Below are positions 1 through 64,000 of a DNA stretch of 64,000 nucleotides, piece after piece; position 1 is the first letter of the stretch, and each line of letters opens with the position of its first letter. The DNA lies in assembly GCA_964019135.1 (NCBI GenBank), contig OZ025248.1, positions 36,821,670 through 36,885,669 on the forward strand, in the 5' to 3' direction. The notes under the pieces are model-generated. The model made no database searches. It saw nothing but the letters and a program-made list of their open reading frames with translations, and had not been told where the DNA came from. A program made the position numbers and the translations under genes. Source of the stretch: Arenicola marina. Lineage: Eukaryota > Annelida > Polychaeta > Arenicolidae.

Positions 1-577
1 CCCGAAAATTGGGGGCGGGGTGAGCGCACTCTCCCGATGATAGGGGGCGGGATGAGCGCACCCTGCCGATGATAGGGGCGGGATGAGCGCACTCTTCCGA
101 CCACAGGGGGCGGGATGAGCGCACTCTGCCGATGATAGGGGCGGGATGAGCACACTCTTCCGACCACAGGGGGCGGGATGAGCGCACTCTGCCGATGATA
201 GGGGCGAGATGAGCGCACTCTGCCGATGATAGGGGCGGGATGAGCGCAATCTGCCGATGATATGGGCGGGATGAGCGCACTCTTCCGACCACAGGGGGCG
301 GGATGAGCGCACTCTGCCGATGATAGGGGCGGGATGAGCACACTCTTCCGACCACAGGGGGCGGGATGAGCGCACTCTGCCGATGATAGGGGCGAGATGA
401 GCGCACTCTGCCGATGATAGGGGCGGGATGAGCGCACTCTGCCGATGATATGGGCGGGGTGAGCGCACTCTCCCGACCACAGGGGGCGGGATGAGCGCAC
501 TCTGCCGACGATAGGGGCGGGATGAGCGCACTCTGCCGACGATAGGGGCGGGATGAGCGCACTCTCCCGACCACAGG
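1..577. repeat. GC-rich minisatellite, 31-32 bp unit
   Basis: Tandem units of 31-32 bp alternate between two forms, one with a GATGATAGGGGCGGG core and one with a CCACAGGGGGCGGG core, both followed by ATGAGCGCACTC. The array is cut by the window start, so its true length is unknown. It ends at about 577, where unique sequence begins. No coding meaning is seen. Confidence 0.93.
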
Positions 578-1469
578 ACTCGCACGTGCTCCAAAGTACC
601 TTTGCCCACATTTTAAGGGTGTCGAACGGTTTCCGAAGATTGTTTACGCTAAGTTTTATTTCATTTTTTCAATAAGAATTTGAAGAATGAGACACGAATA
701 ATGTACAACCTTCACCTTAAGCAGTTTTTACGTGGATCACGGGGACTTAGACGTCCATGGAACGCCCTCTGCCGGGAGATTGGATAGCGTTGGAACATGT
801 TGCTTCTGGAGCTATGGTAGAATTGTGCAAAGTTCGACACAGGAACGGGAAAGGCTGATATCAAAAGCAAATAAACGCCCGTATAAAACACACATTTTAA
901 GACATGTAAGAGAGATTGCAAGGGGGTAAGACACCACAATATCGCCCCCCCCCCTCCACCCTCCCCTCTACCACCTCCCCCTGTATCGTCATCCCTATTG
1001 ACCACATACACCCGTTGTTTTAACCCTGAACGGTCAAAAATAAATGTTGTGGTTTTAGGCGGTGTTTGTGCACAAGTATGGACTAAACCTCCCAGGGGCC
1101 AATGAAGTGGGGTTCGCTGAAGTTCTAGAGGCAGGTGCCACGCTTCGTACCCCCCCCCCCCCCCCCTCTGCTCCTTGCGTGGCCACTCAAGCCCCTAGGT
1201 GGGTCTTTTTTTTACTTGGGGAGTGACTCAGGGTTATACTTGGGGGCGGGGATCAGCGCTAGGGGTCGAACTTAAGAGAGTAGTCTGATAGTAGGAACAC
1301 AGTTGGCGTGGATTTATGCCAAAGTAGCATCTGATCGCGCTATCATAACACATGTACAGGGCCTGTACAGTGCCTGGCATAGGGTTATGTAACAAGAGCC
1401 TGCGTCGTGTACAGATGAAAGCGCCATAAACCATTAACCCGAACAGAACCAGAGGCAGTATAAGGGACA
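578..1469. other. Spacer without a recognised gene
   Basis: Mixed unique sequence between two minisatellites. It holds C-rich runs at about 946-960 and 1150-1167 and a probable SINE tail at 1030-1145. Short open frames here lack splice sites or recognisable protein similarity. Nothing else can be supported. Confidence 0.5.
1030..1145 (-). repeat. Probable SINE 3' fragment
   Basis: On the minus strand the stretch reads a gggaggttt core, then gtgcacaaacacc, then gcctaaaacca. This resembles the 3' half of the tRNA-derived SINE at 37430-37642, which has gggaggttcc, gtgcacaaaagtgg and cctaaaacacca in the same order. No A or B box is seen, so it would be a 5'-truncated copy. Confidence 0.35.
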
Positions 1470-3026
1470 TAACCCAGGGCAGACCCCCGGGACATAACCC
1501 AGGGCAGACCCCCGGGACATAACCCAGGCCAGACCCCAGGGACATAACCCAGGCCAGACTCCAGGGACATAACCCAGGCCACACCCCCGGGACATGGCCC
1601 AGGACAGACCGCCGGGACATGACCCAGGCCAGACCCCAGGGACATAACCCAGGCCAGACCCCAGGGACATAACCCAGGCCACACCCCCGGGACATAACCC
1701 AGGGCAGACCCCCGGGACATGACCCAGGCCAGACCCCGGGACATGACCCAGGCCACACCCCCGGGACATAACCCAGGGCAGACCCCCGGGACATGACCCA
1801 GGCCAGACCCCGGGACATGACCCAGGCCACATCCCCGGGACATGACCCAGGCCAGACCCCCGGGACATGGCCCAGGCCAGACCCCCGAGACACAGCCCAA
1901 ACCGGACCCCCGGGGCATGGCCCAGGCCACATCCCCGGAACATGACCCAGGCCACACCCCTGGGACACGACCCAGGCCAGACCGCCGGGACATGACCCAG
2001 GCCACATCCCCAGAACATGACCCAGGCCACACCGCCGGGACACGACCCAGGCCAGACCCCCGGGACATGGCCCAGGCCAGACCCCCGGGGCATGACCCAG
2101 GCCACACCCCCGGGACATGACCCAGGCCACATCCCCGGAACATGACCCAGGCCACACCGCCGGGACACGACCCAGGCCAGACCCCGGGACATGACCCAGG
2201 CCACATCCCCGGGACATGACCCAGGCCAGACCCCCGGGACATGGCCCAGGCCAGACCCCCGAGACACAGCCCAAACCGGACCCCCGGGGCATGGCCCAGG
2301 CCACATCCCCGGAACATGACCCAGGCCACACCCCTGGGACACGACCCAGGCCAGACCGCCGGGACATGACCCAGGCCACATCCCCAGAACATGACCCAGG
2401 CCACACCGCCGGGACACGACCCAGGCCAGACCCCCGGGACATGGCCCAGGCCAGACCCCCGGGGCATGACCCAGGCCACACCCCCGGGACATGACCCAGG
2501 CCACATCCCCGGAGCATGACCCAGGCCACACCGCCGGGACACGACCCAGGCCACACCCCCGGGACATGACCCAGGCCACATCCCCGGAACATGACCCAGG
2601 CCACACCCCTGGGACACGACCCAGGCCAGACCCCCGGGACATGACCCAGGCCACATCCCCGGAACATGACCCAGGCCACACCGCCGGGACACGACCCAGG
2701 CCACACCGCCGGGACACGACCCAGGCCAGACCCCCGGGACATGACCCATGCCACATCCCCGGAACATGACCCAGGCCACACCCTGGGACACGACCCAGGC
2801 CAGACCCCCGGGACATGACCCAGGCCACATCCCCGGAACATGACCCAGGCCACACCCCTGGGACACGACCCAGGCCAGACCCCCGGGACTAGACCCAGGC
2901 CACACCGCCGGGACACGACCCAGGCCAGACCCCCGGGACATGACCCAGGCCAGACCCCCGGGACATGGCCCAGGCCAGACCCCCGAGACATAACCCAAAC
3001 CGGACCCCCGGGGCATGGCCCAGGCT
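1470..3026. repeat. 25-bp minisatellite, array I
   Basis: Roughly 62 units of about 25 bp built on CCCCCGGGACATGACCCAGG followed by CCAGA or CCACA. Because 25 is not a multiple of three and the unit has few stops, open frames up to 585 codons run through the minus strand in all three frames and give Gly/Pro/Trp-rich periodic peptides. These are by-products of the repeat. A block within the array (1842-2120) recurs at 2216-2494, so a unit of about 374 bp has itself been duplicated. Confidence 0.95.
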
Positions 3027-3523
3027 AGTGTTACACCGGTCTTTTCGAGAATCTAGTTTATGTGATGTTGAGGAACTCGCTGGCTGCGGCCGGTGAACAT
3101 GAGGTACCAAACGACGAGTTTCGTGTTTGGTTCTTTATTACTTCCTTTCAAATCCTTATGTCCAAAAAGCCCTGAGTGTGTCAGTTGGTTTTGTCCAGTC
3201 CTTGTCATTCCCCATTGGCTCTCCAGCCAATGGTCAGTCGTGTCGATGAGGCGTGAAGCTGACCGGTGCCCGCGAGCTGCTAACAATAAGGGTTGGCGGG
3301 TCGGTCAGGCGTCAGCTTGTCGGCCTCCGAGACAAATATGGTAGTGGACACGCCCCCTTGGACAAATATGGTAGTGGACACATCCCCTTGGACGGGCGGT
3401 CGATGGTGGTTATGCGAAAGCAATCTAATTGGTATCTTAGGAGTGTGGAGTAGAGGGGGATTTAACTTTCCAAGATAGCCCAAGTATGGCGGGTCTGAAA
3501 TGTGGACTTTACTACTATAACAC
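3027..3523. other. Spacer between two related minisatellites
   Basis: Unique sequence that splits the 25-bp repeat into two arrays. It contains one perfect-looking direct repeat of 30 bp in two copies (3331-3360 and 3361-3390, starting GACAAATATGGTAGTGGACA). No gene is recognised. Confidence 0.6.
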
Positions 3524-4340
3524 TAGACCCCCGGGACACGGCCCAGGCCGCATCCCCGGGACACGACCCAGACCAGACCCCGGGACACGACCCAGGCCAG
3601 ACCCCCGGGACACGACCCAGGCCGGAACCCGGGACACGACCCAGGCCAGACCCCCGGGACACGACCCAGGCCAGACCTTCGGGACATGACCCAGGCCAGA
3701 CCCCCGGGACACGACCCAAGCCAGACCCCCGGGACACGACCCAGGCCAGACCTTCGGGACATGACCCAGGCCACAATCCCGGGACATGGCCCAGGCCAGA
3801 CCCCCGGGACACGACCCAGGCCAGACCCCGGGACACGACCCAGGCCAGACCCCCGGGGCACGACCCAGGCCAGACCTTCGGGACATGACCCAGGCCACAA
3901 TCCCGGGACATGGCCCAGGCCAGACCCCCGGGACACGACCCAGGCCAGACCCCCGGGACACGACCCAGGCCAGACCTTCGGGACATGACCCAGGCCACAA
4001 TCCCGGGACATGGCCCAGGCCAGACCCCCGGGACATGACCCAGGCCACACCCCCGGGACACGGCCCCAACCAGACCCCGGGATACGGCCCCAACCAGACC
4101 CCGGGACATGACCCAGGCCAGACCCCCGGGACACGGCCCCAACCAGACCCTTGGGACACGACCCCAACCAGACCCCCGGGACACGGTCCCAACCAGACCC
4201 CCGGGACACGGCCCCAACCAGACCCCGGGACACGGCCCCAACCAGACCCCGGGATATGACCCAGGCCAGACCCCCGGGACACGGCCCCAACCAGACCCCC
4301 GGGACACGGTCCCAACCAGACCCCCGGGACACGGTCCCGG
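3524..4340. repeat. 24-25-bp minisatellite, array II
   Basis: About 33 units sharing the CCCCGGGACACGACCCAGGC core with array I, in the same orientation, but mostly with ACACG in place of ACATG. From about 4060 the variant CGGCCCCAACCAGAC dominates, so the array has sub-families. Its overlapping open frames are repeat artefacts. Confidence 0.94.
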
Positions 4341-5213
4341 CTGCACCCCGCCAAACATCCCGTCGAGAAGGCGATAATTCGTATAGATATTCTATTTTAA
4401 TCATGCACCGACCGCCATTAAAACAGCGACAGCGCCCATTAAACGGAACGGCCGATGATCTCCCAGTGCCGGGGAAGGTTTTCACTGACAGATCACAGGC
4501 TTGGCAGGCGCCTCATCTCTGTGCGACATATAGCGTCACAAAACCAATCGATTTGCTGCAATTAATAACAACTCCCACCCTTCAACACCCAGGCCCTCTG
4601 AGTATGTGAACCGTTTCGTTGCCTAGGTAGCGCCACCCAGCCAACCGCTTCCGCAACCCAATCACACGTCGCGGCATTCATAAAAGAAGCTGGTTCCTAG
4701 AGCGACACAACAACCTTCTATGCCCTAATAATGAGGGTGGGTCATGAATCCCCAGCCCCAGCACCCTTAGCCTACAGCACCCCCCCCCCCACCCTCCCTC
4801 CCTCCTCCGGCCTTCGCGATGCGGCAGCCATAGAAACAACATTAAAGCACATTAAATCAACTCCTCTTACATCGAAGGGACTAAAGTTGCACTAGTACGT
4901 CTTGTATGGCATAAATGACATCCCTGAAATCACCATCCTAAGTTGATTAAGACACAAGTCTAATGCATAAAATGTCTATTTCAAATGTCTCCATTATCGC
5001 CATCCATATATACAGTTTAATGTTGTAAGCGACACAGGGGGTGAATCCAGAACAGGAGAGGTGTGTGCGGGGTGGGGGGGGGGGTGACATAGTCGTGTCA
5101 CAGCCGGCGCCATCATGAGGATGACGATGTCACCAGGATTAACCCCCCCCTAATCCATTAAATCCTTTAATCCTGATATTAAAATACGTTCGCCAACGAA
5201 GTCCTTATCTTAC
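4341..5213. other. Presumed intron of the minus-strand gene at 5214-5619
   Basis: No second exon of the minus-strand gene can be found here or further left, so this stretch and the arrays to its left are probably its first intron. It holds a pyrimidine-rich tract at 4780-4810 and a G run near 5075-5085. Nothing else is supported. Confidence 0.45.
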
Positions 5214-5619
5214 CTAGATTTTGTGGTTTGCTCTCGCACGGCGGCGGCGGCGGTGACGTCAGACCCAGCAAGCTCTTCACGTTGGCCCCCTGGCGGGCAA
5301 AGAAGTCTTTAACTTTACCGGAGAATCCTCTGGGCGCGGGGGTCACCTCCCGGTCGTGTAGGGACTCATCCGAGGGCTGCGGGTGGTTGGATCCCCGGAG
5401 GATTTCGAGGGGGGTGGCGGAGTGGTCCTGGTCCTGAACCCCCTTGCTGGATACCGTGTGGTACTTACGGAAGACGGATACACTGACCATGTACTGGAGC
5501 AGCAGTAACACCAGTAGACACACCAGGCCGGTGCGGAACCAATACTCCCTCGTTAACATGGACGTGCGGCGGATCCAGCCGCGTAGTGACGTCGCAACCA
5601 TGGACGACGTCGGTGTCAT
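5214..5619 (-). CDS. N-terminal exon of a type II membrane protein (partial gene)
   Basis: The exon encodes 135 complete residues plus one base (phase 1). It ends at a good donor, CTAG|GTAAGA, on the minus strand (intron begins at 5213). The start at 5619 has A at -3. Residues 1-29 form a basic cytoplasmic tail, and residues 30-50 (GLVCLLVLLL onward) form one hydrophobic helix with no signal cleavage site. A polar stem of about 75 residues follows, ending in a proline run and CESKPQNL. That plan is typical of Golgi glycosyltransferases and sulfotransferases. A single cysteine followed by a leucine just before the catalytic domain recalls beta-1,4-galactosyltransferases, but no catalytic motif is in the window, so the enzyme class is a guess. 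The rest must lie beyond the left edge, more than 5.2 kb away across minisatellite DNA. Confidence 0.55.
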
Positions 5620-7246
5620 GCTAATTCACCGCGTCCAGGTGATGATTGCGATCCGGAGACAATCAAGAGCCGTTGTTAAGAGCCGTAGTTACCCACCCAG
5701 TCACACATTGGTCGATGGAGCTGGCGCGGTGTTATCCTGTGCAGCTAATACGCGCGGTGATGCGTTGTATAATTTATATATATTTAAGCATATATATTTA
5801 TATATATATCCTCCAAAACCCGGATGTCGTTACCTAGGTGATGCTATGATATGAAGCAATAATACCCTATAACATCAAAGTGTCCGGTATCCGCCACATC
5901 CTCTGGAGACTATGGCCTTATTTGCATAGACTTCTATATGTGGATTGCCTTACGGGCGTCTGTTCCTGGTCGGGGTCCCCGTCGGCCGTACCTCACTGTC
6001 CACAATGTGGGACAAGATTGATCAACACTGACCCCTCACGCATTCTGTCGCGGCGCGCATGCGTGAAGATAAAGTCTTGCGCCCGGGCCGATCAGTCTCC
6101 AACTTGGCGGCTTGTGTGATACACCACCAGGGGGCTTCCTCCGCTCTGGAGGTAGGTAGGGGGGAGGGATGTGGGGGGATGGGGGATGGAGAGAGGGGGT
6201 GTGGGGTAGACGAGTGGGTGGGTGGTGGTGGTGGGATGGGGAGGGGAGTGGGGGGTGCCTGTTTGCCAGCTGCCGCACCGCTCCTGGAGATTATTCGGTC
6301 TTTAGGCACCGAGTACAAGAACTGAGCGTCAATGCCGCAGGGTGGCGCCCTCTTTCCGCTCCACCTTTCTCACGTCGGAAGAAAAATAAAGGGATTTCCG
6401 GCAGCGCCTACCGAAGGGGTGCCGCTGGGCGCTGGGCGCTGTGGGGGGGGGGGGATCTCTCTCTCCCACTTTCTCTCTCAACTCAAGAAGACATTCGGGA
6501 CTGGGAGACGTGGCGCCTTCTATGGCTGTTCATCTGCCGGCTGTAACAACCTAACACAGCAAAACAGACCGTTCCGTGTTGTCGTACTCGCCCTTATTTG
6601 CACGGCAGCGTCCCCTCCGCCTCCAAAGGGAAGTGATTCAGTTAACTAAAGGCACCGCAAAAGCAGGGGTCTGGACCTATTATCACGCAGCCACCATTAC
6701 AGTCAGTGCCGCGGCAGGCAGTATACCTACAGGACAGGCCTAGGAAGCCGATTACTCCAGCACAGCACAGATGAGCATTCATCCACAACGGGACTGTCTG
6801 CTCGGCAAATTGGAAGGCCAGCCAAACGTGAGGTTGGCACGGGTCGAGTTAATGATGATACCTGGCCCCTGTCTCCCTCTCTCTCTCTCTGTCTCTGTCC
6901 CCTCCTCTAGGCTCCTCCGCCCGCCAGTCCGCCCGCCCCTCTGGGTGGGTTCGTTTAGAACAGGACCGCAGCCAAACGGTACGGCATTCAAGGCTCGCAG
7001 CAAATGAGATCCGGCCTGCGGATAGGGCAACAAGTGTGGACGTCAGACGCGGCCTGATTGGCTTTTCGTTGGTTGCTTCCTACAAGAAAGAGACGGAGAG
7101 GTGATTACAATGGTTAGCACTGCGATGTTACTGTTAAGAGAGCCTGTAATGTGATGGGAAGTGACACCAGACTGTGAAACACGGAGTTTCGGGGTCGAAT
7201 ATCCTTAAACGAATAATGGATTAGAAATGGCCGCTTTGGCTGCCTT
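5620..7246. other. Gene-poor region with low-complexity tracts
   Basis: The right part of this stretch is upstream of the minus-strand exon at 5214-5619 and should hold its promoter, but no TATA box or initiator can be picked with confidence. Visible features are an AT-rich tract at 5765-5810, a G-rich purine tract at 6150-6255, a G run near 6442-6452 and a CT-rich tract at 6875-6905. Open frames of 60-125 codons through the G-rich part are low-complexity artefacts. Confidence 0.5.
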
Positions 7247-8074
7247 AATGTCACCGTACACCCCAGTAAAGCCATAAGGTGACACACCTATAATCAGATA
7301 ACGAGCGACTGACATGTCAACAATGGTTACAATGTTGTAATTGCTGGATACGATATATCCTCGGCAAAACGGCAAATGTATATAACTTATTAGCAAGATT
7401 TCTCTGTGAGGCTGTGTGTTATATTAATCAATTAGTCAATTAATTTACCAGGGCCGGATGTCATACAAAGTGCGCAAAACACAAATGGAGAACAACGGAA
7501 AGACACAGTTTTGCGGAAAAAATCATAATAGAAAAAAAACATAGTAAAATGTACGATATAGCAATAAAAAGGGTGCAAAAACCATGGTGAATCGAGAACA
7601 AAATGCGTTGGGTTTCATGGGGGGTGGGACGGATGGGGGGGTGGGAGGCAGAATCGACTTAATGTCACCGTACACCCCAGTAAAGCCATAAGGTGACACA
7701 CCTATAATCAGATAACGAGCGACTGACATGTCAACAATGGTTACAATGTTGTAATTGCTGGATACGATATATCCTCGGCAAAACGGCAAATGTATATAAC
7801 TTATTAGAAAGATTTCTCTGTGAGGCTGTGTGTTATATTAATCAATTAGTCAATTAATTTACCAGGGCCGGATGTCATACAAAGTGCGCAAAACACAAAT
7901 GGAGAACAACGGAAAGACACAGTTTTGCGGAAAAAATCATAATAGAAAAAAAACATAGTAAAATGTACGATATAGCAATAAAAAGGGTGCAAAAACCATG
8001 GTGAATCGAGAACAAAATGCGTTGGGTTTCATGGGGGGTGGGACGGATGGGGGGGTGGGAGGCAGAATCGACTT
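7247..8074. repeat. Tandem duplication, 414-bp unit, two copies
   Basis: Positions 7247-7660 and 7661-8074 are almost identical. Both start AATGTCACCGTACACC and end GGCAGAATCGACTT. A visible difference is a single base near 7391 against 7805 (TTAGCAAG/TTAGAAAG). The sharp edges and near identity point to a recent tandem duplication. The unit has no recognised gene. Its longest frames are short and differ only by flanking sequence. Confidence 0.93.
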
Positions 8075-9475
8075 CATCACCCTGCTTCCTGATGCCCATT
8101 TGCATCCCTCCTTTGCAATGCAATTTCCCTCATATTTGTCAATTATCAAATTAGTTCATTTGCATTCATCAATTTTAACAAAAATTACGGCATATTTATC
8201 TGCCGCGGTCCTTCCATATTTAGTTGGCGGCCAAGCTATATTCCCCTTCAATTCCTCATGCACAATGGCTTGTGTTAGGTTATGGGTTGGAGGGGGGGGG
8301 GGAGGGACACCTTTTTTACATATTAAGCGCTTTAAAATTGTATAATCAATTGCGTGAATTCAATTAAGGAATTCGAGAAGGGTCGGCAACCCTACTCCGA
8401 TCCGCGATGGTAACTTTCAGATTACCTTATTATGTATATTTATATCAAAACAAGAACGCATTGTCCGACATTTTCTTATATACAATATTAGGCAGTTATA
8501 ATGCTCAGGCAAAGTCGTAATGGTCCAATGGCGTTGATTAAAAAATGACAGCATTGATAACGACTCTGCTGCTTCATGAATGACCCCGTACTTACAGCCC
8601 CCTAGATAAAGTTTCTATGAAACCGCTACCGCTGTTGAGCAATGTGGTTTAAACGTTTAAACCCACCAATGATGAATAACAAGTGACGAAAACTTGGTCG
8701 ATATGAAGAGGGAATGACCTCAGCATATAACGTACAAAAATCAATTATAATGATGGATATATCTGTATCAAATAACCTGAACACGCTCAGCATAAAAAAA
8801 AATTAATTATTGATTTTTTTTGTATCGAATAACTTGGACTCGAATATCTCCTCGCTTGACAACAGAGAGCTCGACATAAGAGATAACAGTGTCGGAATGG
8901 ACGGGCTGGGTACGTATAGTACGCTCTTGGTTAACACACATAGGTTAAATCGGGATTACAGAACCGGGGGATAATGACAGGAACATAATCCAATGTGTGC
9001 AAAGGGCTATGTTTGTGCAGGATAAAGATCCCATATGTCTTTTCGCCAATAGTACAAGGGGCGCTCCCAGCCGTCTGGACCCTGTCCATTCCCAGGGCCG
9101 GGATATGACCTTCAGAGGTGAGAGCGTCCCACTTAAACAGACCAGCCCACAAAGCCAATAGCCGTCACATTGAACCATGCGTGATGTCGTGGAAGGCAGA
9201 ACGCATTCACCCACACAAGATACACCAACCTCACCAAAGAGTATCTTGTAAAAACATTCGTATTGTGAAACAAAGATCCAAATACAGTATTGCAATATGA
9301 CCTCACTGACATAGGAATTGATAGTATAGGGTTGAGACATTCAAGTTATATAAGTATCTTTGAAAAAACTTAACTTAACCAGAAGTACACGCCGTATGAG
9401 CAGCTTTAAACCGGACTAGAAGAGTAGAGCCACGTGTTGGGGATACATTATGCTTGAAGATGTTGAAAGAACCCC
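8075..9475. other. Unassigned AT-rich region
   Basis: No gene recognised. It contains a perfect 18-bp palindrome (8646-8663), an A/T-run inverted pair near 8797-8822, and a weak direct repeat (TGTATCAAATAAC and TGTATCGAATAAC, about 8766 and 8821). Open frames of 75-131 codons on the minus strand at 8931-9340 have no recognisable similarity. Confidence 0.5.
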
Positions 9476-9989
9476 TTTCCACACTGAAATTACGACAGAC
9501 CATTGCCTATAATTTTTAACGTAAAAATGGGGTTCACCCCAACTAAACGGGCAATATGAGAAATGTCGAAGTGTAAACACAGATTATAATTATAATTATT
9601 AGCAATCGTTCTTTGAACAGGTCCCCAATATTCGCTTAATCACAGTTTGAGCTACAACCAGAGGTCGGAGTAGACCCAATGCTGTCGTGGAAACCAGTTT
9701 GAGATGAGCTAGCTAACCTTTTTGAACCGGTTGACCTTCCCAAACAGATGATGGACCCGCCATCGGCTCAAAAACACGTGAAAACATATTTAAAAAGCCA
9801 TCACGTTTCTCCCAACCGTCTACACCGACCGTCCCATCCGACCGAGCCACTGCGTCGGGTTAAGTATTGATAGGCACAGGTTTATGCGGACACTGGACGC
9901 CAGGGTCGAAATGATGTCATGTAGCCGAGGAAACCGCGGGCCACCCAAAAGGCCCCCGCCCCACCCCTCCACCCCCCTCCGCTCTGCCA

Positions 9990-10520
9990 GCGAGGCGGCA
10001 TTTCTCCGTCACTGGTTGTCATGGGACACCAGACGTCCGCCGTCCACGTGAAGCGCGTGAGTGGAGACGAGTGAAGCGCGACTTCCGCTCGGGCCCCTCG
10101 GCCCCACTTTCCCTGAAGCTCTGCGTCCGGTTTGCAGCCGCGCGGCACGGCTTAGCGCAGCGCAAGAGGGCGCCACTGTCGCCACCGCCGCCCGCTGCCC
10201 GCCGCCGCTCGCCGCCGCTGTCGCTGCCGCAAGTGGGTCTCAAGTTTGCGACATCCAGCCCCTAAAAAAGACTTCAGACGTTTCTGAAGACATGGCGCGC
10301 GGCACGAGGGTGACAGAGGAGGATGTCCAACAAACACGGCGCCGGCAAGGTTTGCTCCCGGCCCAAGCAGCCCCGGAAACCAGCTAACGGTAACAGGCCG
10401 GCCTCATGGCGCCTGGGTGACGGGAGGTGGTGGGGGTGGGAAGAACGTGGATATGGAAGTAAGGGCGGGGCAGGGCGAGGAGAGGAGGGAGGTGGGGAAG
10501 GGCGGGCGGTATAGCCTTGC
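9990..10520. promoter_or_regulatory. CpG-rich segment, possible promoter (copy A)
   Basis: A GC-rich, CpG-dense stretch with CGCCGCCGCT-type runs at 10180-10230, unlike the AT-rich DNA before 9900. CpG-dense segments of this kind often mark promoters in deuterostome genomes, and a possible first coding exon (10323-10389) lies in it. No TATA box is seen. The call rests on composition only. Confidence 0.3.
10323..10389 (+). CDS. Possible first coding exon (copy A)
   Basis: Within the CpG-rich segment an ATG with A at -3 opens a frame of 22 codons plus one base, starting MSNKHGAGKVC and ending RKPAN, immediately followed by a possible donor (CTAACG|GTAACA). The peptide is strongly basic, like the short first exons of some nuclear or zinc-finger proteins. 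No matching downstream exon was found, and an overlapping frame from 10291 is also open. It may be chance. Confidence 0.22.
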
Positions 10521-10935
10521 TGAGCACCACCCCGGCGGCCACTGCGCCGGAACACCAGGCCAAATCAAGAGCGCTTCAGGCGGCCATTAAGTCGACTAAG
10601 AAAGCCCATAAAGCGAATCATCACGGTTGTGTTATTCAATCAATTCCTGATCTCCGGCCCGCCACCCCTGAACTCATCTCGTCCCCGATAAGGGGGACAC
10701 GTTTAACCTACCGAACACTCCCCGGGGAGTCTGTCGCGGCCAGCCCCAATACCCCCCCCCCCCCGGCTCCGCCCCTACATCTCTGGCATCATCCTCACCC
10801 ACCCTCACCCCACCCCTTGCTCCAATCTCCCCGCCTATTACGTCACTGGCCGCTGGTCCGCTGAAGCTGTGGGTAGTAAGGGTCGTGAGAGAAGGTGAAG
10901 TGAAGGTTTATCCGCAACCATCGGGGATCATTCGA

Positions 10936-11411
10936 TAACGGGGGATAAAGCCACTCCACAACAGGGGATAAAGCCACTCCACAACGGGGGATAAAGCCAC
11001 TCCTCAACGGGGGATCAAGCCACTCCTCAACGGGGAATAAAGCCACTCCACAACAGGGGATAAAGCCACTCCACAACGGGGGATAAAGCCACTCCTCAAC
11101 GGGGGATAAAGCCACTCCTCAACGGGGGATAAAGCCACTCCACAACGGGGGATAAAGCCACTCCTCAACGGGGGATAAAGCCACTCATCAACGGGGGATA
11201 AAGCCACTCCTCAACGGGGGATAAAGCCACTCCACAACGGGGGATATAGCCACTCCACAACGGGGGATAAAGCCACTCCTCAACGGGGGATAAAGCCACT
11301 CATCAACGGGGGATAAAGCCACTCCTCAACGGGGGATAAAGCCACTCCACAATGGGGGATATAGCCACTGTATAACGGGGTATAAAGCCACTTCACAACG
11401 GGGGATAAAGC
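10936..11411. repeat. 23-bp minisatellite (copy A)
   Basis: About 20 units of 23 bp with core GGGGGATAAAGCCACTCC. Variants end CTCAAC, ACAAC or ATCAAC. The array runs straight into the 31-bp array at 11412. Its counterpart at 19121-19456 has about 15 units, so copy number differs between the duplicated blocks. Confidence 0.94.
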
Positions 11412-13745
11412 CAGTTATCTCCGGGTGTGATATCCCCTGGATCAGTTATCTCCGGATCTGATATCCCCTGGATCAGTTACCTCCGGGTCTGATATCCCCT
11501 GGATCAGTTATCTACAGGTCCGATATCCCCTGGATTAGTTATCTCTGGGTCTGATATCCCCTGGATCAGTTATCTCCGGGTCTGATAACCCCTGGATCAG
11601 TTATCTCTGGGTCTGATACCCCCTGGATCAGTTACCTCCGGGTCTGATATCCCCTGAATCAGTTATCTACGGGTCTGATATCCCCTGGACCAGTTATCTC
11701 CGGGTCTGATATCTTCTGGATCAGTTATCTCCGGGTCTGATATCCCCTGGATCAGTTATCTAGGGGTCTGATATCACCTGGATCAGTTATCTTCGGGTCT
11801 GATATCTCCTGGATCAGTTATCTCCGGGTCTGATATCCCCTGGATCAGTTACCTCCGGGTCTGATATCCCCTGGATCAGTTATCTCCGGGTCTGATATCC
11901 CCTGGATCAGTTATCTCCGGGTCTGATATCCCCTGGATCAGTTATCTCCGGGTCTCATATCCCCTGGATCAGTTATCTACGGGTCTGATATCACCTGGAT
12001 CAGTTATCTCCGGGTCTGATATCACCTGGATCAGTTATCTCCGGGTCTGATATCTCCTGGATCAGTTATCTCCGGGTCTGATATCGCCTGGATCAGTTAC
12101 CTCCGGGTCTGATATCCCCTGGATCAGTTATCTCCGGGTCTGATATCCCCTGGATCAGTTATCTCCGGGTCTCATATCCCCTGGATCAGTTATCTCCGGG
12201 TCTCATATTCCCTGGATCAGTTATCTACGGGTCTGATATCACCTGGATCAGTTATCTCCGGGTCTGATATCACCTGGATCAGTTATCTCCGGGTCTGATA
12301 TCCCCTGGATCAGTTATCTCCGGGTCTGATATCCGCTGGATCAGTTATCTCCGGGTCTGATATCCCCTGGATCAGTTATCTCCGGGTCTGATATCCCCTG
12401 GATCAGTTATCTCCGGGTCTGATATCCCCTGGATCAGTTATCTCCGGGTCTGATATCCCCTGGATCAGTTATCTCCGGGTCTGATATCCCCTGGATCAGT
12501 TATCTCCGGGTCTGATATCCCCTGGATCAGTTATCTACGGGTCTGATATCACCTGGATCAGTTATCTCCGGATCTGATATTCCCTGGATCAGTTACCTCC
12601 GGATCTGATATCCCCTGGGTCAGTTACCTCCGGGTCTGATATACCCTGGATCAGTTATCTAAGGGTCTGATATCCCCTGGATCAGTTATCTCCGGGTCTG
12701 ATATCCCCTGGATCAGTTATCTCCGGGTCTGATATCACCTGGATCAGTTATCTCCGGGTCTGATATCCCCTGGATCAGTTACCTCCGGGTCTGATATCCC
12801 CTGGATCATTTATCTCCGGGTCTGATATCCCCTGGATCAGTTATCTCCGAGTCTGATATCCCCTGGATCAGTTATCTCCGGGTCTGATATCCCCTGGATC
12901 AGTTATCTACGGGTCTGATATCACCTGGATCAGTTATCTCCGGGTCTGATATCCCCTGGATCAGTTATCTCCGGGTCTGATATCCCCTGGATCAGTTATC
13001 TCCGGGTCTGATATTTCCTGGATCAGTTATCTCCGGGTCTGATATCCCCTGGATCAGTTATCTACGGGTCTGATATCACCTGGATCAGTTATCTCCGGGT
13101 CTGATATTCCCTGGATCAGTTACCTCAGGGTCTGATATCGCCTGGGTCAGTTACCTCCGGGTCTGATATACCCTGGATCAGTTATCTAAGGGTCTGATAT
13201 CCCCTGGATCAGTTATCTCCGGGTCTCATATCCCCTCGATCAGTTATCTCTGGGTCTTATATCACCTGGATCAGTTATCTACGGGTCTGATATCCCCTGG
13301 ATCAGTTATCTACGGGTCTGATATCACCTGGATCAGTTATCTCCGGGTCTGATATTCCCTGGATCAGTTACCTCAGGGTCTGATATCGCCTGGGTCAGTT
13401 ACCTCCGGGTCTGATATACCCTGGATCAGTTATCTAAGGGTCTGATATCCCCTGGATCAGTTATCTCCGGGTCTCATATCCCCTGGATCAGTTATCTCTG
13501 GGTCTTATATCACCTGGATCAGTTATCTACGGGTCTGATATCCCCTGGATCAGTTATCTCTGGGTCTGATATGCCCTGGATCAGTTATCTCCGGGTCTGA
13601 TATCACCTGGATCAGTTATCTCCGGGTCTGATATCCCCTGGATCAGTTACATCCGGGTCTGATATCCCCTGGATCAGTTATCTCCGGGTCTGATATCCCC
13701 TGGATCAGATATCTAAGGGTCTGATATCCCCTGGATCAGTTATCT
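11412..13745. repeat. 31-bp minisatellite (copy A)
   Basis: About 75 units of 31 bp with core CAGTTATCTCCGGGTCTGAT then ATCCCCTGGAT. Each unit carries TTATCT, the reverse complement of a WGATAR motif, and a GATATC palindrome. Frequent variants (TCTACGG, ATCACCTGG, TTACCTCC) recur in the same order in several places, which shows duplication of multi-unit blocks. The array is not coding. Confidence 0.95.
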
Positions 13746-16340
13746 CGTGGACTCATATCCTTGGAACATTGATATATACGGATCCGTTCCAGAGTTCTAA
13801 TTTGAGCTATTAATATTGCATCGTGAACAGACATAGTGTGGAGAAACAACATCCACCCTCGCCGGTCAATAATTCCCATTTTACTGCGCGAGTAACACCA
13901 GGAGAAACATTTGTAGGAGGTTTTTGATTTTGTTCTTTGTTCTTTTTGCCTTCCGCGTGGTTAGGAAGTTTCCGGACGTAAAAAACTCGTTGTGGGGATG
14001 GCGACTTAAGACAAATGCTCCGGCGCGGGCTGGCGGTCGATGACAGCGGGGTTAAATAAGCCTGAGGGTGGCATTGCTTCAAGATGGATGTACCCCACTA
14101 ACGGAAGGGGGCACCGGGGTAACGGCATCACCCACCACCGGGAGACCGCCCCACCCCCTCCCCGCCCCGGCCCAGCCCTACCCCCTACCCGCCCAGCCCC
14201 CACACACTCCACGCCCAGACCCCAGCGCCTCCCCAGCGCCCGCCCCCTCCCCGCCCCGGCCCAGCCCTACCCCCTACCCGCCCTGCCTGCACACCCATAC
14301 CCGCACCCCATCCACCACACACGCATACACACATCAACCCACCCCCATTCCCACCTGGTCTACTACACACCCACACACTTAACGCACCCCTAACCGAATA
14401 CCCCAAGCACACACCACACCCACCACCCACAACAGCCTAACTGCCAATCTCCTAGGACCCCCCCCCCCCCCACCCCTAGCTCCCCGCCCCACGCCCCGTC
14501 TCTACCACCTCCTATCCAGTAGACCGAGTTTGCCGTGTTAAGCACGTAATGAGATTCAATTCCATTTTGATTGAGTCGGAGACGCTGGCGGTGACGGTGG
14601 AAGCGTTGCGGCCAGCATTAATAGGTCGCTTGACGTGAAGGAAGTGAGGGGAGGTTGAGGGGCACAGACACGGAAGCTATATCAGCGGCCAGGGGATCCA
14701 GTTAGGAGGAGGGGGGGGGGAGGCGTTGGGTTCGGCGCGGGTGGGCTCGGGGGTGGACGAAAGGGAGGGGTGACGGGTGCGGGTTGTCTGTTAGGCACCA
14801 CGGCTTTGAGTCGCAATGATGGGCCAAAGGGAGCATTTTCACGCCGCTCTGGTCATTGATTTCAAATCTATTTCCCAAATCTGGTAATGCGATTGGCAGC
14901 GCTGTGCCAATCCATATGGAAACTCCATTCTGACAATAGGGGGCTCCCTACACCGGCCGCTTAAAGACCTTGAAGGACGTTCGACATTGACGGGCTGGAG
15001 TCGGAAAGGGAGGAGCACATAAGATCGGGAGGGAGAGAGGGGGTGGTGGGCGGGGGGGGGGGGGGTTAAGGGAACGGGGGGGGGGGGACACGAGGGGCCC
15101 ATCTTCTAAAGATTTGGGTTTATCCTTCCACACACCACGACAATGGTATTACAGTGGTACAAGATGCCAGCCTATACCAACGGCAGCACCATCGCTTTCA
15201 TAAAAAAAAAACGGGTGGGCGATAATCAATCAATTAATCAATTAGTCAGCTAATCAGGGCACACACATAGCTAGAGGAGAGACGTGGCGGCGGTCAAACG
15301 GCTTAGTCCGTGGCCCGCGCCGCTCCGCCTGCTATATTACTCTCGTGAATAGTCGGGTGTGAAAAAGAAAAAAAACATTTAAATATTCCTCTTCCGTATC
15401 CCATCTTCCACGGTTGAGCCCAAAAAATTGATTATAATAGTAAAGGGTAGACGTGAATTAACGACTGCAAAATGGAAGAACAGCATCCAAGGAATACGCG
15501 GTGAGATTTATAAATGATGGACTATTAGGCTACTAACAAGCGACAGCGTATGGTTAGCTACATAGTTAACTATACTGCACATTACAAGCAAAGGGATGCG
15601 AAGTGTGCTGTATATATAACTGCTTCACTTACGGCCACACGACCCAACACGGAACTAAACAATCCCAGTATCTATAAAGCTCCAGAGATGAACGCTATCA
15701 GGGGCCTGGATGGGGGGTCCACTGTCCAGTATCGACATTTCAAAATTCTCAGTGTCGAATGTAGATTTTTTACCTTCCGTGTCACTTTTTGGCTAAGTTC
15801 AATGTAGTTTTTTTCACAAATCTGAGTCGATGTCGCTTGTTCAGATCCTCAGTATCAGAATTTGTGGGTCAATGTCGAATGTCGATTTTTTTTAATATGC
15901 CTGTGTCGCGTGTCGCCATTTAATCCTTCCAGACCCTTGCTATATATAGGAATGTATAACCGCGGCATAGAAAACGTCTAATATGGCGTCCGGTTTTATT
16001 CACAATAGGGCCGTACAGTTCTCGCGGGTTCTATTTCCGGTTTAGGTCCTATGGGGACAAACAAAAAAACACGTGCTCTTAGAACGAGTGCGCATCACGC
16101 TGGTGCCTGGCTGCAGCTGCGTGACGCACTCATTGTTCGTCAATGTTTGAGTGTTGGGAACCGGCTGGCTGCGCAGTTTGTGCGTGAAGAATCGAGTGGG
16201 TGTGAAAATATGTTTCGTCTGCTTTGATCCAGGCATTCCTAAATATAAAATTATAATATAGTTGAAAATAAGACATTTATCTCTCCATAATGCATGTGGT
16301 CCGTTCGATGAGACTGTTGGAAGCGTTGTATTTTATAGTT
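13746..16340. other. Unassigned part of copy A
   Basis: Between the 31-bp array and the dispersed repeat there is unique sequence with a long C/A-rich tract (14140-14500), G-rich tracts (14705-14725, 15040-15090) and AT-rich DNA from 15180. None of the open frames resembles a known protein or is flanked by convincing splice sites. Confidence 0.5.
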
Positions 16341-16344
16341 ACAC

Positions 16345-16890
16345 TAGCCGCCCCGTCTAGCGTTCGTACTAATAAACGAAAGAAATAACAGTATGACTAT
16401 TTTGTTTGTACAGAATACTCAAATTGCGGCTAAAGCACGCTAATAAACGAATATCAGTCCAGTAAAACTAATGCCCAAGCTCATACATTGATTGAGTAAA
16501 AAAAAGGGGTAAAAAAAGGGGCTGTTCCCGCCCGTTGTTCGTCATTTAACGTGCCTTCAGTGGACAAAATTTGCTACTGATGGGAAGTTGTGGACGCGAG
16601 ACAGTGCGGGATTTGTTTGTTTTGATGACGGTTCGGGCGATAAGGCGTTGGGAGAAATGTTATTACTGTTGGCACCAAGCCAGGTTGCCCGCCGCAGGCA
16701 TGGTCGCGGGATAAGGTGATAAGCACCCAGCGGTTGTGTTACCGCGATAGCTTTGACACATCTAAGAGCGACGGCTGGATATTAATAGGTTCAAGGCGGC
16801 TAGGTGCAAGGCGGCTGCCGATGCCAATGGGCTCTCGCATGCCGCGGCATAGTGGGACAGACAGCTTCATTTTTTGTTTAGTATAGATGT
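16345..16890. repeat. Dispersed repeat, copy 1 of 3
   Basis: Starts near TCTAGCGTTCGTACTAATAA and ends near TTAGTATAGATG. The same sequence occurs at 24100-24635, as part of the block duplication, and independently at 51590-52412 inside NSMCE3 intron 1. It has no protein-coding part. The ends ATACTAG (seen in copy 3) and TTAGTAT are a weak inverted pair, so it may be a non-autonomous DNA transposon, but the class is not established. Confidence 0.6.
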
Positions 16891-17451
16891 GGAGCTGACC
16901 GTTGCAATGGCTGTACCAAAATAAACATAAACAGGAAATGTTACCTTTGACCACAAGCAGTGTCAACGGCCACCGCCAAAGAAAAAGTGGCGCTCCGGAC
17001 GCTTCTATTGTCTCATATAATTTAGCGCTTGGGCCCCCTGTCGGTGGCACCGGTAAACGACTTGTTTACACACGTTTATGACGTTTCAGATCAGCACAAG
17101 TTTTCATTTTTGTGGCGGACAATTCATGAATTTGAAATGTTTTGCTCATTGGCAGATAAGCGATTGGTGAGCGATATGGTAGGTGTTTATTGTCTGTTAT
17201 GAACCTTAAGGCCTTAGGTTTGTGTTCTTATACGCAAATTTGGCATTCAAAAACAGCGAAACAACTCCACATGCAATATTAAAGCAAATCATCGATCTTT
17301 ACGCCCCTTCAAACCCTAAGGTATATCTGTGCCCCCCCCCCCCTTTTCAAATTATGTGCCCCCTGGCCTGTCCTTAGTTATGTATTACAATGCATCATAA
17401 AGCTTAGTTGTTTATGTTCCTCCTCTATCTTACCAACGATTATAGAGTGTG

Positions 17452-17651
17452 NNNNNNNNNNNNNNNNNNNNNNNNNNNNNNNNNNNNNNNNNNNNNNNNN
17501 NNNNNNNNNNNNNNNNNNNNNNNNNNNNNNNNNNNNNNNNNNNNNNNNNNNNNNNNNNNNNNNNNNNNNNNNNNNNNNNNNNNNNNNNNNNNNNNNNNNN
17601 NNNNNNNNNNNNNNNNNNNNNNNNNNNNNNNNNNNNNNNNNNNNNNNNNNN
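17452..17651. other. Assembly gap of 200 N
   Basis: Exactly 200 unknown bases, a conventional placeholder size. It lies precisely between the two copies of the 8-kb block. Apparent open frames across it are meaningless. Confidence 0.99.
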
Positions 17652-18501
17652 TTTCCACACTGAAATTACGACAGACCATTGCCTATAATTTTTAACGTAA
17701 AAATGGGGTTCACCCCAACTAAACGGGCAATATGAGAAATGTCGAAGTGTAAACACAGATTATAATTATAATTATTAGCAATCGTTCTTTGAACAGGTCC
17801 CCAATATTCGCTTAATCACAGTTTGAGCTACAACCAGAGGTCGGAGTAGACCCAATGCTGTCGTGGAAACCAGTTTGAGATGAGCTAGCTAACCTTTTTG
17901 AACCGGTTGACCTTCCCAAACAGATGATGGACCCGCCATCGGCTCAAAAACACGTGAAAACATATTTAAAAAGCCATCACGTTTCTCCCAACCGTCTACA
18001 CCGACCGTCCCATCCGACCGAGCCACTGCGTCGGGTTAAGTATTGATAGGCACAGGTTTATGCGGACACTGGACGCCAGGGTCGAAATGATGTCATGTAG
18101 CCGAGGAAACCGCGGGCCACCCAAAAGGCCCCCCCCCCCCACCCCTCCACCCCCCTCCGCTCTGCCAGCGAGGCGGCATTTCTCCGTCACTGGTTGTCAT
18201 GGGACACCAGACGTCTGCCGTCCACGTGAAGCGCGTGAGTGGAGACGAGTGAAGCGCGACTTCCGCTCGGGCCCCTCGGCCCCACTTTCCCTGAAGCTCT
18301 GCGTCCGGTTTGCAGCCGCGCGGCACGGCTTAGCGCAGCGCAAGAGGGCGCCACTGTCGCCACCGCCGCCCGCTGCCCGCCGCCGCTCGCCGCCGCTGTC
18401 GCTGCCGCAAGTGGGGTCTCAAGTTTGCGACATCCAGCCCCTAAAAAAGACTTCAGACGTTTCTGAAGACATGGCGCGCGGCACGAGGGTGACAGAGGAG
18501 G

Positions 18502-18568
18502 ATGTCCAACAAACACGGCGCCGGCAAGGTTTGCTCCCGGCCCAAGCAGCCCCGGAAACCAGCTAACG
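18502..18568 (+). CDS. Possible first coding exon (copy B)
   Basis: Sequence counterpart of the candidate at 10323-10389. The 22-codon frame from MSNKHGAG and the GTAACA donor are unchanged. Because the two blocks are recent copies, this conservation is weak evidence for coding. The same reservations apply. Confidence 0.22.
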
Positions 18569-19120
18569 GTAACAGGCCGGCCTCATGGCGCCTGGGTGAC
18601 GGGAGGTGGTGGGGGTGGGAAGAACGTGGATATGGAAGTAAGGGCGGGGCAGGGCGAGGAGAGGAGGGAGGTGGGGAAGGGCGGGCGGTATAGCCTTGCT
18701 GAGCACCACCCCGGCGGCCACTGCGCCGGAACACCAGGCCAAATCAAGAGCGCTTCAGGCGGCCATTAAGTCGACTAAGAAAGCCCATAAAGCGAATCAT
18801 CACGGTTGTGTTATTCAATCAATTCCTGATCTCCGGCCCGCCACCCCTGAACTCATCTCGTCCCCGATAAGGGGGACACGTTTAACCTACCGAACAGTCC
18901 CCGGGGAGTCTGTCGCGGCCAGCCCCAATACCCCCCCCCCCCCCCCCCGGCTCCGCCCCTACATCTCTGGCATCATCCTCACCCACCCTCACCCCACCCC
19001 TTGCTCCAATCTCCCCGCCTATTACGTCACTGGCCGCTGGTCCGCTGAAGCTGTGGGTAGTAAGGGTCGTGAGAGAAGGTGAAGTGAAGGTTTATCCGCA
19101 ACCATCGGGGATCATTCGAT

Positions 19121-19456
19121 AACGGGGGATAAAGCCACTCCACAACAGGGGATAAAGCCACTCCACAACGGGGGATAAAGCCACTCCTCAACGGGAGATC
19201 AAGCCACTCCTCAACGGGGAATAAAGCCACTCCACAACAGGGGATAAAGCCACTCCACAACGGGGGATAAAGCCACTCCTCAACGGGGGATAAAGCCACT
19301 CCTCAACGGGGGATAAAGCCACTCAATAACGGGGGATAAACCACTCCACAACGGGGGATAAAGCCACTCCTCAACGGGGGATAAAGCCACTCCTCAACGG
19401 GGGGATAAAGCCACTCAATAACGGGGGATTAAGCCACTCCACAATGGGGGATAAAG
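19121..19456. repeat. 23-bp minisatellite (copy B)
   Basis: About 15 units with the GGGGGATAAAGCCACTCC core. It has its own variants (ACTCAATAACGG) not seen in copy A, so the arrays have changed since the duplication or since the haplotypes split. Confidence 0.94.
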
Positions 19457-21575
19457 CCAGTTATCTCCGGGTGTGATATCCCCTGGATCAGTTATCTACA
19501 GGTCCGATATCCCCTGGATTAGTTATCTCTGGGTCTGATATCCCCTGGATCAGTTATCTTCGGGTCTGATAACCCCTGGATCAGTTATCTCTGGGTCTGA
19601 TACCCCTGGATCAGTTACCTCCGGGTCTGATATCCCCTGAATCAGTTATCTCCGGGTCTCATATCCCCTGGACCAGTTATCTCCGGGTCTGATATCTCCT
19701 GGATCAGTTATCTCCGGGTCTAGATATCCCCTGGATCAGTTATCTAGGGGGTCTGATATCACCTGGATCAGTTATCTTCGGGTCTGATATCTCCTGGATC
19801 AGTTATCTCCGGGTCTGATATCCCCTGGATCAGTTACCTCCGGGTCCGATATCCCCTGGATCAGTTATCTCCGGGTCTGATATCCCCTGGATCAGTTATC
19901 TCCGGGTCTCATATCCCCTGGATCAGTTATCTACGGGTCTCATATCCCCTGGATCAGTTATCTACGGGTCTGATATCCCCTGGATCAGTTATCTCCGGGT
20001 CTGATATCACCTGGATCAGTTATCTCCGGGTCTGATATCTCCTGGATCAGTTATCTCCGGGTCTGATATCCCCTGGATCAGTTACCTCCGGGTCTGATAT
20101 CCCCTGGATCAGTTATCTCCGGGTCTGATATCCCCTGGATCAGTTATCTCCGGGTCTGATATCCCCTGGATCAGTTATCTCCGGGTCTCATATCCCCTGG
20201 ATCAGTTATCTACGGGTCTGATATCACCTGGATCAGTTATCTCTGGGTCTGATATCACCTGGATCAGTTATCTCCGGGTCTGATATCCCCTGGATCAGTT
20301 ATCTCCGGGTCTGATATCACCTGGATCAGTTATCTACGGGTCTGATATCCCCTGGATCAGTTATCTCCGGGTCTGATATCCCCTGGATCAGTTATCTACG
20401 GGTCTGATATCACCTGGATCAGTTATCTCCGGGTCTGATATTCCCTGCATCAGTTACCTCCGGATCTGATATCCCCTGGGTCAGTTACCTCCGGGTCTGA
20501 TATACCCTGGATCAGTTATCTAAGGGTCTGATATCCCCTGGATCAGTTATCTCCGGGTCTGATATCCCCTGGATCAGTTATCTCCGGGTCTGATATCACC
20601 TGGATCAGTTATCTCCGGGTCTGATATCCCCTGGATCAGTTACCTCCGGGTCTGATATCCCCTGGATCATTTATCCCCGGGTCTGATATCCCCTGGATCA
20701 GTTATCTCCGAGTCTGATATCCCCTGGATCAGTTATCTCCGGGTCTGATATCACCTGGATCAGTTATCTCCGGGTCTGATATCCCCTGGATCAGTTACCT
20801 CCGGGTCTGATATCCCCTGGATCATTTATCTCCGGGTCTGATATCCCCTGGATCAGTTATCTCCGGGTCTGATATCCCCTGGATCAGTTACCTCCGGGTC
20901 TGATATCCCCTGGATCAGTTATCTCCGAGTCTGATATCCCCTGGATCAGTTATCTCCGGGTCTGATATCCCCTGGATCAGTTATCTACGAGTCTGATATC
21001 ACCTGGATCAGTTATCTCCGGGTCTGATATCCCCTGGATCAGTTATCTCCGGGTCTGATATCCCCTGGATCAGTTATCTCCGGGTCTGATATTTCCTGGA
21101 TCAGTTATCTCCGGGTCTGATATCCCCTGGATCAGTTATCTACGGGTCTGATATCACCTGGATCAGTTATCTCCGGGTCTGATATTCCCTGGATCAGTTA
21201 CCTCAGGGTCTGATATCGCCTGGGTCAGTTACCTCCGGGTCTGATATACCCTGGATCAGTTATCTAAGAGTCTGATATCCCCTGGATCAGTTATCTCCGG
21301 GTCTCATATCCCCTGGATCAGTTATCTCTGGGTTTTATATCACCTGGATCAGTTATCTACGGGTCGGATATCCCTGGATCAGTTATCTCTGGGTCTGATA
21401 TCCCCTGGATCAGTTATCTCCGGGTCTGATATCACCTGGATCAGTTATCTCCGGGTCTGATATCCCCTGGATCAGTTACATCCGGGTCTGATATCCCCTG
21501 GATCAGTTATCTCCGGGTCTGATATCCCCTGGATCAGTTATCTACGGGTCTGATATCCCCTGGATCAGTTATCTC
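19457..21575. repeat. 31-bp minisatellite (copy B)
   Basis: About 68 units of the same 31-bp repeat as 11412-13745, against about 75 there. Unit variants occur in a similar order at both ends but differ in the middle, as expected for a variable-number array. Confidence 0.95.
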
Positions 21576-24099
21576 GTGGACTCATATCCCTGGAACATTG
21601 ATATATACGGATCCGTTCCAGAGTTCTAATTTGAGCTATTAATATTGCATCGTGAAGAGACATAGTGTGGAGAAACAACATCCACCTCGCCGGTCAATAA
21701 TTCCCATTTTACTGCGCGAGTAACACCAGGAGAAACATTTGTAGGAGGTTTTTGATTTTGTTCTTTGTTCTTTTTGCCTTCCGCGTGGTTAGGAAGTTTC
21801 CGGACGAAAAAAACTCGTTGTGGGGATGGCGACTTAAGACAAATGCTCCGGCGCGGGCTGGCGGTCGATGACAGCGGGGTTAAATAAGCCTGAGGGTGGC
21901 ATTGCTTCAAGATGGATGTACCCCACTAACGGAAGGGGGCACCGGGGTAACGGCATCACCCACCACCGGGAGACCGCCCCACCCCCTCCCCGCCCCGGCC
22001 CAGCCCTACCCCCTACCCGCCCTGCCTGCACACCCATACCCGCACCCCATCCACCACACACGCATACACACATCAACCCACCCCCATTCCCACCTGGTCT
22101 ACTACACACCCACACACTTAACGCACCCCTAACCGAATACCCCAAGCACACACCACACCCACCACCCACAACAGCCTAACTGCCAATCTCCTAGCACCCC
22201 CCCCCCCACCCCTAGCTCCCCGCCCCGCGCCCCGTCTTTACCACCTCCTATCCAGTAGACCGAGTTTGCCGTGTTAAGCACGTAATGAGATTCAATTCCA
22301 TTTTGATTGAGTCGGAGACGCTGGCGGTGACGGTGGAAGCGTTGCGGCCAGCATTAATAGGTCGCTTGACGTGAAGGAAGTGAGGGGAGGTTGAGGGGCA
22401 CAGACACGGAAGCTATATCAGCGGCCAGTGGATCCAGTTAGGAGGAGGGGGGGGGGAGGCGTTGGGTTCGGCGCGGGTGGGCTCGGGGGTGGACGAAAGG
22501 GAGGGGTGACGGGTGCGGGTTGTCTGTTAGGCACCACGGCTTTGAGTCGCAATGATGGGCCAAAGGGAGCATTTTCACGCCGCTCTGGTCATTGATTTCA
22601 AATCTATTTCCCAAATCTGGTAATGCGATTGGCAGCGCTGTGCCAATCCATATGGAAACTCCATTCTGACAATAGGGGGCTCCCTACACCGGCCGCTTAA
22701 AGACCTTGAAGGACGTTCGACATTGACGGGCTGGAGTCGGAAAGGGAGGAGCACATAAGATCGGGAGGGAGAGAGGGGGTGGTGGGCGGGGGGGGGGGGG
22801 GGGGGGTTAAGGGAACGGGGGGGGGGGACACGAGGGGCCCATCTTCTAAAGATTTGGGTTTATCCTTCCACACACCACGACAATGGTATTACAGTGGTAC
22901 AAGATGCCAGCCTATACCAACGGCAGCACCATCGCTTTCATAAAAAAAAACGGGTGGGCGATAATCAATCAATTAATCAATTAGTCAGCTAATCAGGGCA
23001 CACACATAGCTAGAGGAGAGACGTGGCGGCGGTCAGACGGCTTAGTCCGTGGCCCGCTCCGCTCCGCCTGCTATATTACTCTCGTGAATAGTCGGGTGTG
23101 AAAAAGAAAAAAAACATTTAAATATTCCTCTTCCGTATCCCATCTTCCACGGTTGAGCCCAAAAAATTGATTATAATAGTAAAGGGTAGACGTGAATTAA
23201 CGACTGCAAAATGGAAGAACAGCATCCAAGGAATACGTTTACCTAATTAGTATTAGGCTACTAACAACCGACAGCGTATGGTTAGCTACATAGTTAACTA
23301 TACTGCACATTACAAGCAAAGGGATGCGAAGTGTGCTGTATATATAACTGCTTCACTCACGGCCACACGACCCAACACGGAACTAAACAATCCCAGTATC
23401 TATAAAGCTCCAGAGATGAACGCTATCAGGGGCCTGGAAGGGGGGTCCACTGTCCAGTATCGACATTTCAAATTCTCAGTGTCGAATGTAGATTTTTTAC
23501 CTTCCGTGTCACTTTTTGGCTAAGTTCAATGTAGTTTTTTTTCACAAATCTGAGTCGATGTCGCTTGTTCAGATCCTCAGTATCAGAATTTGTGGGTCAA
23601 TGTCGAATGTCGATTTTTTTTAATATGCCTGTGTCGCGTGTCGCCATCTAATCCTTCCAGACCCTTGCTATATATAGGAATGTATAACCGCGGCATAGAA
23701 AACGTATAATATGGCGTCCGGTTTTATTCACAATAGGGCCGTACAGTTCTCGCGGGTTCTATTTCCGATTTAGGTCCTATGGGGACAAACAAAAAAACAC
23801 GCGCTCTTAGAACGAGTGCGCATCACGCTGGTGCCTGGCTGCAGCTGCGTGACGCACTCATTGTTAGTCAATGTTTGAGTGTTGGGAACCGGCTGGCTGC
23901 GCAGTTTGTGCGTGAAGAATCGAGTGGGTGTGAAAATATGTTTCGTCTGCTTTGATCCAGGCATTCCTAAATATAAAATTATAATATAGTTGAAAATAAG
24001 ACATTTATCTCTCCATAATGCATGTGGTCCGTTCGATGAGACTGTTGGAAGCGTTGTATTTTATAGTAACACTAGCCGCCCCGCTCGCTCCGCTCGCGG
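21576..24099. other. Unassigned part of copy B
   Basis: Counterpart of 13746-16340, with the same C/A-rich, G-rich and AT-rich tracts. A GC-rich insert of about 23 bp (CTCGCTCCGCTCGCGGG) sits at about 24081-24103, just before the dispersed repeat, and is missing from copy A. No gene is recognised. Confidence 0.5.
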
Positions 24100-24635
24100 G
24101 ACGTCTAGCGTTCGTACTAATAAGCGAAAGAAATAACAGTATGACTATTTTGTTTGTAAAGAAAACTCAAATTGCGGCTAAAGCACGCTAATAAACGAAT
24201 ATCAGTCCAGTAAAACTAATGCCCAAGCTCATACATTGATTGAGTAAAAAAAAGGGGTAAAAAAAGGGGCTGTTCCCGCCGTTGTTCGTCATTTAACGTG
24301 CCTTCAGTGGACAAAATTTGCTACTGATGGGAAGTTGTGGACGCGAGACAGTGCGGGATTTGTTTGTTTTGATGACGGTTCGGGCGATAAGGCGTTGGGA
24401 GAAATGTTATTACTGTTGGCACCAAGCCAGGTTGCCCGCCGCAGGCATGGTCGCGGGATAAGGTGATAAGCACCCAGCGGTTGTGTTACCGCGATAGCTT
24501 TGACACATCTAAGAGCGACGGCTGGATATTAATAGGTTCAAGGCGGCTAGGTGCAAGGCGGCTGCCGATGCCAATGGGCTCTCGCATGCCGCGGCATAGT
24601 GGGACAGACAGCTTCATTTTTTGTTTAGTATAGAT
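24100..24635. repeat. Dispersed repeat, copy 2 of 3
   Basis: Block-duplication counterpart of 16345-16890, differing by a few bases. See the independent third copy at 51590-52412, which shows that this is a dispersed element and not only part of the block. Confidence 0.6.
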
Positions 24636-25293
24636 GTGGAGCTGACCGTTGCAATGGCTGTACCAAAATAAACATAAACAGGAAATGTTACCTTTGACCA
24701 CAAGCAGTGTCAACGGCCACCGCCAAAGAAAAAGTGGCGCTCCGGACGCTTCTATTGTCTCATATAATTTAGCGCTTGGGCCCCCTGTCGGTGGCACCGG
24801 TAAACGACTTGTTTACACACGTTTATGACGTTTCAAATCAGCACAAGTTTTCATTTTTGTGGCGGACAATTCATGAATTTGAAATGTTTTGCTCATTGGC
24901 AGATAAGCGATTGGTGAGCGATATGGTAGGTGTTTATTGTCTGTTATGAACCTTAAGGCCTTAGGTTTGTGTTCTTATACGCAAATTTGGCATTCAAAAA
25001 CAGCGAAACAACTCCACATGCAACTTTAAAGCAAATCATCGATCTTTACATTTCTGCGACAAACGGAATGCCATTATCCTTGCCTGGTCAGTCCATATAA
25101 GGAGCGTTGTGGGCATAAGTATCCCTGTCTCGTGAGTTCTCGATCAGATGCCCCCCCGCCCCTTCAAACCCTAAGGTATATCTGTGCCCCCCCCCCCTTT
25201 TCAAATTATGTGCCCCCTGGCCTGTATTACAATGCATCATGAAGCTTAGTTGTTTATGTTCCTCCTCTATCTTACCAACGATTATAGAGTGTG

Positions 25294-27627
25294 ATAATAG
25301 CACGTAACGTTCACCACGGTCACCTACATTTCAGTCTTGTACACGCATGTTTTTCATGTTTTTGTGGATCAATTTCTTGTGCCCCCTCTTTTAAGAATTC
25401 CTGCACAAGCCCCTGCCCCGAGTAACAACCAATGAAATTGAATCACCTCTGGTCAGACATCAGACATCAGACATGGAGTCACTTACAAGAATTCCATAAC
25501 CGATATTTGCGCCTAATGTTACAGTTTGCCTAACAAAATCGTATTTACGTTTAGACAAAAAGCATTATAGCATTCAATCGCGGTCGTTTAAAGTTTCCAA
25601 TCGATTTGCGATGGCATTATCCCTTTCTGAATCAATCCACACCGCATTATAATCCGTATTGTAGGAAACCTGGGTCGATATAGGGGTTGAGATAATGCGA
25701 ACAATACCACTTCTAGGCTTATATGTCCATTTTCTCTGAAATGTCGACGAATGCTCTTCTAATGTATGATATTGATATATCAAACATATGATCTAGAATC
25801 GTTACAGTTAAATACAGTTTGGGGTTTAAGGCTCACGTATGGCTTTCATGAGAAGAAAGACAGCAGTGGGAATAGTGAGCGTACGTGAGGAACCGCCTTT
25901 TCTTTTCCATACTTCGCTTGATGGTGTTCAGATTTCGTTCGCGAAAATGTGTTGGACATTATTGCTTCTCGCGCCAGGTGTGTTTATCTCAGCGCAAATC
26001 AGCTATCCTTTGATATGGAAAAGTTGTGAGGAGATATCTAAAGTCATTTCGCACTCAAACCAATGTCACGTGCATGCATATCGTCTCGCAGGACTCGGAT
26101 CAGTACAGCGCGGTTTATCCTGCACTGAATTGCAGTCCTGGAAACCCTACGTCACATCACTTTAAAGCTATTAAAGGAGTTGTTTCCCGCCAACGTCAAT
26201 CACGCCATGAGTTTAAAACTGCAACATGGTATAGCCAGATTAACGTAAAAGAGATCTATTCTTGTCAATGAAATGTATTGCCTGGAGCCCGCACATTATC
26301 CCAAAAACTGTCCACTACAACAGGGAACGACACAACAAGTCACGTAGTAGACATAACACTCAATATTCTTTCATTTGAAGTAAATGCTGTAGTTTTAGAC
26401 AACGTGAATCCTAATCTTGCATTGCAGCATATTATATTCCATTTTGTTTTAATTGGTGGGAAATCTATATTTATAAATAACTTGAAGCCGGTTTTACTCA
26501 CTTGTAGAACACGACTTTCGCCGTCACGTGGCCCTCGATTAGTCCAACCAGCCCGAGGGTGAACTGAGACTGGCGAGCAGAAAGTCCGACCCCCTGTGTG
26601 CTTCCGTCCCCTGCTCTCTCGATTCCGCCCGCCACGAGGCACTGACGGCCACTCCCCCCCGATGGGCGCTAAGTGACAGACGCTTTCACCCCCCCACCCC
26701 CCGCCTTCCCCCTTTCCCCAGCAACAAGCGCAGGTCCAGCCATATCTATCGGCATTCGATCACCTAAAGCGCCATCCTAAACTATCGACGAACAACCAAT
26801 TGGCATTTGTCAAATATCATGCAGGCGGAAGTGACGTGTGCAAATCGATGGCACTGCCCTTGGTATATGTGTGTGTTGTGTATGCAGCTGGCGCCTTGGA
26901 AAACCGGGACGGGGTGGGGGACGGGGGGGGGGGGGCGGGGAAGAATGGGGTGGGGTGGGGGGCGAGGGTGGTAAGGCGGTTGGGGGGACGGGTCGAACGC
27001 TAAACCCTACGTAATGATCAAACCGCAGCAACCTCACCCCACCCAACCCGAACCGACCCGACCCGACCTCACCCCTCCCCCCCACCCCACCTGGTCCCGA
27101 TCAACAACCACTCCTTGTTCTTATGTTTTCATTACATACATCGATACGATAAAACACAGGTGAACAGGTGGCATCGCAAACAAAAAAATGGCTGACCGTT
27201 GGGGTTTGGGGTTTGGGCGTGGGGGGCCAGGTGACACGTTGACCAGGCTGATCACGACCTTCAGCCAAGAACAGCACGCTGCCCACTGGGCCACGTGGGA
27301 GGTTCCCCTTGGAGACTCTTGGTCACTTTAATGACTGTGGTAAGGTTGCAGTTCTGCCATATAGAGCCATACTTTGCTGTCGCTCTTAGTATTATGAATA
27401 ATATTTCGGTAGTGGTTGGCGGCCTAACGTTGTGCTGCACGAAATTATTTCATCAATACATTGAATCTAATGCCTAACGTAAAAGAGAAAATCCCATGAT
27501 TCGACACAGGAAAATGAATTTAAAATAAATTCGCACCGGAAGTCACACAGGAAGCATTGCTCCCGACCCACCCCACCCTATCATCAAGCTACTGACAACA
27601 GGCGGACATTGTGTAGGTTTGGAGATC
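25294..27627. other. Mostly unassigned region between the two large duplications
   Basis: AT-rich DNA up to about 26500, then a GC-rich part with a possible minus-strand exon (26502-26668), a G-rich tract (26905-26975) and a CCGAC-rich tract (27045-27065). A short CAGACAT triplication lies at 25460-25482. No gene can be named. Confidence 0.45.
26502..26668 (-). CDS. Possible internal exon, product not recognised
   Basis: On the minus strand a frame of about 55 codons is closed upstream by TAG. The AG of CACTTAG could be the acceptor, and the frame ends at a perfect donor, TACAA|GTGAGT (intron from 26501 downward). The translation contains the segment QSQFTLGLVGLIEGHVTA, then VVFYK, which looks like folded protein rather than low complexity. 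A second frame through the same stretch is also open. No partner exon was identified and the family is unknown to me. Confidence 0.22.
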
Positions 27628-28420
27628 AGGGAGGCGACCGGTTTAGTGAGGTGACCGGTTTAGTGAGGTGACCGGTTTATTGAGGCGACCGCCTTGGGGA
27701 GGCGACCGCTTTGGGGAGGCGACCGCTTTGGGGAGGCGACCGCTTTGGGGAGGCGACCGCTTTGGGAAGGCGACCGGTTTAGGCAGGCGACCCGTTTAGG
27801 GAGGCGACCCGTTTAGGGAAGCGACCGGTTTAGGCAGGCGACCCGTTTAGGGAGGCGACCGCTTTGGGGAGGCGACCGGTTTAGGCAGGCGACCCGTTTA
27901 GGGAGGCGACCGGTTTAGGGAGGCGACCCGTTTAGGGAGGCGACCGGTTTAGGGAGGCGACCCGTTTAGGGAGGCGACCCGTTTAGGGAGGCGACCCGTT
28001 TAGGGAGGCGACCCGTTTAGGGAGGCGACCCGTTTAGGGAGGCGACCGGTTTAGGGAGGCGACCCGTTTAGGGAGGCGACCGGTTTAGGCAGGCGACCCG
28101 TTTAGGCAGGCGACCCGTTTAGGGAGGCGACCGGTTTAGGCAGGCGACCCGTTTAGGGAGGCGACCGGTTTAGGGAGGCGACCCGTTTAGGGAGGCGACC
28201 GGTTTAGGGAGGCGACCCGTTTAGGGAGGCGACCCGTTTAGGGAGGCGACCCGTTTAGGGAGGCGACCCGTTTAGGGAGGCGACCGGTTTAGGGAGGCGA
28301 CCCGTTTAGGGAGGCGACCGGTTTAGGCAGGCGACCCGTTTAGGCAGGCGACCCGTTTAGGGAGGCGACCGGTTTAGGCAGGCGAACAGGTTAGGAAGGC
28401 GACAGGCATCGAGAGGCGAC
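27628..28420. repeat. 17-bp minisatellite (copy 1)
   Basis: About 46 units of 17 bp, GAGGCGACCCGTTTAGG and close variants. Units with GGTTTAG, CCGTTTAG and CGCTTTGGG form blocks that repeat in the same order, so the array grew partly by multi-unit duplication. Degenerate units mark both ends. Confidence 0.95.
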
Positions 28421-31400
28421 CGGTGGAGAGAAACTTCGCTCATGTGGAAACTATTTATAAGCGCCTTGCTATTTTGGCTCCTGTTGTTTATTCAGGCTTG
28501 GCTGATGTGCCGCGGCCGACATACCCCCATTACCCCATGTCGATAGGCCTACCCGCCGCCTATCGTCTCAGCGACGGGGGACACATAGCAGGATACACAC
28601 CGACTTCAGATAAGCCACTGGAGGGCTACCCATTATTATTAATGAACGCCATTGAATGCAATAAACCTTCCATACATTGCAGAATTTTATTGCAGAAATA
28701 TTTCGGCGGAGGGCGAGTTCCGTGGGCGAGATACGAGACACCGAAACGGACTACTTTCCCCAGCGGATTAAGAAGACGTCGGTGGTCGTACGACGTGTGC
28801 GTTCCTCGTGCGGAGTAAATGCCCCGTCTGGAGGTTATGGCATGGGGCGGGGATGATGGTGGGTGGGGGTTAGGGTCAAACGACCTCACCTATTTCTCAG
28901 ACAAGGTAACGTCCATGATAAAAAGGGCAAACGGCCCAAAATAAACGCCTAAAAGCGTATAGGGTCTGCGGCCCCATAAATTGAGATCACCCCCCCTCCC
29001 CACCCCCGACCCCCTCCTGCGAACCACAATCATAAACCCGAGGTACATCCCGGGCCTGTATTACTGTTGTTGTCAGGTGTATGTACAGTGTATATATACA
29101 GGAATCCAAACACTTGGCCAGAAATCTAAACACGTACACAAGCGCATATGTACTCCGGAGAAAAGGTGAAGAAACTGATTTATATATATATATACACGTT
29201 AACAAACAGTAGACGTATATATATTTTTTTTAAACTGACGAGTAGCTTGAAGGCTGTACTCCAGACGAACCAGAGTTGACCCCGTAGCCACATAGTCGCC
29301 CCCAACTAACCGCAACCTCCCCGACGATGTTCGGCCCAGCTGCACAAAGCGAAACGCCCGGCGGGCTATCCGGTTCAGGTTGGGTCTGGCCTGTCTGGCT
29401 GCACTGCACTGGTACAGCAAAGGCGACCTATAAGTGTATATAAACTGCTTCTCAGGGCTTCTGGTTTCTCATATTTTTTACATGACCTACATACATCCAT
29501 GGCCTGCTTACATCCATGGCCTACCTGCCTTCATGGCCTAACTATCTCTATGGCCCACCTACCTCAATGACATACCTTCCCCCATAGTTTACCTACCTAC
29601 ATGACCTACCTATTTCCATGGCTTACCTACCTCCATGACATAGCTTTCCTCGTGGCCTATCTACCTAAATTACCTATTTACATGCATGGGCTATCCACAT
29701 CCGTGACTAGAATACCTCCATGATCTGCTTACCTTCATGGCCTACCTACCTCCATGAACTATCTCCATGGCCTACCTACCGCCATGACTGGGTGCGCCTC
29801 CGGACCTGGGCACTTAATCTGGAGCAAGTTTCGCCCATTGATCATTCATCGGGCCATAAACATTCAAATTCATTATATTTCATGATTTGTCTATGACACC
29901 TCAAACACACAGGCTTACCTTTGGTGTCGCACGCCGACAACCATCGATTAATGCATCTTTGCAGTGTTAAAGTTACTCATCTAGCAATATTATTCTGTAA
30001 AAAAAATGTAAAAACTATTTTGATTGGAAATGATGTATTTATATTCTTAGCCTAGAAGTACACCTATTGTATGCAATAAAAACCCAGATATGTTGTTTAG
30101 CCTCTTTTTTGGGCAAAATTAGTGCATCTCATGTGAAAAAGTGTGGCTTTCTGGTGTACTACGTCAAAATATACACATTGCGGCAGTTTTATACCTTTCA
30201 TCATGCGATGATAGATCTATTTCTCATGAAGGTTATACATTTATACAGTCAGACAATGTGTTCTAAATGTGTTTCCAAATTATTTAGAAAAAAACATAAT
30301 TTAAGTAAAGAATTGGTGCATGAGCAGCTTTAAGTAGCCTGTAGCATCAACAGCTATCTGCATAATATTGGCTGACCTGAGGGGCTGCTCACCACGGTAC
30401 AGAAGCTGCTATCCCGAACACGGCATCCAATATGTCATCGGACGGAGAGGGTGGCATGCAGATGACGACCTGGGCTCCATGGCTCGCCGCCCATCACGGT
30501 CGTCGTATCCCGATGAATGGAGGTGGATCCAGGAGGCTGAGACCGGACGGCCAACAACACATTGGCACCGCGACGAGCAGCTCAGCATGCAGAACGCCAG
30601 GCAATGATTCACACCGCGGCAAACACGACATGGTTATCTATAACCACACACATGTGGCGATCCATTCGGAGTTTCTTTCACCCGGGCTACATAGGCTCCA
30701 GAATAATACTGACACAAGTCCCAGTAAATTGTATGTAACGATGAATGTGGAGTTAGCAACGCTACTTCCAAGACAACGAGTTCGGTTGGCGGGTGGGTGG
30801 GTTCCCGGGTGGGTGGGTTCCCTGGATGGCTTCCCAGGGTGGGTTTCACTGGGTTTTCTCCCGTCCAGGGTCGGTGGGTCGGTTGCCCGGGTTTTCTCTG
30901 GTGCAGGCCGAGCTCTAGGCTATGTGCGCAGGTACGTACACCGACCGGTCGGTTTGCTGACTCGCGTGCAAGACGACGCTTGCAAGGCGAATTTTCTAAA
31001 ATGTACTTCTGCCTCCTCCTCCTTCTCCTGGATCTGAAGCGACCAGACACACTCCCACTACTAAACACACCGGTCTGTCCGGTCCCCCAGCCAGCCAGAG
31101 AATGGGACGGGAAATGCCGTCTCTGCTCGTGACGGGCTAGCAGGAGAAGGAGAGAGAGAGAGCAGGAGAGGGAGAGGGCGAGGGAGGGGTGGGTCAATGC
31201 GATCCACCGGTCTGCAGAGAGTCAGGCGGTGAGCCAGTGTGGAAGGGGTGAAGGGGGTGGGGCTGACGGTGGCCTACTCCTGGCTTACAGGACGCGCTCC
31301 GACAGCCGCTGTAGCCGATCCAGGCAGCAGCGGTAACCTCGGGCAGCCAGCTGACGGTCGGATCCACCGGCCAACCAGCTCGTCACCATGGCAACGAGCT

Positions 31401-32450
31401 GGCTGCGTCCCGTGCAGGTCCACGTGTTTTGAAATCTGCTTGCTATCCGGACCAGTGCGCCCGGTGGGGTGGGAGGTGGGTGTGGGTGTGGGTGTGCAGA
31501 GGGGTGCGGGAGACGGGGTGGGTGCGTGGCGGGGGTAGGGTTCTCAAATTACCAAGCGCGTGGGAGGGTTGGTGGTTGAAAAGAGCCCTGAGCCTAAGTA
31601 TCTGGAACTTATACCGACATATCATTGGTGATGGTGCGGAAGGATGGAGGAGGACGTTATGACTTTTTGCACCTGCCCCCGTCGGCAACCGCCTGACCGC
31701 TCCAACACCCCCCCAGCCCCCCACCACCCTCACCCACCTAGCGCCTTGAGCTTGCTTGTTCCGTCTTCTCCCGTCGGCACACGTATGTGCTCATACCAAG
31801 GAGCGGTATGCCGCCTTCCATCTCGCAAAAGTGCAGCCAGGTGTCGATGGAATATCCAAATATTTGGGCTTAGAGGTGATGGTGGTGCACCTCGTCCCGA
31901 GCTTCCTGATAATAACCTATGGCTGTAATATCGGTGCACAGTGAGGCTGACTCGGACAAAGGAACCTTGCAAATAATGACATGAAAGATGACAGATGTAA
32001 GATAAAAGCTGAAACGGCCTCAGACACAGACGGATGACGATGTGATGATCGATATGGAACATGACTTACTGATGTGACAATATACCATTAATTGAAGCGT
32101 TAATATCAGAGTAATGTGACAATATACCATTAATTAAAGAATTTAATTTAAGCCTTAATATCAGAGTAATGTAATAATAAAAACAATTAATTGAAGCTTT
32201 AATTTCACAGTAATGTAATAATATATCTTTAATTTAAGCCTTAGTATAATCGTCTTTTGCACAATTAGACGGATGGATTCCAATCACGACGAAGACGCGT
32301 TCAAATCACATATAGCTCACACGTTACTCGCCCAAAGCACCATAATAATTAACTTAGTGAACTCGAACATGGAAGATGACCTGTCATGCCATGGTGAAAT
32401 GGAGCCAGTGGCTAATCCACGCAGGGCGTGCCCTGGGTAATTGACAAGTC
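28421..32450. other. Unassigned part of the 4.8-kb unit (copy 1)
   Basis: No gene is supported. It contains a TA-rich tract (29178-29235), a degenerate 17-bp repeat (29478-29790), GGGTGGGTTCCC-type short repeats at 30790-30860, a purine-rich tract (31141-31190) and four AT-rich units of 42-55 bp (32075-32240). Open frames of 131 codons (28423, GTG start) and 201 codons (30432) resemble nothing known. Confidence 0.45.
29478..29790. repeat. Degenerate 17-bp minisatellite (copy 1)
   Basis: Around 18 diverged units of about 17 bp on the theme CCATGGCCTACCTACCT. The units are much more diverged than the other arrays, so this is an older repeat. A matching stretch lies at 34301-34613. Confidence 0.8.
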
Positions 32451-33243
32451 AGGGAGGCGACCGGTTTAGTGAGGTGACCGGTTTAGTGAGGTGACCGGTT
32501 TATTGAGGCGACCGCCTTGGGGAGGCGACCGCTTTGGGGAGGCGACCGCTTTGGGGAGGCGACCGCTTTGGGGAGGCGACCGCTTTGGGAAGGCGACCGG
32601 TTTAGGCAGGCGACCCGTTTAGGGAGGCGACCCGTTTAGGGAAGCGACCGGTTTAGGCAGGCGACCCGTTTAGGGAGGCGACCGCTTTGGGGAGGCGACC
32701 GGTTTAGGCAGGCGACCCGTTTAGGGAGGCGACCGGTTTAGGGAGGCGACCCGTTTAGGGAGGCGACCGGTTTAGGGAGGCGACCCGTTTAGGGAGGCGA
32801 CCCGTTTAGGGAGGCGACCCGTTTAGGGAGGCGACCCGTTTAGGGAGGCGACCCGTTTAGGGAGGCGACCGGTTTAGGGAGGCGACCCGTTTAGGGAGGC
32901 GACCGGTTTAGGCAGGCGACCCGTTTAGGCAGGCGACCCGTTTAGGGAGGCGACCGGTTTAGGCAGGCGACCCGTTTAGGGAGGCGACCGGTTTAGGGAG
33001 GCGACCCGTTTAGGGAGGCGACCGGTTTAGGGAGGCGACCCGTTTAGGGAGGCGACCCGTTTAGGGAGGCGACCCGTTTAGGGAGGCGACCCGTTTAGGG
33101 AGGCGACCGGTTTAGGGAGGCGACCCGTTTAGGGAGGCGACCGGTTTAGGCAGGCGACCCGTTTAGGCAGGCGACCCGTTTAGGGAGGCGACCGGTTTAG
33201 GCAGGCGAACAGGTTAGGAAGGCGACAGGCATCGAGAGGCGAC
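32451..33243. repeat. 17-bp minisatellite (copy 2)
   Basis: Same unit order as 27628-28420, about 46 units of GAGGCGACCCGTTTAGG type. No difference between the two arrays was noticed on reading. Confidence 0.95.
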
Positions 33244-34300
33244 CGGTGGAGAGAAACTTCGCTCATGTGGAAACTATTTATAAGCGCCTTGCTATTTTGG
33301 CTCCTGTTGTTTATTCAGGCTTGGCTGATGTGCCGCGGCCGACATACCCCCATTACCCCATGTCGATAGGCCTACCCGCCGCCTATCGTCTCAGCGACGG
33401 GGGACACATAGCAGGATACACACCGACTTCAGATAAGCCACTGGAGGGCTACCCATTATTATTAATGAACGCCATTGAATGCAATAAACCTTCCATACAT
33501 TGCAGAATTTTATTGCAGAAATATTTCGGCGGAGGGCGAGTTCCGTGGGCGAGATACGAGACACCGAAACGGACTACTTTCCCCAGCGGATTAAGAAGAC
33601 GTCGGTGGTCGTACGACGTGTGCGTTCCTCGTGCGAAGTAAATGCCCCGTCTGGAGGTTATGGCATGGGGCGGGGATGATGGTGGGTGGGGGTTAGGGTC
33701 AAACGACCTCACCTATTTCTCAGACAAGGTAACGTCCATGATAAAAAGGGCAAACGGCCCAAAATAAACGCCTAAAAGCGTATAGGGTCTGCGGCCCCAT
33801 AAATTGAGATCACCCCCCCTCCCCACCCCCGACCCCCTCCTGCGAACCACAATCATAAACCCGAGGTACATCCCGGGCCTGTATTACTGTTGTTGTCAGG
33901 TGTATGTACAGTGTATATATACAGGAATCCAAACACTTGGCCAGAAATCTAAACACGTACACAAGCGCATATGTACTCCGGAGAAAAGGTGAAGAAACTG
34001 ATTTATATATATATATACACGTTAACAAACAGTAGACGTATATATATTTTTTTTAAACTGACGAGTAGCTTGAAGGCTGTACTCCAGACGAACCAGAGTT
34101 GACCCCGTAGCCACATAGTCGCCCCCAACTAACCGCAACCTCCCCGACGATGTTCGGCCCAGCTGCACAAAGCGAAACGCCCGGCGGGCTATCCGGTTCA
34201 GGTTGGGTCTGGCCTGTCTGGCTGCACTGCACTGGTACAGCAAAGGCGACCTATAAGTGTATATAAACTGCTTCTCAGGGCTTCTGGTTTCTCATATTTT

Positions 34301-34613
34301 TTACATGACCTACATACATCCATGGCCTGCTTACATCCATGGCCTACCTGCCTTCATGGCCTAACTATCTCTATGGCCCACCTACCTCAATGACATACCT
34401 TCCCCCATAGTTTACCTACCTACATGACCTACCTATTTCCATGGCTTACCTACCTCCATGACATAGCTTTCCTCGTGGCCTATCTACCTAAATTACCTAT
34501 TTACATGCATGGGCTATCCACATCCGTGACTAGAATACCTCCATGATCTGCTTACCTTCATGGCCTACCTACCTCCATGAACTATCTCCATGGCCTACCT
34601 ACCGCCATGACTG
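34301..34613. repeat. Degenerate 17-bp minisatellite (copy 2)
   Basis: Counterpart of 29478-29790 in the second 4.8-kb copy, same diverged CCATGGCCTACCTACCT units. Confidence 0.8.
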
Positions 34614-36897
34614 GGTGCGCCTCCGGACCTGGGCACTTAATCTGGAGCAAGTTTCGCCCATTGATCATTCATCGGGCCATAAACATTCAAATTCATTATA
34701 TTTCATGATTTGTCTATGACACCTCAAACACACAGGCTTACCTTTGGTGTCGCACGCCGACAACCATCGATTAATGCATCTTTGCAGTGTTAAAGTTACT
34801 CATCTAGCAATATTATTCTGTAAAAAAAATGTAAAAACTATTTTGATTGGAAATGATGTATTTATATTCTTAGCCTAGAAGTACACCTATTGTATGCAAT
34901 AAAAACCCAGATATGTTGTTTAGCCTCTTTTTTGGGCAAAATTAGTGCATCTCATGTGAAAAAGTGTGGCTTTCTGGTGTACTACGTCAAAATATACACA
35001 TTGCGGCAGTTTTATACCTTTCATCATGCGATGATAGATCTATTTCTCATGAAGGTTATACATTTATACAGTCAGACAATGTGTTCTAAATGTGTTTCCA
35101 AATTATTTAGAAAAAAACATAATTTAAGTAAAGAATTGGTGCATGAGCAGCTTTAAGTAGCCTGTAGCATCAACAGCTATCTGCATAATATTGGCTGACC
35201 TGAGGGGCTGCTCACCACGGTACAGAAGCTGCTATCCCGAACACGGCATCCAATATGTCATCGGACGGAGAGGGTGGCATGCAGATGACGACCTGGGCTC
35301 CATGGCTCGCCGCCCATCACGGTCGTCGTATCCCGATGAATGGAGGTGGATCCAGGAGGCTGAGACCGGACGGCCAACAACACATTGGCACCGCGACGAG
35401 CAGCTCAGCATGCAGAACGCCAGGCAATGATTCACACCGCGGCAAACACGACATGGTTATCTATAACCACACACATGTGGCGATCCATTCGGAGTTTCTT
35501 TCACCCGGGCTACATAGGCTCCAGAATAATACTGACACAAGTCCCAGTAAATTGTATGTAACGATGAATGTGGAGTTAGCAACGCTACTTCCAAGACAAC
35601 GAGTTCGGTTGGCGGGTGGGTGGGTTCCCGGGTGGGTGGGTTCCCTGGATGGCTTCCCAGGGTGGGTTTCACTGGGTTTTCTCCCGTCCAGGGTCGGTGG
35701 GTCGGTTGCCCGGGTTTTCTCTGGTGCAGGCCGAGCTCTAGGCTATGTGCGCAGGTACGTACACCGACCGGTCGGTTTGCTGACTCGCGTGCAAGACGAC
35801 GCTTGCAAGGCGAATTTTCTAAAATGTACTTCTGCCTCCTCCTCCTTCTCCTGGATCTGAAGCGACCAGACACACTCCCACTACTAAACACACCGGTCTG
35901 TCCGGTCCCCCAGCCAGCCAGAGAATGGGACGGGAAATGCCGTCTCTGCTCGTGACGGGCTAGCAGGAGAAGGAGAGAGAGAGAGCAGGAGAGGGAGAGG
36001 GCGAGGGAGGGGTGGGTCAATGCGATCCACCGGTCTGCAGAGAGTCAGGCGGTGAGCCAGTGTGGAAGGGGTGAAGGGGGTGGGGCTGACGGTGGCCTAC
36101 TCCTGGCTTACAGGACGCGCTCCGACAGCCGCTGTAGCCGATCCAGGCAGCAGCGGTAACCTCGGGCAGCCAGCTGACGGTCGGACCCACCGGCCAACCA
36201 GCTCGTCACCATGGCAACGAGCTGGCTGCGTCCCGTGCAGGTCCACGTGTTTTGAAATCTGCTTGCTATCCGGACCAGTGCGCCCGGTGGGGTGGGAGGT
36301 GGGTGTGGGTGTGGGTGTGCAGAGGGGTGCGGGAGACGGGGTGGGTGCGTGGCGGGGGTAGGGTTCTCAAATTACCAAGCGCGTGGGAGGGTTGGTGGTT
36401 GAAAAGAGCCCTGAGCCTAAGTATCTGGAACTTATACCGACATATCATTGGTGATGGTGCGGAAGGATGGAGGAGGACGTTATGACTTTTTGCACCTGCC
36501 CCCGTCGGCAACCGCCTGACCGCTCCAACACCCCCCCAGCCCCCCACCACCCTCACCCACCTAGCGCCTTGAGCTTGCTTGTTCCGTCTTCTCCCGTCGG
36601 CACACGTATGTGCTCATACCAAGGAGCGGTATGCCGCCTTCCATCTCGCAAAAGTGCAGCCAGGTGTCGATGGAATATCCAAATATTTGGGCTTAGAGGT
36701 GATGGTGGTGCACCTCGTCCCGAGCTTCCTGATAATAACCTATGGCTGTAATATCGGTGCACAGTGAGGCTGACTCGGACAAAGGAACCTTGCAAATAAT
36801 GACATGAAAGATGACAGATGTAAGATAAAAGCTGAAACGGCCTCAGACACAGACGGATGACGATGTGATGATCGATATGGAACATGACTTACTGATG

Positions 36898-37063
36898 TGA
36901 CAATATACCATTAATTGAAGCGTTAATATCAGAGTAATGTGACAATATACCATTAATTAAAGAATTTAATTTAAGCCTTAATATCAGAGTAATGTAATAA
37001 TAAAAACAATTAATTGAAGCTTTAATTTCACAGTAATGTAATAATATATCTTTAATTTAAGCC
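36898..37063. repeat. Short AT-rich tandem repeat
   Basis: Four diverged units of 42-55 bp, each with GTAAT or GTGACAATATACC, then TTAATT, then a CAGAGTAAT or CACAGTAAT end. The same structure lies at 32075-32240 in the first 4.8-kb copy. Confidence 0.75.
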
Positions 37064-37273
37064 TTAGTATAATCGTCTTTTGCACAATTAGACGGATGGA
37101 TTCCAATCACGACGAAGACGCGTTCAAATCACATATAGCTCACACGTTACTCGCCCAAAGCACCATAATAATTAACTTAGTGAACTCGAACATGGAAGAT
37201 GACCTGTCATGCCATGGTGAAATGGAGCCAGTGGCTAATCCACGCAGGGCGTGCCCTGGGTAATTGACAAGTC

Positions 37274-38216
37274 TTATTGGTAAGTGAAGGACTCGTACCA
37301 GAGCAGTTCACACTTCCGAATTGCTTTACCTTAACTCTATGGCAGACCAAATCGTATTTTCAGCCACTTTTCTTATATCGACGGGAATTGTTTGGTAATA
37401 TGGGCTGCAATGATGGATATGGCAAGGTAAGCATACCACAGTGGAAATGAAACGAATTGGTGTTTTAGGCCACTTTTGTGCACGCATAGGCTGAACTGGG
37501 TGACGGAACCTCCCGAGAGGACGAAGGATGAATGGATGTACCATGGCCCAGATTATAGGGGCCAGGGTCCGGATGTGAACCCAGGACCTTGTCTACGGGC
37601 GAGTGCGCTAACCACTACACCAGAGAGTTCCCCCTTGCGACAGGGGTATACGTAGTTGGGGTTTTGTTGCTACAATAATGCAAGTAAGGGGTCTATGGTG
37701 TTGGGCTGTAAAGTGGTCAGTTTCCTCCAGTGGTGGGCATTGGGAGGCAAGGTTCACACAGTTATAGGCAGTGAATGGTAAGTTTGCTGCAGTGATATAC
37801 AACAAGATGTAACCCTGCTATATTGGTGGGAGTCATACGTATGTTTATGTACAGTAACAGTAGGTAGTGATCGAGTAATGACAGGCTACAGGGATCCACA
37901 AACCTTTGGTTGTACACTATCCACAATGACATATGTTAACCGCTGGTTAAGTCCAAAGGCAACAGTTTGCGAACCTGTTAGCGCAGCAGATTATCGGAGG
38001 TCGTGTTCGTGACTGATCGAAACACCTTGTGTGATAAATCTACGATAAACTTCCTTCGCACCTTGGATTATGTCCACTATAAACTTCCTTCGCACATTGG
38101 ATTATGTCCACTATAAACTCTTCCGCAACAGATTGACGGCTTGGCTGGTTTATGGTTCTCTTCATCAGCATTCCCCCTTGTACATTCCTCGGCCTGCCCG
38201 CCAACTGGCAGAACGG
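37274..38216. other. Spacer with a SINE and a short direct repeat
   Basis: Unique sequence to the right of the 4.8-kb duplication. It holds a reverse-oriented SINE (37430-37642) and a 34-bp direct repeat in two copies with a partial third (38047-38122, AAACTTCCTTCGCAC). No gene is recognised. Confidence 0.5.
37430..37642 (-). repeat. tRNA-derived SINE
   Basis: On the minus strand the head has a pol III A box (TGGTGTAGTGG, complement of 37612-37622) and a B box (GGTTCACATCC, complement of 37571-37581) at tRNA-like spacing. After these come a shared core (GGGAGGTTCC) and a tail with CCTAAAACACCA. The tRNA-like part does not fold as a complete tRNA, so it is a SINE head and not a tRNA gene. Related copies are suspected at 1030-1145, 53931-54090 and 58595-58745. 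Confidence 0.7.
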
Positions 38217-40012
38217 GCACATTACGCATTACGTACACATTGTACATTACGCAGTACGTACACATTGCACATTACGCAGTACGTACACATTGCACATTAC
38301 GCAGCACGTACACATTGCACATTACGCAGTACGTACACATTGCACATTACGCAGTACGTACACAATGCACATTACGCAGTACGTACACATTGCACATTAC
38401 GCAGCACGTACACAATGCACATTACGCAGTACGTACACATTGCACATTACGCAGTACGTACACATTGCACATTACGCAGCACGTACACAATGCACATTAC
38501 GCAGTACGTACACATTGCACATTACGCAGCACGTACACATTGCACATTACGCAGTACGTACACATTGCACATTACGCAGCACGTACACATTGCACATTAC
38601 GCAGTACGTACACATTGCACATTACGCAGTACGTACACATTGCACATTACGCAGTACGTACACATTGCACATTACGCAGTACGTACACAATGCACATTAC
38701 GCAGTACGTACACATTGCACATTACGCAGCACGTACACATTGCACATTACGCAGTACGTACACATTGCACAATACGCAGTACGTACACATTGCACATTAC
38801 GCAGTACGTACACATTGCACATTACGCAGCACGTACACATTGCACATTACGCAGTACGTACACATTGCACATTACGCAGTACGTACACATTGCACATTAC
38901 GCAGCACGTACACATTGCACATTACGCAGTACGTACACATTGCACATTACGCAGTACGTACACATTGCACATTACGCAGTACGTACACATTGCACATTAC
39001 GCAGCACGTACACATTGCACATTACGCAGTACGTACACAATGCACATTACGCAGTACGTACACATTGCACATTACGCAGGACGTACACATTGCACATTAC
39101 GCAGTACGTACACATTGCACATTACGCAGTACGTACACATTGCACATTACGCAGTACGTACACATTGCACATTACGCAGTACGTACACAATGCACATTAC
39201 GCAGTACGTACACATTGCACATTACGCAGCACGTACACAATGCACATTACGCAGTACGTACACATTGCACATTACGCAGTACGTACACATTGCACATTAC
39301 GCAGTACGTACACATTGCACATTACGCAGTACGTACACATTGCACAATACGCAGTACGTACACATTGCACATTACGCAGTACGTACACATTGCACATTAC
39401 GCAGTACGTACACATTGCACATTACGCAGTACGTACACATTGCACATTACGCAGTACGTACACAATGCACATTACGCAGTACGTACACATTGCACATTAC
39501 GCAGCACGTATACATTGCACATTACGTACACATTGCACATTACGCAGTACGTACACATTGCACATTACGCAGTACGTACACATTGCACATTACGCAGTAC
39601 GTACACATTGCACATTACGCAGTACGTACACATTGCACATTACGCAGTACGTACACAATGCTCATTACGCAGTACGTACACATTGCACATTACGCAGCAC
39701 GTACACATTGCACATTACGCAGCACGTACACAATGCACATTACGCAGTACGTACACATTGCACATTACGCAGTACGTACACAATGCACATTACGCAGTAC
39801 GTACACATTGCACATTACGCAGTACGTACACATTGCACATTACGCAGTACGTACACATTGCACATTACGCAGCACGTACACATTGCACATTACGCAGTAC
39901 GTACACATTGCACATTACGCAGTACGTACACATTGCACATTACGCAGTACGTACACATTGCACATTACGCAGCACGTACACATTGCACATTACGCAGTAC
40001 GTACACATTGCG
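38217..40012. repeat. 25-bp minisatellite, ACGTACACATTGCAC type
   Basis: About 71 units of 25 bp, core ATTACGCAGTACGTACACAT then TGCAC, with point variants CAGCACG, ACAATGCAC and one deletion-bearing unit near 39511-39540. No unit has a stop on the plus strand, and 25 leaves a remainder of one after division by three. Hence all three plus frames stay open for 627-648 codons. Their translations are the same 25-residue period, so they are artefacts. Confidence 0.96.
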
Positions 40013-40610
40013 GTAGTTTCTTTAATATGCATTAATTACCACGAGCGCTCCACAGTGTAACGTGCGTCTCATGAACATTAATTATTACACACTTAGCACG
40101 ATCCTGGATCCTTCATTGCGAGCCATGTCAGCCGTGTCATATGGGCGCACGCCACATGTATGCTACACGTCCAATTTACGCGTGTAACGATGCCGTCCAT
40201 TCCGTTACACAAAGAAATCAGAAAAGGGGCTCTGCATGCATCCAGACGCGACCGCTGAATCTGTCGAAGCCACACCAGTCAAGATGGGAAGACCAAAATT
40301 TATCACCAATATGTTTATAACGGCTTGCCATAGACAAGAGCGAACGAGTCCTTTTGGGCATCGACCGTGTGTCACGGGAATAATTCGCGGGAAAATATTG
40401 ACAGCGGCTTCTGGTGAAAACAAGCTGCGGATTCGCTGTCACCGGAAGACCTGCTGGAATCTGTGTGCCAGTGATTGCTGGATTACTGTTCATAAAGCAG
40501 GTAAACATTTTAGGGGTTATCAGGATTTTTCTACACCAAAAGCAATGATAAATATCCAAACGGTTAGCCACCTATTTGGTCTTCAAACTGGCCGATATCT
40601 TCATAGAGAT
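40013..40610. other. Spacer between two minisatellites
   Basis: Unique sequence of about 600 bp. Overlapping open frames of 130 (+) and 117 (-) codons cover the same bases, neither resembles a known protein, and no splice signals support either. No function is assigned. Confidence 0.5.
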
Positions 40611-42135
40611 CGAGTAGGTACCGGGTAGCCCTCCAGTGACCGAGTGGGTAGCCCTCCAGTGACCGAGTGGGTAGCCCCCCAGTGACCGAGTGGGTAGCCC
40701 TCCAGTGACCGCGTGGGTAGCCTTCCAGTGACCGCGTGGGTAGCCCTCCAGTGACCGAGTAGGTAGCCCTCCAGTGACCGCGTGGGTAGCCCTCCAGTGA
40801 TCGAGTAGGTAGCCCTCCAGTCACCGAGTGGGCAGCCCTCCAGTGACCGCGTGGGTAGCCCTCCAGTGACCGAGTAGGTAGCCCTCCATTGACCGAGTGG
40901 GTAGCCCTCCAGTGACCGAGTAGGTAGCCCTCCAGTCACCGAGTGGGCAGCCCTCCAGTGACCGAGTGGGTAGCCCTCCAGTGACCGAGTAGGTAGCCCT
41001 CCAGTGACCGCGTGGGTAGCCCTCCAGTGATCGAGTAGGTAGCCCTCCAGTCACCGAGTGGGCAGCCCTCCAGTGACCGCGTGGGTAGCCCTCCATTGAC
41101 CGAGTGGGTAGCCCTCCAGTGACCGAGTAGGTAGCCCTCCAGTGAACCGAGTGGGTAGCCCTCCAGTGACCGAGTGGGTAGCCCTCCATTGACCGAGTGG
41201 GTAGCCCTCCAGTGACCGAGTGGGTAGCCCTCCAGTGACCGAGTGGGTAGCCCCCCAGTAACCAGGTGACAGCCCTCCAGTGACCGAGTGGGTAGCCCTC
41301 CAGTGACCGAGTGGGCAGCCCTCCAGTGATCGAGTAGGTAGCCCTCCAGTCACCGAGTGGGCAGCCCTCCAGTGACCGCGTGGGTAGCCCTCCAGTGACC
41401 GAGTAGGTAGCCCTCCAGTGAACCGAGTGGGTAGCCCTCCAGTGACCGAGTGGGTAGCCCTCCAGTGACCGAGTGGGTAGCCCCCCAGTGACCGAGTGGA
41501 CAGCCCTCCAGTGACCGAGTGGGTAGCCCTCCAGTGACCGAGTGGGCAGCCCTCCAGTGACTGAGTGGGTAGCCCTCCAGTGACCGCGTGGGTAGCCCTC
41601 CAGTCACCGCGTGGGTAGCCCTCCAGTGACCGAGTGGGTAGCCCTCCAGTGACCGCGTGGGTAGCCCTCCAGTCACCGCGTGGGTAGCCCTCCAGTGACC
41701 GAGTGGGTAGCCCCCCAGTGACCGAGTGGGTAGCCCTCCAGTGACCGCGTGGGTAGCCCTCCAGTCACCGCGTGGGTAGCCCTCCAGTGACCGAGTGGGT
41801 AGCCCCCCAGTGACCGAGTGGACAGCCCTCCAGTGACCGAGTGGGTAGCCCTCCAGTGACCGAGTGGGCAGCCCTCCAGTGACTGAGTGGGTAGCCCTCC
41901 AGTGACCGCGTGGGTAGCCCTCCAGTCACCGCGTGGGTAGCCCTCCAGTGACCGAGTGGGTAGCCCTCCAGTGACCGCGTGGGTAGCCCTCCAATGACCG
42001 CGTGGGTAGCCCTCCAGTGACCGCGTGGGTCGCCCTCAAGTGACCGCGTGGGTAGCCCTCCAGTGACCGCGTGGGTAGCCCTCCAATGACCGAGTAGGTA
42101 GCCCTCAAGTGACCGAGTGGGTAGCCCTCCGGTGA
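40611..42135. repeat. 23-bp minisatellite, GTAGCCCTCCAGTGACC type
   Basis: About 66 units of 23 bp, core GTGGGTAGCCCTCCAGTGAC then CGA or CGC. Multi-unit blocks recur (for example the order of units at 41480-41640 and 41800-41950). Long minus-strand open frames (up to 122 codons, period 23 residues) are by-products of the unit length. This array ends about 260 bp before the PLAC8-family start codon. Confidence 0.95.
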
Positions 42136-42397
42136 CACAGTTGGTAACCCAGGTAAGGGATTTGTAATGTTTTTTCTCGTATTTTATAATACATAAAGAA
42201 ATATCTTGTGTGTATATACATATATGATTATATAAGCTTTAATGATTTGTGCCTCCTATGATGTACGAGTTCATTTTCTGTAATGTCACATAATGTCAGT
42301 TTCTATCACTTCTTTATTCCGGTGTCTCTAGGGTGCTGACGTTGTTTGTTTACCGCTTGTTCGTTTCCATAGAGTACCGCTGATTTCCACATGAGAG
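42136..42397 (+). promoter_or_regulatory. 5' region of the PLAC8-family gene
   Basis: AT-rich unique DNA between the minisatellite and the coding start. Possible acceptors CTCTAG (about 42331) and TTTCCATAG (about 42371) suggest that a 5' non-coding exon may lie further left. An upstream ATG at 42391 opens a 13-codon reading frame overlapping the main start in another frame, which could lower translation. No TATA box is clear. Confidence 0.35.
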
Positions 42398-44762
42398 ATG
42401 AGTTCCTCGGAGGCCCCAGCCCCCACTGCTGATGACGCCGACATTGCCCTGGAGGAAGTCCCCCTTCCACCCTCATCAGCCCAGAGTGCGGAGGCTGGCC
42501 ATGGCGCTCAGGGCGCTGACCGTGGCGACCCGCCCGTCACCCACAAAGAAAGCCACGCCCTCCCTCCCCCCAGTGTGTCAACTGTACCATTCCACCCACC
42601 GGTCTACACTCAGCCACAACCCCTGGCACACCCGCTACCTCCCGCCCAGGGCGTCTACCCCTACGCACCACCCCCCCAGATCCAGCAGCCAGCCATAGGA
42701 CCGATTATCATGCAACCTGCGGTAAGAGCGTCGCCATGGCAGCAGCCCCCTGCATGTGCGCCGTGCGTTATTAATTTTCGAAGCTATTGCTTTGCGGTTA
42801 TTGTAATTACAACTATAACTGGAATGCATCTAACTTGATTTAACGTCATTTTTTAAAATTTCTATAGTCCTTTTGCCCAGGGTGTTTTTGTGTATTTTTG
42901 TGCGTAAATTTAAACACATGAGGAGGTTCATGGAAAGATAATTTTGTTGCTTGTACATGCGCCTTGCAGTCGAACCCGATCAACATCATCAACAACAACC
43001 AGGCAGCTACCCCGACGGGTTTGTACCAGAATCTGGGTCGGGATTGGCATAGCGACCTCTGTTCCTGCGCCAGCGACATGAAATCATGTGAGTTGTGAAC
43101 GGCAGGTCGGTCTGTTAGTAACGTGATGGGTGCAGTTTATCAAACGATTGAAGAAAATGAAAATTCTGCTTTCTACTCGCGTCCCAGATATATATATACG
43201 GACCTGCGGTACATGTCGGGTATTTCATCGCATCGTTACGCACACGGTTGCACTATGAGGACCTGCCTCGTCCAGAAAATGCCCAGTGTGAACATGAATT
43301 AGGAACCGGTACAGGTTGCAGAATCTGGTTCTTTCGAGTCTTCTTAATCCATGTCCTCGCATAATCGAGGGACTTCATCCATATTCTCATCCTCTCCAAT
43401 TTAATTCAGAGAAAGTTCTCACAGCCCCATTATCACCCATCGTGTCCGCACCCCCGCTCATGTGTGTAGCGTAGTCAACGTTTAATTGGTTGCTCAGCTG
43501 TGCCACTCCTTATGATCACGCCTTTTTACTTCGCTCCAATTGCAGGTTGTCTGGCCTGTTTCTGTTTCCCCTGCTTCGCCTGTATGCTATCGGACGAGCT
43601 GGGAGAAGGTTGCTGCATGCCGATGTGGGTTCCTATGTCAACCATGGCATTGAGGATCAAGATCCGGTCACAAAACAACATCAGGGTGAGCACCCTCAGA
43701 CCCTTATCGGTGTCACCCCGTGGCCTAATCAGTATGCACGTAGCGCGTTCAGCTATTACCGCATTGTCTTTTACTAGGCCAGCCCAAGCGGTCGGTGCGT
43801 GGTTCGAATCCCACCCATGCAGATAATGCAGCGTAAGATAAAGAACCAACGCATGTCTTTCTTCGAGAACAGCAGAGGATTATTCCCGAAGACATGACTC
43901 CTCTCCTAATTCCTTGACTTTCCCATTGTCGCGATATGACCTAAAGAGATGTTAGCGCTGTCTTTAAAGCAATCAGTCCCGTATTCTTCAAAATAGCTCC
44001 TGAGTTAAAGATATAAGCGGCTAGTCACTTCTACTACTGATATTGATTTCATAGTCAACAATGTTTCAGAATAGGCCCCTAAGATTGCATTTATGGAAAA
44101 AAAATCTATAGGTCACCGTTGGGAAGATTTAGTTATGTAAGGTTATTGAAATATGAAAATTGTAAATATTGGTCATTTTTCTCATAAAAAGCACACTGAA
44201 AAGAAATGAACATTGATTTTTTCATGCAATTAATTTTTTTGTATTTCCTTGTACCTCTGGTACATCATGCAATAAAAAAAAATGATTTGTCACCAACCAA
44301 CGTTACAACGGGTGATTCGCATTTGGCTCGAGAACAGCCGCTTTTATCTTTAAGTAGTTGAAAGATATGATCCTTTATCAATTATTCGAACAAATGCTGT
44401 CATTTCGTATATTGTATTCAATAATATGATCTACTGTCGTTGTGTTCTAGGTCCGGCTATTACAATGTCTATGTGCCAAGTTTGCTCATGCTGTCTTATC
44501 AACTGCGCCAGATCCTAAACAATATTTTCTTTCGGAGAAATTACATTAACATATCATACACAACATCACACATAAGTAAAACGTGTTTTTTTTAATTGTT
44601 TCTACAGTAAGAGGAAACTAAACCATGTGTTGTTTTTTTCTTTCCACGTCATTTCAGGGTACCATATGCCGCGACTGTTGCTTGTCCATCTATTGCCACT
44701 GCTGTGTCATGTGTCAGATCAAACGAGAATTCGACTTCGTTTGCAAGGAGCAGTGTGTGTGA
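42398..44762 (+). CDS. PLAC8/cornifelin-family cysteine-rich protein, 4 exons
   Basis: Exons 42398-42721, 42970-43087, 43546-43685 and 44658-44762 join with GT-AG introns to 228 residues ending in TGA. Exon 1 (residues 1-108) is a proline-rich, probably disordered extension (HPLPPAQGVYPYAPPPQIQQ). Residues about 127-228 form the PLAC8 domain: WHSDLCSCASD, CFCFPCFACMLSDELGEGCC, a central ALRIKIRSQNNIRGTICRDC and a CVMCQIKREFD end. These match family hallmarks (CFPCLACQ, DMGE-CC, CQIKRD). Family members range from small vertebrate proteins such as onzin and cornifelin to plant FW2.2/CNR and PCR proteins linked to organ size or cadmium and zinc handling. The role here is unknown. Mammalian members are about 110-115 residues, so this one is longer because of exon 1. 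The TGA falls right after the domain. No signal peptide is seen. Confidence 0.9.
43795..43830 (+). repeat. Possible SINE fragment with B box in intron 3
   Basis: GGTTCGAATCC (43801-43811) is a good pol III B box followed by CACCCATGCAGATAATGC. No convincing A box lies at the right distance. It is probably a remnant of a tRNA-derived element inside intron 3 of the PLAC8-family gene. Confidence 0.35.
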
Positions 44763-45452
44763 TGTCCGAAACGAGTCACGATGATGGAGTGACGACGACA
44801 ACGAGCAGTGCGTGTGTCCTGCACGAAACGACAATCATCGGCAGCGAGCAATGGGTTTACGGCTTGACACGAGACTTTATGATAGAGCAAGGTATATATA
44901 ACGCCTGTGACAATTAATTAAGGAAGATCACGAAATGAGCCATGTGTAGGGGACCTCTAACGGAAGCATTGTGTACAAGGATCTGTAACACGAGACACCA
45001 TGAATGGAGCAGTGTATACATATAGACGACCGAAGGACATCACAAAGGGAGCAGTGTGTATTGTGAAGACGTATTGACCCAATCTGTCCAAACAGAGGGT
45101 TTATAGTGTGCTGTACACGTTCCTGTGCAATCGTGGCATTTCATTGTGAAACCTAGCTCTGGTCTTGTTCAACGCTAGAAGAATACTTCGAAATTGTCAT
45201 CTAGCTAATCGGATAACGTACGGTGCAGATTGTGTTCGGACTTGATGGTATACCTAATAATTGAATCGCTGTCGATGGGCTACTCTTTGGTATACAGTTC
45301 CGGCCAATACCATTGATATTTCGAAGATCCCGATTCCATGCATATAGAGAGATGTGGTTGTATTAAGTCTTGAAATGTATACATTAGAATACGTTCATTG
45401 TTTTGTGTTCCCTTCAAAAACGTGAACTTTTGTATACGACTACTATTTGTGC

Positions 45453-45458
45453 AATAAA
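45453..45458 (+). terminator. Probable polyadenylation signal of the PLAC8-family gene
   Basis: AATAAA about 690 bases after the stop codon, followed by a T-rich stretch (CATTTTTTGTTT). It is the first canonical hexamer noticed downstream of the gene. Confidence 0.5.
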
Positions 45459-45479
45459 TATCTTACATCATTTTTTGTT

Positions 45480-46411
45480 TCCCGTTAATTCGCCGGTAAG
45501 ATGAGACGACATGGCTCTTCCGTCTTTAGTTTCGTTTTACTGGGCTAATGACTTTACCATGGCAATTTGATCACACACTGTAAAAGTCTTGTTTTCCTTT
45601 GAAATACATCGCAAAGTGGCAAAGTTTTGTAGGCGCACCCCACCCCTCAATACATCTACATCTGAGGTGTGCCCCCCCCTCCCCCCCCCCGCCCGTCGTA
45701 AAATAATGGGCGGACTCTGCAGTCATTTCGCCTCTCCCCTGCCGGTCACAAGTTTTCAGTCAACCCCACCCCACTTTTCAAATTCCTAGATCCACCCTTT
45801 ATCATGTATAATGATCTGGTGACATCCGTTCACTACAGCCATTCCTGCGTCATTCCATCTTTATTCCAAGGTTTCTCCCCTGTGTGCACAATGTGGGCAT
45901 AAAACGCCAATCTATCTAGTTGAACAAATTAAACGTGGTCTGCTCCCAACTTGAATATAGGACTGGAGCTGATGTCACTGGACTACATCCATCCATCCAT
46001 CTATCCACCAATCTCCTATTCAGGACGATTATCTGCTGTTTCTATTCGTCATACAGCCATCTTCCTAATCCTCCCAGTGGCGGATCCAAGAAATTACAAA
46101 GGGGGGGGGGGGGGGGGAGGGCACAATTTATTTATTAAGTACTATCCGAGGGGCCGATCCAATGAGAAACCTAATTGGTGCGACCGGGGGTGGGGGAGGG
46201 GGGGGGGAGATGCAATAAGAATAGTGACTGCGCCCCCTTCTTCAGAGAAATGGAGGACACGGGCTACTGATTAGACAGGGGGGTCCAGGGGGGTCCGAAC
46301 CCCCCCCCCCCCCCCCCGCCACCCTTTTTTGTTAGAAGATTGTGATGTTAAACACAAGAAAAGCGCACTTTCCCACACGATGATGTTATTAGCTATTGCA
46401 ATAATAATAAT
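45480..46411. other. Spacer with long C and G runs
   Basis: Contains two C-rich runs (45670-45690, 46298-46318) and a G run of about 18 (46101-46118). Next to them lie GGCGGATCCAAGAAATT at 46079 and, on the opposite strand, GTGGATCTAGGAATTT at about 45780. The shared edge suggests two related repeats in opposite orientation. No coding sequence. Confidence 0.45.
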
Positions 46412-48310
46412 GTGCCGGCAGGTCTCAACTGCCTCAACCAGATGAAAGCTTTCGACAGGGTCGACTGGAATTTTCTGGTTCGAACGTTAAAATGTTTGGG
46501 CTTCGGGTCAAATTTTGTTAAGTGGATACAAATAATGTATACAGAGATCTTCAGCGCCGTACGAAACAATGGTCATGTATCGGAATTTTTCCAGCTCGAC
46601 AGGGGCACCAGACAAGGGTACCCCTTAGCCCTCTTTTTATACACGCTAACGGCGGAGATTTTTGCCGTAGCCATACGAAAGGAACCCATTGTTGTTGGTA
46701 TACCTCTCCCCTTTAGCAGAGTAGCCAAGATAAAACAATACGCAGATGATGCCACAGTTCTTACATCCAAAGTGGCGTCAATTGAAACTATATTTTCGAT
46801 ATGTAGAGTGTACGAGTAGGGCTTCAGGGGCTAAGATTAATACAGAAAAAACAGAGGGGTTATGGGTGGGTTCCCTAAGAGAAAGGAAAGACCGCCAACT
46901 AGACTTAAAATGGTCTTCAGAATCGGTAAAGATATTAGGATTTCACTTTGGGAATATAAACAAAGATGTTAGCAACTGGCAACCCAGAATTAAGAAATTT
47001 AAAACGATCCTAAACTTATGGAAGCTCAGGAAGATAAGCTTTCAAGGTAAAGTAATCATTTTAAATTGCCTAGCATGCTCCAGTATATGGTACTTTACCT
47101 ACATTATTCCCTTACCGGAATGGGCATGCAAAGAATTAGAAGCAGCAATGCTAAATTTTTCTTGAGTGGAAATAAACACCAGGTTTCCAAAAACCTAATA
47201 TATAGTGAACCATGCTACGGAGGACAAAATTTAATCGATATTTAGCGCAAAGTAAGATGTCAGTGTGTATTTTTTGGATCCCAATTAATGACAACCCCAA
47301 AAAGACGACTGGCAACTATTAGCTGGCCATATTATAGGTCAATACAGGGGTGCTTCTCTGGGAGAAAATATCTTAACGTTGCAATACAATTTACACAAAA
47401 ATAATGTTGCAAAAATCCCAGTTTATTACGTGGAAGTACTTAAGGCGTGGCAGGATGTCAAAATTAAAAGAACACATGGCCACATCGGTGTATTTAAACA
47501 TTATGAACCAACCGCTATTTTTAAACCCACTAATTAAACATCCCAATGGCAATTGCTTTTTCTATCCAGAATATTTGGAATCTGGTATCGTAAACATGTC
47601 TCACCTATGGGACGGGGTCTGCCTTTAGGGGCTCCGCGAGGTCGAGGCCGAGCCTAGCTTGGAAATTTCTAAGTGGAGGCCAGTTGCGGCGCATCACAAG
47701 CTCCTGGAGGCGGTCCCCAACAGTTTTGGCTATCGGCTTTATATCAAAGCCCTCAGAACAGACGGTGTTCTTATTTGGGGGAAGATAACCACCCTCTGGA
47801 AGATTACCGGTTTACCATACCGACATTATATAAACATACATACCGAGCCATTTGCCCATTTTGTCAGGATACCGTAGAGACCATTTACCATTGCTTTACT
47901 AAATGTAGTCACTTTATAAAATCAAAGGACCATTTTAAAACATTTTTCAAGAAACTCTTCAGGACTAGAAATGCACTGAATCCATTTACGTTATGCTTTG
48001 GCTTCACACAATCAGAACACGCTCAGGCCCCTCCAAATGTTATCACCTATCTCCTGAACTTATACAAACTTTCCGAATGGCTCTCCCGAAAGCTTAAAGT
48101 TAAAGGTAGAGTCTCCCCAATCTTGGACCAGTTTTAACAACGTTCTACATAACAAGATTAAAGACTATCATTTTTGTACTCAGAACACGGCTTATGCACG
48201 GACACTATTTCAAGACAAATGGAGCCGCAATAATTTTCTATGCGCAGTAGATAAAAACTTTAAAATGATTCACTTGGCCTCAGTTAACCCATATGACCCC
48301 ATGAATAAGA
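46412..48310 (+). mobile_element. Decayed L1/Tx1-type LINE, reverse transcriptase part
   Basis: The left end starts inside the reverse transcriptase domain (KAFDRVDW), followed by GTRQGYPLALFLYTL and the catalytic YADD (46739-46750). A thumb-like part (KILGFHFGN, then QGKVIILNCLACSSIWYF) comes next, and about 47850-47920 a C-terminal cysteine motif (CPFCQDTVETIYHCFTKC). This order is typical of L1/Tx1-clade elements. The pieces lie in three frames with at least three frame changes (46412-46819, 46746-47165, 47404-47628, 47673-48137), so the copy is dead. ORF1, the endonuclease and a poly-A tail are not seen, as in a 5'-truncated insertion. The copy ends around 48310. Confidence 0.85.
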
Positions 48311-49228
48311 CCATGAATAAGATCACTTCCAAGCGCGCAGCGTGCCGCCCATGGTAACACTGTTCTTTATTTGATAATAGTTGATGCATTGTTACAACCC
48401 CAGGATCTACTTTTAAGATGCGTGTTTGTAAGGTCTACCAGAAGTACCAATAGGGAGCACTAGCACAGGAATAAAGAAATAACCCCCACTCCCTCCTGCC
48501 ACCCATGCCCTCCAAACACCGCAATTAATTCCCGGTCCACCCCCCCCCCCCCCCACCCAACAGCCTCCCAATATAAAATGATACAAAAAACGTACACGAA
48601 AAATTACAACAAACATTCCCCGGTCTGTCGAGCCCAACCCCAATAATCCCCCGATATAATAAGGAAAAAAACTGTAACAGGTACTCCCAGTTTAGACGAA
48701 CCCTTCCCTAACAGTCCCCTGATATATAAATGTATTCCTCATTATATGTTGCGCCTATAAGTTATATTCCCGAGTATAAACATCTCGATGTGACCCCATT
48801 TTATGATGGTTCTTTGCATTTATGTACCATGTTATCGAAATACTGGTTTGAAATAAACACAAATACCAAAAAAGTGGCTTATAATAACATGCCCTGTTCT
48901 ATTGCATACACTGAGTGCGTTCGATTAGATAAATATAGATCGTTTACATTTCAAACGGTTTAACCGTTTCTAATGGTAAATATTGATTGATATGATAAGA
49001 GATCATAAGAGCCAGAATGCTTGGTGACGGTTGTTGCATGCCTTACCAATAGCAAATGTTATTTTTCATATATAAGCAGTGATAAGAACCGTTACTGATT
49101 TATTGTACAGCATTTTCCAGTCGCACTGGGTTTCTTGCGCTTGCTTTTGACATTTTCGGTAATTCGACCATGTCACTGGATCGGGCGGTCGACTTACCGC
49201 TTTCGGACCAAGATCATTGAACAGTTGT
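48311..49228. other. Region upstream of NSMCE3
   Basis: AT-rich DNA with a C run (48539-48556). A 77-codon open frame at 48730 shows no similarity that I recognise. The right end should contain NSMCE3 promoter elements. Confidence 0.45.
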
Positions 49229-49236
49229 TATAAAAG
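49229..49236 (+). promoter_or_regulatory. TATA-like box of NSMCE3
   Basis: TATAAAAG lies 52 bases before the ATG at 49288. With usual spacing, transcription would start near 49260 and the 5' leader would be under 30 bases. The motif may be fortuitous, since NSMCE3 is a housekeeping gene in other animals. Confidence 0.4.
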
Positions 49237-49287
49237 CATTGGAAAGCTTTAACATTGATTTAAGGTCTCTCTACATTTTTTACGAAT

Positions 49288-52200
49288 ATGCCGAAGTCTA
49301 AGCAGAAGGGTCAAAAGCAAAGAGAGGATGATGTTTCTGTAAGCCAAGCGTTCTGTATAGCTATTTCTGCAGTTGTTTTCTTTAAAGAGTGTATTATCGC
49401 TCAGTGTTCGTAAATAATGTTGAACTTTCTATTATAAGACTTATTTGCAAATATTGGCTACAACAGAAAATATCATATCGATGACCGACTGCACCTGTAA
49501 CACTGTTTATACACAGATAATACTTTCATATAAAGAAAATGACATTTTCACATATTTTCCTATATTTTCTTATGGTTAGCCCCGAGCACAGGCAATCGGT
49601 TTATGAGATGAAGTTCTACAGCCTGTGTATACCCTATATGTAGCCCCATGTAACGTTGTTGGGAAATAATGCCACATGTCTGGTCCATCAAATCCTGTAT
49701 GGCATTTTACAAATACGTGTGGCGAGAACTTTTTGGGGTATGGCGATAGTTTCTAAAAGTATATATTTTACAACTTATCTTGTTATTTTGATTGAATTCT
49801 CTGTGATTACGACGATATCGTCTGTTGATTTTTTGAAGCAACACACAACTCAGTTCTATCCGCCACCTTGCTCACCCAGTGGAGAAACTGGGCATGCATA
49901 TATATCGTTAAAACCATACCATTCGCTTAGTGACGCTTCATACACCCAGCTATTGACATGCAATAAGCGAAACGCCACCTGGCAAAAGCCGCTGGTGAAG
50001 AATGACTAAATACGAAATGCCGCAATAAACAAGAAGAAAGTCTCATTTCAACCGACTTGATAGTAATACGATACTTTGTTAATTCATATTCATAAATATG
50101 AAGTTTACGTATCAGAGTAAAAAATGACAAGGATTTGATGGATTATGCGATTAACAACACTTAGTCACCCGCAAAAACAAATCTTACACCTTCATTTTCT
50201 ATATGAGGACATGAGACTGTTGTGCCGAGCAACAACTGTCTCATATGGGATTAACCCTATATGTAGCTTGTTATATATAGGGTATATATATATGTTAGCG
50301 CCATATTGCGCATATGCGCCTCTGTGCTCATTCTCTTTAAATGCTCATTCAATATGGCATGGTGAGCAAACATAAATATGCTTGAAAATAACATCAAAAA
50401 TACTGATTGTTTGACAACATAAGTAGCAAATGAGCACTGAGGCGTATATACGTAATATTGCACTAAACGGTCACTGCCAGATGGCACCACTTTTAGTACA
50501 TTGGCATATGAGTGAACCGCCATATTTATTTATCATTGCACACAGCATGAAAGTTGAAGCAGTGGACTAAATCACTTTTATCAGTTGGCTGCCGTTTAAG
50601 TTGGCCGCCGATTAAGTTGGCCGCCGATTAAGTTGGCCGTGGGGGAGGCAAATGGTGTGTTTGGACTGCTAGATGATTTAACTGTGAAGGGGAAGGGGTG
50701 TAGGCCTCATATGTAGCTGGGTAATAGGAGCCTATCTCGCTAATTCAGGTAGGCAGCCATCTCATCTGACCTTGGGATGCCCAACCCTGTATTTGCCCTG
50801 CTGGAGCTGATGTCACTTAGTTGATGTGGCTGATGCCACCACCCAGTGAAGCCCTCTCCCGTTGCTTACCTCAGCCACCATATTTCAGCTGATTAATGAT
50901 AACAACTACCAACCTCAATCCCTCTTCACCTGGGCATGCCTCTACCCCCTGAAACATTGACTACCAAGCCCTCCACACCATACCCAACACAAACTTTACC
51001 CCCTAATCCCACCGGCGGTCAAATCAACTAGAGGTCAGAATGGGTGTAAACTATTGTTTCCCACCATAATTTTAAGCCCTGGTTAGGGGAAAGTCAGGTA
51101 ATGTTGATCAGCACACAACTTCTATCACATGAGACTATCCTATCCTATCCTTTCTCTTCTAGCTAATCACATTTGAATTTGTGCTACAATGAAGGGCAAA
51201 TATTTATTATTTATCAGCATTATGATGTATGTCGAAGGAGAGTTTCAGTAAAAAAAATCAATACTGTAACCTGTTTGGTAATCTGTTTTTGTAATCTGTC
51301 GGATCAGGGAAGTGGCTGCGACGTCCCCCATCACAGATATGCCTACCTACCCACCTATAACTGAAGTTATGATCAGCCTACATTAGCATTTCTGTTTTAA
51401 AGTTTATGGGACAAAAAACTTGTCTTATATGTTAAATTCTAGAAGGATATTTATTTTTGTGCGATATTAAGGAAATAAAATGATCATATTTAGCCCTTAA
51501 GCATTATATGGTGGGTGTAAATGCGATCAGTCAGTTGGGCAATATCGATCAGCCATATGGCCTAGCCCTGGTTTACATATATATACATACTAGTCTAGCG
51601 TTCGTAGTAATAAACGAACAAATCACAGTATGACAGTATTTTGTTTTATACGTCAAATAGTAGCAGGCAGAAGGTAGACATTGGGCAGAAATAATATCGA
51701 TAATCATATTGACATAAATTGAGACTGGGAGCTACGGAATATCGGGAGATATATGTTAAGGATATTTAAACCCTGTGCAATTATTGGGCATCCAGTACAG
51801 AGTACTCAAATTGCGGCTAAAGCACGATATGAACGAATATCAGTCCAGTAAAACTAAGGCCCAAGCTCATACATTGATTGAATAAAAAAAAAAGGGTTGA
51901 TTGAGTTTAAAAAAGGGGCTGTTTCCCGTCCGTTGTTCGTCATTTAACGTATTACTACTACCTTCAGTGGATAAAATCTGCCTGACGTCCTGGTTGGTTT
52001 ATAGAATTGACGTGTAGACCGCTTAACTATACTGTAAAATTGGATCAAAGATCAAAAAGATCAAATCAATTCAAATAGGCAAGGTTCCCCGGGCAGAGTT
52101 CGTTCTCTTGCTACTAATGGGAAGTTGTGGACGCAAGACAGTACGGGATTTGTTTGTTTTGATGACGGTTCGGGCGATAAGGCGTTGGGAGAAATATTAT

Positions 52201-55200
52201 TACTGTTGGCACCAAGCCAGGTAGCCCGCCGCAGGCGATAGTATGCCGCGGGATAAGGTGATAAGCACCCAGCGGTTGTGTTGCCACATGCGATAGCTTT
52301 GACACATCTAAGAGCGGCGGCTGGATATTAATAGGTTCAAGGCGGCTACTGGTGCCAATGGGCTCTTGCATGCCGCGGCATAGTGGGACAGACAGCTTCA
52401 TTTATTAGTATAGATGGTAGCACAGCTAGACAGATCCTGCAATACTGTATTTGACTATGGATACAGGTGGATCCAGGGGGCTCAGACCAGCCCTGTCTCT
52501 AGCTTTTTCAGCGGTGTGGACTCCTCCATGTGTTTTCTAATTAAAATTTACTTTTATTTACAGAGCTACACAAAAAATATTGTTTCGTCACAAACTGATT
52601 GAAATATGCTGACCTTCCCCTAGTGCAAAAATTCTTAATTTTTATGACTGATAACTCTATCACTAAATTTTATTGCATGTAGCTTTCTCAGCACCCCTAA
52701 AATGGTGCGATAAACCGCGATAAACCAGTGAACTGCACATAAATCTGTGACAGATATGTAGTTTACATAGCTTCCAAATTACAATGAGCAGTCAAGCAAA
52801 CAATATTTTTTCTGTCAGGTTTACCTTTATATTTTAAGCCAATGTTCGAGTTTTGTTTAATGTCAATGCTAATTTATTATCTCAGTGTGTACTATGAAGA
52901 TTTTGTATGCAGTGTATCGATTAAGTGATATTTATATACCATGTATACAGTTTTGTTAAGTTACTTTTTTTCTACCATATTGACTTGTCATTGTACGTTG
53001 ACAATATTATAATCTTGTCAACGTTAATGTATTTTACAGGATGACGATACAATGGCTCAGGCCACACAAATGACTCAGGCAGAGAAAGTTGTGGGTGCAT
53101 TAAGCGATAATGACGTGCAACAAAAGGTATACAAATTGATTACCGGTACATATGATCAATGGAGGGTACTTTGATAATTTTGGGAATCTACATACAACAA
53201 CACCTACTTGGTGATAGTCAACAGTATTTATATGAGTAGCTATATTCCGCAGTGCCCTTTAAACTACATTACTAACACTGATTTAGCGACAGGTCCAGGT
53301 GATAAATAGAGGAAATTTTTAAAAGTAGACCTGCTGAAGTTTTTGTCCAGTCCAACGTTTGGCTGGTAAAAAAAAGCATTCTGGCTGATATTCTGTTGCA
53401 AGTTCTGCTGTAGTTGTACTTCACATATAATTGTCTTCCAACCAAATTACCTGGTTGTCATAATGCGATACCTTGGGAATGATTTCATCATGAAAGATAT
53501 ACTGATGGTACTTAGCATCTACCCCTAGGTAAATGACTTGGTGGGCTATCTGTTAATCATGCACCAGAAAAAGTACCCCATCAAGCGGCAAGGTGAGTTT
53601 ACTATCTGTGGTGTCCCAATGGCAAGTCTGTGTCCGTAACATTTAATAAAACATCTTATTGTCTGCCGATAACATGGGGGTGTAGTGGTTTGGTTGTTTG
53701 TTACGTGTATCAAAGAGACAGACAGCTTCAGACCGATTCAGAGCCCAAAAAATAACTACCGATATATCAAACAGTAAAGATTATGGAAACATTACCTTTG
53801 TTTGTTTTTACTTTAATGATATGCTGATCAGTTTAGGGGCCACTTGTTTGGTTTGCACATTTTTGTTGACTGACCTCTTTCACACTGGAAATTGTTTAGT
53901 GTACATGTATCTAAGACACACGGGGGGCCTACCTGGTATAGTGGTTAACCGCAATAGGTCCTGGGTTTGATCCTGGGCACCCAAGCTGAAGCTTCATGCT
54001 TCATGGTCCCAGGAGTTTCTTTGGTCCAGTTTAGCCCGTGTGTGTATAAAAGCGCGTAAAACACCTGTATGTACTTCAGATCTAAACTAAAGAAACGACC
54101 AACCTTTTATTCGCCTCTTTACCTCTCCATCGGCATGACAGTCGGTTGACAAGTGTTTTGTACTTGCAGAATCTCTATTGCTGTTGAATGTTGTATTCCT
54201 GTGTTTTTGTAGATATCAACAAGGTTGTGTTAAAGGAGCAGTCCCGAGGGTTTAACGCCTTCATGGTAAAAGCCAAAGCCAAGCTACACGAGGTTTGTAC
54301 ATCCTGATATCATTCAGAAACGCTTCTTACCTAGTCTTCTCTAACTAATAGTTCATAACTTCAGTTCTGATAAAGGTTACTTCCTCTAAAGATATCCGCT
54401 TCGTTACAAACTATTTCATAGAAGCAATTTAACTTCATCGGCAGTTTTATCCGGACGTGAAACGAGGCTGTCGCACATATTGAACCTACAGCCTGCTGCA
54501 TTGTCTTGGTGGGTTCTCATTACAGCTTAACCCCATGGTTTACTCCACGGCTATGCTTGCATTAATTTTGACAGGTTTTCGGGATCGAACTGGTCGAATT
54601 GGACAGCAAACAGAAAAGTTACATTCTAATCAACGAACTGGAAACGGAAATAGATGATCCACATTTATCATGGTGAGTTGTTTTACGGTTTATAAATGAA
54701 AAGGGAGATCTTCATTAATCAGGATCAGTTGGTGTACAGTTAGTTGAAGATCCGTTTTTATGAGCCAGTAACTTGCACGCATCATAATTACCGGTAGTCT
54801 GCCTTCGCTCTTACCGGAGAATGAAACTGAAACTGAAACAGTTTGGTAAAGTAGTGTGCAGCCGATGAAAGGTATTATTAATTCTCCTATTAGAATCGCC
54901 GCCGCCGAACACACAACAACCTGTTGTCTAATGCCGTGTACGAATGGTTGTGAGAGAGCCATCGCGAGTCTACATATTGTTAATGGACATTAAAAATAAC
55001 CTAAGTCCGCTACAGAGTGATGTCTGGCCATTAGATCTACCCAGCGCCCTGCACATTGGCGCTGCTGGTCCCTAAACATTATTGCGTCTACAATATGTAT
55101 TCAAGTTATGTGAAATCACAAACCAATTTCAAAGGGTGGAGTTATGCACACAGTGAAGTGTATTTCATATACATGCGACTGTTCCGTACGTCACACTGAT

Positions 55201-56182
55201 CTTTATTTAGCCTGGCGCGACTTTGATATTTCTGTCATCTATTTTTTTTCTGTAGCTACCGTAATAGATCTCATTTATCCGTCGTCTTTGAAAAACGCTT
55301 GAAATTATTTCTCAGAAATATATTTCTGTTTTTCTAGAATTAAGTGGAATATTTAACATTAATGTTCATCATCTAAATTACATTCAAGAGATATATCTTA
55401 AATAGTCCAAATTGATGACAATGTAGAGAGTTTGATAGCAGGAACAAGTTCTTATCGTTCTTATGACGACGCCATCTTGACGTTGAGTAAACACCAAATA
55501 TTACCCATAGTTCATAGCGCATGCAGTGGCGCCTCACTGTGGACTACTCTGAAGTCGTGTGTGACTTATTTGCGGTGTTTTCCGTCTTCCTTCAGGCCTC
55601 CTGAAGACAACGCCACGATGGGTCTGTTAATAATAGTCCTCAGCGTCATCTTTATGAGTGGAAACACCATCGAAGAAGGTGAGTACAGATTATGGGTGGA
55701 AACACCATCGAGGAAGGTCAGTACAGATTATCAGTGGAAACCCCATCGAGGAAGGTGAGTATAGATTATGAGTGGAAACACCATCGTGGAAGTTGAGTAT
55801 AGATTATGAGTGGAAACACCATCGTGGAAGTTGAGTATAGATTATGAGTGGAAACACCATCGTGGAAGGTGAGTACAGATTATGAGTGGAAACACCATCG
55901 AGGAAGGTGAGGACAGATTTCGAGTGGAAACACCATCGAGGAAGGTGAGTACAGATTATGAGTGGAAACACCATCGAGGAAGGTGAGGACAGATTTCGAG
56001 TGGAAACACCATCGAGGAAGGTGAGTACATAGTTTGTCTTGGATACATGATGCCACGTGTATGTCACGTGTCAGTATCATCTTGTGGAAGTCCATGTATC
56101 GTTATCAATGATTTAGTAAACAATTTATCGCAGCTTTCATAAATAGATTTGATATATCGGCTTAATAAACGTTCAATGATTG

Positions 56183-56228
<46 letters not shown>

Positions 56229-57603
56229 TATAGTTACTTGGCTTAAACAGTTCCTTTTTCTTTATTTTATCTCCAGACAAACTGTTCCATACCCTAAAGA
56301 AACTCGGAGTTGACGTTGAGTGAGTATTGTATCCCCACTTTGATAAACAAAGATTTGGTAGTCTTCAATAGCTAGCATCTCTAACGTTAGTTACCATGTA
56401 CGCCAATATTACATTTCGTGGGCTAGTATTACTCACGCCTACCATGTACACCAATAATACATTTTGTGGTCTCAATAGTTTTAGTTATTAACTTCACATG
56501 ACGCTGTTACATTTAAATAAATACGTCAATTAAGTATGGCACAGACGGACGTTTGGAGACATGTGGCGTCATGCTATTTTCTTGTTTACAGACATCCGCA
56601 TGAGGTGTTCGGGGACGTGAAGCGGTTCTTAACCCAGGAGCTGGTAAAGCAGGGATACCTCCAGTACACCAGAGTGGACCTCTCGGACCCTCCGGCCTTT
56701 AACTTCACCTGGGGCCCGAGGGCTAAAGCAGAGACGTCACAAAAGCACGTATTGGACTTTGTTTGTCAGGTGGGTAGACCTTTATATAGATATATTATGT
56801 AATAATTAAAAAACAAAATAAAATCCCAACCAAAAATGACATTAATAATGAAAATATTGATCACTGCCTGAATAAAGAACTATTCATGCCAGGTTTTTTT
56901 TTATCGGAATAAACTTTTGCAAATGGTTTTGAATGGCAATGTCGTTATATCCCTGAAAACATCATCTTTTAGTTCCATGTATGAATGTTAGCTTCTTTTC
57001 AACCGGGATTCGCCATACATCACCAAGCCCCACTTTTACTATTAAAGATCATCCTGAAAAAAAAGAACATCCACAAAAACCTTTGCCACGATTTTAGCTC
57101 TAAAAGCAGAAGCATCGATTAACGGGATGTGATTCGATAAACTAAGGAAAGGCGGATTTCGTGTGGAAATCCTCTGCGGGCGTCGTTAACAAATTGTTCT
57201 CATGTTTTCATGTCCCGATCGACTGCAATTTCCATTGCCGACTTAAGCATTAAAAAAAACGACCGACCCTTCGACCCTCTGACTATTCTGCCCTCGCTGC
57301 ATGTCTTGAATGTTTTAATTTTGTTAATTTTGCTTTTTTCTACCGAACGACCGACCCAATTGTTGATGACAACGGACATGAGAAACAATTTAATAACGAT
57401 GCCTTGATCATATAGTCTGGATTTGATTTGGGGCTTATAGGCACTTTCAGCCTTGCCATATAAATGTCTCATAGTAACAGATTAATGATACCTGTGTTGT
57501 CTGTTCTGGTATACAGGTGTACGGAGACAAAGATCCCACGGACTGGACCAGTCAGTGGCAGGACGTCCTGCGCTCCGAGGACATGGAGTCCGTGTCCGGA
57601 TGA
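49288..57603 (+). CDS. NSMCE3: NSMCE3 (MAGE family), SMC5/6 complex subunit, 9 exons
   Basis: Exons 49288-49338, 53040-53126, 53529-53592, 54213-54292, 54575-54672, 55596-55678, 56277-56319, 56592-56769 and 57517-57603 join in frame (771 nt, 256 residues plus stop). All introns are GT-AG. Residues 42-240 form the MAGE homology domain. The first winged helix reads VQQKVNDLVGYLLIMHQKKY onward, with KSYILINELE. The second has GLLIIVLSVIFMSGNTIEE (136-154), FGDVKRFLT, FNFTWGPRAKAETSQKHVL and DPTDWTSQW. These match vertebrate NSMCE3 closely and in order. NSMCE3 pairs with NSMCE1 and NSMCE4 in the nuclear SMC5/6 complex, stimulates the NSMCE1 RING ubiquitin ligase and supports recombination repair. 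Human NSMCE3 is about 304 residues with a longer N-terminus and an intronless coding region. Exon 6 and exon 9 are each the seed of a tandem repeat (55654-56033 and 57517-58525). Confidence 0.94.
50297..50464. repeat. Foldback element in NSMCE3 intron 1
   Basis: Arms of about 35 bp at 50297-50332 and 50428-50464 are imperfect inverted repeats (GCGCCTCTGTGCTCATT against AATGAGCACTGAGGCGT), separated by about 95 bp. The DNA could form a hairpin. This resembles a small non-autonomous DNA transposon, but target-site duplications were not identified. Confidence 0.5.
50580..50640. repeat. Short 17-bp tandem repeat
   Basis: Three to four units of AAGTTGGCCGCCGATT type in NSMCE3 intron 1. A small local array with no evident function. 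Confidence 0.75.
51590..52412. repeat. Dispersed repeat, copy 3 of 3, in NSMCE3 intron 1
   Basis: Matches 16345-16890 and 24100-24635 from TCTAGCGTTCGTA to TTAGTATAGATG. It also carries extra sequence that the other copies lack, at about 51655-51795 and 51980-52105. Either the extra segments are part of the longer original element and the other copies are deletion derivatives, or they are insertions. Confidence 0.65.
53931..54090 (+). repeat. tRNA-derived SINE in NSMCE3 intron 3
   Basis: Has an A box (TGGTATAGTGG, 53934-53944) and a near-consensus B box (GGTTTGATCC, 53964-53973), then CCCAGGAGTTTC and a tail with GCGTAAAACACCTG. The core and tail resemble the SINE at 37430-37642. The A-B spacing is shorter than in a functional tRNA. 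Confidence 0.65.
55654..56033. repeat. 38-bp minisatellite made from the exon 6 end and its splice donor
   Basis: Ten units at exact 38-bp spacing (GTGGAAACACC at 55658, 55696, 55734, 55772, 55810, 55848, 55886, 55924, 55962, 56000). Each holds the last coding bases of NSMCE3 exon 6 (AGTGGAAACACCATCGA) and the donor region. Some units keep GTGAGT, one has GTCAGT, two have GTTGAG and two have GTGAGG. Use of a later donor would shift the frame or meet the TGA at 55756-55758, so the first donor at 55679 is the productive one. Confidence 0.93.
56187..56224. repeat. (TA)n microsatellite
   Basis: About 19 TA dinucleotides in NSMCE3 intron 6, some 50 bp before the acceptor of exon 7. Confidence 0.95.
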
Positions 57604-58525
57604 GCCTTCTGATCCAGGTGTACGGAGACAAAGATCCCACGGACTGGACCAGTCAGTGGCAGGACGTCCTGCGCTCCGAGGACATGGAGTCCGTGTCCGG
57701 ATGAGCCTTCTGATCCAGGTGTACGGAGACAAAGATCCCACGGACTGGACCAGTCAGTGGCAGGACGTCCTGCGCTCCGAGGACATGGAGTCCGTGTCCG
57801 GATGAGCCTTCTGATCCAGGTGTACGGAGACAAAGATCCCACGGACTGGACCAGTCAGTGGCAGGACGTCCTGCGCTCCGAGGACATGGAGTCCGTGTCC
57901 GGATGAGCCTTCTGATCCAGGTGTACGGAGACAAAGATCCCACGGACTGGACCAGTCAGTGGCAGGACGTCCTGCGCTCCGAGGACATGGAGTCCGTGTC
58001 CGGATGAGCCTTCTGATCCAGGTGTACGGAGACAAAGATCCCACGGACTGGACCAGTCAGTGGCAGGACGTCCTGCGCTCCGAGGACATGGAGTCCGTGT
58101 CCGGATGAGCCTTCTGATCCAGGTGTACGGAGACAAAGATCCCACGGACTGGACCAGTCAGTGGCAGGACGTCCTGCGCTCCGAGGACATGGAGTCCGTG
58201 TCCGGATGAGCCTTCTGATCCAGGTGTACGGAGACAAAGATCCCACGGACTGGACCAGTCAGTGGCAGGACGTCCTGCGCTCCGAGGACATGGAGTCCGT
58301 GTCCGGATGAGCCTTCTGATCCAGGTGTACGGAGACAAAGATCCCACGGACTGGACCAGTCAGTGGCAGGACGTCCTGCGCTCCGAGGACATGGAGTCCG
58401 TGTCCGGATGAGCCTTCTGATCCAGGTGTACGGAGACAAAGATCCCACGGACTGGACCAGTCAGTGGCAGGACGTCCTGCGCTCCGAGGACATGCAGTCC
58501 GTGTCCAAATGACCCGATCCGGTTC
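57517..58525 (+). repeat. 101-bp array of the NSMCE3 terminal exon, ten copies
   Basis: GTGTACGGAG occurs at 57517, 57618, 57719, 57820, 57921, 58022, 58123, 58224, 58325 and 58426, exactly 101 bp apart. Each unit is the complete 87-bp terminal exon including TGA plus 14 bp ending CTTCTGATCCAG, so every copy has an AG just before the exon. Copies 1-9 look identical and encode ...MESVSG. Copy 10 differs (MQSVSK) and continues into unique DNA, so it may be the ancestral end. Only the first copy has a long pyrimidine-rich stretch before it. Confidence 0.96.
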
Positions 58526-58594
58526 CGGTTGCTGCAGCTCAAACATTGTGATTGCGCAAAGTGGTGCTCATCTTCACCGTGTTATTGGGCGGTG

Positions 58595-58745
58595 TGGGGA
58601 GTGGAAGGGGGCGCCGTAGTCGTGAGGCTGATGTGCCCCGGTGGCCGGTTCGAACCCCACCTGGGTTCTGGGGATCGTTCCATGCCTTCATGTCATTACC
58701 CCAGTGGTTCCTTGGTTGAGTTTTGTTCTTACTGACTACAGCAAC
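58595..58745 (+). repeat. SINE-like element downstream of NSMCE3
   Basis: Has a strong B box (GGTTCGAACCCC, 58647-58658), a weaker A-box-like CGCCGTAGTCGTGAGG, and then CCCAGTGGTTCCTTGGTTGAG. That core aligns with those of the other SINE copies in the window. It lies where the NSMCE3 3' UTR would be. Confidence 0.5.
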
Positions 58746-59985
58746 GTGCTTACAGGACCAACCATCACTGAACGGTACAAAGGCCAACTTTTTCCGTTTT
58801 CATTCGCTTCGCCGTAACCCTGTTTGAATACAACGAGACGCAATTTGTTTATATAAATTTTATATATTCTATAAATACATGAATTTGTCGAATTTCCTGT
58901 CCTTTCCGTCGCGTCCTCCAGTTTCGCTCATCTGACATTTCCTACCCTTATCTCATGCACTCATCATCACATGAAGATCACAAGATATCATCCTGGGGAT
59001 GGGGACTACCATCTGACGCTGACAGCTGCTGTACCGTTAGAAGAGTGGATGCCCCGTGGCGTGGCGCTCCTGTCGTCATGGCATTCTGTTGATATGGCGT
59101 CCAGTTCTTACATCGTCCAGCGACTCGCTGTCCGGCGTCTCTACTTACTATAAATCGCCAAATCGCAGTCTATTTCGACCGTAGTGACGCGTGTGCGGTC
59201 CGATAGTTCGACAAGAGCACGTATAGGTTTCTATGGTTTGTGGAAGGGATCTGCGCCATGTTGGATTTAACGACAGTTTGTTTGGTGTCCACCAGAATGC
59301 GCGCTATATTTGTCGACCCAAGACATTCTACGCCCGATGACGCTCGCGGTCTAGTTGTAGGAAGAATCAACAGCGTCCTAAAGTTGACTGAAGCTAGCGC
59401 TGCCCGGTATCTGTATCACTGTACATTGCATTGTCGATACCATGGTTGTTATATGTTAATAAACGTATCTGTTTGTATCCGGCTCTCGTGTCAACTATGC
59501 ACACCGGTCTGGTAGATGACTGAATATATTAATCTGTTGAAGTCAACGGAACTTTTTTGGTTTTCAGACGATCTATGAGTCAATTAAGTGCGATAAAGCG
59601 CTTGAAACTCTTGTAAGACATCAAATCCAAGATCCAGGTACATGTGCTTCAGTGAAAGGCTAAGATCTAGGTCATGTTCGCTGGAGACCCGCTACTGGTA
59701 ATACCATAACAGTGGCTTCTTGTTATGGCGAAAATCGCCATAATGTCGGTCAGTTCTGTTTGTGTGTGTGTGTGTGTGTCTGTCTGTCTGTCCGCGCGAT
59801 AACTGTCGAACATTTGCAGCTATCGTTGTCGAACTTCGCCAACAGATGCCAGAAGTCTAATCTCAGGTCAAGTTCGTTGCCGGGTAGAATCGGTCCTACG
59901 TCAACGTCACAGCTAGAGACACAAAATTAGTGGCTATATAATTAGCTCCTAAATATCTTTTTCGTTATCGCTATCAAATTTTACG
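58746..59985. other. Intergenic or 3' UTR region of NSMCE3
   Basis: No gene recognised. It holds an AATAAA at 59458-59463 that could end NSMCE3 transcripts, a GT/CTGT microsatellite (59759-59790) and a hairpin (ATGGCGAAAATCGCCAT, about 59735). Short open frames have no similarity. Confidence 0.45.
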
Positions 59986-60059
59986 TAAGAGCAATAGTTT
60001 TCACGCTACAGGCTTTGGAAATTTCAAAATTTTCGTCACAATTTTTTTTCCTTAAATCT

Positions 60060-60550
60060 CAAAGCGATTGTCACGAGACTTTGCAGGGACATTAAGGGTT
60101 CCACTCAGGTACCGTATGTAAAAAATTATAGTGATTCCATCAATAGTGTCCGTTTCCAAGGCGACGAAAGTCTCCATTATGAGCCAATGGAAGTATTTGT
60201 CCCCCGATTTCGACAACTTGCCATACAGGTATCTCAACGCCGCTTGGCAGGGTCATTCGGTCCGCTCCCTAGATATATTTTGCCAAAAAAGCACGGCGAT
60301 CGAACCCGCAGTATTCGTTTCCAAGGCAACGGAAAATCTTATTATGAAAGATACAAATTTTGCTTTTTTCCATGTTCGGTGCAGTTAAAATGCACATAGC
60401 CTCACGCTTCTTGGTACAGGCTACCTAGGGGTCGGCCTTATCAATTATGTGCAAGATGAATGCAATCGGACGGTTCCTTTTTGTTTCCATAGCAACGCAA
60501 AAATGGCCCAATGGTAAAAGATAGGACATTTTTGAATTTACCATAGAAAC
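60060..60550. repeat. Degenerate repeat of about 165 bp, three units
   Basis: GTTTCCAAGGCGAC (60152-60165), GTTTCCAAGGCAAC (60317-60330) and GTTTCCATAGCAAC (60483-60496) recur at 165- and 166-base spacing. The flanks are weakly alike (ATTATGA after the motif, AATGG). This suggests three old tandem units. The conserved motif fits the RFX X-box consensus. Confidence 0.45.
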
Positions 60551-62341
60551 CGATAAGCCACGCAACTCATCTTTGACACAAAGATTACTTAAGGTTGTAT
60601 CTTAAAATTGATTACATTTCAGCAACCTGGGTCAAGGGGCAAGGTCGTGTCGTTTACTATTGCAAATGTCGAGTACTCGGTTGTAGCCCAAAAACTAAAA
60701 GACATCTGAGCACCAAACTTGCCCTGGTGGATAGGGGTGACGTAGCTTATGCCAAATCCAATCTCAGCTTGAACCCGGAGTGCGCAACGTAACGGTGCCA
60801 GAGCGCCTGGAAGTTGGAGGTTCGAACCCGACTTTTAAAATTTTTAAGCTATCGCCCTCCAATATTTACCACAGACTTGGGCATAATTAGGACCTTATGT
60901 TTAAAATTGTACTAAAATCGGACTTGTGGTTATCACGTAACGGGTCATTTCAATTTAAAATGAACGAAATTCACGGTGCCCTCAATATTGACTGTACAAA
61001 TTGTATGAGGAATTGTATCGCCCTTCAGGAAAAATTATGGTTCAAATTCGCCTTGTTAACACTTTTGCGTAAATAGACAAAAATACTATTGCAATGGTAA
61101 ACTATACGGCGTTTCTGTTCGCCTAACGCGACTCCCCTCTCGCCGCCCCCACCCCGGCCTTCTCCATGCCCGCCAATACACACACGCATTCTGGCTTTGA
61201 TGCGCTTCACTGGCGCACACTCCTGCCCTTATCCACACCCACCCCCTACCTTACACCCCTACCCTGTGTATTGCTCACCGGGCGGCTGCCGTTCTGCTGC
61301 TTGCTGCATGGTGCTCTTACCGTGAACCGAGAACCGACTTCCCCCCGCGCCCGGCCCCCGCGGGCCCCAACTGAGGTTGAGGTGACAGCGATTGCATCAG
61401 CATGGAAAGCTACGAAGCGCTGTAATTCCCTTAATAATCGGCCCAGAAGATCCCGGTTTTATTTATAATGTGCAGCGAGACGACCCCCATGCATCAGTCA
61501 TGCGTCATCAAACGTCCATCTGAGCCATACAATCTCAGCCGCCAGGGTGATATGCCTTGTTTGATTATGACTACAGCGACTCAAGACGAGAAGTGCACTC
61601 CCATCGCATTTAAACTTATGGGTACGTGCTAGTTGTCGCGTAGGCCTGATGCGCATCTTATAAAACTTAGATCAGTCAATAATACAGAAAGCCAAATATG
61701 TATGTGTGGGGCACATGCACAGCGATATTTTTGGTACGTAACAATGCGCGCTCCAGGCTTGACGCAATGCCAGATCTGTCGTAATGCATAAGAACCAAAT
61801 GTTCAGATTATAGGCGCAGCGCAAATATTCTCGCGATCTCCCGGCAGATGGCGTTCCTCTAACTTGAGGAACGAGCGCCGTCTACTGAGAGAGCGATATA
61901 CCTATTCTCGTTGTTCCTTTTGGAGTACAGCGTATCGCTCAATTGAAATAATGTTATTATGCGCGGCTTTCTTAGTAAAACATGATAGTGACTTAATTGG
62001 TGCAATCCTCGAATGGAACTGTTCGTTTTGATGTAGGCACCAACATCAACATATTGTGACACACCTGTGGCCTGTTTCACGTATACAGTTTATCCGGCTA
62101 CGGGGCTTAGTCGACTAAAGTCGCCCATCATTTACATGGTAACTTTAGCCGACTACGGGGCTTATAGTCTTAGGCTAAACTCCCTTCCTGGGTGTTATAG
62201 CCATTGTCCAACAACAAGTTGATGGCCAGTGTTCGATCAGCCTATCGTTGAGTATGCCCTGTACAGAACCTTCTGATATAAGGAAGCCTTGCACCCAGTG
62301 GAAAATGTCGGGGAATATACGAATGTCATAGGATTCACTAA
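60551..62341. other. Intergenic region
   Basis: No gene recognised. A B-box-bearing fragment (GGTTCGAACCC, 60819-60829) suggests another tRNA-derived remnant. A direct repeat with internal inversion lies at 62095-62170 (CTACGGGGCTTA twice, around GACTAAAGT and ACTTTAGCC). Confidence 0.45.
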
Positions 62342-62347
62342 TTTATT
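62342..62347 (-). terminator. Possible polyadenylation signal of the sulfotransferase gene
   Basis: AATAAA on the minus strand about 430 bases past the stop codon at 62777. Position and orientation fit, but AT-rich DNA makes chance matches common. Confidence 0.35.
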
Positions 62348-62776
62348 TACATGTGACAGAAACTTCAAGCGTTGAATGAAAAGTCAGTATAATGTACATT
62401 AGTCCGGAAATACACCACCAACCTCATTTGTTATGTATGCACTCATTTTATGTATGACTCCTGTTTTCGATAGCAGCATGCTGGAATAATTGTGATTTCA
62501 CGCTAAAAAAGATATGGTTTAGTAACCATTTGTGAAGGCAATTTGGGACCCGGCTTAACAATATCACCCCTTAACGGGTCATATTGAAATCCCGGTGTCT
62601 CAGGTCACTATTAAGCACATGCAGGTTAAACTATACCACATTATATGGCCTACAGCCACTACAAGTAACTTATTGATTTTAAGGGTGATAGATTGTACGA
62701 GGAACCGCCGGAGGAGTACAAAAAGAAGTTTCTAAATGCGCCGGCGAAGAATTAAATAGTTAAACTCGAAGTCTTT

Positions 62777-64000
62777 TCAACAACAATTGCTTTCCGATAT
62801 TGAACATCCGCTTCCGGTTGCGTCCCACGTGTATCCGAACAGCTCCATATCCGGTCGGAAGACACCAAGAAGTCCCTCGAATAACTCCGGATGCTCCTTC
62901 TCAAATTCCTGTAGCAAAGCGTCATATTTATAAACGGGCGAACTTGGAAATTCCGGCGACGATGAGTTATAATTTCGGTTGATGTGTCCGCTCGGGAGAT
63001 TGGCACTCCAGCCGAACCGCTCATTCAGTGAGAGGACGTCCCGTTGGCTAGACTCCGCCCTGATGATGACGTCATAGTACAGGATACACGGGGCCGAGGT
63101 TGTGTAGTAAGGCATCCAGTGTCTGTTGGACCGGCCATCGAGGACCTCCTCCACAAACTGCGTGAAATTCGGATTCGCCTGGTGTTTGAAGATAACCTCA
63201 TAATAAGCCGACACAAACCTCTGAAGCGGGTGCCGAACCTGAATAATCTTGGTGTAGTTGCGGAATAGGCGTATGGCCTCCGCTAGGGGTACTCCGCGGA
63301 TCCTGTTAAAGCTCTCCAGACGTTGAATCCCGCTCTTTCGGATATCGGAATAGTCTAGTCTCGGCAGGATTCTGGTGTCGGGCCCCTTGGCAGCTCCTTT
63401 ATTCTCCGCCCGGTTGACCCGACCGAAGTACACATTGAGGGACTGACTGCCGACCTTCAACAGGACACAGAACATTAGTTTCCTCTTCGGGTTGATGTAA
63501 AGGATTAGGCCGTCCTCGTAATCCTGGCTCTGCGCCTCCCGTTCTCGCGGCGTTAGCGACTCGCATACACGCCTCGCATTCCCGGCTCGGGTATCCACTG
63601 AGCAGTATAGTCCATTAACTGTAGTAGTATTGTCGTACGGCTTGGTCACGGGCGTCCTTGGTTCCGTGGTCACCGCCGTGGTTACGCCACGGCGGCTCAC
63701 TCTATACGACTCCACCACGGGCAGCGTTAGCATGCTCACAGTCGTCGACTTGTCGTCGTCGCTTGGCAACCGTGTCCCGGGGAGCAGTAACTCTCCGCCC
63801 GGCGTCTCACGCGAGCGTTCGGCCTGAAGTCTCGTTGATGTCTCGACGGCGGGAGATTCACGCGTGACGTTAACAACCCAGCGTGTTCGCCCCGTCTCGG
63901 TTGTATTGAGCCACGGAGACACCATCGCGTCCACTACACCTTCATAACGCCACATATAGACCATGTACACACCGAAGAGGCACAGGAAGACGGGAACAAT
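62777..64000 (-). CDS. Carbohydrate sulfotransferase, HNK-1/CHST8-14 family (5' end outside window)
   Basis: An uninterrupted minus-strand frame of 407 codons runs from the window edge to the stop. The first visible residues, IVPVFLCLFGVYMVYMW, are part of a membrane helix, so the true start lies beyond 64000 and this is a type II Golgi protein. A stem of about 150 residues with N-glycosylation sites follows. The catalytic domain has a PAPS 5'-phosphosulfate loop, CVLLKVGSQSLN (about residues 178-189 of the visible frame). It also has the 3'-phosphate motif VRHPLQRFVSAYYE, then HWMP with PCILYYD, and a C-terminal FRPDMELFGY. These are hallmarks of the Sulfotransfer_2 family, which moves sulfate from PAPS to GalNAc, glucuronic acid or related sugars of chondroitin, dermatan or HNK-1 glycans. 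The substrate cannot be told from sequence. The loop has KVGSQSLN rather than KVGCSNWK, a noticeable variation. No intron is seen in the visible part. Confidence 0.93.
   Translation of the reverse strand: MVPVFLCLFGVYMVYMWRYEGVVDAMVSPWLNTTETGRTRWVVNVTRESPAVETSTRLQAERSRETPGGELLLPGTRLPSDDDKSTTVSMLTLPVVESYRVSRRGVTTAVTTEPRTPVTKPYDNTTTVNGLYCSVDTRAGNARRVCESLTPREREAQSQDYEDGLILYINPKRKLMFCVLLKVGSQSLNVYFGRVNRAENKGAAKGPDTRILPRLDYSDIRKSGIQRLESFNRIRGVPLAEAIRLFRNYTKIIQVRHPLQRFVSAYYEVIFKHQANPNFTQFVEEVLDGRSNRHWMPYYTTSAPCILYYDVIIRAESSQRDVLSLNERFGWSANLPSGHINRNYNSSSPEFPSSPVYKYDALLQEFEKEHPELFEGLLGVFRPDMELFGYTWDATGSGCSISESNCC

Follow-up and report, generated by a model that had tools for sequence, protein, structure and literature searches.

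The window analysed here is a stretch of 64,000 nucleotides of the Arenicola marina genome, and positions within it are counted from its first letter. It carries a gene whose seven upstream coding exons have GT/AG ends and join in frame to the first of ten tandem copies of the last coding exon (table 1). The predicted 235-aa product matches Pfam MAGE (1.3e-39) and, in PDB, the NSMCE3 chain 9lwi_E (1.3e-50), which bears out the name that an earlier note, made from the letters alone, had given to the gene. That note also spoke of an exon 8 ending at 56769; the end is right, and we count seven coding exons before the last, so that the number fits if a single 5' non-coding exon is included, because an acceptor stands before the ATG of the first coding exon. 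The last exon supplies residues 208–235, and residues 208–229 align with residues 270–290 of 9lwi_E, where the MAGE homology region ends. Thus, a working copy of this exon is probably needed by NSMCE3. The gene is single-copy: 16 of 16 genome matches of the protein fall at its own locus, ten of them being the copies of the array. A multi-copy gene or a dispersed exon is ruled out, given that all 16 protein matches and the only full DNA match lie at this one locus. Upstream of NSMCE3, at 46352–48357, the window holds broken reverse-transcriptase-like open frames, judged by eye to be a relic of LINE type.

Table 1. Features of NSMCE3 (positions in the window) and donor-side arrays at exons elsewhere in the genome
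Feature	Position	Strand	Repeat	Remark
NSMCE3 first coding exon	53040..53126	+		in-frame ATG at 53052
NSMCE3 coding exon 2	53529..53592	+
NSMCE3 coding exon 3	54213..54292	+
NSMCE3 coding exon 4	54575..54672	+
NSMCE3 coding exon 5	55596..55678	+		first unit of the 38-bp array forms its 3' end
Exon-5 donor array	55652..56029	+	38 bp x 9.9	unit is the end of exon 5 (..GGAAACACCATCGAGGAAG) plus donor (GTGAGTACAGA..)
NSMCE3 coding exon 6	56277..56319	+
NSMCE3 coding exon 7	56592..56769	+
Copy 1 of terminal coding exon	57517..57603	+		87 nt; acceptor TTGTCTGTTCTGGTATACAG; predicted functional copy; sole copy with the original intron-end acceptor
Spacer GCCTTCTGATCCAG	57604..57617	+		14 nt; acceptor-like; recurs before copies 3–10 at steps of +101 bp
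Copies 2–9 and the seven spacers between them	57618..58411	+		all identical to copy 1
Copy 10	58426..58512	+		three exonic substitutions in two codons; ends MQSVSK-stop; original 3' flank
AATAAA	59458..59463	+		a transcript with all ten copies may end here
L054, myosin			62 bp x at least 25	exon end and donor repeated
L061, myosin			37 bp x 6.6	exon end and donor repeated
L074, myosin			100 bp x at least 15	exon end and donor repeated
L075, myosin			126 bp x 2.9	exon end and donor repeated
L082, kinesin			71 bp x at least 5	exon end and donor repeated; sole standing donor case in 10 kinesin matches

Comparison of the sequence within the window places ten head-to-tail copies at 57517–58526, at a step of exactly 101 bp (starts at 57517, 57618, 57719, 57820, 57921, 58022, 58123, 58224, 58325, and 58426), and TRF calls the same array (57514–58506, period 101, 9.8 copies, 99% matches). 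The unit consists of an 87-nt terminal exon, its TGA stop included, and a 14-nt spacer, GCCTTCTGATCCAG, that ends in AG. This spacer precedes copies 2–10, and in front of copy 1 the true intron end takes its place. Copies 1–9 are identical over the full 101 bp, whereas copy 10 matches over its first 69 nt, carries changes at unit positions 70, 82, and 83, and diverges past the stop; the translated C-termini are MESVSG-stop in copies 1–9 and MQSVSK-stop in copy 10. Both altered codons change the amino acid, which drift alone does not predict, although two codons prove little. Most of what the earlier note had described is thereby upheld, namely a tenfold array with a 101-bp period, a unit made of the whole last exon with its stop and 14 bp ending in AG, nine identical copies followed by a divergent one, and the inference that near identity reflects recent spread or homogenization. 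Its start for the array, 57517, also stands, and its end, 58525, does not, as the exon of copy 10 stops at 58512. Chance is not possible as the source of the array. When positions 57400–58600 were compared with the assembly (867 Mb in 762 contigs; one assembly and one locus), two matches were found, the locus itself and, on contig C2, a 35-nt match to part of intron 7, and this nucleotide search of the 867 Mb returned no other full match of the array DNA. As to where the spacer came from, it resembles the intron end weakly (131 of 2000 shuffles were as good) and the 3' flank still less (773 of 2000).

We favor, at a probability of roughly 70%, the hypothesis that the array is a minisatellite with a complete terminal exon as its unit, tolerated downstream of a working copy 1 and produced by a process that recurs in a minisatellite-rich genome. 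A tandem duplication would have fused the 3' flank of the exon either to the start of the exon or to the last part of intron 7. Slippage during replication or unequal exchange would then have multiplied and homogenized the unit until ten copies were present. Exon 7 would be spliced to copy 1, the keeper of the original polypyrimidine tract. In the most likely transcript, as we predict it, translation ends in copy 1, and because the stop codon of that copy ends translation, copies 2–10 would lie in the 3' UTR, possibly extending up to the AATAAA at 59458. Such an array may be tolerated because the extra copies are downstream of a working one and because an accidental choice of a later acceptor would still give a full-length protein. 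We infer the use of copy 1, the 3' UTR fate of the others, the mechanism of expansion, its neutrality, and the selection rule proposed below; the two arrays of the gene, the identity of their host gene, the exon-end arrays elsewhere with their orientation in the sample, and the protein that follows from each splice choice are seen directly in the sequence.

A second array in the same gene lies at the donor of exon 5, where GT is retained in 8 of 10 donors. Only the first of these donors yields the full protein; donors 2–10 all truncate it to 152–170 aa. Thus, the 5'-most donor is the one used if the gene works, and the other copies are intronic. Copies 1–9 of this array differ by a mean of 3.3 positions per 38 bp, and it is therefore older or less homogenized than the array at the last exon.

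The earlier note suggested that every copy could act as an alternative last exon. On this alternative, several of the ten acceptors are spliced and give interchangeable or back-up ends, of which copy 10 provides a slightly different C-terminus. Every copy does have an AG acceptor, an in-phase open frame, and its own stop, and each of the ten acceptors leads to a protein of 235 aa, nine of these ending in ESVSG and one in QSVSK; this part of the claim stands. The acceptors of copies 2–10 are, however, poorer than the seven annotated ones, with pyrimidines at 9 of 17 positions from -20 to -4, as compared with 11 for copy 1 and 10–15 for the other six annotated introns. They also lie 11 nt from the previous AG. 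The same 11-nt distance occurs in the first coding intron, and so a short gap of this kind is compatible with use of copies 2–10. Given the poorer acceptors, copy 1 should be favored without the later ones being dead; as judged from the sequence, copies 2–10 each offer a usable-looking AG with a short run of pyrimidines. Use of the copies as internal exons would require a donor, and the best GT sites inside the unit (CAGGTGTAC and CCAGTCAGT) score 6 of 9. The annotated NSMCE3 donors score 6, 9, 6, 8, 9, 6, and 8 of 9, so that the GT sites of the unit equal three of them and internal-exon use is compatible with the score.

Other considerations make alternative last exons unlikely. Nine copies are identical, and a choice among them leaves the protein unchanged. 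AATAAA and ATTAAA are absent inside the array, so that the copies do not each have a poly(A) signal of these two forms; the one at 59458 is the sole AATAAA or ATTAAA on the + strand between 57601 and 61500. Furthermore, two reports describe spare copies as unused, in the wMT-2 gene of an earthworm and in amphioxus (PMC12783039, PMC3087553). On the other side, the genome does contain tandem exons that look alternative, at positions ~110–154 of the myosin model every 0.8–1.0 kb (C4:380231-383133) and at positions ~590–640 every 0.9–1.4 kb (C4:367768-371306). The likeness of the NSMCE3 array to mutually exclusive or alternative last exons is that several copies of one exon, with acceptors, are adjacent. 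In such systems real introns separate the copies, each of which has its own sequence and product. Nine of the ten NSMCE3 copies are identical and the copies are 14 bp apart, whereas the myosin exons of this genome are 0.8–1.4 kb apart. The myosin gene itself (C4:367768-384073) has two runs of four alternative-looking exons, at model positions ~110–154 and ~590–640, and these runs resemble the mutually exclusive exons of the fly Mhc gene. A broader version of the idea, that exon 3' ends are recurrent one-directional targets of minisatellites through which the genome makes spare donors and last exons downstream, with the ten complete last exons of NSMCE3 spliced roughly at random as a fail-safe against mutation and a source of new introns and exons, is similarly improbable in our view.

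We also considered whether the true locus has one or few copies, the array being an assembly artefact or its copy number inflated. The window shows possible signs of assembly error, including a 200-N gap at 17452–17651 with a long duplication on both sides and a head-to-tail duplication of 4,825 bp at 99.96% identity, and the copy number may therefore be wrong, although an array of 1 kb with unlike flanks should be easily spanned. Ordinary long reads exceed ~1 kb, the length of the last-exon array, and copy 10, like either flank, has a sequence of its own. In addition, arrays of many other units occur across the sample described below (102 merged arrays in 63 loci). We regard an artefact as still less likely than alternative use of the copies. 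The two parts of the 4,825-bp duplication (27626–32450 and 32449–37273) have minisatellites of their own inside and represent either a very recent duplication or one made in assembly. The flanks of the gap pair 14239–17302 with 21978–25049 at 97.7% and 11629–14205 with 19458–22033 at 94.9%, a pattern that two haplotypes joined end to end would produce.

The perfect identity of nine copies, and the large part of the 3' UTR that the copies are predicted to occupy given the AATAAA at 59458, could suggest that the nine extra copies have a role in RNA stability, localization, or recombination and are kept by selection. Recent expansion or homogenization already explains the identity, however, and the diverged exon-5 array of NSMCE3 (3.3 differences per 38 bp in copies 1–9) points to no such need. 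Selection of this kind seems to us the least probable of the explanations considered.

Comparable arrays occur at other exons of this genome. TRF was run on 63 loci (231,478 bases, including three stretches adjoining the window; period at least 10 and at least 2.5 copies), and arrays cover 16.2% of these bases and 24.1% of the window. Exon edges were inspected at 70 loci. These comprise the top 30 among 122 kinase matches, the top 30 among 77 myosin matches, and, out of 133 kinesin matches, the first ten in the table on chromosome-size contigs. Exon-end arrays are present at 6 of the 70, with five at donors among the 40 myosin and kinesin matches and the sixth in CDK9. The description of the NSMCE3 array as unusual in the earlier note thus holds in part: arrays at exon ends are not rare, and in this sample no other array was seen to hold an entire exon together with its acceptor. 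In the 1.5-kb flanks of the 30 myosin-head matches, arrays with a period of at least 15 make up 27.4% of the sequence upstream and 26.8% downstream, as compared with 3.8% inside the matches themselves. By the edge rule, acceptor edges are engulfed at 0 of 30 myosin matches and donor edges at 5 of 30, four of which stand after reading; the fifth, L071, was rejected as an overrun of the model into the intron. Similarly, an acceptor-side candidate at a kinesin match (L079) proved to be a model overrun and intronic, and the arrays at L049, L050, L060, and L068 touch or adjoin an exon without containing it. At L054 (1623–3174), where the donor is GTAGGC, the 62-bp array contains the exon end plus donor in 20 exact copies. 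At L061 (1673–1908, reverse-complemented) the 37-bp unit contains an acceptor-like end, CCCCACAG, a 12-nt exon (TGTCATCATCAG), and a GTACGT donor, and this array is possibly a minisatellite of 12-nt micro-exons.

The edge rule gave 0 of 30 for the kinase matches. The CDK9 array lies in one of these loci (L022; PDB match 1.1e-144) and was noticed outside the rule, by reading the TRF list. It begins ~97 nt before the end of the coding frame and repeats a 107-bp unit at least 13.6 times, reaching the end of the fetched stretch (2238–3663), with ...FERVF-stop repeated at least 12 times. It is the nearest parallel to the last exon of NSMCE3, with a unit in which no acceptor is visible. Ten of the 30 kinase loci are on small contigs, and all ten have in-frame TAA or TAG. 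More generally, kinase and kinesin matches on small contigs (C330, C443, C465, C497, C504, C536, C609, C652, and C684) contain in-frame TAA or TAG and no TGA, which suggests that these contigs come from an organism in which TAA and TAG are sense codons, for example a contaminating ciliate. The mitochondrial contig of the assembly (15,942 bp) has its genes on one strand in the order nad4L-nad4-...-nad1-nad3-nad2-cox1-cox2-...-cox3-nad6-cob-atp6-...-nad5, with cox1 assigned by Pfam, the others by eye from translations, and one tRNA found by ARAGORN. Four gene-order changes are listed in PMC2639372 for annelids, pogonophorans, and myzostomids, and this contig shows all four. The order rejects amphioxus as the host and makes an annelid very probable; a GFP-family search of the genome gave 0 matches, as did its control.

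A search by eye for runs of the same exon spaced by less than 500 bp found none in the tables of matches to kinase, p450, myosin, and kinesin (122, 97, 77, and 133 matches, from scoring of the best 120 of 1191, 92 of 492, 65 of 168, and 122 of 240 candidates, respectively); such a look for whole exons is blind to partial-exon arrays, and those of L054, L061, L074, L075, and L082 did not show in it. Wider spacings of the same exon do exist, at 0.8–1.4 kb in myosin and every ~8.5 kb for a kinase gene on C5. The latter is a tandemly repeated gene, with five kinase matches of equal score ~8.5 kb apart (C5:5402476-5437356).

The sampled arrays appear to favor one direction of growth. Among the 40 exon matches, donor-side cases outnumber acceptor-side ones by 5 to 0 (two-sided sign test, 0.0625; Fisher test of 0/40 against 5/40, P = 0.055). 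For myosin at 27% coverage, the binomial probability of finding no acceptor edge engulfed among 30 is 8e-5, and that of at most four engulfed donor edges is 0.06; some loci overlap, and these statistics are therefore guides only. Acceptor choice involves scanning for the first AG. We favor the hypothesis that arrays arise anywhere and that selection removes those in which the first copy fails. Arrays engulfing the 3' end of an exon, be it a donor or a stop codon, would survive and those engulfing a 5' end would mostly be lost, because growth at a donor or stop places the extra copies downstream of a working one whereas growth at an acceptor places them inside the exon. This apparent rule would provide a natural experiment on splice-site choice where identical donors or acceptors lie next to one another. 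It also bears on the proposal, made in PMC3087553, that boundary repeats seed new introns. The NSMCE3 observation is true and its explanation mostly ordinary, a mirage-type array (see below) in another phylum; arrays that grow from the 3' ends of exons are the more interesting lead, from a small sample.

Several known systems invite comparison. The zinc-finger array of PRDM9 and MUC1 resemble the NSMCE3 array in that a tandem repeat holds coding sequence. Their units are in frame and are translated as repeats. Since each NSMCE3 unit contains a stop and its length of 101 bp is not divisible by 3, the NSMCE3 units are not translated in series, which sets the array apart from coding VNTRs. Closer in phylogeny is the wMT-2 metallothionein gene of an earthworm, in which the fourth of four exons is duplicated twice, once in inverted orientation, and the duplicates are absent from the transcript (PMC12783039). 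It shares with NSMCE3 an annelid host and a duplicated last exon, and differs in that there is no tandem minisatellite of identical units. Beyond this exon duplication, searches of open-access literature turned up no report of exon-boundary minisatellites in annelids.

The closest relatives are the mirages of amphioxus, which two papers describe as tandem repeats across exon–intron boundaries in Adh3, the globins BflGb6 and BflGb9, PGBD5, and troponin C, with units of 10–160 bp (Adh3 and the globins) and splice signals inside the copies (PMC3087553, PMC3902484). In BflGb6 the inner units are homogenized and the boundary units excluded, and the data suggest undisturbed splicing; its array is on the acceptor side and that of BflGb9 on the donor side (PMC3087553, PMC3902484). 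Beyond sequence, the definition of a mirage takes in undisturbed splicing and length instability between haplotypes or cells. Judged by the DNA, the NSMCE3 array appears to work like a mirage and falls within the sequence part of the definition. In particular, its 101-bp unit spans an exon boundary as an acceptor-like spacer with the exon, the spacer being not clearly intron-derived, and the 38-bp unit of the same gene spans the donor of exon 5. Homogenization inside with an excluded edge is likewise seen, as copies 1–9 are identical and copy 10 differs; at the other edge, the exon of copy 1 is unchanged and only its upstream flank differs. The sampled annelid arrays are at exon 3' ends only, whereas amphioxus has arrays on both sides. 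The NSMCE3 array further differs from the amphioxus mirages in its host, an annelid rather than a cephalochordate, in a unit that is a complete, stop-bearing terminal exon, and in its ten copies. The recurrence in an annelid of boundary minisatellites described from amphioxus suggests that they are a general by-product of minisatellite-rich genomes.
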